From positions 1,178,001 through 1,242,000 of the forward strand of contig NZ_CP021377.1 in assembly GCF_002157895.1 (NCBI RefSeq): a DNA stretch of 64,000 nt, read 5' to 3'. Source of the stretch: Oceanisphaera profunda. Lineage in GTDB: Bacteria > Pseudomonadota > Gammaproteobacteria > Enterobacterales > Aeromonadaceae. Below are positions 1 through 64,000 of the stretch, piece after piece (positions within the stretch are counted from its first letter, which is position 1; each line of letters begins with the position of its first letter). The translations under genes were made by a program, and so were the position numbers. Below the pieces are notes generated by a model. It saw only the letters and a list, made by a program, of their open reading frames with translations. It was not told the origin of the DNA and did not search any database.

Positions 1-1
1 C

Positions 2-640
2 CTTGATATGAGCAACACCGAAAGCTTTGTGCTGGCGACGCTGATTTCTTTGGCTTCAGCCCTGTTGTGTGGCGTTTACATCAAACGTAAACAATACGAC
101 AGTGAAGACGACAAAGACATGCAGTACACCAACGTAGAAAAGGTGTTTGGCATCTTAATGGTGGTTACCGCTTGTGCCATGGCTTTTGCGCACGGTTCAA
201 ACGACGTAGCCAATGCTATTGGTCCGTTATCGGCGGTAGTGAGCATAGTACAAAGCTCTGGCGAAATTGCCGCGAAATCCAGTATTGCTTGGTGGATTTT
301 ACCACTGGGCGGCGTGGGTATCGTCATCGGCCTGGCCTCTTTAGGCCACAAGGTAATGGCCACCGTAGGGACGGGTATTACACACCTGACGCCTAGCCGA
401 GGTTTTGCCGCTCAGTTAGCCACGGCTGCGACAGTGGTGATCGCATCCGGTACTGGCTTGCCAATTTCTACTACCCAGACCCTAGTGGGCGCGGTAATGG
501 GCGTAGGCTTAGCACGCGGTATTGCGGCACTAAACCTGAACGTACTGCGTAACATAGTGGTTTCTTGGGTAATTACTTTGCCCGCAGGCGCTATTTTAGC
601 CATTATTTTCTTCTATATTATTCAATGGTCTTTTAGCTAA
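2..640 (+). CDS. pitA: Inorganic phosphate permease, PitA/PHO-4 family (3' part)
   Basis: About 210 residues of the C-terminal half of a low-affinity phosphate:proton symporter of the inner membrane. The reading frame is open to the window edge, so the first ATG at 8 is probably internal and the 5' half lies outside the window. The C-terminal PHO-4 signature is clear (HGSNDVANAIGPLSAV, about 60 residues in), followed by hydrophobic segments and a second conserved loop (ISTTQTLVGAVMGVGLARG). A strong terminator follows the stop. Family assignment is firm; the specific pitA name is likely. Similar permeases sometimes use a DUF47 partner, which would lie upstream. Confidence 0.9.
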   Translation, partial: LDMSNTESFVLATLISLASALLCGVYIKRKQYDSEDDKDMQYTNVEKVFGILMVVTACAMAFAHGSNDVANAIGPLSAVVSIVQSSGEIAAKSSIAWWILPLGGVGIVIGLASLGHKVMATVGTGITHLTPSRGFAAQLATAATVVIASGTGLPISTTQTLVGAVMGVGLARGIAALNLNVLRNIVVSWVITLPAGAILAIIFFYIIQWSFS

Positions 641-672
641 GTCATCGAAAACTGACGTTTAAGTACCGTTTT

Positions 673-700
673 AAGGGGGCATATTTGCCCCCTTCTTCTT
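673..700 (+). terminator. Factor-independent terminator after pitA
   Basis: A 9-bp perfect stem (AAGGGGGCA/TGCCCCCTT, 673-681 with 686-694) and a 4-nt loop, followed by a pyrimidine tract CTTCTT. It lies 33 bases after the pitA stop. Confidence 0.8.
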
Positions 701-758
701 GTCCTACCCCCTCCCAGCTATTACCATGACCTTATCGAAAAGAGTAAAGGAACATCAG

Positions 759-1376
759 GTGAAATCGAAACTTCTTGTGGCACTGCTGTGCAGCTTGTCT
801 TGGCTGAGCATGGCTAACGCCGCCGATCGCTATATATCCGATGACGTGTACGCCTATCTGCACGCGGGCCCCAGCAATAAATTTCGCATTCTCGGCTCCA
901 TTAAGGCCGGTGAAACTGTCACTGAGCTGGCGCGCGATGCACAAACCAAATATGTGCATATTCGCGACGCTGATGGCCGTACCGGTTGGGTAGAAGGTAC
1001 CTTTGTACAAAGCGAAGAGAGCTTTCGCTCCAAGCTGCCCAAGATTGAAAGCGAACTGACAAACACCAAAGCACAGCTGAGCTCAGTGGATGAGCGTCAT
1101 GAACAAGATGTGCTCGAAAAAACTAATCGCTTACAACTGCAAGACCAAGAGCTCACCGAGGTGCAAGCCGAGCTAAGAGCCTTGCGCCAGCAGCACGACA
1201 CCTTGAACAGCGAAAACCAACGCCTAACTAGCCTGATGGACAACAAGCAGCATCAAATGCGCTTAGATTGGTTGCTCTACGGCGGCATGGTCGCCGGCAT
1301 AGGTGCACTGTTTGGCTTCTTATTACCTTTGATCCCACGTCGTAAAAGCCGCCACCAAAGCCGCTGGATGAATTAA
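759..1376 (+). CDS. ygiM: YgiM-like SH3-domain membrane protein (TIGR04211 type)
   Basis: A 205-residue protein if it starts at the GTG at 759, which is preceded by AAAGGAA and opens directly into a signal peptide (cleavage near ANA-ADRY). Upstream in-frame starts at 699 (TTG) and 726 (ATG) would add a charged stretch before the signal and lack a good ribosome-binding site. Layout: signal 1-21, bacterial SH3 domain about 22-90 (ending ..GRTGWVEGTFV), a long coiled coil about 90-165 rich in Glu/Gln/Leu, and one membrane helix about 169-191 with a basic C-terminal tail. This matches E. coli YgiM. In E. coli the gene sits next to cca; here a roughly 15-kb block separates them. The function is not established; an envelope-anchored role is inferred. 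Confidence 0.85.
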   Translation: MKSKLLVALLCSLSWLSMANAADRYISDDVYAYLHAGPSNKFRILGSIKAGETVTELARDAQTKYVHIRDADGRTGWVEGTFVQSEESFRSKLPKIESELTNTKAQLSSVDERHEQDVLEKTNRLQLQDQELTEVQAELRALRQQHDTLNSENQRLTSLMDNKQHQMRLDWLLYGGMVAGIGALFGFLLPLIPRRKSRHQSRWMN

Positions 1377-1383
1377 TGTTCTT

Positions 1384-1470
1384 GTGAGGCGTGAGGCGTG
1401 AGGCGTGAGGCGTGAGGCGTGAGGCGTGAGGCGTGAGGCGTGAGGCGTGAGGCGTGAGGCGTGAGGCGTG
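1384..1470 (+). repeat. Tandem heptamer array, 12 copies of GTGAGGC
   Basis: Twelve uninterrupted copies of GTGAGGC (1384-1467) plus a partial copy. The array starts 7 bases after the ygiM stop and lies before its terminator, so it would be transcribed as part of the 3' UTR. No variation between copies is visible, suggesting recent slippage expansion. The 7-base period means copy-number changes would shift the frame if it were coding; it is not in a gene. Confidence 0.95.
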
Positions 1471-1502
1471 AAATTACCCAAGAACACTTAGCTAACGCAA
1501 AC

Positions 1503-1532
1503 AAAAACACCGTCTGATGACGGTGTTTTTTT
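1503..1532 (+). terminator. Factor-independent terminator after ygiM and the heptamer array
   Basis: Stem ACACCGTC/GACGGTGT (1507-1514 with 1519-1526), loop TGAT, preceded by an A-run and followed by seven T. Classic strong terminator. Confidence 0.9.
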
Positions 1533-1604
1533 ATATCTGTTTGTAGATACTCTGTTGGACATCAAGGTTTCGCGCTAGCTCTGTTGTGATGCGCCCTTAT
1601 CACG

Positions 1605-1692
1605 TTCATTGCGAGCGTAGCGCGGCAATCCATGCTACCACGGCGCTGTGCATAACCATGGATTGCCACGTCGTGGCACTCCTCGCAATGAA
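1605..1692. repeat. REP/MITE-like long palindrome
   Basis: An 88-bp imperfect palindrome. The outer 11 bases are a perfect inverted repeat (TTCATTGCGAG / CTCGCAATGAA) and the inner arms share GGCAATCCATG / CATGGATTGCC, with a short loop between. Elements with this wording (TCATTGCGAG...GGCAATCCATG) are common interspersed palindromes in proteobacteria. An open frame runs through it but is explained by the palindrome. No target duplication could be recognised. Confidence 0.75.
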
Positions 1693-1796
1693 CCAAGGTT
1701 ATAGTTTGGCTCTGGCCTTTTGCAGGTCCAATTCATTGGACCAAAACCAAGGCACGGCAGAACAGAGCGGGCCTATCTTTGGTTTGGCGCTGTGCT

Positions 1797-2747
1797 TTAA
1801 ACCTTCACTGCAAAGTGTCGATTTGGCTTGCGATACACAACGTCGTCTTGTAGTAACCAGTGAAAAATATCTTCCACTTCTTCCATCGGCTTTTCTAACA
1901 TCCGTGATACCGCGCCTTTAGCACAACGCAGATCGCCGGCGCGCAGCTTGTTAACCAGCTCATGGTAATAGTCGGGGCGTACCGGCACGCCAAGCGCCTC
2001 GTCTGCTATTGCATTGGGCGAAGCTGTTGATGGTCGCTGCTTGAGGTTGCGCCTAAAGCGCAGCTCATCCCCTAATAAGGCAATAAAAAAGGCCGCAAAA
2101 AAGTCCAGTAACATGGACAGCACCGCCACTATGCCAAATTGCACCCTTGATAACGGCCAGCCTAAACCCTCGGCTAAGCTCGACATCAAGCCCATCAATG
2201 AGCTTTGGCTGGTCACCGCCACTTGGTCTCGCTCGCGGCGCAACTCATCTTGGCGTTGGCGCAAATCAGCATTGCGCGCCAGCATATCGGTCATGCCATT
2301 GGCGATGCGCTTCATATCGATATAGGCTTGTGCGGCCTGCTCATTAATGTCTATTTCGCGCTCTAGACCGGCAATTTTATCGTTATAGCTTTGCACTTCT
2401 CCGACTTTAGCCGCATCACCTTCTAGCAAGGTATTGGTCGCGGCATTAATGCCACCCACACTGCCCGCGATAGAAAGCCCTGCCAGCACCGCGTAAAAGC
2501 ACAACGCTTTAGCGGCACCCATAGAGTCATGGCGACTGATACGCTCGCCCATTTCATACCAGATATAAAACTTACCGATCTCAAACACCAACGCTAATCC
2601 GCCAAACATCAGCTTCATTAGCAGGCCTTGCTCGAGAGACAAAAACAACAACAGAGAAAAGACCATGGAGGCGGCAATGGAAGCACCAGTGATCAAATAA
2701 ACCACGGTCAGGGCAAAGTGCCCTTTAGGAAGACGTTGATAATGCAC
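1797..2747 (-). CDS. Four-helix membrane protein with central coiled coil, function unknown
   Basis: Not recognised. With the GTG start at 2747 it has 316 residues. A longer frame reaches 2822, but a good promoter -10 lies at 2784-2789, so the longer start would precede the transcript. Visible layout: membrane helices about 11-37, 42-63 and 80-101; a charged helical, probably coiled-coil stretch about 117-178 (repeated RQRQDELRRERD-like sequence); a fourth helix about 203-226 (FGIVAVLSMLLDFFAAFFIALLG); then a soluble C-terminal domain of about 90 residues ending in basic and aromatic residues. The C-terminal part (AVSRMLEKPMEEVEDIFHWLLQ) looks like a small helical fold. The gene stands alone between repeats and putA. 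Coding is likely because of consistent membrane topology and the promoter; no function is proposed. Confidence 0.7.
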   Translation of the reverse strand: MHYQRLPKGHFALTVVYLITGASIAASMVFSLLLFLSLEQGLLMKLMFGGLALVFEIGKFYIWYEMGERISRHDSMGAAKALCFYAVLAGLSIAGSVGGINAATNTLLEGDAAKVGEVQSYNDKIAGLEREIDINEQAAQAYIDMKRIANGMTDMLARNADLRQRQDELRRERDQVAVTSQSSLMGLMSSLAEGLGWPLSRVQFGIVAVLSMLLDFFAAFFIALLGDELRFRRNLKQRPSTASPNAIADEALGVPVRPDYYHELVNKLRAGDLRCAKGAVSRMLEKPMEEVEDIFHWLLQDDVVYRKPNRHFAVKV

Positions 2748-2783
2748 AGGCAGTGTTCGCTTACTACAAATAAAAGAGCGCAC

Positions 2784-2812
2784 ATTATAGGAGGAGTCCG
2801 TCACGCAAACAA
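2784..2812 (-). promoter_or_regulatory. Sigma70-type promoter for the 1797-2747 membrane protein
   Basis: On the minus strand: -35 TTGTTT (2807-2812), 17-bp spacer, perfect -10 TATAAT (2784-2789). A start about 7 bases downstream leaves a leader of roughly 30 bases before the GTG at 2747. Confidence 0.65.
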
Positions 2813-2923
2813 TGCACCCCAAGCGCGCTTTACGGGCTTATTGGACTCACAGCCAACCAAACCAACCATAACCGTACCCACTAGGAACCCTTCTGTATTG
2901 CTAGCCTTCGGGTTCGGCTAAAC

Positions 2924-3041
2924 GCGCAAGGTCAACAGCCCCTAAAACACCATCGAGATCGCAAATCTTGGCAAACTCCCTTAGCGCGACTGTTATTGGC
3001 TTTTAAATCGTATAGGTTATTAGGTTCTGTTGACCTTGCGC
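2924..3041. repeat. 15-bp perfect inverted repeat upstream of putA
   Basis: GCGCAAGGTCAACAG at 2924-2938 and its exact complement at 3027-3041, 88 bases apart, with similarity continuing a few bases further in. It lies in the 409-base gap between the divergent 1797-2747 gene and putA. It could be a paired regulator site or a relic of a small mobile element. The rest of the gap shows nothing clear apart from the promoter at 2784-2812. Confidence 0.6.
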
Positions 3042-3156
3042 AGTGCCCCATTATTGGCGCTAAAACCTTATCGCAGCTAAATGCGCTTAACCGCACCAGC
3101 AGGGCTTTATAAACCATCTTCAGAGGTCAACAAACTCAAATGTGAGGAGTGCCGTT

Positions 3157-6100
3157 ATGTTTACCGTCGCCGCCGCTTTTACTGATGATGCCCCCCGTGA
3201 TCGATTAAGTCTGCGCCAAGTCATTACCGAGCAGTATATGGTGGACGAAAATGACTATGTGGCCGAGCTCATCGAGCAGGTTTCAGCTGATGAAGGTGAG
3301 CGCGTGCAGCTGGCCGAACAGGCACACCGACTGGTTAGCCAAGTACGCCAAGCCAGTGGTGAAGTGAGCGGCGGTATTGAGGCATTCTTGCAGCAATATA
3401 GCTTGGATACCCAAGAGGGGATTATTTTGATGTGCTTGGCGGAAGCCTTGCTACGCATTCCCGATAAACACACCATAGACGCCTTAATTAAAGACAAACT
3501 CTCAGGCGCCAACTGGGCACCGTATTTTCGACAAAGCGACTCCGCTTTAGTCAACGCCTCCACTTGGGGGTTAATGCTCACCGGTAAAGTTATCCGCCCC
3601 GACAGCAAGCTCGATGGTCATCCGGCGCGTTTATTAGACCGTGTACTGAATCGTCTAGGTGAGCCTTTAGTGCGTTCAGCCATGATGACCGCCATGAAAA
3701 TCATGGGGAAGCAGTTTGTACTCGGTCGAGATATTAAAGAAGCGTTGAAGGCCAGCCGCAAGGCGCGCGACCAAGGCTATGCACATTCCTACGACATGCT
3801 GGGTGAAGCGGCCATGACCGCTTTGGATGCCCAACACTATTATCAGGCTTACGCCGATGCCATTGCCGCTTTAGGTGAGACCAAGCTCAATAATGACGCC
3901 GTGCCGCGCCCATCTATTTCCATCAAATTGTCGGCCTTACACCCGCGTTACGAAGAAGCCAATCGGCAGCGGGTGCTTAGCGAGCTATTTGCCACTGTGC
4001 TGAAGTTACTGGAGCAGGCTCGTGCTTTAGACGTATACGTGACCATAGACGCCGAAGAAATGGACCGCCTTGAGCTGTCACTGGACTTATTTGAGCAACT
4101 TTATCGCCACCCCACCAACCAAGGCTGGGGGGGCTTAGGCTTAGTGGTACAAGCCTATTCCAAACGCGCTTTACCGGTACTGATGTGGCTATCGGCCTTA
4201 GCCCGTGAGCAAGGGGATATGATACCGCTGCGCTTAGTAAAAGGGGCCTATTGGGACAGTGAGATCAAGCTAAGCCAACAAGGGGGACTCACGGGTTATC
4301 CGGTATTTACTCGTAAAGCCGCCACCGATATTTCTTATTTAGTGTGCGCCCGCTACTTGCTGAGTGACGCCTGTCAAGGCGCACTGTACCCGCAGTTTGC
4401 TACCCATAACGCCCATACAGTGGTGGCGATTCAAGCCATGCATGATGCTAGTGCTGACACCGTCTTACCTGCTTTCGAGTTTCAACGCCTGCATGGCATG
4501 GGCGAAGAGCTGTATGACGTCGTACTCACGGAGCATCCTGAGCTAAATTGTCGTATTTACGCCCCCGTCGGCGCCCATAAAGATCTCTTGCCCTATTTGG
4601 TACGCCGCTTATTAGAAAACGGCGCCAACTCTTCGTTTGTACATAAGTTGCTGGATCCTAAAACACCCATCGACTCCCTAATCCAACATCCGCTCACCCG
4701 CTTGAAAGAGTGCGAAAGCTTAGCCAATGAGAAAATCCCGCTGCCCTTGGCCATTTTTGCTGACCGCGTGAATTCCCAAGGTATCAATCTCAATATTGCC
4801 AGCCAGCGCCAGCCCTTGTTTGATGCACTGGAACAGCTAGCAGACAAAGAGTGGCAAGCAGCGCCGTTACTGGCCGCCTGCCCGTTAGCAGACCACAAAG
4901 CACTTACACCTAAATCAGCACCTAAATCAGCACCGGCAGTAGTGCCAGCCCCCACTTTACAGGCCGTGCTCAGCCCGCAGGATACTCAGCAAGTGGTGGG
5001 TCAGGTGCAGATGGCAAGCGAGGCGCAGGCAGAGCTTGCCATTACCTGCGCGCGGGCGGCCTTTACGGATTGGCGCGATACGCCAGTGGAACAGCGCGCA
5101 CAAATGATCGAGCGTTTGGCAGATTTGTTAGAAGATCACAGGGCAGAGCTTATTTCACTGTGCACCCGTGAAGCGGGCAAACTATTACAAGATGGCATAG
5201 ACGAAGTACGAGAAGCAGTAGACTTTTGCCGCTACTACGCCAATCAGGCGCGCCGTTTAATGACCACCACCTTACTGCCCGGTTATACGGGTGAGCGCAA
5301 TACTTTACAGACTCAAGGCCGTGGCGTGTTTGTCTGTATTAGCCCGTGGAACTTTCCGCTGGCCATCTTTTTAGGCCAAATCAGCGCCGCCTTAGTCACC
5401 GGCAATACGGTGATCGCCAAACCCGCCGAGCAAAGCTGCTTAATTGCTCACTTGGCCACTCAGCTTGCCCATCAGGCGGGTATTCCACCGGCCGTGTTAC
5501 AACTATTACCGGGCAGTGGCGCCACTGTAGGCCAAGCGTTGACCTCAGACCCGCGGATTGCCGGTGTTTGCTTTACCGGCTCCACCACCACCGCTCACCA
5601 TATCAATCTTACTTTGGCCCAGCGCACCTTAGCCGAGCACTCATTAGCCGCACAAAATGCTGCCATTATTCCTTTGATTGCCGAAACCGGCGGCCAAAAT
5701 GCCATGATTGTGGACTCCACCGCTCTGCCCGAGCAAGTGGTGCGCGACGTGGTACGCGCCGCCTTTCAAAGTGCCGGCCAGCGTTGCTCGGCGTTGCGGG
5801 TATTGTATTTACAAACCGATATCGCCGAGCGCGTATTAGCGCTATTAAGTGGCGCCATGGCGGAGCTCAGCATCGGCGACCCAGCTTTGTGGTCTACGGA
5901 TGTGGGACCGGTCATCGACGCCCAAGCGCAAGCTAAGCTCACCGAGCACCTGAATCAGATGCAGGCGGCCGGCAACACAGTGCTTGCCCAAACCAGCCTG
6001 CCCGACCATGCCCAGTCAGGCCATTACATCCCACCCACGGCGCTGACCATTAATAGCATTAAGGAGCTCAATGAAGAGCACTTTGGCCCCATCTTGCACG

Positions 6101-6435
6101 TGGTGCGCTTTAAGGCCGCGGAGCTTGAACAGGTGATAGACGACATTAATGCCAGCGGTTTTGGCCTAACGCTCGGTATTCACAGCCGTAACGAGTCGTT
6201 TGCCGAGCATATCGCGCAGCGCGCCAATGTGGGCAATATCTACATTAATCGCGATCAAATCGGCGCCATGGTCGGCGTGCAACCTTTTGGTGGGCAAGGC
6301 TTGTCTGGCACCGGCCCTAAAGCCGGCGGCCCTCATTATCTGGCCCGCTTTATTACCGAGAAAACCATCACCAATAACACCACCGCCATTGGCGGCAATG
6401 CCAGCTTGCTCTCGCTCGGCCAAGGGGACGCGTAG
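3157..6435 (+). CDS. putA: Bifunctional proline dehydrogenase / L-glutamate gamma-semialdehyde dehydrogenase
   Basis: A 1092-residue PutA that oxidises proline to glutamate in two steps (FAD proline dehydrogenase, then NAD-dependent P5C dehydrogenase). The ATG at 3157 has GAGGAG just upstream; a GTG at 3142 would overlap that site. The proline dehydrogenase barrel lies about 130-490, with the flavin/substrate motif RLVKGAYWD near 357-365. The aldehyde dehydrogenase part lies about 560-1060, with catalytic Glu843 (AETGGQN) and Cys877 (AGQRCSALR) and the C-terminal PFGGQGLSGTGPKAGG motif. It is shorter than E. coli PutA (1320) because it lacks the N-terminal ribbon-helix-helix DNA-binding domain and the extra C-terminal domain, so it probably does not repress its own gene. 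No putP is adjacent. Confidence 0.96.
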   Translation: MFTVAAAFTDDAPRDRLSLRQVITEQYMVDENDYVAELIEQVSADEGERVQLAEQAHRLVSQVRQASGEVSGGIEAFLQQYSLDTQEGIILMCLAEALLRIPDKHTIDALIKDKLSGANWAPYFRQSDSALVNASTWGLMLTGKVIRPDSKLDGHPARLLDRVLNRLGEPLVRSAMMTAMKIMGKQFVLGRDIKEALKASRKARDQGYAHSYDMLGEAAMTALDAQHYYQAYADAIAALGETKLNNDAVPRPSISIKLSALHPRYEEANRQRVLSELFATVLKLLEQARALDVYVTIDAEEMDRLELSLDLFEQLYRHPTNQGWGGLGLVVQAYSKRALPVLMWLSALAREQGDMIPLRLVKGAYWDSEIKLSQQGGLTGYPVFTRKAATDISYLVCARYLLSDACQGALYPQFATHNAHTVVAIQAMHDASADTVLPAFEFQRLHGMGEELYDVVLTEHPELNCRIYAPVGAHKDLLPYLVRRLLENGANSSFVHKLLDPKTPIDSLIQHPLTRLKECESLANEKIPLPLAIFADRVNSQGINLNIASQRQPLFDALEQLADKEWQAAPLLAACPLADHKALTPKSAPKSAPAVVPAPTLQAVLSPQDTQQVVGQVQMASEAQAELAITCARAAFTDWRDTPVEQRAQMIERLADLLEDHRAELISLCTREAGKLLQDGIDEVREAVDFCRYYANQARRLMTTTLLPGYTGERNTLQTQGRGVFVCISPWNFPLAIFLGQISAALVTGNTVIAKPAEQSCLIAHLATQLAHQAGIPPAVLQLLPGSGATVGQALTSDPRIAGVCFTGSTTTAHHINLTLAQRTLAEHSLAAQNAAIIPLIAETGGQNAMIVDSTALPEQVVRDVVRAAFQSAGQRCSALRVLYLQTDIAERVLALLSGAMAELSIGDPALWSTDVGPVIDAQAQAKLTEHLNQMQAAGNTVLAQTSLPDHAQSGHYIPPTALTINSIKELNEEHFGPILHVVRFKAAELEQVIDDINASGFGLTLGIHSRNESFAEHIAQRANVGNIYINRDQIGAMVGVQPFGGQGLSGTGPKAGGPHYLARFITEKTITNNTTAIGGNASLLSLGQGDA

Positions 6436-6686
6436 CGTAATTATCAGCCAAAGCAGCCCTCGCTAGGCGGATATTTCCATGCTGTTATTATGGTTTAGTG
6501 ACTATGGTCTAATAGCGAAGCGTGAGGTACTGAACTAGGCTGACGGTTAGCCTGATGGGATTCATATTACTCACAACGATGAATTAACACGCGATAGAGA
6601 TCAATGCTACGCGCTGACCTGTATCGCATAATAATGAGGGTCAATAGACCCCTATCATTGCAACTCTGTGTCATAAGGAGAGCGTC

Positions 6687-9600
6687 ATGAGCAATATCAG
6701 CCGACGCGATTTTTTTAAGATAACAGGTGCCACCCTAGCAACGTCGAGCATGGCGGTGTTAGGTATGGCGCCCACACCGGCTCTTGCGGCGGCGCGACAA
6801 TATAAGCTATTGCGCGCCACCGAAACTCGCAGCACTTGCCCCTACTGCTCTGTTGCTTGCGGAATTTTGGTGTACAGCATGGGGGACGGCGCCAAGAACG
6901 CTAAACCGAGTGTGATGCACATCGAAGGCGATCACGATCATCCGGTTAACCGCGGCACCTTGTGCCCAAAAGGTGCGGGCCTGGTGGACTTTATTCACAG
7001 CCCTAACCGCCTGACCTTTCCTGAATATCGCGCCCCCGGCTCAGATACTTGGCAGCGTATTTCTTGGGAGCAAGCCTATAGCGGCATCGCAAAATTAATG
7101 AAGGAAGATCGCGATGCGAACTTCGTTCAACAAACCGACGATGGCAAAACCGTTAACCGCTGGCTTACCACCGGTATGCTGGCCGCATCTGCCAGTAGTA
7201 ACGAAGTGGGTTACATCACCCATAAAGTGATACGTCCCTTAGGAATATTGGCATTCGATAACCAAGCACGCGTTTGACACGGTCCTACGGTGGCAGGTCT
7301 TGCCCCAACATTTGGCCGTGGCGCTATGACGAATCATTGGGTCGATATTAAAAATGCCGACGTTATTCTTATTATGGGCGGCAACGCTGCCGAGGCGCAC
7401 CCTTGTGGTTTTAAATGGGTAACCGAAGCTAAGGCACATAATAATGCCAAACTGATCGTGGTCGATCCGCGCTTTAACCGCTCCGCTTCTGTGGCAGATG
7501 TGTATGCGCCGATCCGTACCGGTACCGATATAGTCTTTTTAGGCGGGGTTATCAAGTATCTGCTTGATACCAACCAGATCCAGCACGAGTACGTTAAAAA
7601 CTACACAGATCTATCGTTTTTGGTGCATGAAGACTTCGACTTCGAAGATGGCATTTTCTCCGGCTATAACGAAGACACCAGCCATTACGATAAATCCAGC
7701 TGGGATTACCAACTGGATGAGCAAGGTGAGGTCATTGCCGATCCTAGCTTGCAGCATCCGCGCTCTGTGTATCAGCTGTTAAAGCAACATTATCAGCGTT
7801 ATACGCCAGAAATGGTGGCGCGAGTTTGTGGTACGCCTGTTCCTAAATTTAATCAGATATGTGAACTACTGGCTTCCACTCATACCCCCGATCGCGCGGG
7901 CACTATTCTCTATGCATTGGGTTGGACTCAGCACTCCATTGGTTCGCAGATTATTCGCACCGGCGCCATGATGCAGCTATTGCTAGGTAACATAGGCATA
8001 GCCGGTGGTGGCATGAACGCGCTGCGCGGTCACTCTAATATCCAAGGCTTAACGGATTTAGGGCTAATGACCAACCTGCTGCCAGGCTATATGACGCTGC
8101 CAAATGAAGCCGAGCAAGACTTTGATGGCTACATTGCCAAGCGTACCCAAAAACCGCTGCGCCAAAATCAGCTGAGCTATTGGCAAAACTATAAAAAGTT
8201 CCATGTCAGCCTGGCCAAAGCTTGGTGGGGCGATCATGCACAAGCAGAAAATAACTTCGCTTTCGACCTGCTGCCAAAGTTGGATAAACCCTACGACATG
8301 CTGCAAGTTTATGAGTTAATGAACCAAGGCAAGATGAACGGTTATATCTGTCAGGGTTTTAACCCGCTAGCAGCGGCACCGAACAAAGCCAAGATGATCA
8401 AATCATTATCTCAGCTGAAGTTCATGGTGATCATGGATCCTTTAGTGACCGAAACTTCCGAGTTTTGGCGCAACATGGGCGAGTCCAATGATGTGAACTC
8501 GAAGGATATTCAAACTGAAGTATATCGCTTACCGACCTCTTGCTTTGCCGAAGAAGCCGGCACCCTAGTTAACTCGGGCCGTTGGCTACAATGGCACTGG
8601 AAAGCCGCCGAGCCACCAGGAGAAGCCAAGACCGATATCGAGATCATGGCCACTCTGTATCAGCATATTCGCAAGCTCTACGAAACCGAGGGCGGCACCT
8701 TTGCCGAGCCTATTACTCAGCTGTCTTGGCCCTATGCTAATCCCTACGAGCCCACGGCCGAAGAGTTGGCAAAAGAGCTGAACGGCCGTGCCTTAACTGA
8801 CTTAACAGACGGTGAAGGCAAGGTGATTCGCAAGGCCGGCGAGCAGTTATCAGGCTTTGGCGAAATGCGTGATGACGGCTCCACTTTAGGTGGCTGCTGG
8901 ATTTACTCGGGCTCTTGGACCGAAGAAGGCAATATGATGGCGCGCCGCGACAGCAGCGACCCCACCGGTATTGGTCAGACGCTAAACTGGGCTTGGGCAT
9001 GGCCGGCTAACCGCCGCGTGCTCTATAACCGAGCTTCCTGCGATATCGAAGGCAAACCCTTCGATCCAAGCCGTTCGCTGGTGCACTGGAATGGTAGCAA
9101 ATGGACCGGCGCGGATGTGCCAGACTTTAAAGCCAATGAGCCACCCACCGATGGCATGGGTCCCTTTATCATGAACCCCGAAGGCGTGGCACGCTTTTTT
9201 GCCAAGGGCAACATGGCCGAAGGTCCCTTTCCTACCCATTACGAGCCTTTTGAAACGCCGCTCGGTTATAACCCTTTATTTAAAGACAACGCACGAGCGA
9301 CCAATAACCCAGCCGCGCGCCTGTTTGATGCTGACCGGGCCGAGATGGGTAAAGTGGAGCAATTCCCCTATGTGGGCACCACTTATCGCTTAACCGAGCA
9401 TTTCCACTACTGGAGTAAGAACGTACTGCTGAACGCCGTTATTCAGCCAGAGCAGTTTGTGGAAATTGGCGCCGAGCTGGCAGGTGAGCTGGGCATCAAC
9501 CAAGGGGATGTGGTGAAAGTGTCATCCAACCGTGGCTACATTAAAGCCAAGGCGGTGGTCACCAAGCGCATTCGTGGCATGGACATAGACGGCAAGCGGG

Positions 9601-9749
9601 TACATCACATCGGCATTCCCATTCACTGGGGCTTTGTCGGCGTGACTAAACCTGGCTTTTTGGCCAATACGCTCACGCCCTCGGTCGGGGACGCTAACTC
9701 ACAAACACCTGAGTTTAAGTCCTTTCTCGTCAACGTAGAAAAGGTGTAG
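6687..9749 (+). CDS. fdnG: Formate dehydrogenase-N major subunit, selenocysteine-containing
   Basis: Read through the in-frame TGA at 7275-7277, this is a 1020-residue molybdopterin enzyme (E. coli FdnG is 1015). It oxidises formate in the periplasm and passes electrons to FdnH and FdnI. A twin-arginine signal (SRRDFFK, residues 5-11) ends near ALA-AARQ. Cys51, Cys54, Cys58 and Cys93 bind a [4Fe-4S] cluster. Sec197 sits in the expected ARV-Sec-HGPTVAG context. The start has AAGGAG 8 bases upstream. A standard gene caller would split it into a 196-aa piece and an 819-aa piece. The 250 bases upstream have no operator I could name with confidence; oxygen or nitrate control is expected from the family but not shown here. 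Confidence 0.97.
7275..7313 (+). promoter_or_regulatory. Bacterial SECIS element with UGA(Sec) codon of fdnG
   Basis: The TGA at 7275-7277 is followed by a hairpin whose apex is GGCA-GGTCT-TGCC (7292-7304), with the G and U in the loop that bacterial SelB recognises. The loop sequence and its distance from the codon resemble the E. coli fdnG element. SelB is encoded in the same island. Confidence 0.9.
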
Positions 9750-9758
9750 GAGGAAGTC

Positions 9759-10730
9759 ATGGCTTCACAAGGAATGGATATTAAACGTCGCTCGGCGACC
9801 ACCACACCTTCACCCAGCGTTCGTAATTCCCCCGTGCAAGGCGGGGGCGTGGCCAAGCTTATTGATGTGTCGCAATGCATAGGTTGCAAGGCCTGTCAGG
9901 TGGCATGCATGGAGTGGAACGACCTGCGAGACGAGGTCGGGCATAACGTGGGCGTGTACGACAACCCCGCCGATATGACCGAGAACAGCTGGACCGTAAT
10001 GCGCTTTTCTGAATATGAAAAAGACGACGGCGATCTGGAATGGTTAATCCGAAAAGATGGCTGCATGCACTGCGAAGAGCCGGGTTGCTTAACTGCCTGC
10101 CCCTCTCCCGGTGCCATAGTGCAGCATGCCAACGGCATAGTGGACTTCAACCAAGACAGCTGTATCGGCTGTGGTTACTGTGTAACCGGTTGTCCGTTTG
10201 ATGTGCCACGTATTTCTAAAACCGACAAAAAAGCCTACAAGTGCAACTTGTGCGTGGACCGCGTTGAGGTAGGCCAAGAACCGGCTTGTGTGAAGATTTG
10301 TCCCACAGGTGCCATTTCGTTTGGCTCCAAGGATGATATGAAGCATCACGCCGACGAGCGTATTAGAGATCTCAAGTCTCGCGGTTATGACAATGCGGGC
10401 TTGTACGATCCCGACGGCGTAGGCGGCACTCATGTGATGTATGTCTTACATCACGCGGATAAACCCCAGCTCTACAGTGGTTTGCCAAAAGCGCCTAAAA
10501 TCAGCGCCATTGTGTCGCTGTGGAAGGGGCCGGCCAAACCAATTGGGGTGGCGGCCATGGTGTTAACCGCGCTGGTGGGTGCTGCGCACTATATCCGCAA
10601 TCGCCCTTCTGAGGTGACGAAAGCTGATGAGCTGGCCGCCAAACATGCGGCAGAGCTGGTAGCGCTGCAGGCTGCAGAACTGGCAGCCGAAAAAACGGCC
10701 GAGGAGGAAAGAAATGATCAACGAGGATAA
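9759..10730 (+). CDS. fdnH: Formate dehydrogenase-N iron-sulfur subunit
   Basis: A 323-residue electron-transfer subunit with four ferredoxin-type cysteine groups. The first is Cys40, Cys43, Cys46 and Cys50 ([11 protein letters not shown]); later ones include [20 protein letters not shown] and CNLCVDRV. One membrane helix near 270-285 ([14 protein letters not shown]) anchors it, as in FdnH/FdoH. After the helix is an unusually Ala/Glu-rich tail of about 35 residues that looks helical and is not needed for the known fold. It starts 9 bases after fdnG behind AGGAGG and overlaps fdnI by 17 bases, so the three subunits are translationally coupled. Confidence 0.95.
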
Positions 10731-11346
10731 GGAAATTGTACGTTACACGGCCAATCAGCGACTTAATCACTGGCTGATTGCGCTGAGCTTCGTACTGTTG
10801 GCCATTTCTGGCTTGGCATTATTTCATCCGGCCTTGTTCTGGCTAAGCAACCTATTAGGAGGCGGCACTTGGACACGAATATTGCACCCCTTTATTGGGG
10901 TGGTGATGTTTGTCAGCTTCTTCAGTTTTGCGCTGCAGCTGTGGCGAGACAACCGCATGACGGCGGACGACCGAGCTTGGTTGAAAGCCGTGCCTAAGGT
11001 TATCTCACATCAAGAAGAAGGCGTGCCGGAAGCCGGCCGTTATAACGGTGGCCAAAAGGTACTATTTTGGGTGTTAATCGTGCTGATGTTGGGCTTGTTG
11101 GTCTCGGGCGTGCTGATGTGGCGGACCTATTTCACCTTTCCGGTGGAGCTGATCCGTTGGGCATCCATGCTGCATGCGCTGTTTGCCTTGGTGCTGGTTT
11201 GCGCCATTATCGTGCACGCTTACGCGGGCATTTGGGTGAAGGGTTCGGTGCGCGCCATGACCCGCGGCACTGTCACACCGGGCTGGGCGTGGAAGCATCA
11301 CCGCAAGTGGTATCGCAAGAAAATGCGAGACTCGTCACTAAAGTAA
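10714..11346 (+). CDS. fdnI: Formate dehydrogenase-N cytochrome b556 subunit
   Basis: A 210-residue inner-membrane di-heme cytochrome b that takes electrons from FdnH and reduces menaquinone. Four hydrophobic helices are visible, with conserved histidines in the first ([14 protein letters not shown]), in HPFIGVVMF, in [12 protein letters not shown] and in [12 protein letters not shown]. The start has GAGGAGGAAAG upstream, inside the end of fdnH. A terminator follows 32 bases after the stop, ending the fdnGHI unit. Confidence 0.95.
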
Positions 11347-11378
11347 GCGAATGAGTCCGCAATGTGGACGCCTCACCC

Positions 11379-11416
11379 GCCGTCAAATGATACCCTTCGT
11401 TTGACGGCTTTTATTT
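11379..11416 (+). terminator. Factor-independent terminator after fdnGHI
   Basis: A 9-bp perfect stem GCCGTCAAA/TTTGACGGC (11379-11387 with 11400-11408), 12-nt loop, then TTTTATTT. Confidence 0.88.
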
Positions 11417-11459
11417 AGTTCTTATACAGACAAGCGCCGATTTCACTCAAGGAGTGCCC

Positions 11460-12404
11460 ATGCAGCGAATTCTTACCCGTGGCGAAATAGAGACCCTAGA
11501 TCGCACCAGCATAGTGCGCCTTATTACTCCCGTGGCGGACACCTTTAGCATCCGCGCGCAGCGGTTGCGAGATATCGCCATCGATAATCCGATTGAGGAT
11601 TATCTGCTCTTGATTGCTCAACTGGCAGACGCCCAGCAACAGGTCTTTGCCCAAGACTGGACTCTCGCCGCCCTCGACGAAACTCAACTTGCCCAAGCAC
11701 AGGCCCATGGCATGCCACCTTTTAGCGCTAGCAGCATAAAGCGAGATGCCACTTGGCGCGCTATGCTAAGCGCCATTCTCGAGCAGCTGTTGCAACAAAC
11801 TACTCATTCCAACCCCCTAACCGATGCGGTACGCAACAATTTAGTGCAATTGGCAGATGATATTAATAATCAGCCTGAACTTATTGAGCAACAGGCCGAT
11901 GACTTGCTCAATCAAGCGCTAGAAAGAATCGATGCCGCCCGTGCACCTTTTATTATGGCCGGTTTACAAGTGTACTGGAGCCAATTAGTCGCAGGGCTCG
12001 AGAGCCAGAAAATTCCTGCCAATACGCCTTTTGGCCTATGCCCTTGCTGTGGCAACCAGCCGGTGTCTAGCACAGTGATGTTGGGCGGGCCTAAAGAGCA
12101 AATCCGTTATGCCACCTGCTCGTTATGCTCGAGCCAATGGCACATAGTGCGCGTGACCTGCACCCACTGTGAAGATACCAAAAAGCTGGCTTATCACTCC
12201 CTGGAGGAAGGCAGTGCCGGTATCAAGGCCGAGTCTTGCGATCATTGCCAGCATTACCGCAAGATTTTCTATCTTGATAAAGAGCAGTTTGCCGAGGCTT
12301 TCGCCGATGATCTAGCCAGTCTTCCGCTGGATATTTTAATGGGCGAAGCGAACTTTTATCGTGCCAATAACAATCCTTATTTATGGCAACTGGCGGAGCA
12401 ATAA
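11460..12404 (+). CDS. fdhE: Formate dehydrogenase accessory protein FdhE
   Basis: A 314-residue cytoplasmic maturation factor (E. coli FdhE 309) needed for activity of respiratory formate dehydrogenases. Four CxxC pairs in the C-terminal half form the rubredoxin-like metal site: CPCC, CSLC, CTHC and CDHC. The ATG at 11460 is chosen because AAGGAG ends 5 bases before it; a GTG at 11454 lies inside that site. Its stop TAA overlaps the selA start by one base, so fdhE, selA and selB form one unit. Confidence 0.95.
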   Translation: MQRILTRGEIETLDRTSIVRLITPVADTFSIRAQRLRDIAIDNPIEDYLLLIAQLADAQQQVFAQDWTLAALDETQLAQAQAHGMPPFSASSIKRDATWRAMLSAILEQLLQQTTHSNPLTDAVRNNLVQLADDINNQPELIEQQADDLLNQALERIDAARAPFIMAGLQVYWSQLVAGLESQKIPANTPFGLCPCCGNQPVSSTVMLGGPKEQIRYATCSLCSSQWHIVRVTCTHCEDTKKLAYHSLEEGSAGIKAESCDHCQHYRKIFYLDKEQFAEAFADDLASLPLDILMGEANFYRANNNPYLWQLAEQ

Positions 12405-13849
12405 TGAACCTACCCGCTTCTTCTGAACCTTGCGTCATTCAACCCTTGGCCCAACCGGCAGATTTGCCGGCCTTGGATAAAGTACTGCATCGGCCTGAAT
12501 TAGCCGCGACTATCACTCAGCACGGGCTAACACTGGTAACGCAGCAACTGCGCTTGCTGTTGGCCGAGCTGCGCACTCAGGTTCTTGAGCAGCAGCTGAC
12601 TCTGCCGGAAGTGGAACCTACTCACATAATCGCCCAGCTCATAGAGCGGCTTAGCGCCTTAACCACCTCTAAGCTCAAAACCGTGATTAACCTCACCGGC
12701 ACCGTGTTGCACACTAACTTGGGCCGCGCCTTATTACCCGACTGCGCCGTAGAGGCCGTCACTCAGGTGCTGACCCAGCCCACCAATCTGGAATTTGATT
12801 TAGAAACCGGCAAGCGTGGTGATCGAGACAGTTTAATTGAAAGCTTAATCTGCGAGCTGACCGGCGCCGAGGCCGCCACCGTGGTGAATAACAACGCCGC
12901 CGCAGTGCTACTGATGCTTAACGCCTTGGCCTCAACCAAAGAAGTGATCGTGTCCCGCGGCGAGTTGGTAGAAATTGGTGGCTCATTTCGAATCCCGGAT
13001 ATTATGAGCAGCGCCGGCAGTAAGCTGGTGGAAGTGGGCACCACTAACCGCACCCATTATGCCGACTACGAGCGCGCCATTTCTGAGCAAACCGCCATGT
13101 TGATGAAGGTGCATTGCAGCAATTACGCGGTGGTGGGCTTTACCAAGGAAACGGCGCTGACTGAGTTAGTTAAACTTGGCCAGCAACATCAGATCCCGGT
13201 GACGGTAGATTTAGGCAGCGGCACCTTAGTGGATTTAGCCCAGTGGGGCTTGCCTCATGAACCTACGGTAAAAGAAACCATACAAGCAGGCGCAGATCTG
13301 GTGACATTTAGTGGCGATAAGCTATTGGGCGGACCACAAGCGGGTTTTATCGTCGGGCGAAAGTCACTAGTCGATATTATTAAGAAGCACCCGCTAAAGC
13401 GCGCGCTGAGAGTCGGCAAACTCACCATGGCGGCACTGGAGTCGGTATTGTCTTTATATCGCAGCCCAGAGTTATTACCCGAGCGCTTAACCACGCTACG
13501 TCTGCTGACGCGCGCTCAGTCTGACATACAACAACAAGCACAAAGCTTGCAAGCGAGTTTACAGCACGCAGTGGGTAGCGATTATTTGGTCAACTGCGAG
13601 CCTATGCTGAGCCAGATTGGCAGCGGTGCCATGCCGATTGAATCGCTGCCGAGCTTCGGCTTAGTAGTGCAGTATCAAGGCTTGGACAAAGCCAATCGCC
13701 AAATAATGAGGCTTGAGCGCGGGTTGCGCACTCAAGCCCAGCCTATTATTGGCCGCATCCATAAAAACGCCTTGTATCTGGACTGTCGCTGTTTAAGTGA
13801 GGCGCAAGCAGAGCTGCTTAAAGTTACCTGGAGTGAGGCGCGGTTATGA
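12404..13849 (+). CDS. selA: L-seryl-tRNA(Sec) selenium transferase
   Basis: A 481-residue PLP enzyme that converts seryl-tRNA(Sec) to selenocysteyl-tRNA(Sec) using selenophosphate. The PLP lysine is Lys306 in FSGDKLLGGPQAG. The N-terminal domain that grips tRNA-Sec and the NLTGTVLHTNLGRA motif are present. The start ATG overlaps the fdhE stop (TAATG), and the end overlaps selB by 4 bases (ATGA). The selenophosphate donor enzyme SelD is not in this window and must be elsewhere for the pathway to work. Confidence 0.96.
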   Translation: MNLPASSEPCVIQPLAQPADLPALDKVLHRPELAATITQHGLTLVTQQLRLLLAELRTQVLEQQLTLPEVEPTHIIAQLIERLSALTTSKLKTVINLTGTVLHTNLGRALLPDCAVEAVTQVLTQPTNLEFDLETGKRGDRDSLIESLICELTGAEAATVVNNNAAAVLLMLNALASTKEVIVSRGELVEIGGSFRIPDIMSSAGSKLVEVGTTNRTHYADYERAISEQTAMLMKVHCSNYAVVGFTKETALTELVKLGQQHQIPVTVDLGSGTLVDLAQWGLPHEPTVKETIQAGADLVTFSGDKLLGGPQAGFIVGRKSLVDIIKKHPLKRALRVGKLTMAALESVLSLYRSPELLPERLTTLRLLTRAQSDIQQQAQSLQASLQHAVGSDYLVNCEPMLSQIGSGAMPIESLPSFGLVVQYQGLDKANRQIMRLERGLRTQAQPIIGRIHKNALYLDCRCLSEAQAELLKVTWSEARL

Positions 13850-15759
13850 TTATTGGCACTGCGGGGCATATCGATCACGGTAAAACGGCACTGGTGCGCG
13901 CGCTCACCGGCGTGAATACCGACCGTTTAAAAGACGAGCAAGAGCGAGGCATTACCATTAGTTTGGGCTATGCCTATCAACAGCTTGAACAAAATATCAC
14001 CTTAGGCTTTGTGGATGTGCCGGGTCACGAAGGCTTAATTCATACCATGGTGGCGGGCGCTACCGGCATTGATTATGCCATGTTGGTGGTGGCGGCAGAT
14101 GACGGCATCATGCCGCAAACCCTTGAGCATATCGCTATTTTATCGTTACTCGGCCTCACTCAAGGTTGTGTTGTCATTACCAAACAAGATAAGGCTCAGC
14201 CCGAGCAATTGGCGCAAACTCAGGCGCAACTAAGCCAAGCATTGGCTAATACCTTTTTAAACACTGCGCCGCGATTTTTAGTCGATAGTTTATCCGGTGG
14301 TGGCATCCCTGCTTTAAGGGATTTTTTACAACAGCAAGCCCAGCAGCAAAAATTCGCGAATCGTAGTGGTTTGTTTCGCCTCGCCATCGACCGCGCTTTT
14401 ACCTTAAGCGGCCAAGGCACTGTGGTCACCGGTACGGTACACGGTGGCGCATTCAATTTGCAGAGCAGTGATATTAAGCTGCGCTTGATGCCTGCCAACA
14501 CGCCCATAAGAGTGCGCAGTATTCATGCACAAAACTTACCTAGCACCAACGCTTATGCGGGCCAGCGCTGCGCCTTAAACATTGCCAACATGCCTAAAGA
14601 AGCCATAGAGCGCGGCGACTGGCTCGCCGATGAGCGCTGCTTTACGCCGTCAATCCGCATCGATGTGCAATTACAGCTGCTTAATAATCTTACGCAGCCC
14701 ATCATCACTTGGATGCCGGTACATGTGCATATGGGGGCGGCCCATGTAATGGCGCATGTGGTACCGCTCAGCAAGGAAACCCTGCAAGCAGGTGAGCAAG
14801 CTTATGCGCAACTGGTGTTTGATAGCCCGCAATGTGCCATGCCCGGCGACCGTTTTATTATTCGCAACGCCCAAGCCAAGCAAACTCTTGGCGGCGGCTG
14901 GGTACTGGATGCCAATGGCCCAGACCGAAAGCGCCGTACTCCCGCGCGCTTGAGCTGGCTGGCGAGCATAGCTAATTATCTAACTGACCAGCAGCTGCTT
15001 CTTCTACTCAGCCAAGCCCCTTACGGCATTCCCTATCCAGACTTACAGCGCCTAATTCACGGAGATGTCGAGCAGCTGGTCATTCCCGACTCTGCACTCT
15101 GGGTAACGCCTACGACCAATAAGCAGTCGGCCGTGATGATGGATAAATCGCAGTGGGAAACGCTACTGAGCCACATTGAAGACACGCTCAAGCTAGCTCA
15201 CCAGCGCTATCCAGATGAGCCAGGCATAGGAGCGGATAGGTTGCGCCGCATGACGGCTCCCGCCATGCCGATCTCTTTGTGGCAGAGTGCTTTACAGACG
15301 CTGGTGCAAGCCCAGCGACTTAATTTACAAGGCGCTTGGTATCACTTGCCAGAGCACACAGTGAGCTTCAGTGAGCAAGAGCAGCAGTTAGCGGAGCAAA
15401 TCCTGCTGTTATCTCATCAAGGCCAGTACGATCCGCCTTGGGTGCGCGAGTTGGCAAGCCTATTAGACATACCAGAACAAGAAATCCGCCAACTGGGCCG
15501 TAAGCTGGTACAACAGGGCAAGCTGTATCAGGTACAGCCCGATTTACTCTATCATCATCAGCATATTGAGCAGCTGGCACAACTAATGCGCCAACGCCCG
15601 AAAGATCAGGGCATAAAAGCCGCCGAACTACGGGATCAATTGGCACTGGGTCGTAAGAGAACGCTGCAAATACTCGAATTCTTTCAACGAATTGGCTATA
15701 GCCGACGACTACATGATAGACATGTGATCCGGCCCGACAATCTGCTATTTACAAGCTAG
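13846..15759 (+). CDS. selB: Selenocysteine-specific elongation factor SelB
   Basis: A 637-residue GTPase that delivers selenocysteyl-tRNA to ribosomes at UGA codons marked by SECIS hairpins. GTPase motifs: GHIDHGKT (7-14), DVPGHE (57-62) and TKQD (112-115, in place of the usual NKxD). EF-Tu-like domains follow, then winged-helix domains over the last 250 or so residues that would bind the SECIS. E. coli SelB is 614 residues. It overlaps selA by 4 bases. Confidence 0.96.
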   Translation: MIIGTAGHIDHGKTALVRALTGVNTDRLKDEQERGITISLGYAYQQLEQNITLGFVDVPGHEGLIHTMVAGATGIDYAMLVVAADDGIMPQTLEHIAILSLLGLTQGCVVITKQDKAQPEQLAQTQAQLSQALANTFLNTAPRFLVDSLSGGGIPALRDFLQQQAQQQKFANRSGLFRLAIDRAFTLSGQGTVVTGTVHGGAFNLQSSDIKLRLMPANTPIRVRSIHAQNLPSTNAYAGQRCALNIANMPKEAIERGDWLADERCFTPSIRIDVQLQLLNNLTQPIITWMPVHVHMGAAHVMAHVVPLSKETLQAGEQAYAQLVFDSPQCAMPGDRFIIRNAQAKQTLGGGWVLDANGPDRKRRTPARLSWLASIANYLTDQQLLLLLSQAPYGIPYPDLQRLIHGDVEQLVIPDSALWVTPTTNKQSAVMMDKSQWETLLSHIEDTLKLAHQRYPDEPGIGADRLRRMTAPAMPISLWQSALQTLVQAQRLNLQGAWYHLPEHTVSFSEQEQQLAEQILLLSHQGQYDPPWVRELASLLDIPEQEIRQLGRKLVQQGKLYQVQPDLLYHHQHIEQLAQLMRQRPKDQGIKAAELRDQLALGRKRTLQILEFFQRIGYSRRLHDRHVIRPDNLLFTS

Positions 15760-15772
15760 CCTGATGGGGGCA

Positions 15773-15800
15773 TTGTTAGTGCTGGTCGCTTATGTATAAG
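15773..15800 (+). promoter_or_regulatory. Promoter for the tRNA-Sec gene
   Basis: -35 TTGTTA (15773-15778), 16-bp spacer ending in TATG, and -10 TATAAG (15795-15800). The expected start falls within a base or two of the mature tRNA 5' end at 15806. Confidence 0.55.
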
Positions 15801-15805
15801 AAAAT

Positions 15806-15901
15806 GGAAAGTAATCGTATCCGGTGGTGCGGCTGGGCTTCAAACCCAGTTGGGTGTGTTAGACGCTCCTAGGTAGGTTCGACTCCTACTACTTTCCGCC
15901 A
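15806..15901 (+). tRNA. selC: tRNA-Sec (anticodon TCA)
   Basis: 96 bases with encoded CCA. It has the 8-bp acceptor typical of bacterial tRNA-Sec (GGAAAGTA/TACTTTCC), a long variable arm, T-loop GGTTCGACTCC, and anticodon TCA at 15840-15842 in a CTTCAAA loop. It closely parallels E. coli selC and sits between selB and fdhD, completing the decoding set on the island. Confidence 0.97.
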
Positions 15902-15936
15902 TTTATTTGCTCTCATCTTTTCCCACAGGACTCTCT

Positions 15937-16722
15937 ATGGACGATGCGACCTTAGATAATTTGGCTCCCAGCCAAGCTGTGCGCACACAGGCAGGCACAG
16001 AGCATACCCTCGCCAATGAAGTCCCGTTAGCCATTACTCTTAATGGTTTAAATCACGCCGTTATGATGGTCAGCCCCTATCAGCTGGAAGCCTTTATCAT
16101 TGGCTTTTTGTTGACCGAAGGCATCATTCTGCACCACAGAGATATTCACGACCTCGAATTTATTAGCCAACAAAACGCCATCATCGCTAACGTCACGCTG
16201 GCTAATCGCTGCCATCAGCCGTGGCAGGAGCAAAGGCGCAATCTGGCGGGCCGGACCGGTTGCGGCTTGTGTGGTATCGAATCATTAGAAGCCGCTATCC
16301 CTAACTTACCGCCTTTACCAGCCAGCGAACTGCCCAATATCGACGCGCTGATGGGCCTGCGCGCACAACTGCCTGCTTGGCAAAAATTAAATCGAGACTG
16401 TGGCGCTCTGCACGCCGCTTTTTTTGCCAATATGCAGGGTAAAATCCAGCATGCCAGTGAAGATGTGGGCCGCCATAATGCGCTCGATAAACTATTAGGT
16501 TGGCATCACCGCCAGTCCAATCCGCCTGGTATGATGTTAGTCACCAGCCGTTGCAGCATAGAGCTGATCCTAAAAATGGTGCGTACTTATAATCCTACGC
16601 TTATCACCTTGAGCGCCCCTACTGTGTTGGCAGTCGAGCAGGCTCGGCACTATCAGCTCAACTTGATACACTTGCCCTATCAGCAGCAGCCCAGAGTTTA
16701 TGCGGCATCAATTCAGGTGTGA
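15937..16722 (+). CDS. fdhD: Formate dehydrogenase sulfurtransferase FdhD
   Basis: A 261-residue protein that transfers sulfur from IscS to the molybdenum cofactor of formate dehydrogenase. The paired cysteines Cys109 and Cys112 lie in the characteristic GRTGCGLCGIES motif; EDVGRHNALDK and the TSRCSIELILK motif follow. The ATG at 15937 has AGGA 6 bases before it and gives the usual family length; a TTG at 15907 is less likely. It starts 35 bases after tRNA-Sec, so it may share its transcript. Confidence 0.95.
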   Translation: MDDATLDNLAPSQAVRTQAGTEHTLANEVPLAITLNGLNHAVMMVSPYQLEAFIIGFLLTEGIILHHRDIHDLEFISQQNAIIANVTLANRCHQPWQEQRRNLAGRTGCGLCGIESLEAAIPNLPPLPASELPNIDALMGLRAQLPAWQKLNRDCGALHAAFFANMQGKIQHASEDVGRHNALDKLLGWHHRQSNPPGMMLVTSRCSIELILKMVRTYNPTLITLSAPTVLAVEQARHYQLNLIHLPYQQQPRVYAASIQV

Positions 16723-16962
16723 GGTGAAAAATAAAGCGCCGAGTACCAAGCCAACAAAAAACGGTGTTTATCTTTATGCCGTCTTCCTGACGCACGTCAG
16801 GATCTCGCTCTTACTCAACAGAGCAAAGCCTTATCTGCAACGCTTCTTTATTACGAGAATCGCAACTCTCTGTTTACGATAGACACGGAAAAATAGAGAT
16901 CAGATCTGAAAGTGATCATTATTTTACTTAGAACAGTATTAATAACATCGTAAGGGAACACA

Positions 16963-18123
16963 GTGGACATTTATTTAGTCGGCGGCGCGGTGCGTGATGC
17001 CTTATTAGGCTTACCCGTGGTTGACCGCGATTACGTAGTGGTGGGCGCCCTGCCAGAGCAGCTGTTACAACAGGGCTACCAGCAAGTAGGCAAGGATTTT
17101 CCGGTATTTTTACATCCCAAAAGTAAAGATGAATACGCGCTAGCGCGCACCGAGCGTAAATCCGGCTCCGGCTATAACGGCTTTATCTGTGACTTTGGCC
17201 CAAATATCACGCTAGAAGAAGACTTAAGCCGCCGTGACCTGACCATTAATGCCATCGCCCAAGATGAAAATGGCATGCTTTTCGATCCTTATGGCGGCCA
17301 AGCAGATCTTGATTCGCGCACCTTGCGTCATGTATCCGATGCCTTTAGCGAAGACCCGTTACGCGTATTACGCGTGGCACGTTTTGCCGCCCGTTTTCAT
17401 CATTTAGGCTTTAGGGTGGCCAATGACACATTAACGCTAATGCGCCAAATTGCCGCCAGCGGCGAGTTAAGCGCACTGACACCAGAGCGGGTATGGAAAG
17501 AAACAGAAAAGGCCTTGGCCTGTGAGCAGCCACAGGTGTTTTTTGAAGTATTACGCAGCTGTAATGCGCTTAACGCCATGTTCCCAGAACTGGAAAAACT
17601 ATTTTCGTCCACCGAGGCTCATGCTCTGCAAGCCTTATGGCATGGCACCCAGCTCACCACCGAGTTAGCTTGTCGCTTTGCCGCCCTCACTTTGCAACTG
17701 GACGTTGCTGCGCTCACCGCTCTGTGCGAACGCAGCAAGGTGCCCACCGAGCATAAAGAGTTGGCGCTATTAAGCAGTCGTTGGCACCAACGCATTCATG
17801 CACTGCGAGACCCAAACCGAGATGATGCAGAACAGATATTGGCGTTATTCCAAGCAACCGATAGCTGGCGCAGGCCCGAGCGTTTTGCGCACTTACTGCT
17901 GTGCGCTCAAGCGGATTGGCAAGCCAGTATCGCATTCGATTCAAGCGCAGTATTAGACTCAAGTGCAGAACCCTATCCGCAGCGCGCGCAATTGTGGCAT
18001 TGGTTTAAGGCGCTGCAAGCCATTACTGCCGGTCCCTTTGTCGCCCAAGGACTGAAAGGCCCCGCCATTGGCGAGGCCATTAAACAAGCGCGGCTAGTGC
18101 AACTGCAGCAATGGTTAGCTTAA
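16963..18123 (+). CDS. cca: CCA-adding tRNA nucleotidyltransferase lacking HD motifs
   Basis: A 386-residue enzyme with a GTG start (TAAGGGA upstream); the N-terminus VDIYLVGGAVRDALLG matches E. coli Cca. The nucleotidyltransferase core is intact: GGAVRD (7-12), DRDYVVVG, RTERKSGSGY, RRDLTINA and EDPLRVLRVARFAAR. E. coli Cca (412 residues) then has an HD phosphohydrolase domain with metal-binding HD and further histidines. Here that part is shortened and the matching stretch reads CRFAALTLQLDVAAL, without the HD pair or the downstream histidine cluster. CCA addition should be kept; phosphatase and 2',3'-cyclic phosphodiesterase activity is probably lost. Confidence 0.95.
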   Translation: MDIYLVGGAVRDALLGLPVVDRDYVVVGALPEQLLQQGYQQVGKDFPVFLHPKSKDEYALARTERKSGSGYNGFICDFGPNITLEEDLSRRDLTINAIAQDENGMLFDPYGGQADLDSRTLRHVSDAFSEDPLRVLRVARFAARFHHLGFRVANDTLTLMRQIAASGELSALTPERVWKETEKALACEQPQVFFEVLRSCNALNAMFPELEKLFSSTEAHALQALWHGTQLTTELACRFAALTLQLDVAALTALCERSKVPTEHKELALLSSRWHQRIHALRDPNRDDAEQILALFQATDSWRRPERFAHLLLCAQADWQASIAFDSSAVLDSSAEPYPQRAQLWHWFKALQAITAGPFVAQGLKGPAIGEAIKQARLVQLQQWLA

Positions 18124-18127
18124 GCTA

Positions 18128-18434
18128 ACCTGATTATCCACAAAGCTCAGCCATGTTTCAGTGAACTCAGCAACAATGAATTCAATAGGTTACAGGTAGG
18201 TTCCACCTCTTCGGTAAAGAATATGAGGCTCAGTTTGGTATTTTGACCTTGTAGGGGCCCGTCTCTTCGGCGAAGAGGTCTTCGGCCCGGTTTGGTGTTT
18301 TGGTTTAAATCTAAACCTCAGTAACAGCCAGCAGAGCTGGCCTGCCGAAGTCCTCTTTATTAAAGAGACGGGGCAGCTACAAAGAACAAACCGAAACAGG
18401 GTGCATTATGGCTGAGGTTCATACGTAATCAGGT
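18128..18434. repeat. MITE-like element, copy 1
   Basis: A 307-bp element between cca and uppP. It starts ACCTGATTATCCACAAAG..TCAGCCAT and ends ATGGCTGAGG..TCATACGTAATCAGGT, so the ends are imperfect inverted repeats. Inside is a long hairpin from TTGTAG (18249) to CTACAA (18382) with a core built on CCGTCTCTT/AAGAGACGG and CTTCGGC/GCCGAAG. Copy 2 at 30503-30788 has the same frame but a different core. No transposase is inside. Confidence 0.85.
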
Positions 18435-18441
18435 AAGCTAA

Positions 18442-19239
18442 TTAGCCAGCCATCACCCATATAAGCACGGCGCCTAGGCCTAATCTGTACAGCACAAACG
18501 GCAGTACGCCAATGCGGTTGATCAAGGCCAAGAACAGGTGAATACAGGCCAACGCACTGATAAAAGACACCAGCACGCCTAAGCCCATCACCGACCAGGG
18601 AATGACGGCGCCTTCACTTAACAGACCCACGGCTTGGTGGCTGCCCGCTAAGAAGATAATCGGGATCGACATCAGAAAAGAAAAGCGCGCGGCGGCACTG
18701 CGGGTCAGGCCCAACATTAAGCCGGCGGTTAAGGTAATGCCGCTGCGTGATGTGCCGGGAATTAGGGCTATCGCCTGCGCGCAACCTAATAGAAAGGCGC
18801 CGCGCCAACCAGTTTGATATTCACTTTTAAGATATTGCGCGCGCCTGTCAGCCCACCATAACAACAAGCCAAACACTATGGTGGTGACGGCGATGACCCA
18901 GCCGGAGCGTAAGAAGTCAGAGATGAAACCACCAAACAAGACCCCGATAATACAGGCAGGAATGGTGGCTAAAATAATGCACCAAGCTAAGCGAGATTCC
19001 CCCGTCGCCGTTCGCCCTGCTAGCGAGCCCACCCAAGCGTGAGTGAGACTGACCACTTCGATACGAAAGTAATACAAGACCGCCAACAAACTGCCCAAAT
19101 GCACAGCCACATCAAAGGCCATGCCCTGATCCTGCCAGCCCAATAATACCGAGGGCAAAATCAAATGGGCAGAGCTAGAAATAGGTAAAAACTCTGTAAA
19201 GCCTTGGATCAACGCCAGTAAAATTACATGCACTTCCAT
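18442..19239 (-). CDS. uppP: Undecaprenyl-diphosphate phosphatase
   Basis: A 265-residue polytopic inner-membrane enzyme (BacA/UppP family) that recycles undecaprenyl diphosphate to the monophosphate carrier used for peptidoglycan and other glycans. The two signature regions are present: [15 protein letters not shown] near the N-terminus and PGTSRSGIT near the middle. Its place after cca matches the enterobacterial order, though here it is on the opposite strand from cca. Copy 1 of the MITE-like element ends 8 bases from its stop. Confidence 0.96.
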
Positions 19240-19325
19240 CTGTTCACTCTCTTAGCTGTTAACGCTTTCATCTTAATGAGCGCAGATGACAATTTAATGA
19301 CCGCTAAACTGCGCTTATCTCACCT

Positions 19326-19682
19326 TTATACTTTACGCGTTCTTAAAATCTCGACCCCCACACCGGCAGCATTCACCACGGCGTTAGGCTTAGTGAGACG
19401 CACTCTGACAAATTGCACGGCAAAGCGGGCAAATATCAGCTCAGCTACGCGCTCGGCCATGGTTTCTATCAGTTCAAACTGATGCTGCTCGGCAAATTGG
19501 GTCACCGCTTGTGACAAAGTCGCGTAATCGAGCGCCTTATTAATGTCGTCATCTTTGGCCGCGGGCGCATTGTTAAAGCCCATCTCCAGATCGAATCGCA
19601 GCTTCTGTTTAATGCCCTTTTCCCACTCATAAACGCCTATCGTAGTGAGCACTTCTAGGCCTTCTACAAACACTTTATCCAT
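19326..19682 (-). CDS. folB: Dihydroneopterin aldolase
   Basis: A 118-residue folate-pathway enzyme that cleaves dihydroneopterin to 6-hydroxymethyl-dihydropterin and glycolaldehyde. The N-terminus MDKVFVEGLEVLTTIGVYEWEK and the motif ALDYATLSQ, followed by FELIETMAERVAELI, are typical of FolB. It is transcribed in the same direction as uppP, 86 bases upstream, and divergently from plsY. Confidence 0.94.
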   Translation of the reverse strand: MDKVFVEGLEVLTTIGVYEWEKGIKQKLRFDLEMGFNNAPAAKDDDINKALDYATLSQAVTQFAEQHQFELIETMAERVAELIFARFAVQFVRVRLTKPNAVVNAAGVGVEILRTRKV

Positions 19683-19810
19683 CGTCTCTATCTTCTGTTA
19701 AGCTGAATAATATTCGGAATCGAGCCAAGCGCGCAGCACTCTAGCTGCTTAATTCTTAACTCGGTTTAAGCTCGCCATAGTAACGGATTGATCCCGAGGT
19801 ATAAACCGCA

Positions 19811-20440
19811 ATGACGGCCCTCATCTTCTTTATGATAGTGCTCGCCTACCTGGGGGGATCCATCTCCAGCGCCGTGCTGATCTCGCGCCTCTACCGCCTA
19901 CCCGACCCCCGTAGCCATGGCTCAGGCAACCCGGGTGCGACCAATGTGTTACGCACCGGTAATCGCAGCGCCGCAGTGTGGGTGCTGTTGCTGGATATTA
20001 TGAAGGGCACACTGCCGGTTTATTTAGGATGGTTTTTAGAAATAGGCCCGCTGTATTTGGCCTTTATTGGCATGGCCGCCTGCTTGGGCCATATGTTTCC
20101 GCTGTTTTTTCACTTTCGTGGCGGTAAAGCCGTCGCCACCGCACTGGGCACCCTATTGCCGCTCGGCATGGACATGGCCGGCCTGATGATGCTGACCTGG
20201 TTGGTATGTTTAGGCCTATTTGGCTATTCGTCGCTGGCGTCTTTGCTCACCGCCTTAGTGGCGCCACTGTATGTCTATTTCATTAAGCCCGAATACACGC
20301 TCTCGGTATCATTATTGTCTTGCCTGATTATCTTGCGCCACCACGGCAACATCAGCCGCCTCTATCACCGCCAAGAAAAACCCATTATCGACCGATTTAA
20401 GAAGGAAGATAAAGACGAAGAAAACAGCGCCGAGCGCTAA
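19811..20440 (+). CDS. plsY: Acyl-phosphate:glycerol-3-phosphate acyltransferase
   Basis: A 209-residue inner-membrane enzyme starting phospholipid synthesis by acylating glycerol-3-phosphate from acyl phosphate. The conserved loops are visible: [25 protein letters not shown] and [12 protein letters not shown]. The C-terminus is a charged tail of Lys/Asp/Glu residues. It is divergent from folB and convergent with tsaD. Confidence 0.95.
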
Positions 20441-20483
20441 GCACCAAGCGCCTAGCTTAAAACCAACAACCAACCCTATTTTT

Positions 20484-20613
20484 GCCACGGAATACACGGA
20501 CGTAAAGACAAATCAAAAACGACCAGGGATTATGATATATAAGGCCGTAACCAGTAATAATTCCTCTTAGTTTTTATCTTAACTTTTCCGTGTTCTTCCG
20601 TGTATTCCGTGGC
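20484..20613. repeat. Long inverted repeat between plsY and tsaD
   Basis: GCCACGGAATACACGGA (20484-20500) and its exact complement (20597-20613) enclose about 96 bases. The repeats lie between two converging genes. Similar phrases (CCACGGAATACACGGA) are seen as interspersed palindromic units in many proteobacteria, so this is probably a small non-autonomous element rather than a terminator. Confidence 0.7.
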
Positions 20614-20673
20614 GAGAAATCATTAGTCTTTAGCGTTTTTTGTTTAGCTTGGTGCCAGGCGCTCGGCGCGTTT

Positions 20674-21699
20674 TTAAACAGCAGTTAACTCATCCAATGG
20701 CCAGCGCGGCCGTGCACGTACTGCCAGCGGCTCTGTGTCGCCGGCTTTTAAGCGCTGCAAACCGGCGAAAGCGATCATGGCGCCATTGTCGGTGCAATAT
20801 TCATTGCGCGGATAAAACGCTTCGCCATTCAGGCTGGCCATTAGCTCACTTAACTGTTCACGCAGCGACACATTAGCACTCACGCCACCGGCCACTACCA
20901 AACGATTCAGCCCCGTCTGCAACAGCGCACGCTTGCACTTAATAGCCAAGGTATCTACCACCGCTTGCTGAAAAGCATGGGCAATGTCGGCACGGGTTTG
21001 CTGGTCGTAATTACCAGCGGCAATTTCTGCGGCAATGGTGGTCGCGGTAGCAGTTTTTAGACCAGAAAAACTAAAGTCTAAGCCCGGCTTTGCAGTCATC
21101 GGCCGCGGAAAAACAAAGCGCTTCGGTGTGCCCTGCTCTGCCAGCTTAGCTAGCCGTGGTCCGCCCGGATAATCTAAATCCATTAATTTAGCGGTTTTAT
21201 CAAAGGCTTCACCGGCCGCGTCATCCACGGATTCGCCTAAAATTTCGTAACGGCCAATGCCATCGACTCGTACCAATAAGGTATGACCGCCAGAGACCAA
21301 CAGCGCCACAAATGGAAACTCAGGTGCGCGCTCTTCTAGCATGGGTGCTAACAAGTGGCCTTCCATATGATGCACGGCCACGGCGGGCTTGCCCCACGCA
21401 AAAGCTAAGCTACGACCAATAGTGGCACCCACTAATAAAGCGCCCATTAAACCGGGACCGGCGGTAAAGGCCACGCCGTCGATGTCGTCTTTGGTGCAGC
21501 CCGCGTCTGCAAGGGCGGCTTCAATTAAGGGAATGGTTTTACGAATGTGGTCGCGGCTAGCCAGCTCAGGCACCACACCGCCATAGTCCGCATGCAGCGC
21601 CACTTGGCTATAGAGTTGATGGGCCATAATGCCGAGCTTATCGTCATAGATGGCAATGCCAGTTTCATCACAGGAGGTTTCTATACCTAATACACGCAT
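20674..21699 (-). CDS. tsaD: tRNA N6-threonylcarbamoyladenosine transferase subunit
   Basis: A 341-residue ASKHA-fold protein that, with TsaB and TsaE, transfers threonylcarbamoyl from TC-AMP to A37 of ANN-reading tRNAs. The metal site motif HHMEGH (His111 and His115 by count) and the N-terminal [14 protein letters not shown] are present, along with ASRDHIR and GGVSAN. It is divergent from rpsU, as in E. coli. Confidence 0.96.
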
Positions 21700-21830
21700 G
21701 TTGGTCTTATCGCTGGACTATTGAACAAGAGGAGCTTATGTTACACTTCTAGTGGTTTTTTAACCAGCGGACCGCCTTCGGACTTTACTTTAGGTAAGGC
21801 TTCGGAGTAGAATTTCGCACCATTTTATAG

Positions 21831-22091
<261 letters not shown>

Positions 22092-22105
22092 CAGTTGTTG
22101 ATCTC

Positions 22106-22549
22106 ATGTCCTTAAAAGACCAACTGTCTGAACAGCAAAAGACTGCTATGCGTGCCAGAGATAAGGCGCGCCTTAGTACGTTGAGAATGCTGCTGGCAGA
22201 GATCAATCAAAAAGAGATAGACAGCCGCGAAATCTTGAACGATGACGATGTCATCACCATAGTTACCAAAATGGTAAAACAGCGCAAAGATGCCGCCACT
22301 CAATATGAACAGGCCGGACGTCAAGAGTTAGCTGATGGTGAGCTTCAAGAAATAGTGGTGCTGCAGGAATTCCTGCCGCAACCTCTCAGTGCAGACGAAC
22401 TGGAAACTTTGCTCACCAATGCCATCGCCGCTAGCGGCGCTACTGGCATGCAAGATATGGGCAAAGTAATGGCGGTGTTAAAGCCGCAAATCCAGGGGCG
22501 TGCAGATATGGGCAAGGTAAGCGCGAGCATTAAAGCCAGACTGGCTTAA
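22106..22549 (+). CDS. yqeY: GatB/YqeY domain protein
   Basis: A 147-residue small helical protein of the YqeY family, related to the C-terminal tRNA-binding part of GatB. It starts MSLKDQLSEQQKTAMRARDKARLSTLRMLLAEI and ends with the conserved GRADMGKVSASIKARL. Its exact role is not settled; a link to tRNA handling is inferred from the fold. It is inserted between rpsU and dnaG, an arrangement seen in many gammaproteobacteria but not in E. coli. Confidence 0.92.
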   Translation: MSLKDQLSEQQKTAMRARDKARLSTLRMLLAEINQKEIDSREILNDDDVITIVTKMVKQRKDAATQYEQAGRQELADGELQEIVVLQEFLPQPLSADELETLLTNAIAASGATGMQDMGKVMAVLKPQIQGRADMGKVSASIKARLA

Positions 22550-22575
22550 GGGTTTACGTTTTATCTTACCAACGG

Positions 22576-22612
22576 GCCGTGTTTCTTTTAGATGCACGGC
22601 TTTGTTTTTTTC
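22576..22612 (+). terminator. Internal terminator between yqeY and dnaG
   Basis: Stem GCCGTG/CACGGC (22576-22581 with 22595-22600), 13-nt loop, then TTTGTTTTTTT. It lies 17 bases before dnaG. In E. coli a leaky terminator before dnaG keeps primase levels far below S21; the same arrangement is inferred here. Confidence 0.8.
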
Positions 22613-22628
22613 GCTACCCCGGTGAATA

Positions 22629-24413
22629 ATGTCAGGCAGAATCCCCCAATCTTTTATCGACGACTTGTTGGCCAGAACCGACATAGTCGATCTTATCGAT
22701 CAGCGGGTTAAGCTGAAAAAAGCAGGCAAAAACTACCAAGCCTGTTGCCCCTTCCATAATGAAAAATCCCCCTCCTTTACCGTTAGTCACGAAAAACAGT
22801 TTTATCACTGTTTTGGCTGTGGCGCACACGGCACTGTGCTGGGTTTTTTAATGGAATACGATGGCCTCGAATTTCTCGATGCTATAGACGAACTGGCCGG
22901 CATGCATGGACTCACGGTGCCGCGAGAAAACGCCCATTCATCGCAAACTCCACAACAACAAGCCGCCGCCAAGGCCATACGCCAAGACTTATACGCTCAG
23001 CTGAATGACATCAGTCGTTTTTATCAAACTCAGCTGCGCCAATCACAAACCGCTATTCAATACCTTAAAAATCGCGGCCTGAGTGGCGAAGTAGTGAAAA
23101 GCTTTAATATCGGTTACGTGCCCGAACAGTGGGATGCGGTAAAGCGCCAATTTTCCGGTAACAACGAGGCTGAAGGCCAACTCATTGAAGGCGGCATGCT
23201 GATAAAAAGCGAGAATGGCCGAGTTTATGACCGTTTTCGTGATCGTATTATGTTTCCCATTCACGACCGCCGCGGCCGAGTGATCGGCTTTGGTGGTCGA
23301 GTATTAGGCGATGGTACCCCTAAGTATTTAAACTCGCCGGAAACGCCGGTATTTCATAAAGGCCGAGAGCTGTACGGCCTCTATGAAGTGCGCCAAGCCC
23401 ACCGTAATCCAGAACGCATCTTGATTGTGGAAGGCTACATGGACGTAGTAGCACTGGCGCAATTTGGCATCGACTATGCCGTAGCCAGCCTAGGCACCGC
23501 CACCACGCCCGAACATTTGCAGCTATTGTTTCGCACCACGCGCGAAGTGATCTGTTGCTATGACGGTGACCGCGCTGGTCGCGAAGCCGCCTGGCGCGCA
23601 CTGGAAAATGCCCTACCCTTGTTACAAGATGGCCGCAGCTTAAAGTTTGTGTTTTTACCAGACGGAGAAGACCCAGACAGCTTAGTGCGCCAATTAGGCG
23701 CCGAGGATTTTGGTAAGCTGTTAGATGAAGCGCAAAACTTTGGTGACTTCTTGTTTGAGCGGCTTGGCCAAGATGCCATGGCCGGCGATGCAGGCCAGCA
23801 TGAACTGGCTAACCAAGCCGCGGAAGCTATTTTAAAAGTACCGGAAGGCTTTAGTCGTGAAGGCTTGATCACCCAGTTATCTCGCCAGCTGAATTGGGGC
23901 GAAAATGAGCGTCGAGTGCGCGAGTTATTTAGCCGCCTGCAGCAAGAAACTAAGCCTGCCAGCACGCCTACACGCCCCAAGAGCAAAAAGATTAAGCTGA
24001 CCCCTATTCGCCGCGCGATTGCCCTTGTGCTACAATATCCGGCTGCCGCTGCGAGTTTGCAAACAGCAGACACCGAAGAGGTGGCTTTGCTACCGTTAGC
24101 AGGCATAGATCTACTGCAAATGCTGTTGGCCCAAGTACAAGGCCAACCCTTGATGACCACGGCGCAATTACTCGAACATTGGCGTGGACACAGCTCAGCG
24201 CCTGCATTGGCCCGCTTGGCCATGGCCGACGAGTTATTTGCAGGAGATCAAATAGAACAAGAATTAAAAGATACGTTTGCGGTATTAATCGAAGATTATT
24301 TCGCGACCCGTATTGAAGCGCTGCAACAAAAAAGCAGCCAAGGCGGTCTAACTACTGCAGAAAAACAAGAATTGATGCTACTGCTCAGCGAAAGCAAAGC
24401 CGGTAGAAACTGA
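22629..24413 (+). CDS. dnaG: DNA primase
   Basis: A 594-residue primase that makes RNA primers at the replication fork. N-terminal zinc-binding domain with Cys40, His43, Cys61 and Cys64 (CPFH..CFGC). The RNA polymerase domain includes the TOPRIM motif (ILIVEGYMDVVALAQ) and the CCYDGDRAGR metal site. A C-terminal helical domain should bind DnaB. GGTGA precedes the start. Confidence 0.97.
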   Translation: MSGRIPQSFIDDLLARTDIVDLIDQRVKLKKAGKNYQACCPFHNEKSPSFTVSHEKQFYHCFGCGAHGTVLGFLMEYDGLEFLDAIDELAGMHGLTVPRENAHSSQTPQQQAAAKAIRQDLYAQLNDISRFYQTQLRQSQTAIQYLKNRGLSGEVVKSFNIGYVPEQWDAVKRQFSGNNEAEGQLIEGGMLIKSENGRVYDRFRDRIMFPIHDRRGRVIGFGGRVLGDGTPKYLNSPETPVFHKGRELYGLYEVRQAHRNPERILIVEGYMDVVALAQFGIDYAVASLGTATTPEHLQLLFRTTREVICCYDGDRAGREAAWRALENALPLLQDGRSLKFVFLPDGEDPDSLVRQLGAEDFGKLLDEAQNFGDFLFERLGQDAMAGDAGQHELANQAAEAILKVPEGFSREGLITQLSRQLNWGENERRVRELFSRLQQETKPASTPTRPKSKKIKLTPIRRAIALVLQYPAAAASLQTADTEEVALLPLAGIDLLQMLLAQVQGQPLMTTAQLLEHWRGHSSAPALARLAMADELFAGDQIEQELKDTFAVLIEDYFATRIEALQQKSSQGGLTTAEKQELMLLLSESKAGRN

Positions 24414-24586
24414 ACAGAAAGAAACTGAACATTGAAAAGGGGCACTTGTGTCCCAATATAGATATTTAAGCCTGAAACACGGCCATTTATGGGTAATTAG
24501 ACCCTATTAATGCTGCAACACACTCACCGAACATCAAGGCTGGAGTGTTAGCAAGCACACCAACGCAAAAAGCATTGGTCAAGTTT

Positions 24587-24595
24587 TGTTATAAT
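24587..24595 (+). promoter_or_regulatory. Extended -10 promoter upstream of rpoD
   Basis: TGTTATAAT: a TG one base before a perfect TATAAT (24590-24595), about 90 bases before the rpoD start. No good -35 is visible at the expected distance, as is common for extended -10 promoters. It lies in the 273-base dnaG-rpoD gap and could supply rpoD independently of the upstream genes. Confidence 0.5.
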
Positions 24596-24686
24596 CGGCT
24601 ATTTGTGCGCCACTATTAAGTATCTTTAAGTACTAGTGTGCCTCATTGCTTACACCCTCTTGCACTATCTAAATCGGACGAGTTCT

Positions 24687-26528
24687 ATGGAGCCAACCCC
24701 TCAGTCACAGCTTAAACTTCTCGTTGCCAAAGGTAAAGAACAGGGCTACCTGACTTATGCCGATGTTAACGATCATCTTCCTCAAGACATTGTCGACTCG
24801 GATCAAATTGAAGATATTATTCAAATGATCAATGACATGGGCATTCAGGTGGTAGAAACCGCCCCCGATGCCGATGACTTAATGATGTCTGAAACCTCGG
24901 CCGATGAAGACGCCGCCGAAGCCGCCGCCCAAGCACTGGCTTCTGTAGAGTCTGAAATTGGTCGTACTACCGACCCTGTGCGTATGTATATGCGCGAAAT
25001 GGGTACGGTTGAACTATTGACCCGTGAAGGCGAAATTGAAATCGCCAAGCGTATCGAAGAAGGCATTAACCAGGTACAAAGCTCGGTGTCTGAATACCCG
25101 GCCACCATTACCACCTTGTTAGACCAATTCGACCGTTTTGAAGCCGGTGAAATCAAACTTACCGACATCATCACCGGCTTTCTCGACCCAGACGCCACCG
25201 AGCCTGCAGCCCCCATGGCCACGCACATTGGCTCTGAGTTAAGCGAAAAAGAGAAAGAAGAAGACGACGACGAAGATAAAGAGGATGAAGAGGACGAGGA
25301 AGAAGTAGATACCGGCCCAGATCCTGAATTAGCCCGCGAAAAATTTGCGGTGCTGCGTGAGCAGTACGAAATTATGCGTGGCGTGATTGACACCAAAGGC
25401 CGAGCTTCCACAGAAGCCGCGAAAGAAATTACCGAACTGGCGTATATCTTCCGTGAATTTCGCCTGATCCCTAAGCAGTTTGACCGCTTAGTCAATGCCA
25501 TGCGCGACACTATGGTCCGCGTACGCGTTCAAGAGCGCTTGATCCTTAAGTTGTGCGTTGAACAGTGCAAGATGCCAAAGAAAACTTTCGTACAGGCTTT
25601 TTCTAAAGACGAAAGTAATCCTGAGTGGTTTAACACTCTGCTGGCCGCCGGCAAAACTGCCTGGGCTGTGCGCTTAAATGACGTAGCCGAAGATGTATTG
25701 CGTTCGATTGGCAAGCTCAGAATCGTAGAAGAAGAAGCGGATCTGACCATACTGCAGATTAAAGATATCAACCGTCGCATGAGCATAGGTGAAGCCAAAG
25801 CTCGCCGTGCCAAGAAAGAGATGGTTGAAGCCAACTTGCGTCTGGTTATCTCTATCGCCAAAAAATACACCAACCGTGGTTTGCAGTTCCTCGACTTGAT
25901 CCAGGAAGGCAACATCGGCTTGATGAAAGCGGTGGATAAGTTTGAATACCGTCGTGGTTACAAGTTTTCAACTTACGCCACTTGGTGGATACGCCAAGCC
26001 ATCACCCGCTCTATTGCTGACCAAGCGCGCACCATTCGTATTCCGGTGCACATGATTGAGACCATCAACAAGCTCAACCGTGTATCCCGCCAAATGCTGC
26101 AAGAAATGGGCCGTGAAGCGACGCCAGAAGAACTGGCGCACCGCATGATGATGCCAGAAGACAAAGTACTCAAGGTGCTGAAAATCGCCAAAGAGCCGAT
26201 CTCCATGGAAACGCCAATTGGTGATGATGAAGACTCGCACTTGGGTGATTTTATCGAAGACACCACCTTGTCGTTGCCTGCAGATCAAGCCACCAGCGAA
26301 AGTCTACGTAATGCTACTAAAGACGTGCTCTCTGGCCTTACCGCCCGTGAAGCTAAGGTCTTGCGCATGCGTTTCGGTATCGACATGAATACCGATCATA
26401 CGCTGGAAGAAGTGGGCAAGCAGTTTGACGTAACCCGTGAGCGTATTCGCCAAATTGAAGCTAAGGCGCTGCGTAAATTACGCCACCCTAGCCGCTCAGA
26501 AGTACTGCGCAGCTTCCTCGACGAGTAA
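24687..26528 (+). CDS. rpoD: RNA polymerase primary sigma factor, sigma70
   Basis: A 613-residue housekeeping sigma factor, the same length as E. coli RpoD. The start at 24687 ([20 protein letters not shown]) matches the conserved N-terminus; an in-frame start further upstream is not needed. Region 1.1 is at the N-terminus, followed by region 1.2 ([21 protein letters not shown]), an acidic insertion of about 20 Glu/Asp/Lys residues near 200, region 2 ([20 protein letters not shown] and [12 protein letters not shown]), region 3, and region 4 ([20 protein letters not shown]). Confidence 0.98.
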
Positions 26529-26562
26529 GTGAGCCAGCACTAAAAAATGTGAATACCACACC

Positions 26563-26592
26563 AAAAAGGGCGCAACAGCGCCCTTTTTCTTT
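26563..26592 (+). terminator. Factor-independent terminator after rpoD
   Basis: An 11-bp perfect stem AAAAAGGGCGC/GCGCCCTTTTT (26563-26573 with 26578-26588) and loop AACA, with a T-rich tail. Confidence 0.92.
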
Positions 26593-26673
26593 GCCTGATT
26601 TTCGTTTGCTCAACCTCTTTGCAAAAGATTGCACCAACTGCTTAAAAATCAAACTGATATCCGCCCAGTCGAC

Positions 26674-26702
26674 TAGACAGCAAGAGCTGCTTTACCTATA
26701 AT
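26674..26702 (+). promoter_or_regulatory. Sigma70 promoter for tRNA-Ile2
   Basis: -35 TAGACA (26674-26679), 17-bp spacer, perfect -10 TATAAT (26697-26702). The predicted start lies 5-6 bases before the tRNA. Confidence 0.75.
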
Positions 26703-26714
26703 CTCACCACTTTT

Positions 26715-26791
26715 GGCCCCTTAGCTCAGTTGGTTAGAGCACACGACTCATAATCGTTAGGTCCCCAGTTCGAGTCTGGGAGGGGCCACCA
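26715..26791 (+). tRNA. ileX: tRNA-Ile2 (anticodon CAT, lysidine-modified)
   Basis: 77 bases with encoded CCA. The anticodon CAT is at 26749-26751. The acceptor GGCCCCT/AGGGGCC and the CTCATAA loop match E. coli tRNA-Ile2 (ileX/ileY), not elongator or initiator tRNA-Met. C34 would be changed to lysidine by TilS to read AUA. Its position just after rpoD is also that of ileX in E. coli. Automated callers often name such a gene tRNA-Met. Confidence 0.9.
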
Positions 26792-26800
26792 TATACAGTA

Positions 26801-26838
26801 AGGGTTAGCAGGTTAATATCTGCTAACCCTTTTTTTTT
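26801..26838 (+). terminator. Terminator after tRNA-Ile2
   Basis: Stem AGGGTTAGCA/TGCTAACCCT (26801-26810 with 26821-26830) and eight T directly after it. Confidence 0.92.
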
Positions 26839-26998
26839 GTCTCCACTCTTATGATAAAGAGTGGGTTAAGTAAGCGCGCAGCTGTTTGTGACTTGCTTAA
26901 ATAAGTCACTTCTTTATTTTGGTTAGCATTACTCTGGCTGCGCCTCTTAAAGGCGAACCCTTTACGTTTATTCGCACTGCACATGTTAGTACTCAATA

Positions 26999-27028
26999 AA
27001 AAAGCCGCTACCTAGGTAGCGGCTTTTT
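26999..27028 (-). terminator. Bidirectional terminator downstream of mesD
   Basis: A perfect 30-base palindrome (AAAAAGCCGCTACC centred on TA) with T-runs on both strands. It lies 27 bases after the mesD stop and could also stop readthrough from the tRNA side. Between it and the tRNA terminator are only short hairpins (for example CCACTCTT/AAGAGTGG at 26843-26864). Confidence 0.85.
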
Positions 27029-27055
27029 GCTCTGTACTCATTCAATTGCAGCTGA

Positions 27056-28087
27056 TTACTTGCTCAGTAGCTCTTGGCGCACTATCTCAGCGCCGGCACT
27101 TAAGGCGTGTAGCTTGCCACGGGCGACGGCACGAGACAAAGGTGCCATGCCGCAGTTGGTAGAAGGATACAGCTTATCCGCATCCACAAACTGCAGGGCG
27201 CGGCGCAGGGTAGCGGCCACTTCTTCTGGGGTTTCAATAACATTGGTAGCCACATCGATGGCGCCCAGCATTATCTTTTTACCACGGATCAGTTCTAACA
27301 GTTCGATAGGCACATGGGAGTTTTGACACTCTAATGAGATAATATCGATATTAGACTTTTGCAGTCTTGGGAACACTTCTTCGTACTGGCGCCACTCTGA
27401 GCCCAGGGTCTTTTTCCAATCGGTATTAGCTTTAATGCCGTAGCCATAGCAAATATGCACGGCAGTTTCGCACTTAAGGCCTTCTATGGCTCTTTCTAAT
27501 GCGGCAATGCCCCAGTCGTTTACTTCATCAAAAAATACGTTAAATGAAGGCTCATCAAACTGGATAATATCCACACCCGCCGCTTCTAACTCTTTGGCTT
27601 CTTGGTTGAGGATGGCGGCAAACTCCCAGGCTAGCTCTTCGCGACTTTTATAATAATCGTCATACAAAGTATCGATCATGGTCATGGGGCCGGGCAGCGC
27701 CCACTTGATCGGCTGTTTGGTTTGCGAACGTAAAAACTTAGCATCTTCCACAAATACTGGCTTTTGGCGGCTTACCGGACCCACTACCATAGGCACGCTG
27801 GCCTCGTAGCGGTCACGAATTTTTACGGTTTTGCGCTGCTCAAAATCCACGCCATTCAGGTGTTCAATAAAAGTCGTGACAAAGTGTTGGCGCGTTTGCT
27901 CGCCGTCACTGACGATATCAATGCCGGCGTGCTGCTGCTCTTGCAGCCACACGCGCAGTGCATCTTGCTTGCCTTCAATTAATTCTTCACCTTCTAAACG
28001 CCAAGGTGACCAAATTTTTTCCGGCTCAGCCAACCATAGAGGTTTAGGTAAGCTGCCTGCCGTTGATGTAGGTAATAATTTTTTCAT
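27056..28087 (-). CDS. mesD: Core MetE-type methionine synthase, MesD family
   Basis: A 343-residue protein matching only the C-terminal catalytic barrel of cobalamin-independent methionine synthase (MetE is about 750 residues). Likely zinc ligands are visible: His211 and Cys213 (AVHICYG), Glu253 (SLEC) and Cys312 (NCGMAP). The DEPSFN motif is also present. It lacks the N-terminal folate-binding half. Four families of folate-independent core-MetE enzymes have been described; the one paired with a DUF1852 protein is MesD, which works with MesX and needs oxygen in the cases studied. The DUF1852 gene lies directly upstream here, so MesD is the best call. The methyl donor is unknown. Confidence 0.88.
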   Translation of the reverse strand: MKKLLPTSTAGSLPKPLWLAEPEKIWSPWRLEGEELIEGKQDALRVWLQEQQHAGIDIVSDGEQTRQHFVTTFIEHLNGVDFEQRKTVKIRDRYEASVPMVVGPVSRQKPVFVEDAKFLRSQTKQPIKWALPGPMTMIDTLYDDYYKSREELAWEFAAILNQEAKELEAAGVDIIQFDEPSFNVFFDEVNDWGIAALERAIEGLKCETAVHICYGYGIKANTDWKKTLGSEWRQYEEVFPRLQKSNIDIISLECQNSHVPIELLELIRGKKIMLGAIDVATNVIETPEEVAATLRRALQFVDADKLYPSTNCGMAPLSRAVARGKLHALSAGAEIVRQELLSK

Positions 28088-28129
28088 AATAAGTACCGTT
28101 TATATTTTCGTTAATTATAAAGACCGAAC

Positions 28130-29107
28130 TTAAGAAGCGTAGCTAGCTGACCATTCTTCAAGAATCGCTTGATAGGGCTTGATGAAGTTTTCTTCCGTAA
28201 ATTTGCCTTGAGCCACAGCTAACTGGCTACGCTCTTCTCGATCATAAACAATTTGCGTTACTGAATGATCTAGATTCTTCAAGTTTGGCTTATAGATTTT
28301 TCCGGCCGTAGCGTTCGCGTTATAAATTTCTGGGCGATAAATTCGTTGGAACGATTCCATGGTGCTGATGGTGCCTATCAGCTCAAGGTTGCTGTAATCG
28401 TTTAGCAAATCACCAAAGAAGTAAAAAGCCAATGGTGCCGCGCAATGGGGTGGCATAAAGTAGCGCACTTCAAAGCCCATTTTCTTAAAGTAGGTTTCAG
28501 TTAACGATGACTCATTAGGCTGATATTCAACACCTAAGATAGGATGCTGATTTTCAGTCTGACGATAGGTCTTATTATCTGAAACACTGAGGCAGATTAC
28601 CGGCAGTTTCTTAAAGTTTTGCTGGTAAGTATCTGAGTTCAAAAAGTATTGGAAAAGCTTGCCATGCAGATCACCAAAATCCTCTGGAATACTAAATTTA
28701 GCTTGGCCTTTATTGTGCTCAAGCAAGCGCACGCTAAAGTCATAATCGCGCACATAAGAGGAAAAGTTATTGCCTACAATGCCTGCAATACGTTGCTTGG
28801 TGATGTGATCAACAATATAGGTCTGCAAGATTTCAATGCTAGGAAAGGCAATCTCATTGCCCTGTACCTTCATATCAACGGAAATGATCTCCAGCTCTAC
28901 AGAGTAACGATCAGCTTTGGGGTTATCCCAGTGTGCTAGGGCGTTGAAACGATTGTTGATCATCGCTAAGGTGTTGCGCAAATTTTGTTGACGACTCTCG
29001 CCTCTGGCCAAGTTGGCAAAGTTAGTAGTAATGCGCGAGTTATCTGAAGGACGATAATTTTCGTCGAAATTAATGCTGTTGATAGCGAAGCTAAAGTCGT
29101 TGCTCAT
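28130..29107 (-). CDS. mesX: DUF1852 protein, MesX partner of MesD
   Basis: A 325-residue cytoplasmic protein of the DUF1852 family (MSNDFSFAINSINFDENYRPSDNSRITTNFANLARG). Family members are found almost always beside a core-MetE gene and have been shown genetically to be needed for MesD-dependent methionine synthesis; the biochemical role is not known. It is 42 bases upstream of mesD in the same direction, so the two form an operon. The 480 bases upstream carry MetR-box-like sites and a MetR-family gene. Confidence 0.87.
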   Translation of the reverse strand: MSNDFSFAINSINFDENYRPSDNSRITTNFANLARGESRQQNLRNTLAMINNRFNALAHWDNPKADRYSVELEIISVDMKVQGNEIAFPSIEILQTYIVDHITKQRIAGIVGNNFSSYVRDYDFSVRLLEHNKGQAKFSIPEDFGDLHGKLFQYFLNSDTYQQNFKKLPVICLSVSDNKTYRQTENQHPILGVEYQPNESSLTETYFKKMGFEVRYFMPPHCAAPLAFYFFGDLLNDYSNLELIGTISTMESFQRIYRPEIYNANATAGKIYKPNLKNLDHSVTQIVYDREERSQLAVAQGKFTEENFIKPYQAILEEWSASYAS

Positions 29108-29298
29108 GATGTTTGGTATCCCTTTTCCGGCAATAAAACCTGTAGGTGTGCTGGCTGTTGCTGGGCTTACCGATTGCTCTGGCCAGTAGTCTGCACAGTC
29201 TGTTTTGGTTTATAGCTAATTAATAATCCACTGTGATATTTTTGGCAGTCTGGATGTCTAGAGCTGCGAATAGCTATATTTATACGCGGATGATGGCA

Positions 29299-29342
29299 TG
29301 AACAAAAGTGATATTATTTCATCAATGCATGAATAAACGTCA
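29299..29342. promoter_or_regulatory. Cluster of MetR-box-like sites upstream of mesX
   Basis: The E. coli MetR consensus is TGAA-N5-TTCA. Here TGATATTATTTCA (29309-29321) and TGAATAAACGTCA (29330-29342) each have one mismatch, and TGAACAAAAGTGA (29299-29311) has two. The sites begin 10 and 21 bases apart, close to whole helical turns, about 190-245 bases upstream of the mesX start. Direct control of mesXD by the adjacent MetR-type regulator is inferred. Confidence 0.6.
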
Positions 29343-29402
29343 TGAGTAACGCCAATCCTATGCTCTCTTAGGCAAACGGTATGTCACCTTCACAGCTTGG
29401 AG

Positions 29403-29436
29403 TCGCTCTCGTGCAGCTATATCAGCACGAGAGCGA
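29403..29436. other. Strong 12-bp hairpin between metR and mesX
   Basis: TCGCTCTCGTGC (29403-29414) and its exact complement (29425-29436) around a 10-base loop. There is no T-run on either side, so it is not a typical factor-independent terminator. It follows the metR stop by about 150 bases on the minus strand. It could stabilise the metR 3' end or mark a factor-dependent stop. Confidence 0.6.
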
Positions 29437-29586
29437 TGTTGATGGCGCCGCCAGTAAAGCGAAAACCGCCCCTTCGCGGCCATGATGTGGATGCGAGTAT
29501 TACTGATCAAGTAGCCCTTTCATCTATCCGTAAGGTCAATGAACCACGATTGCAGAAGTGTGTGAGTTGCAAAGAAAACTGAGTTA

Positions 29587-30471
29587 TTACCTAACATGCT
29601 GAGCCTGAGCAATGAAATCACTTAGGTAATTAATCTGCTCTTCGCCTTTGCGTATGCCCACAAAAATCTGTTTTTTAATGCCCTGTTTACCGAGGCGGAG
29701 GCTTTTAATGGCCATAGTTTTAGCGAACTCATCCACGAGCCAGCCCGGCAAGGCACACACACCTCTGCCGGCTGCCACCATTTGCAACATGATTTCTGTG
29801 GTTTCGATGGTCTTGTGTTTTTTGACGGTACACTTAGCAGGATTTAAAAAATGACTGTAAATATCCAACCGCTCAGGCTCTACCGGATAGCTAAATAACA
29901 CCTCTTCACTTAGCTGCTCGGGCATGATGGAGTCTTGCATGGCAAGGGGGTGAGATGATGCAACGACCAGCCTATGTTCATAGTCAAATACCGGTATAAA
30001 CGTCAAATTAGGTTTATATAAGGGATCAGGCGTGACCAGAATATCTATCTCGTAGCTGTGCAGCGCCCCAAGACCGCCAAACTGAAATTCCTGCTTCACG
30101 TCAATATCCACGTTTGGCCATTTTTCAAGATAAGGCTCAATCACCCTTAACAACCATTGATAGCAAGGGTGGCATTCCATGCCGATGCGCAGTGAGCCCA
30201 TTTCGCCTTTCACTATCTGACTCAATAGCAGCTCAGTGTGTTTAAATTGCGGTAATACCCGACTGGCCAGCGTTAAGATTTGTTCACCTGCGTGAGTAAG
30301 ACGTAAGCTTCTGCCTTCTTTTTGCCAAACAGGAGTTTTTATCTGGCCTTCTAATTTTTTGATGCTGTGGCTCAATGCAGACTGAGACAAATTTAGCGAC
30401 TCCGCCGCTTGGGTTAAGGTGCCTTGCTCTTTTATGGCTGCCAGCACTTCCAGATGAAACCGCTCTAACAT
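29587..30471 (-). CDS. metR: MetR-type LysR-family regulator
   Basis: A 294-residue LysR regulator. The ATG at 30471 has AGGAG 7 bases before it; a GTG directly upstream would sit too close. The N-terminal winged helix-turn-helix is about 4-62 (LTQAAESLNLSQSALSHSIKKLE), and the effector domain follows. Resemblance to E. coli MetR is clear in the effector part: GMECHPCYQWL (E. coli IECHSCIQWL), PVFDYEHRLVVAS, SYPVEPERLDIYSHFLNPA and ALPGWLVDEF. MetR responds to homocysteine. With mesXD downstream and MetR-like boxes between, control of methionine synthesis is the likely job. Whether it is the genome's only MetR cannot be told. Confidence 0.85.
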   Translation of the reverse strand: MLERFHLEVLAAIKEQGTLTQAAESLNLSQSALSHSIKKLEGQIKTPVWQKEGRSLRLTHAGEQILTLASRVLPQFKHTELLLSQIVKGEMGSLRIGMECHPCYQWLLRVIEPYLEKWPNVDIDVKQEFQFGGLGALHSYEIDILVTPDPLYKPNLTFIPVFDYEHRLVVASSHPLAMQDSIMPEQLSEEVLFSYPVEPERLDIYSHFLNPAKCTVKKHKTIETTEIMLQMVAAGRGVCALPGWLVDEFAKTMAIKSLRLGKQGIKKQIFVGIRKGEEQINYLSDFIAQAQHVR

Positions 30472-30502
30472 CACTTAACTCCTGTCTTTAGCGCTTAATG
30501 TT

Positions 30503-30788
30503 ACCTGATTACCCACAAAGATCAGCCATGTTTCAGTGAGTTCAGTGAGTTCAGTATCAATAAATTCAATAAGTTACAGGGACATGCCTGTCTCATCTCT
30601 TGTAGGTGCCAATTTATTCGGCACGGTTTTGGTTTTATTCTTAAACCTCACAAACAGCCAGCGGAGCTGGCCAGCCGAATAAATTGGCTGCTACAAGTGC
30701 TAGACCCTTGGTCTTGAAGCCAACGGGGCAGTGAGAAAAACAAACCGAAACAGGGTGCATTATGGCTGAGGATCATACGTAATCAGGT
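30503..30788. repeat. MITE-like element, copy 2
   Basis: A 286-bp element just upstream of metR with the same ends as the copy at 18128-18434: ACCTGATTACCCACAAAG..TCAGCCAT at one end and ATGGCTGAGG.TCATACGTAATCAGGT at the other. It also shares ACAAACCGAAACAGGGTGCATT near the right end and CAGCCAGCGGAGCTGG in the middle. The inner hairpin (TTGTAG..CTACAA) is built here from GCCAATTTATTCGGC and its complement, quite unlike the CTCTT-rich core of copy 1. The rest of the gap to phnD (30789-31036) shows nothing further that I can name. Confidence 0.85.
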
Positions 30789-31036
30789 AATGTTATGAAT
30801 ATAATTCATGGTTTATTGAAAATACATTGTTATTTTCATGATTAGAATACTGCCAATGTTAAAATGCCGCCAATGCTTACCAAGATATCTAGACACTCAG
30901 TGATGCTAGCTAATTGACGTTAGGCGTGCCCTTAACAGGCTTGTCACCCCACAGACTCGGTATTGTCATAAATAAGCGTCATGGTTGCTGCAGTTGCCCA
31001 CTCGTTATTAAGCTTTTACTAAGCTTTGGAGTTTCC

Positions 31037-32002
31037 ATGATGAATACCCGTTTATCTCGTACCTTGTTGGCTGCCACGATCGCCGGCACCCTTGCCACTA
31101 TCAGCATGACGGCCAGTGCCAATCTATCTTCGCGCTTCACTGACACCAATGGCGACTTGGTGGCGGATCTGCCAACCGATGAGTCGCAGTGGATCAACCC
31201 TAGCACCTTGGTCTTTTCTTATACCCCAGTAGAAGACCCTGCGGTATATGGCGAGGTATGGGCTGATTTTCTCAAGCATATGGAGTCGGTGACCGGTAAG
31301 CGGGTGCAGTTTTTCCCAGTGCAGTCTAATGCTGCCCAACTGGAGGCAATGCGCGCAGGCCGTCTTCATGTGGCTGGATTCAACACCGGATCTAACCCTA
31401 TTGCAGTAAACTGCGCCGGTTTTGTGCCGTTCACTATGATGGCCGCTGAGGACGGTAGTTTTGGCTACGAGATGGAGATTATCACCTACCCTGGCAGTGG
31501 AATTAAGGAGATGTCTGACTTAGCAGGGCGCAGTATGGCTTTCACGTCGCCCACGTCTAACTCAGGTTTTAAAGCGCCCTCTGCCCTGCTCAATAGTGAG
31601 TTTGGTTTGGTGCCAGAAAATGACTTTGAAACGGCTTTCTCCGGCTCCCATGACAACTCTATCTTGGGAGTCATCAATAAAGACTATGAAGCTGCTGCCA
31701 TTGCCAATTCCGTATCTAACCGCATGCTCGCTCGCGATGTGATCAATGCCGATGACTATGAAATCCTCTACACATCTCAGACCTTCCCCACTACCGGCTA
31801 TGGGCACGTCTACAACCTGCACCCAGACCTTGCCAAAAAAGTTCAAGATGCCTTTTTTAGCTATAACTGGGAAGGCAGCGCCTTAAAGGATGAATTCGCC
31901 AACTCGGGTGAGTCGCAATTTATCCCCATTACCTTTAAGGAGCACTGGGCGGTGATCCGTACCATAGATGAAGCAAACGACGTGACTTACCAATGTGACT
32001 AA
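31037..32002 (+). CDS. phnD: Phosphonate/phosphite ABC transporter substrate-binding protein
   Basis: A 321-residue periplasmic binding protein of the PhnD family (PF12974-like). The start at 31037 is backed by TGGAG and opens a signal peptide cleaved near SASA or TASA-N. The mature protein shows the family features FSYTPVEDPAVYGEVWADFLKH and VQFFPVQSNAAQLEAMRAGRLHVAGF, and the SNSGFKAPSALL ligand loop. An N-terminal insertion (DTNGDLVADLPTDESQWINP) before the first strand is typical of the phosphate/phosphite/phosphonate-binding subgroup. It heads a four-gene transporter operon. The ligand cannot be read from sequence. Confidence 0.88.
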   Translation: MMNTRLSRTLLAATIAGTLATISMTASANLSSRFTDTNGDLVADLPTDESQWINPSTLVFSYTPVEDPAVYGEVWADFLKHMESVTGKRVQFFPVQSNAAQLEAMRAGRLHVAGFNTGSNPIAVNCAGFVPFTMMAAEDGSFGYEMEIITYPGSGIKEMSDLAGRSMAFTSPTSNSGFKAPSALLNSEFGLVPENDFETAFSGSHDNSILGVINKDYEAAAIANSVSNRMLARDVINADDYEILYTSQTFPTTGYGHVYNLHPDLAKKVQDAFFSYNWEGSALKDEFANSGESQFIPITFKEHWAVIRTIDEANDVTYQCD

Positions 32003-32071
32003 GCCCTATAAGCTGACGGGGCTCTTTATCGAGCCTCGCTTTTCTCACGTTTAAATAAAGGAAGCAACGCT

Positions 32072-32941
32072 GTGCTGACCCTCTCTCAGGTTAATAAGCG
32101 CTATCCCACCGGTGATCATGCCTTGGTAGGAATAGACCTAACTCTGCCACCGGGGCAGGTGATGGCGCTGATCGGTCCTTCTGGAGCAGGTAAAAGTACC
32201 CTGATCCGCTGCGTGAATCGTTTGGTAGAACCCACCAGTGGCAGCATTCGCCTAGAGGACACCGAACTAACCCGCCTCTCGGGTGGAAACTTGCGTAGAG
32301 CACGTCGCTCCATGGGCATGATTTTTCAAGAATATGCCTTGGTGGAGCGCCTAACGGTAATGGAAAATGTGCTCTCGGGCCGTCTCGGTTATGTGGGGTT
32401 CTGGCGTAGTTTTTTACGCCGTTATGCTCAAGCTGATATCACCGAAGCCTTTCGGTTATTGGAGCGGGTGGGTTTATCCCATGCCATAGACAAACGTGCT
32501 GACGCCCTTTCTGGGGGTCAGCGCCAACGCGTAGGTATTGCTCGAGCACTGATCCAGCAACCTAACGTATTACTGGTGGATGAACCAACCGCAAGCCTTG
32601 ATCCTAAAACATCACGGCTGATCATGCGCCTGATCCGCGAGCTCTGTAACGAGCGTAAGCTGGCGGCCATTATTAATATTCACGACGTCGCCCTAGCGCA
32701 GCAATTTGCGGATCGAATTGTTGGGCTGCGCGCCGGTAAAATTGTGTTTGATGGCACCCCACAAGAGCTGGATGCACAGGCGCTCACCACTATTTATGGG
32801 GAGGAAGAGTGGGATAGTCAATTAAATGGCGAAGTGGATGTAGAGCTGGATGTCGAGGTAAATGGTGAGGCGAAAGAAAGGCAAACCGCAGGCCAGCAGG
32901 TATCGCGGCCGTTATCTTTCACGCCTGGTGAAGCCATATGA
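32072..32941 (+). CDS. phnC: Phosphonate-type ABC transporter ATP-binding protein
   Basis: A 289-residue ABC ATPase starting at GTG 32072, with AAGGAA 8 bases before. Walker [10 protein letters not shown] (35-43), Q-loop [12 protein letters not shown], signature LSGGQRQRV, Walker [13 protein letters not shown] and H-loop NIHDVA. After the ATPase domain is a Glu/Asp/Val-rich extension of about 40 residues not needed for the fold. It overlaps the next permease by 4 bases (ATGA). Confidence 0.92.
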
Positions 32942-33747
32942 ATCGTCAACAGCTAGCAGAGATGGGCCACTGGCGGCGGTTGCCGCTCATCCAGAGTGCT
33001 AAATGGCGCTGGGGATTAACCTTGGGCCTAGCAGCCTATTTGGTACTTGCCCTGTCAACGGTCGATGTTAACTGGGATCGGGTTATTGAAGGTGCGGGGC
33101 GCGGCCTTAACTTTTTGGCGGCATTTGCTCAGCCAAACTTCGCCAGCCGCTCTAGCGACATTTACGCGGGCATCCTCGAAAGTTTATCCATGACGCTCAC
33201 CGCCACGGTTATTGGCGTGGCGCTGGCCGTACCCATTGGGCTGGGCGCTGCGCGTAATATCTCACCCTGGCCGGTTTACTATCTCTGCCGCAGTATTATT
33301 ACGGTGTCGCGCACCTTTCAAGAGATCATTATCGCGATTCTATTTGTGGTGATGTTCGGCTTTGGGCCCTTGGCGGGAATGTTAACCCTCGCCTTTGCCA
33401 CCATTGGCTTTATCGCAAAACTGTTGGCTGAAGATATTGAAGATCTCGACTGGCACCAAGTGGAGGCAATACGCGCTACCGGAGCAAGCTGGTGGCAGAT
33501 AATTAATCAAGCAGTGCAGCCACAAGTGATGCCGCGCTTAATTGGGCTTTCAATGTACCGCCTAGATATTAACTTCCGTGAATCGGCGATCATCGGCATT
33601 GTGGGGGCGGGAGGCATTGGCGCTACCCTCAACACCTCCATCAGCCGTTATGAGTACGACACCTCGGCCGCTATCTTACTGATCATCATTGCGTTTGTGC
33701 TGCTGTCTGAGTACGGCTCAAGCTATGTGCGTCGCTGGACCCAATAA
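32938..33747 (+). CDS. phnE: Phosphonate-type ABC transporter permease 1
   Basis: A 269-residue inner-membrane permease with the binding-protein-dependent transport domain. The ATPase-contact (EAA) loop reads [23 protein letters not shown], and the PhnE-type [21 protein letters not shown] motif follows. The start overlaps phnC. It pairs with the related permease downstream. Confidence 0.92.
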
Positions 33748-33760
33748 ATAGGATATCGTT

Positions 33761-34576
33761 ATGTTTGTAGATAACTCCAAGCAGAGTGTACCTACTTGGC
33801 GCCTGCGCACCACCCGTGCCCAATGGCTGAGCTATGTAGCTTGGCTGGCGGGTGTCTGTCTTTTTTTACTGTGCTGGAAACAAATTTCTGACAACACCAT
33901 GTGGGTGTTTGTGGAGGATGCAGGTAGCCAAGGTGTCGACTTGGTTGGCCGCATGCTGCCACCCGAGTGGAGCTATGCACAGCATCTCTGGCAACCGATG
34001 TGGGACACGCTTAATATCGCCACCCTAGGCACGGCACTGGGGGTGGCGATGGCCTTTCCAGTAGCTTTTTTAGCGGCCCGCAACACCAGCCCGCATCCTG
34101 CCATTCGCAGTGTGGCACTGGTTATTATTGTGGCCTCACGTTCTATCAACTCATTAATTTGGGCCATGCTGCTGGTGACCATTCTAGGCCCGGGGGTGTT
34201 GGCGGGTATTATTGCCATCGCCCTGCGCTCAATAGGTTTTGTTGGCAAACTGCTTTATGAAGCCATTGAAGAGATAAACCCAGCACCGGTAGAGGCAATC
34301 AGTGCCACCGGTGCCAGCCAAGCACAAGTTATGAGCTACGGTGTATTACCCCAAGTTATGCCTGCTTTTGCTGGGATCAGTGTTTACCGTTGGGACATCA
34401 ACATCCGTGAATCCACCGTGTTGGGCATGGTCGGAGCTGGCGGCATCGGCCTACAACTCAATGCATCTATCAACACCCTAGCGTGGAGTCAGGTAAGCGT
34501 GATCTTTATGATGATACTGGCCACCGTGCTAGTGTCAGAATGGGTGTCAGCCCGAATACGCCACGCCACTATTTAA
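33761..34576 (+). CDS. phnE2: Phosphonate-type ABC transporter permease 2
   Basis: A 271-residue paralogue of the preceding permease, 13 bases downstream. Its EAA loop reads VEAISATGASQAQVMSYGVLPQV and the RWDINIRESTVLGMVGAGGIG motif is present. Two unequal PhnE-like permeases are common in phosphonate and phosphite uptake operons. No C-P lyase, phosphonatase or phosphite dehydrogenase genes follow, so this is an uptake-only cassette. No clear terminator was found; a GCCGCTC/GAGCGGC hairpin at 34614-34639 lacks a T-run. Confidence 0.92.
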   Translation: MFVDNSKQSVPTWRLRTTRAQWLSYVAWLAGVCLFLLCWKQISDNTMWVFVEDAGSQGVDLVGRMLPPEWSYAQHLWQPMWDTLNIATLGTALGVAMAFPVAFLAARNTSPHPAIRSVALVIIVASRSINSLIWAMLLVTILGPGVLAGIIAIALRSIGFVGKLLYEAIEEINPAPVEAISATGASQAQVMSYGVLPQVMPAFAGISVYRWDINIRESTVLGMVGAGGIGLQLNASINTLAWSQVSVIFMMILATVLVSEWVSARIRHATI

Positions 34577-34821
34577 ACCTGAAAACAGCCTTCTGTATTT
34601 ATCAGTCTAAGTAGCCGCTCGCTTGATCAGCAGAGCGGCACTAAAAATAAAGCGAATAAAAAATTAAAACTAACGCCAATAAATATTGAGTCTGTAGTGG
34701 TCAAGTAAAAGTGGCCACCATATTTTACTCCTTCCTCTCCTCTGCCACTTTTTACGACTTTCGCGAATTTTCATAGGGATAAAGTCGTCATTCTCACGGC
34801 TCCCTAGCTACAAAGCCTCCA

Positions 34822-35166
34822 CCTCGATAAGCCTCTATAAATTTTTTGACATTACTTATGCGAATATCAAGCTAAGCACTAAAACAGCGCAAATCACGCG
34901 CCTAATCAGTGGTATTGCCGAGCGCGCTAAGTTCTGGCCTATTTTGTACGCTTCGTCTTTGTCGGGAGCGCTGGTCTATCTCTTTTTTGAAGGCATAGTC
35001 TGGAACAATAACTCTGGCTTGCACTACTCGTTAACTGCGACCTTTGGCGCCGCCTTTCACGACCTTTCCGGCTCGATCGTCGTCCATTGCGTAAGCGGCT
35101 GGATTGTCTAGTTGCCATCTTGCTGCTAAGCGTAGATAAGACATGACCGTAACGCTAAACGGGTGG
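34822..35166 (+). pseudogene. Decayed partial copy of the amt locus
   Basis: Three blocks match the intact amt region downstream in order: 34822-34861 matches 37016-37055 (leader), 34865-34906 matches 37200-37241 (leader), and 34909 to about 35166 matches 37600 to about 37858 (coding, including the first conserved histidine region). Two segments of about 144 and 358 bases are missing between them, including the start codon. A one-base deletion near 35107 and several stops (for example TAG in WIV*) break the frame. It is a non-functional remnant of a duplication. Elsewhere in the 758-base gap I see only a short TGGTCAAGTAAAAGTGGCCA palindrome near 34700 that may be an insertion-sequence end. 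Confidence 0.85.
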
Positions 35167-35334
35167 TTTTATTTAGCTCTATAACCGAGACTCTCTCCCC
35201 ATAACCTGTAGTAACGTCGAAAATAATACTCATATGGAGATATTTTTAAAAAATCCTGAAGAATGATATACTTAGGTAATAAATTAACAGCATTATTAAG
35301 TGTAAACATAGACAATCTGAGGAAAGATAAAGAA

Positions 35335-36288
35335 ATGAAAATTGTAATATTAGAATCTCTAGGTATTAGCGATGAAGAGTTCAATATAATATCAAAACCT
35401 TTAACTGATAGTGGCCATGAGTTAGTTGTATATAACGATGGTAAATTAGATGATGAGACTATTAAAGTCAGGATTAAAGATGCAGAGGTTTTAGTGCTCG
35501 CTAATACGGCACTGAGTAGTGAAGTGATCGATGCAGCAGAAAAATTAAAATATATTTCAATAGCCTTCACCGGTTACAACCATATCGACTTAGGAAAATG
35601 TAAAGAGAAAGGCATTAAAGTCTCAAATGCCGCAGGTTATAGTACAAACTCTGTAGCAGAACTTACTTTTGGGCTAATAACTGCACTATTACGTAATATT
35701 GTACCTTTAGACGCTGTAACCAGAGAGGGAGGTACAAAAAATGGCTACCGACAGATTGATTTAAATGGTAAAACCTTAGGCTTATTAGGTACCGGAGACA
35801 TAGGTAGCGCAGTAGCTAAATTAGGTTTGGCTTATGGCTGTAATGTCATTGCTTATAATCGAAGCGTAAATACAGAACTAATAGACAAAGGTGTAGAGTA
35901 TAAGTCGCTAGATGAAGTATTAAAAGAAAGTGACATTGTCAGCCTTCATATACCACTCACAGATGAAACCAAAAACTTAATTAATAAAGATAAGCTAGCA
36001 TTGATGAAAACTAGTTCATTCTTAATCAACACCGCCATTGGCCCTGTGGTTGACCATGATGCATTGGCAGAAGCACTGCACAATGGGACCATAGCGGGTG
36101 CTGGTTTAGATAGAGTGGAGATGGAGCCCCCAGTTCCTACAGATTACCCTATCCTAGCGGCTCCCAATACTGTGCTTGTTCCGCACGTAGGGTTTGCCAC
36201 AGAGGAAGCCATGGTAAGAAGAGCCAAGATTACATTTGACAATATTGTTAAATGGGAACAAGGCGCACAAGAAAATATCGTTATTTAA
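35335..36288 (+). CDS. D-2-hydroxyacid dehydrogenase family protein, catalytic Arg replaced
   Basis: A 317-residue protein of the D-isomer 2-hydroxyacid dehydrogenase family, starting at ATG 35335 (GAGGAAAG upstream). The NAD motif GTGDIG is at 152-157. In the family a catalytic Arg-Glu-His triad is expected. Glu264 (EMEPP) and His284 (VPHVG) are present, but the Arg position (NTARG) reads NTAIG, with Ile235. The gene is visibly AT-rich and uses A/T-ending codons, unlike everything around it, and resembles proteins common in Firmicutes (inferred). It lies between broken amt and GGDEF remnants, which suggests recent transfer. Substrate unknown; the missing Arg makes a normal dehydrogenase activity uncertain. 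It is not a phosphite dehydrogenase by motif. Confidence 0.85.
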   Translation: MKIVILESLGISDEEFNIISKPLTDSGHELVVYNDGKLDDETIKVRIKDAEVLVLANTALSSEVIDAAEKLKYISIAFTGYNHIDLGKCKEKGIKVSNAAGYSTNSVAELTFGLITALLRNIVPLDAVTREGGTKNGYRQIDLNGKTLGLLGTGDIGSAVAKLGLAYGCNVIAYNRSVNTELIDKGVEYKSLDEVLKESDIVSLHIPLTDETKNLINKDKLALMKTSSFLINTAIGPVVDHDALAEALHNGTIAGAGLDRVEMEPPVPTDYPILAAPNTVLVPHVGFATEEAMVRRAKITFDNIVKWEQGAQENIVI

Positions 36289-36295
36289 AAATATT

Positions 36296-36330
36296 AAAAC
36301 AAACCTATCGTCACGGTAGGTTTGTTTTAT
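36296..36330 (+). terminator. Terminator after the D-2-hydroxyacid dehydrogenase gene
   Basis: Stem AAAACAAACCTA/TAGGTTTGTTTT (36296-36307 with 36317-36328), 9-nt loop, T-rich right arm followed by ATTTATT. It lies 8 bases after the stop and 27 bases before the end of the broken GGDEF gene on the other strand. Confidence 0.85.
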
Positions 36331-36356
36331 TTATTAGAAGAAAAGTGCGCTGTTTC

Positions 36357-36985
36357 TTAAATCAAAGCCGATATTCCATCTTCAGGATACAGCGCCGCGC
36401 CCTGGCTCACATAGCAGTGCAAGGTATGATGCTGGATCTGAAAAGGTGTCGCCATGGCCGCCTCAATGCAGGCCATACTTTGCTTGACGCCCTCAGCGTC
36501 TTTCACCTGCGTCAGCAGCGCTACAAACTCATCTCCGCCCATACGCGCCAAAGTATCTGAATCTCTCAACAGCAGCTTAACTTGCTGTAGTAAGCAATCT
36601 CCTACTTCGTGACCATAAGTATCATTTACCTGCTTAAAGCCATTTAAGTCGATGAACAACACTGCCAAAGGTATCTCGATGCGTTGAGCCAGAGTTATCG
36701 CCTGTTTAAGGCATTCTTGAAGCATTGAACGGTTGGGCAAGCCAGCGAGGCTGTCATGATGAGCCAGATACTACATCTTTTCTTCAGCCGCTTTGCGATC
36801 GGAAATATCGGTCAGAATATTGAGTGTGGCGGGCTCTCCCTGCCACACAATGGCCCCCCACTCAACTCAATGGGATAACGGGTACCGTCTTTTTTTAAAA
36901 TAGGCTTTCGTAACGTTGCGATGCTGGCAACCCTGCTAGGCGGCGCTGGTAATTCACCAACATAACATCGCGCACAGAAATTCGC
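36357..36985 (-). pseudogene. Broken PAS-GGDEF diguanylate cyclase gene
   Basis: Read on the minus strand, a PAS fragment (NYQRRLAGLPASQRYESLF) is followed by a frameshift at the T/A run 36889-36900, then KKDGTRYPIELSG. A second frameshift follows at the six-C run 36854-36859, then GAIVWQGEPATLNILTDIS and an in-frame TAG at 36771-36773 in place of a sense codon before YLAHHDSL. The GGDEF domain (ARMGGDEFVALL, 127 residues from the next start) is cut off after YPEDGISALI, losing its last helix. The upstream half is missing where the amt leader begins. The 127-residue open piece is unlikely to be functional. Confidence 0.85.
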
Positions 36986-37265
36986 AGTGAACTGACCACT
37001 ATCAACGAAAACATCCCTCGATAAGCCCCTATAAATTTTTTGGCATTATTTATGCAACTCTCTCCTTACGATGCGCTTGATAAAGGCTAAGCGCCTGCAT
37101 GGCGGGGAGAATATTCCGCTTTTATCCTTCTCAACCCACGGCTAGCAGGTGTTGAGTGCTACTTGGCCAACTCGCCCAAGCACCATTTTGAACAGCGACT
37201 ATCAAGCTAAGCACCAAAACAGTGCAAATCACGCACCTAATGAAGGCATAAAGGAGAACGCATTC

Positions 37266-38474
37266 ATGGACAGTATCAGTAGTGCCATAGATACCTTGGC
37301 ACAAAGTGCCAACACGCTATTTTTATTAATGGGCTCGGTCATGGTGTTTGCCATGCACGCCGGTTTTGCCTTTTTAGAAGTTGGCACAGTTCGCCATAAA
37401 AATCAGGTGAATGCCTTGGCTAAAATCATGACCGATTTTGGCTTTTCCGCCCTCGCCTACTTTTTTGTTGGCTACTGGGTCGCCTATGACGTCACCTTTT
37501 TTCGAGACGCCGAAACGTTGGCCGCCGGAAAGGGCTACGAGCTGGTTAAATTCTTCTTCTTAATGACCTTTGCCGCCGCTATTCCTGCCATTGTCTCCGG
37601 TGGTATTGCCGAGCGCGCTAAGTTCTGGCCTATTTTATGCGCGTCGTCCTTGTCGGTGGCGCTGGTTTATCCCTTTTTTGAAGGCATAGCTTGGAACAAT
37701 AACTTTGGCCTGCAAGATTGGTTAACTGCGACCTTTGGCGCCGCCTTTCACGACTTTGCCGGCTCGGTTGTCGTTCATAGCGTAGGCGGCTGGATTGCCC
37801 TAGTGGCCATCTTACTGCTGGGCGTACGTAAGGGCCGTTATCGTAACGGTAAGCTGGTGGCCTTTCCGCCCTCCAACATTCCTTTTTTGGCGTTAGGCGC
37901 TTGGATTTTGTCTATTGGCTGGTTCGGCTTTAATGTGATGTCGGCTCAGACACTGGAGGGGATTTCCGGTCTGGTCGCACTCAACTCCATGATGGCCATG
38001 GTTGGCGGTATTATCGCCGCCCTATTACTGGGCAAGAATGACCCCGGCTTTATACATAACGGCCCCTTGGCCGGTTTGGTGGCCGTGTGTGCGGGATCCG
38101 ATCTTATGCATCCGATTGGCGCACTGGTGGTCGGCATGATTGCCGGCGCTTTGTTCGTCTGGATGTTTACCCTGCAACAAAACAAATGGCAAATTGACGA
38201 TGTGCTAGGTGTGTGGCCACTACACGGAATTTGTGGCGCTTGGGGTGGTATTGCTGCAGGTATATTTGGTCAGCAAGCCTTAGGCGGCATGGGTGGTGTG
38301 AGCTTTTTCTCGCAATTGATCGGTACACTGGCAGGAATTACGATAGCCATTTGCGGCGGCCTGCTGGTCTACGGCAGCATCAAATTATTGGTAGGGATCC
38401 GCTTAACGGATGAACAAGAGTTTAACGGTGCCGACCTCAGTATTCACAAAATTTCGGCCACCTATAACGATTGA
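37266..38474 (+). CDS. amt: Ammonium transporter, Amt family
   Basis: A 402-residue inner-membrane ammonium channel with about 11 helices. The ATG at 37266 has AAGGAG 9 bases upstream; earlier in-frame starts lie in the leader. The twin-histidine pore residues are His171 (VVVHSVGGW) and the histidine of PLHGICGAWGG. AMHAGFAFLEVGTVRHKN and FAAAIPAIVSGGIAERAKF are family signatures. There is no N-terminal signal peptide, unlike E. coli AmtB, and no glnK beside it, which is unusual because most amt genes are paired with a PII gene. A decayed copy lies at 34822-35166. Confidence 0.92.
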   Translation: MDSISSAIDTLAQSANTLFLLMGSVMVFAMHAGFAFLEVGTVRHKNQVNALAKIMTDFGFSALAYFFVGYWVAYDVTFFRDAETLAAGKGYELVKFFFLMTFAAAIPAIVSGGIAERAKFWPILCASSLSVALVYPFFEGIAWNNNFGLQDWLTATFGAAFHDFAGSVVVHSVGGWIALVAILLLGVRKGRYRNGKLVAFPPSNIPFLALGAWILSIGWFGFNVMSAQTLEGISGLVALNSMMAMVGGIIAALLLGKNDPGFIHNGPLAGLVAVCAGSDLMHPIGALVVGMIAGALFVWMFTLQQNKWQIDDVLGVWPLHGICGAWGGIAAGIFGQQALGGMGGVSFFSQLIGTLAGITIAICGGLLVYGSIKLLVGIRLTDEQEFNGADLSIHKISATYND

Positions 38475-38620
38475 TATTTGTGGGTGATGATCGGCTAGGT
38501 GCCATTAAGGTTACAGTTTTCGGCAAGGGCAAACAGGCTGCTACGGCAATCTAAAGCCGTAAGTATAAAACGCTCCCCGCGCTCAACTGCAAGCTTAGGG
38601 AGCGGCCTTAGAGGGAGGTT

Positions 38621-40726
38621 TTACGGAATAATCGGCGTAAGAGCGACGGCTTTTTCCGCTGCTAATTCCTCACCGAGTTCCGCTTTAACTGAGGTGAACA
38701 ATACCTCGGCCGGTACCGGCTTACCTAACAGGTAGCCTTGTAAGGTATCGCAACCTAACTGGGTTAGCAGCGACTGCTGCTCTGATGTTTCTACACCTTC
38801 CGCCACTATCCTCATGCCCAATGTTTTGCCCAGCGCAATGATCGCCTGCACTATGGCTTCATCATCGTTCCCCTGCGCCAGCTCAGTAATAAAGCCACGG
38901 TCGATCTTCAGCTCATTGGCCGGTAATTGCTTAAGATAGAGCAAACTGGAGTAACCGGTGCCAAAGTCATCGATGGAAATAGAGACGCCCAAGGCTGACA
39001 GATTATTCAGCACCTTGAGACTAGTCTCGGCATCGTGCATGGCGGTAGATTCGGTAATTTCCAGCACCAATTGGGTGGGCGTTAACTCATGCACCTCCAA
39101 CGCCGTGTCCACCACCTCCACTAAGCTAATATGCTGCAGTTGCACTGCGGACAGATTCACCGCCACACTACAATCGTTATGCCCTTGATCACTCCACACT
39201 TTCATTTGTCGACAAGCTTCATTAATAACCCAGTTACCGATGGGAACAATTAAACCCGAGCTTTCTGCCTGCGGTAAGAAGCGATCCGGGGTCATAAAAC
39301 CATGCTCGGGGCTTTGCCAGCGTATTAAGGCCTCAAGTCCAATCATAGGCCCATTAGGAGCCTTAAACTTGGGCTGGTAATGCAACACCAGTTCGTTGTT
39401 ATCAATGGCTTGGCGTAGGTCTTGCTGTAACTGCATCTGCAGCTGTACATCGGCGTTCATGGCATGTTCAAAAAAGCGGTAGCCATTGCGACCCTGCTGT
39501 TTAGCGTGGTACATGGCCGCATCGGCGTTCACCATTAGCTCGTGCTCGGTCTTACCATCCTGCGGATAAATCGCAATACCGACACTGGCCGATATATGCA
39601 AAGGAGTATCCGAGATGTGGAAGGGTTGCGCTATGGTATCGATTAAGCGCTGTGCCAATAATGCCGAATTTTCGGGAGAGTCCGGCTCCATTAATAGCAC
39701 AAATTCATCTCCACCCAGCCTTGCTACCGTGTCTTCTTCTCGCGAGATTTTCAGCAAGCGCTGCGCGACTTCCTTCAGTAACAGATCACCCGCATGGTGA
39801 CCGTTCATGTCGTTGATGGCTTTAAAACCATCTAAATCCATAAAGAGCACCCCAAACTCGCCATTGCTGCGCTCGGCCCTGTGTATCGCTTGCTCTAAGC
39901 GATCGCCCAACAGAATACGGTTAGGTAAGCGTGTTAAATTGTCATGTAAGGCCAACTCAATCAGCTCATTAGTGGCCTCATCGAGCGAATTGGACAAACG
40001 TTCGGTACGCACATCGAGCATCGAAATAATGAGCGCAATGGCAAACACCGCTAGGCTGACAATAATCACCAATATCGCCAGCCATTTAGTATCAATTCCG
40101 CTGTTGGCCGCACTACAAAAGCTGTTTAAAGGAAACTTAGAGGCAGCCATGCCGGTATAATGCATGCCCACAATGGCGCACCCCATCACCAGCGATGCTC
40201 CCATGCGGGTAAAAGTGGTCCGTTTAGAGTCTTGGCGCAGACGAAAGGCCAGCCACAGGGCTGCTATGGAGGCAACAATGGCAATCACAATCGACAGCAC
40301 AAATATCCAAGGCACATAAATAATGCGCGGGGTCATCAGCATGGCTTCCATGCCGGTGTAGTGCATGCAAGCGATACCCAGCCCCATCAGGGTTCCCCCT
40401 GACACTAGCCGTCCCGTAGGCAGGGTATCTTTGCACACTAAATAAAGGGCAAGTGCTGAGGACACAATCGCAATTAACAGTGAAATTAAGGTAAGGGGAA
40501 CGTCATAGCCCAGCGCTATGGGCAGATTAAAGGCGAGCATGCCAATAAAATGCATCGACCAAATGCCAAACCCCATCGCAAAGGAGCCACCAATCAGCCA
40601 CCACATCGCCGTTTTGCCAGAAGTACTGGATACTCGGCTGGCCATATTAAGGGCGGTGTAAGATGCCAAAATAGCAACAATAATAGAAAAGGCAACGAGG
40701 ACCTGATTGTGGCTGCTTTCTAACAT
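38621..40726 (-). CDS. MHYT-GGDEF-EAL c-di-GMP turnover protein
   Basis: A 701-residue inner-membrane signalling protein. The N-terminal 240 residues form a seven-helix MHYT sensor with three motif copies (MHFIGML, MHYTGMEA, MHYTGMAA), thought to bind metal and sense small diatomic gases. A GGDEF domain follows (RLGGDEFVLLM, active-site type), then a complete EAL domain with EALIRW, NLSAVQLQ, DDFGTGYSS and KIDRGFI. Both catalytic signatures look intact, so it may make or break c-di-GMP. It converges on amt from the other strand. Confidence 0.93.
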   Translation of the reverse strand: MLESSHNQVLVAFSIIVAILASYTALNMASRVSSTSGKTAMWWLIGGSFAMGFGIWSMHFIGMLAFNLPIALGYDVPLTLISLLIAIVSSALALYLVCKDTLPTGRLVSGGTLMGLGIACMHYTGMEAMLMTPRIIYVPWIFVLSIVIAIVASIAALWLAFRLRQDSKRTTFTRMGASLVMGCAIVGMHYTGMAASKFPLNSFCSAANSGIDTKWLAILVIIVSLAVFAIALIISMLDVRTERLSNSLDEATNELIELALHDNLTRLPNRILLGDRLEQAIHRAERSNGEFGVLFMDLDGFKAINDMNGHHAGDLLLKEVAQRLLKISREEDTVARLGGDEFVLLMEPDSPENSALLAQRLIDTIAQPFHISDTPLHISASVGIAIYPQDGKTEHELMVNADAAMYHAKQQGRNGYRFFEHAMNADVQLQMQLQQDLRQAIDNNELVLHYQPKFKAPNGPMIGLEALIRWQSPEHGFMTPDRFLPQAESSGLIVPIGNWVINEACRQMKVWSDQGHNDCSVAVNLSAVQLQHISLVEVVDTALEVHELTPTQLVLEITESTAMHDAETSLKVLNNLSALGVSISIDDFGTGYSSLLYLKQLPANELKIDRGFITELAQGNDDEAIVQAIIALGKTLGMRIVAEGVETSEQQSLLTQLGCDTLQGYLLGKPVPAEVLFTSVKAELGEELAAEKAVALTPIIP

Positions 40727-41232
40727 TAAATACCTGTTTTATATGAAGGATATTAAAAGGTGAGCGGTGTCATGCCCAGTGGTTGCAAAAGGATTTCTGC
40801 TCTAGGCCAAGGTTGCTGTGTTCCAACCAAAGGTGTCGACGGCAGGCATTCGCTGATTTTTTCAGCCAAAACTTGGCTTTCTAGGCTAAATTCGATGACG
40901 ACCACGGAATGTTCGAACGTCTAGCTGGCACTCGATGAGCTTTATAGGGTTAGAAATGGCCAAGATAGTGATTTCTTTACGAAAAATCGATTGGCACAGG
41001 TTTCATTTACAGACTTTATCTTGTTGTTACGCATCTGCTTCGGCCTGCTTAGCTATTCTGTGATACAGCTATCCTTAAAATAAATAGCTTCACAGATAAA
41101 TGTGATGTTAAGCGCGTTCTTTTAAAGGAAGCCAACACTCATCAACTTAAAATAAAGTAACACTCCAGCCGCCCTGCCCTAATTAAAATAAAAGTCATAC
41201 CTTTACAGTTAACAAGCACGCATTTTTAGCCA
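40727..41232. other. Intergenic gap, no gene seen
   Basis: About 500 AT-rich bases between the MHYT gene start and the rlmA terminator. No convincing reading frame, RNA gene or clear repeat is visible, apart from short AGCTAT/ATAGCT and TGTGA/TCACA phrases around 41050-41105. It presumably holds the promoter of the MHYT gene. Confidence 0.5.
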
Positions 41233-41268
41233 TTAAACAAAACGAGGCTTTCACCCCGTTTTGTTTAA
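41233..41268 (-). terminator. Terminator overlapping the rlmA stop
   Basis: Stem TTAAACAAAACG-GG/CC-CGTTTTGTTTAA with one mismatch, 41233-41247 pairing with 41255-41268. Both strands carry T-rich arms. On the minus strand it begins within the rlmA stop codon. Confidence 0.75.
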
Positions 41269-42095
41269 TTAGCCACTCTCTTATATACCCGCAGCATAAA
41301 GTCCGCCTCAAACATGAGCTGAGTGGCGGCTTGTAGTTGAGTACGCAGCTCGACTTGGGCTTTCCAGGCTAAGGGCGTCATTTGTAATAAATCGTCCGCT
41401 TGTTCACCGGTTAAGGTCATGTCGTAATTAAGCTTGGCTTCTTCTACTAGCTCGAAACCATGAATGCTTTCTGCGGCTTCGTCGTGCAGGTGCACGTTAT
41501 CGTAAATCAGCGCTTTAAGCTGATAGAGATGACGGGCGGCGGGGGTGACGGTAATAATCACGCCTGCTGTGGTTAATACCCGCGCTAATTCGGAGGCTTC
41601 GCAAGGGGCATAAATGCGCACTACGGCGTCTAAGCTGTGCTCAGCAAACGGTAGGCGCTGGCTGGAGGCCACACAAAACTGCATGTGTTGCGAGGTGTAG
41701 CGCTTGGCGGCATAGCGAATGGCCACTTTGGAAATATCTAAGCCATAACAAGTGGTACAGCTGGAAAGCGCGGCCAGTTTCTCGGCAACATAAGCGGTGT
41801 AATAGCCTTCGCCACAGCCAATGTCTAAGATTTGTCGGGGGGTGTTTGCTGTGTGTTTTATACACAGCTCGCTCACCGCTTCACGCAGCTTATGATACTG
41901 ATCGGACGCTAAAAAGCGGCGTCGTGCTTGCATCATGTCGACATTATCACCCGGCTCCTTCGAGCGTTTATGCTGCACGGGCATCAAGTTAACATAGCCT
42001 TCTTTAGCGCGGTCAAATTGATGGTTATTTTCACATTCAAGACCACCTTCTCGGGTAGTAAGAGCATGGTGACAAAGCGGGCATTGATAAGACAT
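41265..42095 (-). CDS. rlmA: 23S rRNA (guanine-745-N1)-methyltransferase
   Basis: A 276-residue SAM-dependent methyltransferase (E. coli RlmA 269) modifying G745 in helix 35 of 23S rRNA. An N-terminal zinc finger is visible (CPLC..CENNHQFD), then VNLMPVQHKRSKEPGDN, and the SAM motif ILDIGCGEGYYTAY. The family also includes RlmA-II (G748) enzymes that give tylosin resistance; proteobacterial members are type I. It stands alone, with patatin upstream on the same strand. Confidence 0.92.
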   Translation of the reverse strand: MSYQCPLCHHALTTREGGLECENNHQFDRAKEGYVNLMPVQHKRSKEPGDNVDMMQARRRFLASDQYHKLREAVSELCIKHTANTPRQILDIGCGEGYYTAYVAEKLAALSSCTTCYGLDISKVAIRYAAKRYTSQHMQFCVASSQRLPFAEHSLDAVVRIYAPCEASELARVLTTAGVIITVTPAARHLYQLKALIYDNVHLHDEAAESIHGFELVEEAKLNYDMTLTGEQADDLLQMTPLAWKAQVELRTQLQAATQLMFEADFMLRVYKRVAN

Positions 42096-42276
42096 GTAAA
42101 CCTACGAATGAAAAGAGCTGAAGCGAAAAAACGTAGCGCAGTGTAAGTGTTTTTAGACACAGATGCGATGAGAACGGTTTACCTTATCAAGCGAAAAAAA
42201 CACCGGTATAGCCCTGTTAGGAATGATAAACCGCTGAATTTAATTCTTCAAAAACGGCTGACCTATCATAGACCTC

Positions 42277-44520
42277 TTAATAGAACAGAGGCCGTCCTAA
42301 ATAGAAAAACACAGTATTGTTACCTCCCTCAGCTTGGCCAACGCCAAGATAAACGGGCCCTACTGGTGTGTCGGCGCCTACAAAGACGCTACCTGCAGCA
42401 ATGCCGTCGTTCCCTATATCTTGCTTGGTCTCCCAAACACCGCCATATTCTAACGAGCCCCCGATATACCAGTCCAATATGGGGGTAGGTTTAAAGCGAC
42501 GATAATAGAGCGCAGACGCGACTGCCGCCTGCTCGCCGCTCAGTGAGTTATCCGTAAAGCCGGACAGATTGAGGAAGCCACCTAAGCGATAACGATCTTG
42601 CACGTCAGCCGTGCCGCTCACCGTGGTATTGAGTAGGCCGCCCAAACCAAACACATGGCCGTCACCCACGGTGGCAAACTTACTGGCGCGAAGGGTGAAT
42701 TGATCAAAATCCGCATCACTGCCCAAGTCTTCGCGAGCACTCATATATTCGAGGACGCTTAGCCAACCTTGATTGGGGAAATTGTAATTATCGAGGCGGT
42801 CGAAAGAAAGACGCCCGTAGAGTTTAGCCGTATTGAAACTGAATTCTGGCAATTGTGGCAAACCGGTCTGCAACTCAACCTTGCCGGTATTGTAGCGATA
42901 ACCCACTCTCGCTTCGCTATAAACACTGATTTCTCGGCCTAAGGCAAGATCCGCTTGGGCATCGTAAACGCGATAATCAGCCAGGTTGTTTTGGCCGCCA
43001 TCGTAAAGACTAATATTGTAAGTACCATAACTGAGACTGGTATCGACGAAATAGCGCGATAGTGTATCTAGCGGTTGATACCACTCGCCCGCAATCTGTG
43101 GCTCAGCCCCCAGCTGAGAGCCTATCCTAAGTTCACCGTTCAGCGCATTGATACCGGTGCGTAAGTAGGCAAGACCCAGATTGTAGCTATTCTCGCCCTG
43201 TTCATCACTGGACAGCTCAAGACCAAGCTGCAGATAGTTAGGCCCCCAACTGCGTGCATGGGCATCTACTAACAGTCCGGTTTGATCATCCTCTTCGATA
43301 ATGTCGTATTGCACGGTTTGGAATAGCTCCAACCCATAAATATTGCTGAGATCCTGTTGCAGCAATAATGGATCCAATGGCTCACCAATAGGTTGATGCA
43401 GTCGGTCACGCACCATGCCATCGGCCACCTTGGAATCATTCTTGATGCGGATGAAGTTTACCACTGGCATACCTTTAGGGGGCCGAGCATTACGCATTGC
43501 TAGATAGTCATGATACTGGCTCTCAGATAAAGACAAACGCGCTAGCTGCTCGCGGTGCGCATTAGTGGCTTCAAAGCCCTTGGCTATGGCCTCTTGGGAG
43601 CGCGAAAAATCACTGCTGGTAATATTACCGAGCTTTGGAACAATCAGGATGTCTTGTTCGGTAAGGGTGGCGATTTGGCGGTCAGCATTGGTGCGGGTCA
43701 AAATCGAGGTCAGCTGTAAGGTTATCTTAAATAGATTATTAACATCCGCCGCCGGCATATAAGGGCTACTAATATCGACCGCAATCACGATGTCGGCCCC
43801 CATATCTCGCACTACATCTATGGGTATGTTGTCGGTTATACCACCATCGACCAAGAGCTTACCGTCGATTTTAGTGGCGGCGAAAGCACCGGGTACCGAC
43901 ATACTGGCGCGCATGGCGGTGGCAAGATCCCCTGAGCTGAGCACCACTTTAGTGCCGGTTTCAATATCGGAGGCCACCGCACGAAAAGGAATATACAAAC
44001 GATCGAAATCGGTCGTGGTCGAGATGGGTAATGTCAGCTCTCGTAACGCTAAATCGAACTTTTGCCCTTGAATAGCGCCGGTAGGAAATTTCAGTTCGCC
44101 TTGATCGGTAATACCCGGCTTGGCTTTTATTAGGTACAGATCATCGTCACGTTTGCGACGAAACGAGCGATCTTGACGGGGCGGTTCATCATTAAAAATA
44201 TGATCCCAGTCCATGGTCTTGAGCGCGGTTTCAATCTCCGCCACCGGCATGCCAGACGCGTATAGCCCGCCGATAATAGAGCCCATGCTGGTTCCGGCAA
44301 TGTAGTCGATGGGGATATTCATACTTTCGAGCACTTTGAGCACGCCGACATGCGCCGTGCCGCGCGCCCCGCCGCCGCTCAACACCAAGCCGATTTTGGG
44401 CCGTTCAGCCGCTTCGGTTGCTGCCTGCACCGAAGGGTGAAACAGTGCACCGAGTAAGATAATGCACCAGCCAAACGTTAACCCGCGACTGGCCAAATTC
44501 ATGGTGTGCTTAGGCGGCAT
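42277..44520 (-). CDS. Patatin-like phospholipase with POTRA and BamA-type barrel (PlpD-like)
   Basis: A 747-residue outer-membrane or secreted lipase. The ATG at 44520 (GGAG upstream, MPPKHTMNLASRG) opens a signal peptide cleaved near VQA-ATEA; an upstream frame to 44649 overlaps the neighbour and has no better site. The patatin domain is about 41-330, with oxyanion loop GGGARG (49-54), nucleophile Ser78 in GTSMG and catalytic Asp in DGGITDN near 224. A POTRA-like stretch and a C-terminal 16-strand-type barrel follow, ending in FYLGRPLFY with a terminal aromatic residue. This is the type Vd autotransporter layout of Pseudomonas PlpD. Confidence 0.92.
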   Translation of the reverse strand: MPPKHTMNLASRGLTFGWCIILLGALFHPSVQAATEAAERPKIGLVLSGGGARGTAHVGVLKVLESMNIPIDYIAGTSMGSIIGGLYASGMPVAEIETALKTMDWDHIFNDEPPRQDRSFRRKRDDDLYLIKAKPGITDQGELKFPTGAIQGQKFDLALRELTLPISTTTDFDRLYIPFRAVASDIETGTKVVLSSGDLATAMRASMSVPGAFAATKIDGKLLVDGGITDNIPIDVVRDMGADIVIAVDISSPYMPAADVNNLFKITLQLTSILTRTNADRQIATLTEQDILIVPKLGNITSSDFSRSQEAIAKGFEATNAHREQLARLSLSESQYHDYLAMRNARPPKGMPVVNFIRIKNDSKVADGMVRDRLHQPIGEPLDPLLLQQDLSNIYGLELFQTVQYDIIEEDDQTGLLVDAHARSWGPNYLQLGLELSSDEQGENSYNLGLAYLRTGINALNGELRIGSQLGAEPQIAGEWYQPLDTLSRYFVDTSLSYGTYNISLYDGGQNNLADYRVYDAQADLALGREISVYSEARVGYRYNTGKVELQTGLPQLPEFSFNTAKLYGRLSFDRLDNYNFPNQGWLSVLEYMSAREDLGSDADFDQFTLRASKFATVGDGHVFGLGGLLNTTVSGTADVQDRYRLGGFLNLSGFTDNSLSGEQAAVASALYYRRFKPTPILDWYIGGSLEYGGVWETKQDIGNDGIAAGSVFVGADTPVGPVYLGVGQAEGGNNTVFFYLGRPLFY

Positions 44521-44645
44521 GGCTTTCTCCAGACCATATGTACTCAAATAGCTCAAAGCCATGGCTGAACTCTTTAATCCTGCTATTAACATGCGCCGCT
44601 CGCTAAAAACCTGAGCGAACACAGAGTGGGCTAACACCGTGTAAC

Positions 44646-45095
44646 TCACTGCACACTATAACCACGACCTTCAAGACACGCCGCGTAGGCGCGGTCGTAG
44701 TCACTTTTATGCACAGTTGATGAGTTTACCTGCGCGGCTTGCCCTTGCTGATTAGCTCGGCCTTGCCTGACTCCGCCAATGAGGGCTCCCGTGGCGGCGC
44801 CACGCGCGGTGGCTTGTGAACTGTCGCCGGCGATGGCACCGATGGCAGCCCCGCCAAGTGCACCACGGGCAACCCCACCCGTATGTTGATTCGCCGAGGC
44901 ATTACTTGCAGGCGTGTTGTTGGTTGGGTCATACCCCGTGTTGGTCTTCGCCCAGTTATAACACTCGAACTGGTCTTGTTCTTGCAGCTCAGGTGACTGC
45001 TCTTTACTGGGATAGATAAATACTTCCTGCGCCAGCACCTGCTGCGAAGTCACGAATAGTATGGCAACCATCAAACCGTGCTTAATTTTGTGCAT
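44646..45095 (-). CDS. Exported glycine-zipper protein (YmgG-like)
   Basis: A 149-residue exported protein: signal peptide to about 22 (VLA-QEVF), then a Gln/Glu-rich segment with the pair CYNWAK, then a glycine zipper about 76-110 (GGVARGALGGAAIGAIAGDSS.. and GALIGGVRQGRA), and a C-terminal AYAACLEGRGYSV. This layout fits the YMGG-like glycine-zipper family. Two cysteines, in CYNWAK and AACLEGRG, could form a disulfide. It ends about 125 bases upstream of the patatin gene and may be co-transcribed with it. Role unknown; outer-membrane association is inferred. Confidence 0.82.
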   Translation of the reverse strand: MHKIKHGLMVAILFVTSQQVLAQEVFIYPSKEQSPELQEQDQFECYNWAKTNTGYDPTNNTPASNASANQHTGGVARGALGGAAIGAIAGDSSQATARGAATGALIGGVRQGRANQQGQAAQVNSSTVHKSDYDRAYAACLEGRGYSVQ

Positions 45096-45139
45096 CTTAT
45101 CAGCCTCTAATATGGCGGTAGGGAAAGAGCTGCGTATGA

Positions 45140-45925
45140 TTAAAACTTAATACCCAATCCCAGGTACGGTCCGCCCATGGTCATGTCCCATACGGTGCCA
45201 TCTTTTTCGTAGTCCCAATAGAGTTGGCGATAGCCGACTTTGGCGGTGAAATCTTTGGCAAACTCCCAGTTTGCACCGAGCATAAATTGATAAGTTAGAT
45301 TAGAGCCGCCGCCGCCAACATCTGCATAACCCAATAACGACCATTGTTCATTGAGCGGCTGTAATACTCGCACACCAATCACCGCATCCGTCCAACCATC
45401 AGAACCACTGGCACTTTTGCTACCACCAGGAAAGACAATGCCAGGTGTGGTGGTAATGGCCACATTGGCCTCGGTGTCTAACTTGGTGTAGCGCAGTGCC
45501 CAAATCATGTCGAGGGCCGTGCTGGTGTCCAGTACTCGATAAGCAACCGAACCCTGAGTGATAGATATTTCACTGGTCACATCTAGCGCACCGTTAACCG
45601 TTACCTGACCAAAAGGCCCAGTGACACTTTTTGCCTCTTTATCTGACAACTTAACGTAGATAGTTTCTAGGCCATAAGTCCAAGGCCCTTTACGGGCGGT
45701 AATTAAGCCCATAAAGGCCAAATCTAGGTCATCCACTATGTCACTGAAAGACGCATCTATATCACTGGTCACGCCGCGCACGCCTACTGTGCCGTCGATA
45801 CCGGCGGCGAACAAATAAGGGGTTACTTCAAATTGCCAGCTATCACTTTCAGCCGAGTAAGCTGCTTGGCTCGCGCCGTAGCTCAACAAGGCCAGTAACA
45901 TAGTCCATGGTTTTTTTATGTGCAT
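45140..45925 (-). CDS. Outer-membrane beta-barrel protein, unknown function
   Basis: A 261-residue protein starting MHIKKPWTMLLALLSYGASQA (GGAG 8 bases upstream of 45925); a longer frame to 45952 reads through the ribosome-binding site. The mature part alternates polar and hydrophobic residues in amphipathic strands (FEVTPYLFAAGIDGTVGV, WTYGLETIYVKL, VAYRVLDTSTALDMIWALRY) and ends in LGLGIKF with terminal Phe, as in small outer-membrane barrels. No named family is clear, though it resembles the porin-like proteins found near DUF1254 genes. It lies 44 bases upstream of the glycine-zipper gene. Confidence 0.78.
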   Translation of the reverse strand: MHIKKPWTMLLALLSYGASQAAYSAESDSWQFEVTPYLFAAGIDGTVGVRGVTSDIDASFSDIVDDLDLAFMGLITARKGPWTYGLETIYVKLSDKEAKSVTGPFGQVTVNGALDVTSEISITQGSVAYRVLDTSTALDMIWALRYTKLDTEANVAITTTPGIVFPGGSKSASGSDGWTDAVIGVRVLQPLNEQWSLLGYADVGGGGSNLTYQFMLGANWEFAKDFTAKVGYRQLYWDYEKDGTVWDMTMGGPYLGLGIKF

Positions 45926-46164
45926 ACCTGCATCTCCAACCCACTTAGGCATTTTTTACACTAAGGGCAGCCCCAGCGTTATGCTCAGCTGAGCACCCAC
46001 TAGGGCTGATTCGTTAATATGGCTTAGCTTGTGCTCGTGGCTTAATTTATTCGCCTGCACCACAGCGTCACTGCCAACACTCCGATTTTAACCATGTGAT
46101 AGGCAATACCCAGTACGCGGCGGTGACTTGCTACGCACTGGGTGATTGAGCATGTATCAGCAGA

Positions 46165-46761
46165 TTAAGATGCGGGGGTGACCTTGATAGCCACCGACTC
46201 TTGATAGACCGCATCCACTCGGTCACCCACTTTGATAGTGGACATATCGATGGACTCATCCACCGCCAGCTTAATGGTGTGCTCAGCACCTTGTAAGGTA
46301 ACCGTGCGGGCTGTCGCATCCATAGCCTGTACTACGCCTTCGGCCTCAACTGTTTTACGAATAGTTCCGCCGGGCTTTTGGCCAAGCGCGGCACGGCTAA
46401 GCGTGTCTGTTTCTACACGCTCACGCAGTTTATTCGCGGTATCCGCAGGGCTAAGCGCCAAGGCAACACCCACATTGTAAGTAGCTGTAACTCGGTCACC
46501 GACTTTTACTTGATCCAAATTACGAGCTTCTTCACCCACCGCCATCTGCGTCACCTCACCCTCTTCATTGCGCAGTGTGACCACACGATTATCTAAATCG
46601 ATAGCCTCAATGGTGGCAGTGGTCGTCATGTGCATACCCGCCATCACGGCTGGCTTTTCAGTGCCTTCATTAACACCGTCCATCGGTTGTGCAGCAAAAG
46701 CCGGCGCCGTTAACATGGCGCAAAGCAAACCTGCACTCCAACCTAGTTTTAAATTTTTCAT
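46165..46761 (-). CDS. Exported protein with two related beta domains
   Basis: A 198-residue protein with a signal peptide (MKNLKLGWSAGLLCAMLTAPAFA, cleaved before AQPM) and a good AAGGAG site. The mature protein has two copies of one motif: IEAIDLDNRVVTLRN..VKVGDRVTATY (about 51-97) and VQAMDATARTVTLQG..IKVGDRVDAVY (about 144-187), joined by a charged helical linker. The D/N-R-V-V-T-L...VGDRV pattern suggests a small OB-like or barrel fold. Not recognised by name; probably periplasmic. Confidence 0.75.
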   Translation of the reverse strand: MKNLKLGWSAGLLCAMLTAPAFAAQPMDGVNEGTEKPAVMAGMHMTTTATIEAIDLDNRVVTLRNEEGEVTQMAVGEEARNLDQVKVGDRVTATYNVGVALALSPADTANKLRERVETDTLSRAALGQKPGGTIRKTVEAEGVVQAMDATARTVTLQGAEHTIKLAVDESIDMSTIKVGDRVDAVYQESVAIKVTPAS

Positions 46762-46960
46762 TAACTGCTCTCCTTAGTGGTTTATTAAAAAATAACGCTT
46801 AACTTGTTATTGCTGTGATAACTCTAGTGCAATTTCTCGGGTTCGAGTACGCCTCTTCTAATCTTCTCTGCCCGCCCTAAGGCATTGTCTTTAAGGTAAA
46901 AAGACTGCATGGCGAGCACAGAGATCTAGCTTGGTCGAGCACAATTAAAACTGTACCAAC

Positions 46961-47983
46961 CTAATTTTTTTCAGCAGGAAAAATTTGGCGCCAGTCCTGC
47001 TCCATGCTGATCACATGCCAGCCGTATTGAGGTGCAGCATCAAGCGCCTGGTCTAACTTGCCAATGGCGGACACACGGTCGTACGCCCACTCACGCTTCG
47101 CATCATCGTGGTGCACTAAAATACCGAGTCGTGGCGTCGTATCTTCGCTGTTACGAGCAATAGTGGTGTACTCGAGCATCTGCATATCGCCATCGGAATT
47201 ACCCGCTGCGAAGATCGGCCGACGGCCAATGTGGCGATAGATGGCCACGGGCTTCTCTACATTGTCATTCATCTGGATCAAGTCGCCGGTCTTAACGATA
47301 GTCGGGATGCCGTCGCGCATCTCGTACGTCGCATGGGCGGTCGAGCCGACCACATTCTCGGGCGGAACTCCGTAGACCGATTCGGCAAATACGCGCATAA
47401 AGTCGATGCCGCCGCCTGAGACGATATAGACATCGAAATCGTTGGCGCGAAGGTAGTTCAGCAACTCAAGCATCGGCTGATAAGCCATCTGTGGGTAGGG
47501 CACATCCCGAGTTGGGTGTTTCGCACTCGCCAGCCAATCCATTACCGACGCATTGAACTGCGTCTCGGTCATGCCTACATGCGAGGCAAGGAGCAGTTTA
47601 ACCAAGCCTTCCTTGCCCGTCGCCATGACACCTTTAAGATCACCGGCAAGAGCGCTCTTATAAGGCTCCGTCGTCTGCCAATCTGGGTGGTCCGGCGCCA
47701 TGTCCTTCACGTTGTCTATCGCAAACTGGGCTTGGAAATAAACCGGTTGCTCGGCCCAGAGGGTGCCGTCGTTATCGAACGTCGCAATGCGATCGGGCAC
47801 TGGCACAAAATCCGCCGTACCCGGCTCAGTCACGCGCTGCACGAACGCCATGATGGCTGACTTGGTAGGATTACTATTCCACGACGGCAAAGGATCCGCC
47901 GGCGCTGGAGCTTGTGCCACCGCAAGGCTGGTGGTGGTGTACATCAGGCAGGCAATAAAAAATCGACTACTGAATTTTTGCAT
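46961..47983 (-). CDS. Exported HAD-superfamily phosphatase
   Basis: A 340-residue periplasmic HAD hydrolase with signal peptide (LAVA-QAPA). Motif I is FDNDGTLW (nucleophile Asp70, Asp72), motif II is IVSGGG, a conserved lysine precedes RHIGRRP, and motif IV is AAGNSDGDMQML. The cap is long and helical, as in SerB-like phosphatases. HAD proteins of this kind recur beside DUF1254 genes in other proteobacteria (from memory, to be checked). It lies 143 bases downstream of the six-gene DUF1254 array. Substrate unknown. Confidence 0.85.
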   Translation of the reverse strand: MQKFSSRFFIACLMYTTTSLAVAQAPAPADPLPSWNSNPTKSAIMAFVQRVTEPGTADFVPVPDRIATFDNDGTLWAEQPVYFQAQFAIDNVKDMAPDHPDWQTTEPYKSALAGDLKGVMATGKEGLVKLLLASHVGMTETQFNASVMDWLASAKHPTRDVPYPQMAYQPMLELLNYLRANDFDVYIVSGGGIDFMRVFAESVYGVPPENVVGSTAHATYEMRDGIPTIVKTGDLIQMNDNVEKPVAIYRHIGRRPIFAAGNSDGDMQMLEYTTIARNSEDTTPRLGILVHHDDAKREWAYDRVSAIGKLDQALDAAPQYGWHVISMEQDWRQIFPAEKN

Positions 47984-48126
47984 CAGGCTACATCCTTATG
48001 GGCGAGCTACTGCTCGGCACTTGATGATAGAGCTACGGCTCGGCTCTTAATGATAAGTAGGCCAACTACCAGACAGACCCGCTGCCTCATTGTTGGCCTA
48101 AACCTAATCTATCTCTCAAGTGTTAT

Positions 48127-49665
48127 TTACTTCACCTTTACCACTTTTGGCATCTTGTAAGTGCCATTGGTGAGCGGCGCATAAGGTCCGTAGTAGCGCG
48201 AAGTAAAGCGGAACCCTTCGGCAGGCGCGGGCAGCCAGTTCTTGGCTTGTTCTGGATCGGTGGGCTTATCGTGCTGCACATAGATCACTAGCTTGCCGTC
48301 TTTAGCCACTAAATCACCGGCATCCAACATGAAGCTGTTGACGGTGTAACGATTAATTTCATTGGCAACGAAATAGCCGTTCGCGTCATAGATAGGGATT
48401 GACCAAAACTGGGTGACCGGCGGCAGGTCGTCCATGTCAAAGGTCAGCGTGTATTTCTCCTTGCCACTGAACGGTTTGCCATCAGCATCCGTGAACAAGA
48501 AAGCACCGCCGTGTGAAACGTTCTTGTCCGGTGCACCCCAGGCTGCATCGGCAATGATGGCGCGATCCATCCAGCGGGTTTCAAAGCCACCGTCATTACG
48601 TACCACTCCCCAGCCGTTCATATCAATCATGTTCGTTTTCAGCGTTTTACGCACACTATCGAATCCGGCCTTGAATCCGGTCTCGAGAGCCGTTTTCTGC
48701 TCAGCCGTCAACTTGCTCCAGTCAAAGGTCAGACCCTTACCAATATTGAACACCTCAAGCTGCTTGAGCATTTCCGCCTCCATCATTGAATCTACAATGG
48801 GTGGCGTGGTCGGGTCATTCAAGATGACACTGAGCAGCGTGAAATATTGTTCAGCAGTCTGTTTATCAACCTGACCGAATTGATATTCAGGCAAGCCATT
48901 CGGGATAGGGAAATCACCCTTAATCACCTTTCTATCTGCTTGAGGGATACCCTTGTTACCATTGGCCAGCCAATCAGCTAAAGGCGTCATGGTCACTTGA
49001 TCCTGATATCCGTTAATGGTTTTGATTTCAGCATCGGTCCCTGTCATAACGGCCATCCGCGCCAGACCAAAAGCGGTCTGAGCCGGCCACTGAATGATGT
49101 CGGTGGTGGGGAAATCGGCCGGTATATTGCCGGTAAAGGCCGGCGGCACCAGAATGTATTTACGCGCTTTGGTGCCATTAAAAGGTGAGCCGACGATCAT
49201 CCGAAAAATACCGTACTGATCTTGGACCTGGACACTAAAGTAGCGATCTGTGATCTCGGGTACTTCAATAACCACAGGCCCCTCACGCAGATCAAGAAAA
49301 CCAGCGCCATAAAGAGTGGTCGCATTGGGCGTAACCACCGGATAATCGGGGGTGATCTGCTTGCGTACCCAAGCAAACTGGTTCAGACCAGCATAGACAT
49401 CATTGCCCTTAACGTCGTTTTGGGTGTAGGTCCAGCGCTGGCCGTAGTAAATCGCCTGCTGAAGTCCGTAAAGATAGGCACGCTCCGCAACGGCTTCCAG
49501 TGTTAGTGCGCCAGGATCGGTTTGTGCGGTTTGTGCCGATGCGTCGATGTTGATAGCTACGGGGTTGTTGCCCGCAGCCGATACCTCTTTAGCTGTTGCC
49601 GCCAATGGGGCGAGAGCCAGCGTACAGGCCAGTGCGATAACAGTGTGGGGAAAGAATATTTTCAT
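48127..49665 (-). CDS. DUF1254/DUF1214 exported protein 1 (subfamily B)
   Basis: A 512-residue exported protein with a signal peptide (LAATA-KEVSA). DUF1254 covers about 50-200 (RAYLYGLQQAIYYGQRW, VVTPNATTLYGAGFLDLREG, RYFSVQVQDQYGIFR), and DUF1214 covers about 390-512 (PPVTQFWSIPIYDANG, RYTVNSFMLDAG, NWLPAPAEGFRFTSRYYGPY). The N-terminal AYLYG start of the domain groups it with the genes at 54621 and 56131. No activity is established for the family. It is the last gene of the array, 45 bases below its neighbour. Confidence 0.88.
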   Translation of the reverse strand: MKIFFPHTVIALACTLALAPLAATAKEVSAAGNNPVAINIDASAQTAQTDPGALTLEAVAERAYLYGLQQAIYYGQRWTYTQNDVKGNDVYAGLNQFAWVRKQITPDYPVVTPNATTLYGAGFLDLREGPVVIEVPEITDRYFSVQVQDQYGIFRMIVGSPFNGTKARKYILVPPAFTGNIPADFPTTDIIQWPAQTAFGLARMAVMTGTDAEIKTINGYQDQVTMTPLADWLANGNKGIPQADRKVIKGDFPIPNGLPEYQFGQVDKQTAEQYFTLLSVILNDPTTPPIVDSMMEAEMLKQLEVFNIGKGLTFDWSKLTAEQKTALETGFKAGFDSVRKTLKTNMIDMNGWGVVRNDGGFETRWMDRAIIADAAWGAPDKNVSHGGAFLFTDADGKPFSGKEKYTLTFDMDDLPPVTQFWSIPIYDANGYFVANEINRYTVNSFMLDAGDLVAKDGKLVIYVQHDKPTDPEQAKNWLPAPAEGFRFTSRYYGPYAPLTNGTYKMPKVVKVK

Positions 49666-49710
49666 AGTTAATGACTCCTAGTTTCGAATATTGGTAAACA
49701 GATTGATGCG

Positions 49711-51255
49711 TTACTTAATCAGTTCGATCTCACCTGGTTGCCAGCTCTTATCAAACCACGGCTGCAGCGGGCTGTAGACGCGTAATATAGTGAACCAACC
49801 TCCGTCGGGCACGGTTTGCACCCAGTTCGATTTTTTACCCTCTGGCGCTGTCGGCCCAAAGTAAATATCTGTAGAACCATCCGCGTTCAGCTGGACTGCC
49901 CCGTTGGGGCTGCCGTCTTTCGGGAAGCCTGCTCCTGCGCCGATTGCTGGGTACGGATAGTCCGTTTGCAGCAAAGAGCGGGTCTGGTTGTCGTAGATGG
50001 TCATCGACCAGAAGTTCTGTTGCGGAATATTGGCCGGCAGGGTCAGTTTGTAGGTTTTGCTGCCGTCCAGTGCATGGCCCTCTTTATCTCGGGTGGCTGC
50101 CGCATAGACGGAACCCTCACCCACTTTGGGTGTGGCCATGGCCGGAGTAATACCGGTGGCAAAGTAGTGGAATGCGGTACGCGCATCCAGCACCCGTGCA
50201 CCGTCTAATAGAAATTCAGACCCACCAACAAAAGGCGTGTACCAAGCGGATTCTTTACCATAAAGATAAAACTCTTCGCCTCTAGGCGTGAGGGAAATGG
50301 TTCTCGCTGAGGCATTCCCTAACGCGGCCGCTTCGGTGAGAATTTTTTTCATCCGTGCATCTGGGTTGAAAGGTTTGCCCTTGATGATACCGATAGCGGC
50401 TATCTGACCGGTCAGCTCAGGGCCGAATGAGCCGGCAGGCTCGGCCTGCACGATTTCATTCAAATATTCATAGAACACATAAGTACTGGGTGGAATGGTA
50501 TTCAGCTGCACATAACTGCCGTTCTTGTTTTGCACGGTTGCGTGAGTCTTTCCTGCCTCGCTCAAGGGGTAAATACGTGCATATTTTTTAATGTTCTCAA
50601 GGGCCGGTTTTACGTCACCATCAACGGCAAAATTACGCCATGCGCCCCACAGACCATTGGTGGGTGATTTAACAACAAAATAGCCATCAGGCACTTCGCC
50701 TGTATAGTCGGGTGGCAGAAAGAGGTATTTTCCGCCCTCGCCCTTATCAGGTCCGGTAAAGCCAATATCGGTGACCCATCTAAACCAAGCGTCATCAACC
50801 GGCCCAAGCACCTTGGGTGGCACTTCCATCACTATCGGCCCCTTAGTCAAATCAAGAGAAAACCATGACTGGGGGGTAACGGTATTCGGGGTCAGATACA
50901 TACCCGTGGAGTCCATCATGGTTTCCATGGTCATGATGGTGTTATCTGGTACGCCAGCATCGCGCGGGCCTTTGCGCGCCGCGTAGATGCTTACCCCTGG
51001 CAGCGCATTCAAATAGACTTCAACCGCGCGGGAAAAATCTAAATGGTCCCAGATCTTATCTTGGGCTGCTTGACTCGGTATGCCCTTGGTAAAGTTCAGA
51101 GTGCCAAGGCGTGTTTCCACTTGCTCCGGCGTGGTGATATCCGATGGTATGGGGGTGGTCATTTTCATATTTGGCGACGGTTGAGCCCAAGCCTGAGACA
51201 AATAACAGGTCGCTATTGCACTGAATAAAATAAATTGGTACGACTTCGTTTTCAT
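49711..51255 (-). CDS. DUF1254/DUF1214 exported protein 2 (subfamily A)
   Basis: A 514-residue exported protein; the ATG at 51255 is chosen because AAGGA lies just before it and a TTG 6 bases upstream is poorer. Signal cleaved near AWA-QPSP. N-terminal RLGTLNFTKGIPS is a variant of the LGELKFFDGVPT segment found in the next two genes and not in the other three. DUF1254 core NTVTPQSWFSLDLTKGPIVMEVPP; DUF1214 core QQNFWSMTIYDNQTRSLLQTD and NWVQTVPDGGWFTILRVYSPL. It is clearly diverged from the two neighbours upstream, so it is an older member of the group. Confidence 0.88.
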   Translation of the reverse strand: MKTKSYQFILFSAIATCYLSQAWAQPSPNMKMTTPIPSDITTPEQVETRLGTLNFTKGIPSQAAQDKIWDHLDFSRAVEVYLNALPGVSIYAARKGPRDAGVPDNTIMTMETMMDSTGMYLTPNTVTPQSWFSLDLTKGPIVMEVPPKVLGPVDDAWFRWVTDIGFTGPDKGEGGKYLFLPPDYTGEVPDGYFVVKSPTNGLWGAWRNFAVDGDVKPALENIKKYARIYPLSEAGKTHATVQNKNGSYVQLNTIPPSTYVFYEYLNEIVQAEPAGSFGPELTGQIAAIGIIKGKPFNPDARMKKILTEAAALGNASARTISLTPRGEEFYLYGKESAWYTPFVGGSEFLLDGARVLDARTAFHYFATGITPAMATPKVGEGSVYAAATRDKEGHALDGSKTYKLTLPANIPQQNFWSMTIYDNQTRSLLQTDYPYPAIGAGAGFPKDGSPNGAVQLNADGSTDIYFGPTAPEGKKSNWVQTVPDGGWFTILRVYSPLQPWFDKSWQPGEIELIK

Positions 51256-51369
51256 GCGCAATCCTTGCTTTTTATGTGGTCTTGTCGCTCGAGATTTTTT
51301 GGCTGGTAATATATTAATTAACGGGCAACGCCTGAGCGCCGCCCGTCACAATCAGCCTATCAATTCGAG

Positions 51370-52869
51370 TTACTTAACCAGCTCAATCTCACTTGGGCGC
51401 CAGGTTTTGTTGATCCAAGGCTCCAGTGGGCCGTACATGCGCAGGATCACAAACCAGCTCTTGCCTGGCACTGTGGCTAGCCAGTTGTTCTCTTTGCCTG
51501 CGGGTGCCTTAGGTCCGAAATAGAGATCGTAAGAACCATCCGCATTCTTTTCGATACCTTTATCCTGACTGCCGACAGTCGGAAATGCTTGGCTAGTCTG
51601 CAGCATGGAGCGGGTTTGGGTGTCATAAATAGTGACCGCCCAAAAATCGTTTACTGGCACATTAGGTGGCAGATGTACCTTGTAGGTTTTAGCACCGTCG
51701 AATGCCTTTTTATCAGCATCGAGATTGGCTAGCGCATAATCCGAGCCCGCACCCACGTGGCTGGTAGCCATGGCTGGCGTCACACCACCGGCGTTAAAAT
51801 AGAACAGCACCCGCGCATCTAGGCCCATAGTGCTATCCGCCTCGAAGGAGGTGTTGTGGTTGGCAAAGGCCGTGGTCCAAGAGCTCTTGGTATCGGGATA
51901 GATAAATACGCCATCGATTCGTGGCTGATAAGTGATAGCGCGGGCGGTGGCGTTGCCGATAGTGCCCGCTTCAAGCAGTAACTTTTTCATGCGCGCATCG
52001 GGTGCGAATGGCTGGCCTTTGACTATGCCAATGGAGGCAAGATTACCGCGCACCTCAGGGTCGATGGCGTCAATAGGCTCGCGCTGAATCATGTCATTGA
52101 GGATTTCAAAATAACCGAGATCATTGGGGAACACAGTATTGAATGCCTTGCCAGACATATTAACGAATTCGGTAGCTGCCGGTTTGGCCGCATCTTTCAG
52201 CGGATATATTTTCAGCCCAGATTCTATGTTTTTCACTGCAGGATCTAAGCCATCAGCAATCGAGCCGCGCAGGAATAGGAAGTTACGGTTGGTCTTGGGC
52301 TTTAGCACAAAGTAGCCGTCCGGCACCTCGCCGGTGTAACCCGGTGGCAACACCAGATACTTACCGCCCTTGCCTTTGTCAGGCCCGGTTACGCCCATAT
52401 CGCCAACAAAACGCTGCCAGCCATCATCGAGAAAGCCCAGCATACCCGGTGGGATCTCGATCACAGTCGGCCCATCTTTAGCCAGATCGGTACCCGCATA
52501 GGCGTACAAGGTAGAGGTGTTGGCGGTAACTACTAAGCTTTGCGAGTCCATCAAGGCTCCAAACAAAGCTATTTTATTCGATGCGTCAGCACCGGCTCTT
52601 CCCAGCCCGTCAAGCACGCTCTGAATGGACACGCCGCCCATATTATCGAGATAAGCCGCTACGGCGCGCGAGCGATCCAGGTTGTCATAAAGGGTATCGA
52701 TGGTGGCGTCGGTGGGTACGCCATCAAAAAACTTCAATTCGCCAAGCGGCGTTGCAACGCTATCGGGTATTGAAATCGCTTGCAGCTCGGCCTTACTGAC
52801 TTGAGCAGAAGCTGATTGCGCCAGCAGCGCAATGACAGCAAAACACAGAGGGATAGGTCGTAATTTCAT
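51370..52869 (-). CDS. DUF1254/DUF1214 exported protein 3 (subfamily A)
   Basis: A 499-residue exported protein starting MKLRPIPLCFAVIALLAQSASA (AGGAG 9 bases before 52869). The N-terminal 60 or so residues are almost the same as those of the next gene (VSKAELQAISIPDSVATPLGELKFFDGVPT), including a run of more than 50 identical bases, and similarity is high to the end (SEIELVK). The middle has NTSTLYAYAGTDLAKDGP and GFLDDGWQRFVGDMGVTGPDKG. It differs from its twin in about 80-110 (SIQSVLDGLGRAGADASNK against SLYAMRKGNAGIGATSNT). Confidence 0.88.
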   Translation of the reverse strand: MKLRPIPLCFAVIALLAQSASAQVSKAELQAISIPDSVATPLGELKFFDGVPTDATIDTLYDNLDRSRAVAAYLDNMGGVSIQSVLDGLGRAGADASNKIALFGALMDSQSLVVTANTSTLYAYAGTDLAKDGPTVIEIPPGMLGFLDDGWQRFVGDMGVTGPDKGKGGKYLVLPPGYTGEVPDGYFVLKPKTNRNFLFLRGSIADGLDPAVKNIESGLKIYPLKDAAKPAATEFVNMSGKAFNTVFPNDLGYFEILNDMIQREPIDAIDPEVRGNLASIGIVKGQPFAPDARMKKLLLEAGTIGNATARAITYQPRIDGVFIYPDTKSSWTTAFANHNTSFEADSTMGLDARVLFYFNAGGVTPAMATSHVGAGSDYALANLDADKKAFDGAKTYKVHLPPNVPVNDFWAVTIYDTQTRSMLQTSQAFPTVGSQDKGIEKNADGSYDLYFGPKAPAGKENNWLATVPGKSWFVILRMYGPLEPWINKTWRPSEIELVK

Positions 52870-52974
52870 GTTCGGGCACTCCTGTACCAAAGAGGGTGTG
52901 AATATTATTTCTACTCACATTAATGCGTTTAAAAATCACGCTAATTGAGTTACAAAATACTTTTTACTCTTAGA

Positions 52975-54471
52975 TTACTTAACCGGTTCAATCTCACTCG
53001 GGCGCCAGCTTTTATCAATCCAAGACTCCAGCGGGCCGTACATACGCAAAATCGCAAACCAACTCTTACCCGGCACCGTCTCTAACCAGTTGCCTTCTTT
53101 TCCTGCGGGCGCCTTGGGTCCAAAATAGAGATCGTAAGAACCATCCGCATTCTTTTCTATGCCTTGGTCCTGACTACCGGCGGTCGGGAATTCTTGGCTG
53201 GTCTGTAATAACGAACGAGTCTGAGTGTCATAAATAGTGACCGCCCAAAAGTCGTTTACCGGTACATTCGGCGGTAAGTGCAGCTTGTAGGTTTTTGAAC
53301 CATCGAAGGCTTTCTTGTTGGAGTCTAGATAAGCAATGCCGTAATCGGAGCCCGCGCCGACATGCGTAGTCGCCATGGCAGGAGTGACGCCAGTGGCGTT
53401 GTAAAGAAACAAGGCCCGTGCATCTGGGCTCATAGCGCCATCAGTTTCGAACGAGGTGTTCTTACTGGCATAACCCATGGTCCAAGCACTGTGCGTGTCC
53501 GGATAAATTTCTACGCCATCGATGCGGGGCTGGTAGGTGATGGCACGGGCGGTGGCCGCACCTATGTCGGCCGCCTCAATCAACAGTTTTTGCATGCGAG
53601 CATCGGGTTTGAACGGCTGGCCTTTCTTAATACCAATGGCGGCCAAGGTGCCGCGCATCTCCGGCCCAATCGCATCGATCGGCTCTTCCTGCACTACTTG
53701 ATTGAGGCCTTCGTAAAAGCTTAAACCTCTGGTGACCAGCGTGTTGTAACTGGTGCCAGAGAAATCGACAAACTTAGTGGTTGGCGGATTGTTAGCTTTA
53801 GACAATGGATAAATTTTGAGCCCAGATTTAATGTTCTCAACGGCGGGCGCTAGCCCTTTAGCGATCGAGCCCCGCAGGAACATCAGGTTATGATAAGTCG
53901 GCATCTTGACCACAAAATAGCCCTCGGGCACGGTGCCCGTGTGACCAGGTGGCAACAGCAGATATTTCCCGCCCTTGCCTTTGTCTGGCCCCGGCACACC
54001 CATGTTCTCTATATAGCGAAACCAAGCATCATCCAAAAAGCCCAACATGCCCGCCGGCAGCTCGACCACCAGTGCCCCGTCGGCTTGCAGATCAAGGTAA
54101 GACAGCGCATACAAAGTGGAGGTGTTGCCGGTTAGATACAGAGAATCCGGCTTGAGCAGTTGCTCGGTGATGCTGACGGTATTCGACGTCGCGCCTATAC
54201 CGGCATTGCCCTTGCGCATGGCATATAAGGATGCCGCGCCTTGGTGGGCGAGATACACATCAACGGCGCGCATACGGTCGAGGTTGTCATAAAGGGTATT
54301 AATAGTGGTGTCGGTGGGCACGCCGTCGAAAAACTTCAATTCGCCGATCGGTGTTGCAACGCTATCGGGTATTGAAATCGCTTGCAGCTCGGCCTTACTG
54401 ACTTGAGCCGAAGCTGCTTGCGCAAATAGCGCCATAACAGCAAAACACAAAGGAATAGGACGTAATTTCAT
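52975..54471 (-). CDS. DUF1254/DUF1214 exported protein 4 (subfamily A)
   Basis: A 498-residue exported protein (MKLRPIPLCFAVMALFAQAASA signal) and the close twin of the gene at 51370. DUF1254 core NTSTLYALSYLDLQADGALVVELPAG; DUF1214 core PVNDFWAVTIYDTQTRSLLQTS, NADGSYDLYFGPKAPAGKEG and GKSWFAILRMYGPLESW. High DNA identity in the 5' part and around the C-terminal 120 codons indicates recent duplication or gene conversion. It is preceded by a hairpin at 54565-54602. Confidence 0.88.
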   Translation of the reverse strand: MKLRPIPLCFAVMALFAQAASAQVSKAELQAISIPDSVATPIGELKFFDGVPTDTTINTLYDNLDRMRAVDVYLAHQGAASLYAMRKGNAGIGATSNTVSITEQLLKPDSLYLTGNTSTLYALSYLDLQADGALVVELPAGMLGFLDDAWFRYIENMGVPGPDKGKGGKYLLLPPGHTGTVPEGYFVVKMPTYHNLMFLRGSIAKGLAPAVENIKSGLKIYPLSKANNPPTTKFVDFSGTSYNTLVTRGLSFYEGLNQVVQEEPIDAIGPEMRGTLAAIGIKKGQPFKPDARMQKLLIEAADIGAATARAITYQPRIDGVEIYPDTHSAWTMGYASKNTSFETDGAMSPDARALFLYNATGVTPAMATTHVGAGSDYGIAYLDSNKKAFDGSKTYKLHLPPNVPVNDFWAVTIYDTQTRSLLQTSQEFPTAGSQDQGIEKNADGSYDLYFGPKAPAGKEGNWLETVPGKSWFAILRMYGPLESWIDKSWRPSEIEPVK

Positions 54472-54564
54472 AATTTGTTGATCCTGTGCAAAAAGGTAGT
54501 GTGTGCTCTTTTTATAGCTGTGCCTTGCTGTGCCGGTGTTAATCTGCTGCTTTAATATACTGAT

Positions 54565-54602
54565 GGCATTGCTCTCGTTGTTTCATCAACGGGAGCAATG
54601 CC
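54565..54602 (-). other. 16-bp hairpin between two DUF1254 genes
   Basis: GGCATTGCTCTCGTTG (54565-54580) pairs with CAACGGGAGCAATGCC (54587-54602), with one G-T type mismatch and a 6-base loop. It follows the stop of the 54621 gene by 19 bases on the minus strand. There is no T-run, so it may be an RNA-stabilising or factor-dependent end that splits the array into two transcripts. Confidence 0.65.
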
Positions 54603-54620
54603 ATCCTTACCGGCTCTGAT

Positions 54621-56024
54621 TTACTTAACCTTAAGTAGTTTTGGTTGGGTCCAAGAGCCATCCAGCGCGGCTTGTGCCGGCCAGTACAAACGCATATAAG
54701 TAGCGAACGGCCCTTTAGGCGCGGGCAGCCAGTTAGATTCTTTGTCTGGGCCGGGTGATTCGTTTTGGATATAGAGCGTTAAGCCGCCATCTGCGTCTTT
54801 CTTCATCTGTGGCAGCATGGGCGAATTAATGAGATAGCGGTTGATCGGATTAGCCACCAGCAGGCTGGAGGGTAATTCGTACATGGTCAGTGACCAAAAG
54901 GCATTAACTGGCGGATACTCATTCGGTGCAAAGCGCAGTGTGTAGCGATTAGCTCCGGTTAGCGGCTGGCCTGCGCTGTCCATCCGATAAACCGGATACA
55001 TGGCTTCTTCTTTGGCGTTGCCATAAATACCAATAGTGCCCAGCCAACGGTTGAGGTAATTGTCGCCGAGAAACTCGCGGCTGCCGAAGACGTCACCGGA
55101 AGTGATCTTGCCTTCGGTCAGCTCTTTGACGCCACCCGCAAACTCTTGCAGGGCATCGGCGCGCCCCTGTTCGATGGCTGTCTTGATTTCAGGTGAGAGC
55201 GCGGCTTGGTCAAAGGTCTTGCCGCCCTCGATACCAATTTTGGCAAAGCGATCCCTTAGCGCCACTTCGCTCGATACCGCAGGGCTGTAGTTCAGCACGA
55301 AGTTCATGATATTGAAGAACTCGAGCGACGTTTTCTGCTCTTCTTTGGTGATAGGTTTAATGAAGTCTATGGTCGGTGCTGCAGGTGGCGGCGCTGTACC
55401 AAGAAACGCGGACAGCGGCTGCACTTGGTATTGAGCTTGGATGTTCTTAACCTTGTCCATGTCGCCAGCATTGAATAACTGGGTACGAAACACGGCGAGA
55501 TCGAAGTCAGTATCAGAGAGGTACACCTTATCAATGCCCTTGGGCGTTTCGCCCTTCCAGCTTGGCCCCGCCACCATGAAATTGCCCGCATCGTTGCCCG
55601 TGGTTCTTGAGCCTGCGTAACCGACGATATAAGTGTAAGCGTCGAAGATCTGGATAGAGTAGTAGCGCTCTTTTTCAATTTTTGGCACCGAAATCACCAC
55701 CGGCTCGGCGCGCAAATCCAGACCCGCCCAAGAATACGGCGTGTCCGAATTAGGTGTTTGTATGGCTTTGTCGTCCGGTGTATAAACTTTGGCCAGATTC
55801 TTGATCTGGTTCCAGGGCGCCATGTATTCAGGATCATTCTTATTCACGAAATACGAATACTGGACGCGGTAATTGTCCACCATAGGGTAACCGTAAATGT
55901 AGGCTTCCTTAGCGATGGCGCGGGCTTCCTCTGAGGTCATATCAGAGGTAGCGGCGGTCGTGGTTAGCGGTAAACCGATCACCAAGCCCATCAGTAGGCT
56001 CATTAATTTTTTTTGATAAAGCAT
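54621..56024 (-). CDS. DUF1254/DUF1214 exported protein 5 (subfamily B)
   Basis: A 467-residue exported protein; ATG at 56024 (AAGGAA upstream) opens a signal MLYQKKLMSLLMGLVIGLPL cleaved near TTA-ATSD. DUF1254 starts ARAIAKEAYIYGYPMVDNYRVQ; then TPNSDTPYSWAGLDLRAEPVV and RYYSIQIFDAYTYIVGYAGS. DUF1214 contains YPPVNAFWSLTMYELPSSLL, NRYLINSPMLP and NWLPAPKGPFATYMRLYWP. It is closest to the next gene upstream (56131-57558), with the two probably an older tandem pair. Confidence 0.88.
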   Translation of the reverse strand: MLYQKKLMSLLMGLVIGLPLTTTAATSDMTSEEARAIAKEAYIYGYPMVDNYRVQYSYFVNKNDPEYMAPWNQIKNLAKVYTPDDKAIQTPNSDTPYSWAGLDLRAEPVVISVPKIEKERYYSIQIFDAYTYIVGYAGSRTTGNDAGNFMVAGPSWKGETPKGIDKVYLSDTDFDLAVFRTQLFNAGDMDKVKNIQAQYQVQPLSAFLGTAPPPAAPTIDFIKPITKEEQKTSLEFFNIMNFVLNYSPAVSSEVALRDRFAKIGIEGGKTFDQAALSPEIKTAIEQGRADALQEFAGGVKELTEGKITSGDVFGSREFLGDNYLNRWLGTIGIYGNAKEEAMYPVYRMDSAGQPLTGANRYTLRFAPNEYPPVNAFWSLTMYELPSSLLVANPINRYLINSPMLPQMKKDADGGLTLYIQNESPGPDKESNWLPAPKGPFATYMRLYWPAQAALDGSWTQPKLLKVK

Positions 56025-56130
56025 GACGCATTTCCTTATGCACTTAAATGTAAATGCTACGCGGCACACCCATTAGGATCAGGAATGACTATGCCGCTGT
56101 AGTTTTATGTTGCTGATCAATGAGGCCGAA

Positions 56131-57558
56131 CTACTCCTTTACCATCACTATGCCAGGCATCTGCCACGTCCCTTTGCCAACCGGTAACACAGACAATGAC
56201 TCACTAGCGGGTTGTGGCCAGTACAGTCGCATTACCAGATAAGCGGTGTCATTAGGTGCTGGTAGCCAGTTAGCTTCTTTATCTTTACCGGGCGAGTCTT
56301 TCTGGATGTAAATAGTCACAGCGCCGTTGGCGTCTTTCTTCATCTCAGACACCATGGCGGTGTTGATCAAATAGCGATCGATGGGGTTTTTGATCATTAA
56401 CTGCGACTTGCCGTCGTACATAGTCACGGACCAAAAGGCATTGACTGGAGGCATCTGGTCTTTAGTGAAAGTGATGCTGTAGTTGTGCTTACTGGTATCA
56501 ATAGTTTGACCATTAGCATCTAGGCGGCCGAACAGGTAAACCGCTTCATCGGCATCATTACCATAAATACCCGCCTTGGCGGCAGCAGCACGCATCAACC
56601 AGTCACCATTATAATGCGCCCTATCACCGGGCAAGGAGCCGAGCTGCCAGCCGTTAACATCGGTGAGGCCCGAGGCAAGATAGGTGTCGATCTTAGTGTC
56701 ACCGGCTTTCATCGCCTCTAGCATGGCTTGTTGGTGTTCGGGTGACAGAGATTTTAGATCGAAGGTCTTGCCAGGACCCACGCCAATTTGTTCCAGCTTG
56801 GCGCGTATGTCCTTGTCTTCGTCAGCTTGTGGAATGTATTCGAGCGCGGCCCCAAGATAGGTCCAAAAGTTGCCTTTTATGCCAGCCGTTGTCGCGGGCA
56901 GAAAGTTAGGGTTAGTCGCAGCAGCAGGAGCTGGTTTGCCAAGGAATGTCGACAGCGGCTCTGTTTTGTACTGACCCTGAATTTTTTCCACATTGGGCAT
57001 GTCCGCAGGATCCAGTAACTGGGTACGAAATGCCGCTAGGCTGAAGGGTGTGAGCGAGTGAAATAATCCATCTATGCCCGCCGGTTTTTCGCCCTGCCAA
57101 TCAGGTCCCGCCACCAAGTAGCTGCCGCCCTTACCGCCAGTGGCACGGCTACCCAAATAACCGTAGTTGTAGGTATGTCCATCGTTGAGCATCACAGAAT
57201 AGTAGCGATCGGTAACGGTGGGGATAGTGATGACCATGGGTTCGGCACGCAGATCCAACCAAACCAAGGAATACGGCGTGTCGCTGTTGGCTGTCACTAC
57301 TGCCGTGTCTTTGTAGGTAAAAACTCGAGGCTCGTTCTTCACCTGATTAAAGGGTGCCTTGAACTGACTCGACTTAGGATCTACCGCGTACTCATTCATG
57401 ATGGCGTAGTTCATCACCAGCGGCAGGCCGTAAATAAAGCCTTCTTCAGCGATGGCTTTAACTTGTTCGGTGGTGAGCTTATCTGCAGGTGCCGCGGTTG
57501 CTGTAGCGCTAACCATAACGCCAAAGGCGGCGGTGGCTAATGTCATTCTAATATTCAT
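56131..57558 (-). CDS. DUF1254/DUF1214 exported protein 6 (subfamily B)
   Basis: A 475-residue exported protein, the first gene of the array. Of two adjacent ATG codons (57561 and 57558), the second gives better spacing to GGAG. Signal cleaved near TATA-APAD. DUF1254: EEGFIYGLPLVMNYAIMNEY, TANSDTPYSLVWLDLRAEPMV and RYYSVMLNDGHTYNYGYLGS. DUF1214: MPPVNAFWSVTMYDGKSQLM, NPIDRYLINTAMV and NWLPAPNDTAYLVMRLYWPQP. A perfect inverted repeat at 57652-57671 lies upstream. Confidence 0.88.
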   Translation of the reverse strand: MNIRMTLATAAFGVMVSATATAAPADKLTTEQVKAIAEEGFIYGLPLVMNYAIMNEYAVDPKSSQFKAPFNQVKNEPRVFTYKDTAVVTANSDTPYSLVWLDLRAEPMVITIPTVTDRYYSVMLNDGHTYNYGYLGSRATGGKGGSYLVAGPDWQGEKPAGIDGLFHSLTPFSLAAFRTQLLDPADMPNVEKIQGQYKTEPLSTFLGKPAPAAATNPNFLPATTAGIKGNFWTYLGAALEYIPQADEDKDIRAKLEQIGVGPGKTFDLKSLSPEHQQAMLEAMKAGDTKIDTYLASGLTDVNGWQLGSLPGDRAHYNGDWLMRAAAAKAGIYGNDADEAVYLFGRLDANGQTIDTSKHNYSITFTKDQMPPVNAFWSVTMYDGKSQLMIKNPIDRYLINTAMVSEMKKDANGAVTIYIQKDSPGKDKEANWLPAPNDTAYLVMRLYWPQPASESLSVLPVGKGTWQMPGIVMVKE

Positions 57559-57651
57559 CATAGCTCCATAAAAAAGGGGATTTCACCGACTGAACCGGTG
57601 TCATACGGACGGATAACGTTTAAACAAAGTGCCTGTTTAGTGTTACGTATG

Positions 57652-57671
57652 TATGTACCTCCTTGTACATA
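57652..57671. promoter_or_regulatory. Operator-like palindrome upstream of the DUF1254 array
   Basis: TATGTAC-CTCCTT-GTACATA: a perfect 7-bp inverted repeat with a 6-base spacer, about 95 bases upstream of the first DUF1254 gene and about 90 bases after the DUF4239 gene. The symmetry and spacing fit a dimeric repressor site. No regulator gene is nearby. Confidence 0.45.
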
Positions 57672-57761
57672 TAACCCCCTTCATTGTTAGCTCGCAGTGT
57701 TTAGCTGCTGAGTATTTAGCTGCTAAATTTTGAGCTAACAATAAAGTCTCAAACTAAAACC

Positions 57762-58547
57762 TTAAGGAGCCGCATCAATGGTGCCCATAATGGTTTGTAC
57801 ATCCACCATCGCCTGTTGACTGACGGTAATAAAGCCACGTTGCGGTCGATCAAGGTCCACCACCAGCGCGATCAACACCGCAAACGCTATGTTCAACGGC
57901 AGTACCGCGACCAGCCTGCGCTTGCCATAAAAACCAAGCTGCAGCCCTAACATCACCATGGAAAGCAGCGTGATCACCAGTAGCCCGTACCAGACATTTT
58001 CTGGGATCTGACTGTGCACGGCCGCCACTTTTCTTTGCTCGCCTTGGCTAATCACTTCTATGATGGATTGCACCACCATAGCCGTAATATCGTCAGGCTT
58101 GTTTTCAGCGGCGGCAGTGGCGTGAACCCACAACAATTGATAAATTTCATGAGACTGCGACAACGCAGTTTGCAGATCGCGATCTTGAATAACTTGCAGA
58201 CGAACTTGGATGTACCTGCGCAATTGGCGTTTCATCTCTAGCTTTTGCGGCGTGGCGACTAAGTCTGCGAGCAGATATGCGCTTTGCACCGCCGCCGCTT
58301 CGGTCACCACGTTCTGGTTGCGGGTTTGAAACTGAGACACAGTAATGGAGAAAATGAGCGCGAGGATAAACGCCAGCATGCTAAGTAAACCGGCGACCAT
58401 CGCACTAATCGAGTCCGGCGTTTCTTTACTTAGTCGAGCACGACGCCGACCAATCAAATAACCTGCTTCGCATGCTATCAAGGCCAGTACCACAGTACCC
58501 AAAAAGATGCCGGGTATAGACGCCGAGGTTATCCATCCGGTGATCAT
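57762..58547 (-). CDS. DUF4239 membrane protein
   Basis: A 261-residue inner-membrane protein of the DUF4239 (bestrophin-like) family. Helices: about 10-32 (IPGIFLGTVVLALIACEAGYLI), 48-68 (AMVAGLLSMLAFILALIFSI), 188-208 (YGLLVITLLSMVMLGLQLG) and 215-232. Between them is a helical, charged segment with QFQTRNQNVVTEAAAVQSAYLLADL and RRYIQVRL. AGG-rich GGAGAAGGG precedes the start. A channel role has been suggested for distant relatives; here the partner genes are the DUF1254 array and an outer-membrane protein. Confidence 0.82.
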   Translation of the reverse strand: MITGWITSASIPGIFLGTVVLALIACEAGYLIGRRRARLSKETPDSISAMVAGLLSMLAFILALIFSITVSQFQTRNQNVVTEAAAVQSAYLLADLVATPQKLEMKRQLRRYIQVRLQVIQDRDLQTALSQSHEIYQLLWVHATAAAENKPDDITAMVVQSIIEVISQGEQRKVAAVHSQIPENVWYGLLVITLLSMVMLGLQLGFYGKRRLVAVLPLNIAFAVLIALVVDLDRPQRGFITVSQQAMVDVQTIMGTIDAAP

Positions 58548-58588
58548 TGCCCTTCTCCCGCCACAGACCCGTTAATTAAGCGCTAGCT

Positions 58589-59431
58589 CTAGCTCTTATT
58601 CGGATACAACAGCGTAACGGTGAAGCGCAATCCCCACTCCGCTGCATTGTCTGGCGCTTCTAGGTAATAGCGAGCACCGCCTTGAAAGCTGACCATTTGC
58701 GGGCCAATTTTAGTGACTTTGCTGTAGGCAAGGTTTAGCGGCACTGTCCACTGATCGTCTTCCCAGTTATAGGTAGACTCCAGTGCAGCATTGATGGTGC
58801 GCCCTTGACCCAGGCCTTTGGCCAAAAATGGCTGCAAATAAGTGGCATTAATATCATTGCGATTGCTGTCACCGGCAAATGACCAAATATGATTGGCGAG
58901 CCCACCATAGGTCCAGCCGTTCGCGGTTTGTTTAAGCACTACCGCAGTTGGGCCACCGCCCCACTTTTCTCCGCCCAGCAGATCATCGGTCGCCGTTGGA
59001 ATAAGCAAAGCCGGGCCCGCACCCCAAGTCCAGCCGCTGGCAGTTAACGCCTTGGGCGAAAAAAACAAGCTCTGAGTGACATCACCGAGACCAAATTGAT
59101 TGCCTGCCCCGGGATAGATGTCTTCTTGAAAAGCAATGGGCAGTATGGTGCGCGAAATCATATTCCAGTCATCACTAATCGAGACAGGAATAACAGGCTG
59201 CACATTGAGGGTAAACTTGTAGCCTTTATCGAGCGCGCCTATGCCATCGTCGTAGTTCAACTGCATAGGTACACTAATGAGGCTAGCTATAGGGTTGGCT
59301 AATTGTTTGGCCAGTTCATCGGCAGAGCCTTGGGCGTAGGCAACTGAACAGCTGGCGCTGAATAGTGAGGTGAAAATGCTGAGTGTGTAGACATGGCGTA
59401 AACGCTGGCTTTTTTTCAATGATGAATGCAT
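58589..59431 (-). CDS. Outer-membrane transporter-like protein, MetA-pathway phenol type
   Basis: A 280-residue outer-membrane beta-barrel. A long signal (RHVYTLSIFTSLFSASCSVAYA) precedes QGSADELAKQLANPIASLISVP. The mature sequence has the typical features of the Phenol_MetA_deg family (PMQLNYDDGIG, GLGDVTQSLFFSP, WGAGPALLIPTATDDLLG, GGLANHIWSFAGD and W.L.FTVTLLYP). The start at 59431 has AGAGGG upstream. It is the first gene of the minus-strand block and lies 41 bases above the DUF4239 gene. The name of the family does not prove phenol transport. Confidence 0.82.
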   Translation of the reverse strand: MHSSLKKSQRLRHVYTLSIFTSLFSASCSVAYAQGSADELAKQLANPIASLISVPMQLNYDDGIGALDKGYKFTLNVQPVIPVSISDDWNMISRTILPIAFQEDIYPGAGNQFGLGDVTQSLFFSPKALTASGWTWGAGPALLIPTATDDLLGGEKWGGGPTAVVLKQTANGWTYGGLANHIWSFAGDSNRNDINATYLQPFLAKGLGQGRTINAALESTYNWEDDQWTVPLNLAYSKVTKIGPQMVSFQGGARYYLEAPDNAAEWGLRFTVTLLYPNKS

Positions 59432-59582
59432 CGTTCCCTCTCTTAATTTGTTAATGGATGTCCTTCTCCGTTCATCAAGCTTAATCGCTTTCTCTCTGAT
59501 TGCGAAAGTATTTTTATCTTTTTGCTAAATTAATTTTTTACTAATGTAAGGACTTGAAATATATAGGCACCCAGCCAGATTA

Positions 59583-59647
59583 GCTTAATTGGCTTAATTG
59601 GCTTAATTGGCTTAATTGGCTTAATTGGCTTAATTGGCTTAATTGGC
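59583..59647. repeat. Tandem nonamer array, about 7 copies of GCTTAATTG
   Basis: Seven full copies of the 9-base unit GCTTAATTG plus two bases, uninterrupted, in the 469-base gap upstream of the DEAD-box helicase gene. The rest of that gap is AT-rich without an obvious gene. TTAATT is self-complementary, so each unit carries a small palindrome. Confidence 0.95.
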
Positions 59648-59900
59648 AAGCGTGATCTAATTGCAATACACCCGTCATTTAAAGCTTAAATATCGGAGTT
59701 AGATAGCTGACGCAGAAATAAACGCTACCGTTACTCTCTCTGGCCGCCCTGTTCGCACTAAAATTTGCTGTTATTGATAATACGAACGTTAAGCTGCACA
59801 AAATTCCGTCAAAATTGTAATCAAACCTCTCTTATCTCGGCAAAATACTGTATTATCTGGCCTCGTTTTTTGACTGTAGCTACTCTACAGAGGATCTCTT

Positions 59901-61295
59901 ATGCAATTTTCATCTTTAGATTTAGCCCCCGATCTGCAACGCGCTCTGGTTGCCTGTGGCTACAGTGCTATGACACCCGTACAAGAGCAGGCCATAGTGC
60001 CGGCGCGTCGGGGTAAAGACTTACAAGTGACCGCGCAAACCGGTACCGGTAAAACCGCCGCCTTTGCTATTCCCGTATTGCAGCGCATGCTGGATAAGCC
60101 CAAAGACACGGTCGCCTATCGCCCACGCACACTTATTTTAACGCCGACTCGTGAATTGGCCGAGCAGCTTGGCGACTCTATTAGTGCCTATGCCCAGTTT
60201 TTGCCAATCAGTGTGACGGCACTTTACGGTGGCGTAAAAATGGGTGGCCAAGCGAATAAGTTAAAAGCCGGCGTTGATATCGTAATAAGCACCCCAGGGC
60301 GTTTGTTAGAGCATATGACGCTCGGCAATCTTGCCTTAAGTGATGTGGAATTTGTGGTGCTCGATGAAGCGGACCGTATGTTAGATATGGGCTTTATCAA
60401 TGACGTGCTGAAATTGATGCAACTGACTGCCAAAAATCGTCAAACCTTATTGTTTTCGGCCACCACTTCTCCGGCGGTAAATGAGCTGTCTCATAAAATT
60501 TTGCATGATCATCAGCAAATTCGTGTGACTAAAATCAACAGTACCGCTGAGACAGTGACCCACACTCTGTATCCGGTAGAAGAAAGCCGTAAGATTGAGC
60601 TGTTTGAAGCGCTATTGGCCGAGCATAACTGGTTTCAGGTCTTGGTATTTACCAGCACCAAAGAACAAGCAGATCGTTTATTAGAAGGTCTGAAGAAGAG
60701 CAAGGTAGAAGCCGCCGTGTGTCATGGCGATAAGAGCCAAGGCTCTCGCCGCCGTGCCATTGCCGACTTTAAAGCCGCTAAAATACAAGTGTTGATTGCC
60801 ACCGAAGTGGCCGCTCGTGGCTTGGATATTCAAGGCTTGGATTATGTGGTGAACTTTAACCTGCCATATTTAGCTGAAGACTACGTACACCGCATTGGTC
60901 GTACCGGTCGTGCTGGCGCCACCGGTACTGCAATCTCGTTTGTGAGCCGTGAAGAAGAGCAATCATTAGAGCGCATTCAAAAGCTGATTGGTGGCGAGAT
61001 CCAACGCATCATCAAACCCGGTTTTGAAGTGACCAGCCGCGCCTCTTTGCTGAAGAGCTTGTCACGCAAGGTGATCAGTGGCCGCTCTAACCGCGCCAGT
61101 GAAACCACCATTGAGCTGGTTAACTCCGGCGACAGCCAGCCTAAAGGCAAGCCGCGCCGCGCCCGCCCAAGTGGTGAAACTGAGCACAAAGTAGCAGCTA
61201 AGCCGGTGCATTATAAAAAGAACCAAAAGCCTCAAGAAGCGGGCCCCAAGAAGAAGAAATTACGCGGTAAGCGTGCACAGCAGCATTCTCGTTAA
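59901..61295 (+). CDS. rhlE: DEAD-box ATP-dependent RNA helicase, RhlE-like
   Basis: A 464-residue RNA helicase. Motifs in order: Q motif GYSAMTPVQEQAI, I AQTGTGKT, Ia PTRELAEQ, Ib TPGRL, II DEAD, III SAT, IV VLVFTSTK, V ATEVAARGLDI and VI HRIGRTGRAG. The C-terminal about 100 residues are basic and low in complexity (KPRRARPSGE..KKKKLRGKRAQQHSR), as in RhlE- and SrmB-type proteins, where they bind RNA. GAGGATCTCTT precedes the start. A strong bidirectional terminator follows. Confidence 0.92.
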   Translation: MQFSSLDLAPDLQRALVACGYSAMTPVQEQAIVPARRGKDLQVTAQTGTGKTAAFAIPVLQRMLDKPKDTVAYRPRTLILTPTRELAEQLGDSISAYAQFLPISVTALYGGVKMGGQANKLKAGVDIVISTPGRLLEHMTLGNLALSDVEFVVLDEADRMLDMGFINDVLKLMQLTAKNRQTLLFSATTSPAVNELSHKILHDHQQIRVTKINSTAETVTHTLYPVEESRKIELFEALLAEHNWFQVLVFTSTKEQADRLLEGLKKSKVEAAVCHGDKSQGSRRRAIADFKAAKIQVLIATEVAARGLDIQGLDYVVNFNLPYLAEDYVHRIGRTGRAGATGTAISFVSREEEQSLERIQKLIGGEIQRIIKPGFEVTSRASLLKSLSRKVISGRSNRASETTIELVNSGDSQPKGKPRRARPSGETEHKVAAKPVHYKKNQKPQEAGPKKKKLRGKRAQQHSR

Positions 61296-61346
61296 TCGCT
61301 GTTGGCGTTAATATCCTGAGGTTTTAATAAGGATTAACCGCACACA

Positions 61347-61384
61347 AAAATGCCGCCTGTGAAGTGATTCACAGGCGGCATTTT
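61347..61384 (+). terminator. Bidirectional terminator between rhlE and the GTDGVDRF gene
   Basis: A 17-bp perfect stem (AAAATGCCGCCTGTGAA with its complement, 61347-61363 and 61368-61384) and loop GTGA, T-rich on both strands. Confidence 0.93.
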
Positions 61385-61438
61385 AATAGGCTCACCTTTT
61401 TGCTTAAACCTATAAAGCGCTACTTAAATAAATGGCAA

Positions 61439-61834
61439 TTACTGAGTAGCCAGTTGACGCATGCGGCTGTCGAAGCGGTCTACACCGTCGGTGCCATTGC
61501 TGGCCATGTTCAAGCTCACAGTCGCAGGAGTGGCATGCGCGTTGTCCTCTAACTGCAATGACACAACCCGCTCTTGAAAACGATCCACACCATCGGTGCC
61601 GTTACTGCCAACATTAAGATAGATTTTGGCTGGCACACAGTCTGCGGTACTAATGCCGGCGCGCTCAGCTTGAAGTTTGGCCATTTTGGCTTGGAAGCGG
61701 TCTACGCCATCGGTACCTTGGCTCATGGCGCTAAAGCAAACGCCGCCGCTTGTATTTTCAGCACTGGCAAACGCGGCTTGAGCAGACAATAAACTGGTGG
61801 CGGCAATAATAAGCAGTGAGGTAGTTTTCAACAT
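61439..61834 (-). CDS. Small exported protein with three GTDGVDRF repeats
   Basis: A 131-residue exported protein; the ATG at 61834 (AGGAC upstream) begins the signal MLKTTSLLIIAATSLLSAQA cleaved near AFA-SAEN. The mature part carries the octapeptide GTDGVDRF at 40-47, 79-86 and 114-121 in the pattern S-x-GTDGVDRF-x-x-R/K-M/V-x-x-L, spaced 39 and 35 residues apart. Two cysteines (33 and 66) lie around the first repeat and could pair. I know no named family for it. The D-x-D/G-rich repeat could bind metal (inferred). It is monocistronic between two terminators or gaps. Confidence 0.8.
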   Translation of the reverse strand: MLKTTSLLIIAATSLLSAQAAFASAENTSGGVCFSAMSQGTDGVDRFQAKMAKLQAERAGISTADCVPAKIYLNVGSNGTDGVDRFQERVVSLQLEDNAHATPATVSLNMASNGTDGVDRFDSRMRQLATQ

Positions 61835-62004
61835 GATGTGTGTCCTAGATGACCGGCCTGTCCGGTTGATAGACACAGCATACCTTGATCACACTGACGA
61901 GAAGCTGACAGCTAAATGACATTCTTGTCATCTTGGTAAATAACGGCTGTCACCTTAAACGAACCAGCATGGCACGACCCACATTGGCAAAAAGATGAGG
62001 ATGT

Positions 62005-62673
62005 ATGACATTAAATATCTTGGTGTTTTTAGGCTCGGTACGCATCAGCGGCCCACCCACTCCGGCGCGATTAGGCCAACGGGTGGCGTTATGCTGTGCG
62101 CAACAATTAACGGCCCTGCAGCATAATGTGACTGTGATTGATCCTCTGGATTATGACTTAGGTGCTAGCTTCAAACCTTGCTTCTCTTATAAAGCAGGCG
62201 CGGCACCTGAGCCATTGCAGCAACTGGCGGAGCTGATTAAGGCGGCGGACGGTTTTGTGATGGTGAGCCCAGAATATAATCACAGCATGAGCCCCGCCTT
62301 AGCCAACTTATTGAATCACTTTGGTAGCTCGCTGTTTTCCTATAAGCCCTCGGCCATCGTCACTTATTCGGCGGGCCAATGGGGAGGCGTGCGCGCAGCC
62401 ATTAATATGCGCAGCTTTTTATCAGAGCTAGGCTGTTTGCCGGTGTCCGCCATGATCCACCTGCCAAAAGCACAAGAGGTACTGACCGCCGAGGGCGAGT
62501 ATTCAGCAGGCGTGAATGCCAGCGATTGGGACGGATATTTTAGTCGTACCTTTAGCCAGTTAACTTGGTGGGCCAGTGCCGCCAAGCAGTATGAGCAAAG
62601 CGAGGGCAGTAATCTTAAGCCCGGCGCTTTTACGCGTAACCCAGCCCAGCGCAATGCGCCAAGTTCGAGTTAA
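62005..62673 (+). CDS. NADPH-dependent FMN reductase-like flavoprotein
   Basis: A 222-residue flavodoxin-fold protein. The N-terminus MTLNILVFLGSVR and the FMN loop VSPEYNHSMSPALANLLNHF, then VTYSAGQWGGVRAAINMRSFLSELG, are hallmarks of the FMN_red family (quinone, azo-dye and flavin reductases). The C-terminal 30 residues are polar and probably disordered. It is convergent with the PlsC-type gene, 10 bases away. Substrate cannot be deduced. Confidence 0.88.
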   Translation: MTLNILVFLGSVRISGPPTPARLGQRVALCCAQQLTALQHNVTVIDPLDYDLGASFKPCFSYKAGAAPEPLQQLAELIKAADGFVMVSPEYNHSMSPALANLLNHFGSSLFSYKPSAIVTYSAGQWGGVRAAINMRSFLSELGCLPVSAMIHLPKAQEVLTAEGEYSAGVNASDWDGYFSRTFSQLTWWASAAKQYEQSEGSNLKPGAFTRNPAQRNAPSSS

Positions 62674-62683
62674 AAAGATAAGA

Positions 62684-63385
62684 CTACTCAATTTTAGCGG
62701 TAATGCATTGGCTGAGCAGGGTTTCGTAGTGGGTGGTGAGAGCAGCAAGATACTGCTCCGCGTCATCGTTACTTGCCATGGCCTCCCCAATAACGACATC
62801 GCAGTTAAAAGGCACCAAAAGCGCTTCGCCCTTCGGCAGTGCCTTGCCTAAGCCTTGTAAGATAATCGGCACCACTTGGGTGTCGGGATACTGCTGGCTA
62901 AGGTGATGAATACCGCGCTTCAGCCTAAATACCCGCTCTTCGGTAAGGGAGCGGGTACCCTCTGGGAAAAACACGATAATTTGCTGATTTGCTAACGCCG
63001 TATAGCAGCCTTGAAAAAGCTCCTCGCGGGGCACTTTTCCGGCGCGCTCAATGGGAATGATGTCTAGGCAATGAATCGAAAACCACGCAATCCACTTGTT
63101 CTTCATAAAGTAGTCGGCCGCCGCCACTGGGCGCACTCGGTGCAACTGCGACAAGGGGTACAAGCTCATTAACACCAGTGTATCGAGGTGGCTGGTGTGA
63201 TTGGCGGCCAAAATGGCGGGGCCCGTTTTAGGCAGCCCTTTGCGGTTAATAATATTTAGGCCCAGTGCAATCAGCACCACCGGCTTAACGATAAGTAGAA
63301 AAAACAATATTTTTAGCCACTTCTGCTCGGCAATGCTGTGTGCAGACTTTTTGAGCAATGGCTTTTTCATAGCTGGCTGACTCAT
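62684..63385 (-). CDS. plsC: 1-acylglycerol-3-phosphate acyltransferase-like protein
   Basis: A 233-residue membrane-bound acyltransferase. The catalytic block NHTSHLD (62-68) and the FPEGTRS block are intact, with one or two hydrophobic helices before them (ILFFLLIVKPVVLIALGL). It makes phosphatidate from lysophosphatidate in the family scheme. It lies 9 bases from cdsA, in the same operon, so the two could run consecutive steps. It is a second-type PlsC, different from the usual plsC near parC (inferred). Confidence 0.85.
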   Translation of the reverse strand: MSQPAMKKPLLKKSAHSIAEQKWLKILFFLLIVKPVVLIALGLNIINRKGLPKTGPAILAANHTSHLDTLVLMSLYPLSQLHRVRPVAAADYFMKNKWIAWFSIHCLDIIPIERAGKVPREELFQGCYTALANQQIIVFFPEGTRSLTEERVFRLKRGIHHLSQQYPDTQVVPIILQGLGKALPKGEALLVPFNCDVVIGEAMASNDDAEQYLAALTTHYETLLSQCITAKIE

Positions 63386-63394
63386 AGCTCATCC

Positions 63395-64000
63395 TTAGGC
63401 GATAAAATCTTTGGTGATGTAATAAAAGTAATGGAAAAATATTGGGGTGCTGTACATCAAACTGTCCATTCTATCGAGCAAACCGCCGTGCCCTGGGATC
63501 AGTGAACCTGTGTCTTTAATGCCAATATCACGTTTGATGGATGACAGCACCACATCGCCAATAAAGCCCACGCAGGCAATCAAAAAGCCCGCTACCAAGC
63601 CTTGCTGCCAGCTTAAAATGGTCAACCAAGGCGCCAGCACTGTGGCTAATAGGGTGGTAGTGACCACGCCACCGATAAAGCCTTCCCAGGTTTTATTGGG
63701 GCTGACCTTAGGGATTATCTTATGTTTGCCAAATTGCTTGCCGAATACGTATTGGCTCACGTCGTTACTCTGAGTGATAAATAATAAAAACAATACCAAG
63801 CCAATAAAGCCGGATTGTTCATGAAAACGCTCTAAGTTCACCAAATAAGCAATATGGCTTAAGGTAAACACCGCCAACATTAAGCTCCATTGAATGGTCG
63901 CGTTAGCCTTGATATAGCCTTTAGTTTCGCCAATTAAGGTGGCGCGCATGGGCAAAAACAAGAACATATACACGGGTATAAAAATAATAAACATGCCATA
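63395..64000 (-). CDS. cdsA: Phosphatidate cytidylyltransferase (3' part)
   Basis: About 200 residues of an integral inner-membrane enzyme that makes CDP-diacylglycerol. The signature is present: SSIKRDIGIKDTGSLIPGHG followed by GLLDRMDSL. Multiple helices precede it. The reading frame runs to the window edge without a stop, so the 5' end is outside; the ATG at 63994 is probably internal. It is upstream of the PlsC-type gene and gives a compact phospholipid pair. Confidence 0.88.
   Translation of the reverse strand, partial: YGMFIIFIPVYMFLFLPMRATLIGETKGYIKANATIQWSLMLAVFTLSHIAYLVNLERFHEQSGFIGLVLFLLFITQSNDVSQYVFGKQFGKHKIIPKVSPNKTWEGFIGGVVTTTLLATVLAPWLTILSWQQGLVAGFLIACVGFIGDVVLSSIKRDIGIKDTGSLIPGHGGLLDRMDSLMYSTPIFFHYFYYITKDFIA

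Follow-up and report, generated by a model that had tools for sequence, protein, structure and literature searches.

The DUF1254/DUF1214 array and its island

Within the window studied here, a stretch of 64,000 nucleotides from Oceanisphaera profunda, six adjoining minus-strand genes (48127..57561) encode exported proteins of a single family, DUF1254/DUF1214. This arrangement, which the first-pass annotation had described with an upper end at 57558 instead of 57561, was borne out by the open reading frames and by profile searches, in which all six proteins scored above the gathering score for both PF06863 (88–144 bits, cut-off 22.2) and PF06742 (101–124 bits, cut-off 25). The genes are B3 (48127..49665), A3 (49711..51261), A2 (51370..52890), A1 (52975..54471), B2 (54621..56069) and B1 (56131..57561). 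Beside the Pfam matches, their assignment rests on trees, for A3 on identities and the quick tree, and for A1, B1 and B3 also on matches to PDB entries. The two subfamilies proposed earlier are real by pairwise identity, which is 47–71% among the A proteins (71% between A1 and A2), 28–44% among the B proteins and 21–25% between A and B. Signal sequences were judged by eye and by a simple AxA scan. A whole-genome search gave these six family members and no more, so their clustering is not a matter of chance.

The array lies in an island of about 17.6 kb (about 42174..59757) whose 13 genes share the minus strand, lie −4 to 212 bp apart and were without exception read as coding for envelope proteins. 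On one side of the array are a PlpD-like protein that joins a patatin phospholipase to an Omp85 barrel (42277..44649; PF01734 and PF01103), a small exported glycine-zipper protein (44646..45095; glycine-zipper matches below cut-off), the outer-membrane barrel-like OMP270 (45140..45952), an exported protein with two CusF-like stretches (46165..46761; PF11604, 31.8 bits, cut-off 27) and an exported HAD-type phosphatase (46961..47983; PF12710). On the other side are a membrane protein of the DUF4239 family, now named Bestrophin-like (57762..58547; PF14023, 64.9 bits), and a second outer-membrane barrel-like protein, OMB280 (58589..59431). The phosphatase, the DUF4239 protein, the lipase and the barrels that had been noted as flanking the array are all present. 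The label of barrel rests mostly on sequence reading, because OMP270 and OMB280 stay below every Pfam cut-off and the NCBIfam barrel match of OMP270 reaches 24.8 of the 105 bits needed. Among seven proteins scanned against a defence library, the PlpD-like protein was the sole match, to the patatin domain of phospholipase effectors, and a role as defence effector was set aside because this domain is fused to an Omp85 barrel. Promoter and terminator scans gave no more hits than shuffled sequence.

The limits of the island were set by comparing its flanks with two genomes. The sister genome G014 aligns up to 42173 and resumes at 59758, with 1.7 kb of different DNA in between, and in G017 the flanks (to 42153 and from 59789) are just 54 bp apart. 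The island is thus absent from the site in both genomes where the site was comparable. By eye, the ends of the DNA inserted in G014 look like inverted repeats. No PF06863 match was found in any of 22 genomes of the same genus, and the DNA of 44500–59757 had no counterpart outside its own genome among the matches listed from these 22 genomes; the DNA search of 42174–44500 covered 4 genomes. The PlpD-like gene has short DNA matches of 68–73% elsewhere in G015 and G017. Base composition carries no mark of transfer, with GC and GC3 of 0.520 and 0.564 in the island vs 0.521 and 0.565 in 17 other genes of the window. There is no integrase or recombinase among the 13 genes, no tRNA within 38000–64000, no Rfam match in 41000–61000 and no inverted repeat within 42000–42500 or within 59400–59950. 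The island is most simply read as horizontally acquired.

Lineages and class sets

The first-pass annotation had regarded the array as an amplification. If one or two genes had lately been amplified in tandem in this strain, for dosage or substrate range, this would fit six consecutive family members and the 71% identity of A1 and A2, but the phylogenetic results make such an event highly improbable. Among the matches listed, A1 is nearer to a Marinobacter gene (84–85%) than to A2, and A2 is nearer to a Motilimonas gene (74–76%) than to A1. AU tests rejected a clade of A1 and A2 (p 8.9e-6), of B1 and B2 (p 7e-49) and of B1, B2 and B3 (p 0.002), and B3 forms a deep separate branch inside B. When the genes of multi-copy loci were considered, the window's six counted in, only 2 of 148 had their nearest tree neighbour within their own locus. 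For A1 and A2 and for the B genes, recent duplication is ruled out by the trees and the AU tests. Instead of an amplification, these results show six separate old lineages on an island unseen in the genus genomes searched: judged by their sequences, the six seem to be sisters that parted long ago and have stayed side by side, not recent duplicates of a single gene.

The quick tree was built from 168 of the 186 family ORFs found at the loci (400–720 aa and >200 bits), a filter through which fragments and weak DUF1214-only relatives are missing from the class count. Class boundaries were set after inspection of this tree. The A1/A2 and B trees were rebuilt with a careful method, and the quick tree and the B tree were flagged for long branches. 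The A3 class is weak (SH-aLRT 81), and A3 itself, which has a long branch, was placed by the quick tree alone, so that its position is unsure.

Other DUF1254 loci were drawn from the best 80 matches to an alignment of A1, A2 and A3, of which 79 loci remained, many on short contigs; because the query was an A alignment, B classes are visible only beside A genes. In the loci from these best 80 matches, the same ortholog classes adjoin one another in unrelated genomes. A repeated class was found at 0 of 20 loci, compared with 6.9 expected from the shuffled mean, and none of 5000 shuffles was as low. The trio of A1, A2 and B3 occurs at six loci (L011, L012, L014, L016, L017 and L026), and the window holds the largest set among the loci compared, with one each of six classes. 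At a locus of Marinobacter sp. 2_MG-2023, relatives of A1 (85%), B3 (81%) and B2 (63%), belonging to the same tree classes, lie within 6.4 kb, and the other island genes have no tblastn match in 21 kb. A plasmid locus of Martelella (NZ_CP054862) consists of an AraC regulator gene and two adjoining DUF1254 genes, followed by genes for a DUF2721 protein, two hypothetical proteins and a biotin/lipoyl-binding protein. The family is common, being carried by 51 of the 269 genomes in a phylum sample.

Single, scattered members without these neighbours in related genomes had been named as a finding that would speak against a common system. Members elsewhere are mostly not single: carriers in the same taxonomic family mostly have pairs, and at least two family ORFs are present at 60 of the 79 loci from the best 80 matches, fragments and weak DUF1214-only matches counted in. 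However, four of the neighbours are scarce or wanting there: the HAD and PlpD proteins each have relatives at just 3 of these loci, and the DUF4239 and CusF-like proteins have no counterpart at any. The suggestion that the array provides several related but distinct exported components is supported by the recurring adjacent classes, by their lack of repeats and by OMB280 relatives, the commonest island gene at other loci (18 of these 79 loci by clustering, 19 by tblastn).

Neighbouring genes, structures and published relatives

At the same 79 loci from the best 80 matches, further recurring neighbours were AraC-type regulators (18), relatives of OMP270 (11–13), a sulfatase cluster (8, or 12 by a wider sulfatase profile), DUF2092 (6) and PF01663 phosphodiesterases (5), whereas FGE-type genes stand at 1 locus. 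Part of the sulfatase count carries less weight, as sulfatases abound in planctomycete genomes. In the reverse direction, 3 of 30 loci of a 785-aa sulfatase have a DUF1254 gene no more than about 1.5 kb away, as do 3 of 29 loci of OMB280 relatives, one of them weak. OMP270 relatives are present at 2 of the 30 sulfatase loci. By estimate rather than computation, few random genes would have a DUF1254 gene within 1.5 kb, and the 3 of 30 sulfatase loci were for this reason taken as an enrichment. The neighbour scans took 124 of 187 proteins at DUF1254 loci, 56 of 72 for the HAD relatives and 57 of 84 for the OMB280 relatives, mostly shorter ones being omitted. The 56 neighbours of HAD relatives include 11 sulfatases and 5 FGE-type sulfatase-modifying enzymes. 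One HAD relative, in G262, has a DUF1254 pair at a distance of about 3 kb; with a DUF1254 neighbour at 0 of 29 HAD-relative loci, the HAD gene is unsupported as a general neighbour of the family. Amidohydrolases (4) come first among the 57 proteins scanned beside OMB280 relatives, ahead of two sulfatases and two alkyl-sulfatase domains. No sulfatase is found among the 13 island genes and none of the 785-aa kind in the genome, whose four PF00884 genes have frames of 619–696 aa.

We compared the array with solved structures from Vibrio parahaemolyticus, VPA0735 (PDB 2p3y, 3vb9) and VPA0106 (PDB 3u07), both proteins without assigned function. A1 matches VPA0735 (E 2e-70), and the best PDB match of B1 is VPA0106 (E 5e-39), to which B3 is more weakly related (E 6e-19). 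The A1 model (pLDDT 93) superimposes on 3vb9 over its full length, with Z 49.0 and an rmsd of 2.0 over 455 residues at 30% identity. The B1 model (pLDDT 89) gave Z 35.3 and an rmsd of 5.0 over 395 residues at 29% identity with 3u07 and a tied Z of 34.8 with 3vb9, so that these two are its closest solved structures. As modelled, A1 and B1 share the fold of the solved family members. In an alignment of 174 sequences, R200, Y395 and W409 are invariant and T114, N116, Y121, Y414, N461, W462, R476 and Y478 are at least 98.8% conserved, while the top Glu, Lys and His columns reach 83%, 89% and 52%. Four Asp columns (D148, D383, D415 and D443) are conserved at 93–98%, which would leave room for catalysis by these proteins. 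Beyond the family, fold-search matches were weak, the best being a RetS sensor domain (Z 5.7), followed by carbohydrate-binding modules (Z about 5); both were taken as no more than a shared arrangement. Likeness to hydrolases was limited to weak matches with beta-sandwich side domains (Z 4–5).

No tested function for the family was found in the literature. A eukaryotic DUF1214 member, the PF06742 gene of Malassezia, is present in one or two copies and was judged to be horizontally acquired and likely secreted; its Chlamydomonas ortholog is described as strongly up-regulated under sulfur depletion (PMC4634964). Searches of the literature on Chlamydomonas gave no further sulfur lead for the family. 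A Caulobacter member has been reported to respond to iron and Fur, and a Bradyrhizobium member to NnrR. The plasmid pANL carries a DUF1254 gene and is reported to encode many sulfur-related genes (PMC8049743); a sulfur link of this DUF1254 gene was set aside, as the literature found on pANL, sulfur and srpA held no measurement under sulfur starvation.

A possible periplasmic pathway

One explanation of the array is a system for using polysaccharides, to which these proteins would belong as secreted glycoside hydrolases or as carbohydrate binders. The fungal DUF1214 protein was indeed called a glycosyl hydrolase, as a prediction by homology modelling (PMC4634964), the weakly similar structures include carbohydrate-binding modules and side domains of beta-galactosidases, OprB porins make up 3 of 124 scanned operon-like neighbours, and genes for an alpha-glucosidase/alpha-galactosidase and an ABC transporter lie upstream at the Martelella plasmid locus. 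However, the best Z outside the family is in the range of unrelated models, no Glu column exceeds 83% and no glycoside hydrolase family is among the 25 commonest of 127 neighbour families, which makes this explanation decidedly unlikely. A cassette for envelope lipids or stress, whose PlpD-like lipase, glycine-zipper protein, barrels and DUF1254 proteins would reshape the outer membrane or shield it, is also an unlikely reading of the island. All 13 gene products being read as envelope proteins would agree with such a cassette, as would the PlpD relatives at 3 of the 79 loci and the Listeria DUF1254 gene lmo1241, tabled as a responder to the bacteriocin garvicin KS (log2FC 2.36; PMC12791056), but the other loci from the best 80 matches seldom or never carry PlpD, the glycine-zipper protein or DUF4239, and the sulfatase and AraC neighbours suggest nutrient use.

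The genes might instead have piled up as one transfer after another reached the same site, with no joint action among them. The different DNA taken up at this site by G014, with its inverted-repeat-like ends, points in this direction, as do the closest relatives of the six genes, which in the quick tree of the loci from the best 80 matches come from differing organisms. Chance accumulation would not, however, yield recurring classes that adjoin in unrelated genomes and never repeat, and we judge a loose collection point to be improbable.

We tentatively propose, as a possibility short of probable, that this envelope-only cassette adds a periplasmic capture-and-processing pathway for anionic ester compounds. 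The substrates would be esters of sulfate or phosphate, probably of amphiphilic or lipid-like character. The barrels would admit the compound through the outer membrane, and the DUF1254/DUF1214 proteins would bind it via their conserved Arg, Tyr, Asn and Trp residues, with each class taking a different ligand or step or with the classes as partner subunits around a core of A1, A2 and B3. The HAD phosphatase and the PlpD-like lipase may cleave esters, and the bestrophin-like protein may move an anion across the inner membrane. The absence of the island from the genus genomes searched, the six separate lineages and the class sets without repeats speak for such a pathway, as do the barrel, AraC, sulfatase and phosphodiesterase genes at other loci, the sulfatases beside HAD relatives, the conserved residues and the sulfur response described for the Chlamydomonas ortholog. 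Against it stand the lack of a sulfatase in the island, the 29 of 29 HAD-relative loci without a DUF1254 neighbour and, among the 79 loci from the best 80 matches, the absence of DUF4239 and CusF-like genes and the rarity of PlpD, HAD (3 each) and FGE-type genes (1). OMB280 relatives, moreover, adjoin amidohydrolases more often than sulfatases, the conserved Asp columns would allow catalysis, fold matches beyond the family are weak, and the published expression hints are mixed and mostly unrelated to sulfur.

Because the classes recur together without repeats, beside barrel, AraC, sulfatase and phosphodiesterase genes, we infer several non-interchangeable subunits. A more specific and rather doubtful version, drawn from the co-location of distinct classes, is that the paralogs are obligate partners in a heteromeric periplasmic machine, whose core of A1, A2 and B3 would have been inherited and transferred between phyla as a set, with B1, B2 and A3 added. 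The association of an unnamed outer-membrane barrel with sets of distinct paralog classes, at times near sulfatases or phosphodiesterases, gives this domain of unknown function a testable question, namely which classes bind one another and whether they handle any sulfate or phosphate ester and, if so, which one.

The six-gene array and its insertion site

The first-pass annotation had described six DUF1254/DUF1214 genes in a row on one strand, divided into subfamilies A and B. Six adjoining open frames are present on the minus strand, in the transcription order B1 (56131-57561), B2 (54621-56069), A1 (52975-54471), A2 (51370-52890), A3 (49711-51261) and B3 (48127-49665), and both profiles score well over the Pfam cut-offs in all six proteins. 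These were the only family members found in a whole-genome search. The two subfamilies are likewise borne out, since identity is higher within A (47-71%) and within B (28-44%) than between them (21-25%). A1 matches the solved protein VPA0735 and the best match of B1 is VPA0106; the models of A1 (pLDDT 93) and B1 (pLDDT 89) adopt the VPA0735 and VPA0106 folds, respectively. No cysteine occurs past residue 35 in any of the six proteins. A fold search with the B1 model also hit giant-virus proteins annotated as DUF1254 or DUF1214, from Satyrvirus and Harvfovirus. A 26-base unit is present in two copies (48004-48055) in the gap that separates B3 from the gene of the HAD phosphatase (46961-47983).

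The array lies within ∼17.6 kb (42174-59757) bounded by an RlmA-like methyltransferase gene and a gene that we take from its motifs to encode a DEAD-box helicase. The closest genome, G014 (89-96% identity at longer DNA matches), aligns with the window as far as 42173 and resumes at 59758 after 1.7 kb of other sequence, while in a second genome, G017, the same two flanks are only 54 bp apart. By these two comparisons, this segment is an insertion. The site is comparable in these two genomes only, because five further genomes (L094-L098) have the helicase gene without the left gene next to it. The helicase side has DNA matches in most of the 22 other genus genomes, and the DNA of 44500-59757 has none in these genomes among the matches listed. 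The check for absence of the left end (42174-44500) covered four genomes; G015 and G017 have short 68-73% matches elsewhere to the gene of the PlpD lipase (42277-44649). In the count of family members in relatives that the first-pass annotation proposed, a DUF1254 gene was found in none of the 22 other genus genomes and in 7 of the 74 other genomes of the family.

Gain of the island is the simpler reading of these comparisons; gain at an earlier date with later loss in G014 is a less simple possibility. For the gained island, a base composition the same as that of 17 other window genes indicates a donor of similar composition or an old transfer. The other DNA in G014 (L091, between 6610 and 8323) occupies the same intergenic site, which may therefore be an insertion hot spot. 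The ends of that DNA look by eye like inverted repeats. Just inside the right island edge, a 9-base tandem repeat, ATTGGCTTA, runs for 7.7 copies with 98% matches (59579-59647). A ∼290-base stretch at about 30500-30790 is a repeat family of this genus, with dozens of diverged copies (about 64-86% identity) in G014.

All 13 island genes share one strand and, judged by eye, encode exported or membrane proteins. Among them, an exported 198-aa protein (46165-46761) has two stretches like copper-binding CusF, and a metal link is possible from this resemblance.

Separate lineages in recurrent sets

The array had been read as an amplification, which the phylogeny contradicts. In a quick tree of 174 members, the six genes fall in six different places. 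The nearest relatives are a Marinobacter gene for A1, Motilimonas for A2, Colwellia echini for B2, Planctomycetota for B1, and Alphaproteobacteria together with a Verrucomicrobia MAG for B3; A3 sits on a long branch whose position is uncertain. Careful trees rejected single clades of A1+A2 (p-AU 8.9e-6), B1+B2 (7e-49) and B1+B2+B3 (0.002). Over all multi-copy loci, window included, the nearest tree neighbour lay within the same locus for 2 of 148 genes.

We collected 79 loci with the A-subfamily alignment, of which 60 have at least two family ORFs and 5 have five, fragments and weak matches counted; a separate group of eight short loci is excluded from these numbers. Six ortholog classes were drawn around the window genes, five with support of 98-100 in the quick tree and the A3 class with 81; the careful trees again gave classes A1, A2, B1, B2 and B3. 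At least two class members occur in 20 loci, none of which repeats a class (6.9 expected from shuffling; 0 of 5000 shuffles as low). The trio A1+A2+B3 recurs in L011, L012, L014, L016, L017 and L026, hosted by four Alphaproteobacteria, a Marinobacter and a Verrucomicrobia MAG. Of all the results, these recurrent, non-repeating sets speak most strongly for paralogs that cooperate in distinct roles.

The family is present in 24 of 369 genomes of the class sample and 51 of 269 of the phylum sample, own genome included in each. Between six and twelve matches occur in a few other genomes (G262, G554, G592, G693, G696), but these are divided among several contigs or widely spaced, and include pairs; no run longer than three is seen elsewhere in the phylum sample among the matches listed. 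The twelve matches of G696, of the same class, are scattered across many contigs of its 7.0 Mb genome. Since runs of two to five members are common in the 79 loci (fragments and weak matches counted) and the six in a row are the largest set in this analysis, the window array takes a widespread arrangement to an extreme, and no description of that arrangement was found in the literature covered. Full-text literature on DUF1254, DUF1214, VPA0735, VPA0106 and the Pfam/COG numbers, a scope outside which most subscription papers fall, yielded neither multi-gene arrays nor a tested function; this includes the parts covered of PMC10734457, PMC2744874, PMC3751524, PMC6710368, PMC6299218, PMC10686091, PMC13125312, PMC7426719, PMC8049743, PMC12791056, PMC4701432 and PMC4634964 section 8.

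Neighbouring genes

Clustering of neighbour proteins in the 79 loci recovered relatives of two barrel-like island proteins, OMB280 (58589-59431; 18 loci, 19 by tblastn) and OMP270 (45140-45952; 11 loci, 13 by tblastn). An AraC-type regulator (representative with PF12625 and HTH_18) occurs at 18 loci, a PF00884 sulfatase cluster at 8 (12 with a wider sulfatase profile), DUF2092 at 6, a PF01663 phosphodiesterase at 5 and an FGE profile at 1. Among the 124 of 187 operon-like neighbours scanned for families, AraC-type HTH_18 was commonest (9), followed by Phenol_MetA_deg barrels and Arabinose_bd (5 each) and by sulfatases and phosphodiesterases (4 each). HAD phosphatase relatives occur at L034, L066 and L079, and in G262 ∼3 kb from a DUF1254 pair.

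Viewed from the partner genes, a DUF1254 gene lies within ∼1.5 kb at 3 of 29 OMB280-relative loci (one a weak edge match) and at 3 of 30 loci of a 785-aa sulfatase, and 2 of these 30 loci have an OMP270-like barrel; no DUF1254 gene neighbours HAD phosphatase relatives in the 29 loci compared. The scanned HAD phosphatase neighbours (n = 56) include 11 sulfatases and 5 FGE-type enzymes, and those of OMB280 relatives (n = 57) include 4 amidohydrolases, the commonest, 2 sulfatase and 2 alkyl-sulfatase domains. The 785-aa sulfatase is absent from the host genome, which has four PF00884 and two PF03781 genes, and no sulfatase is among the 13 island genes.

Conserved residues and putative function

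Across 174 sequences (A1 numbering, identity counted where the residue is present), R200, Y395 and W409 never vary, and identity is at least 98.8% at T114, N116, Y121, Y414, N461, W462, R476 and Y478. Asp attains 93-98% in four columns, whereas Glu, Lys, His and Cys stay below 90% in every column. From these alignments, the Arg/Tyr/Asn/Trp set would suit a putative site for an anionic organic ligand.

The island, the genes in it, the six lineages and the neighbours that recur with them are observed; beyond these, we infer a mechanism in which the barrels would admit an anionic, probably amphiphilic ester to the periplasm. There it would be bound, and perhaps converted, by the DUF1254/1214 proteins, with a separate ligand or step for each class or with the classes as partner subunits. 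The HAD phosphatase and PlpD lipase would split esters, and the bestrophin-like protein (57762-58547) would carry an anion across the inner membrane.

The plasmid pANL of Synechococcus elongatus PCC 7942 has a lone DUF1254 gene (L101:5275-6654) and, in the source as far as covered, bears sulfur-regulated srp genes. In the part covered of PMC13125312, a table gives anL05 (COG5361) at -3.40 when a sulfated polysaccharide pathway is expressed heterologously. Sulfur or phosphorus scavenging would fit the ties to sulfatases and phosphatases, and also PMC4634964 section 8, which states that sulfur depletion raises the Chlamydomonas ortholog of a Malassezia gene. Against such scavenging stand hints, in partly covered sources, of other responses of family genes: to iron in Caulobacter, to NnrR in Bradyrhizobium and to a bacteriocin in Listeria.
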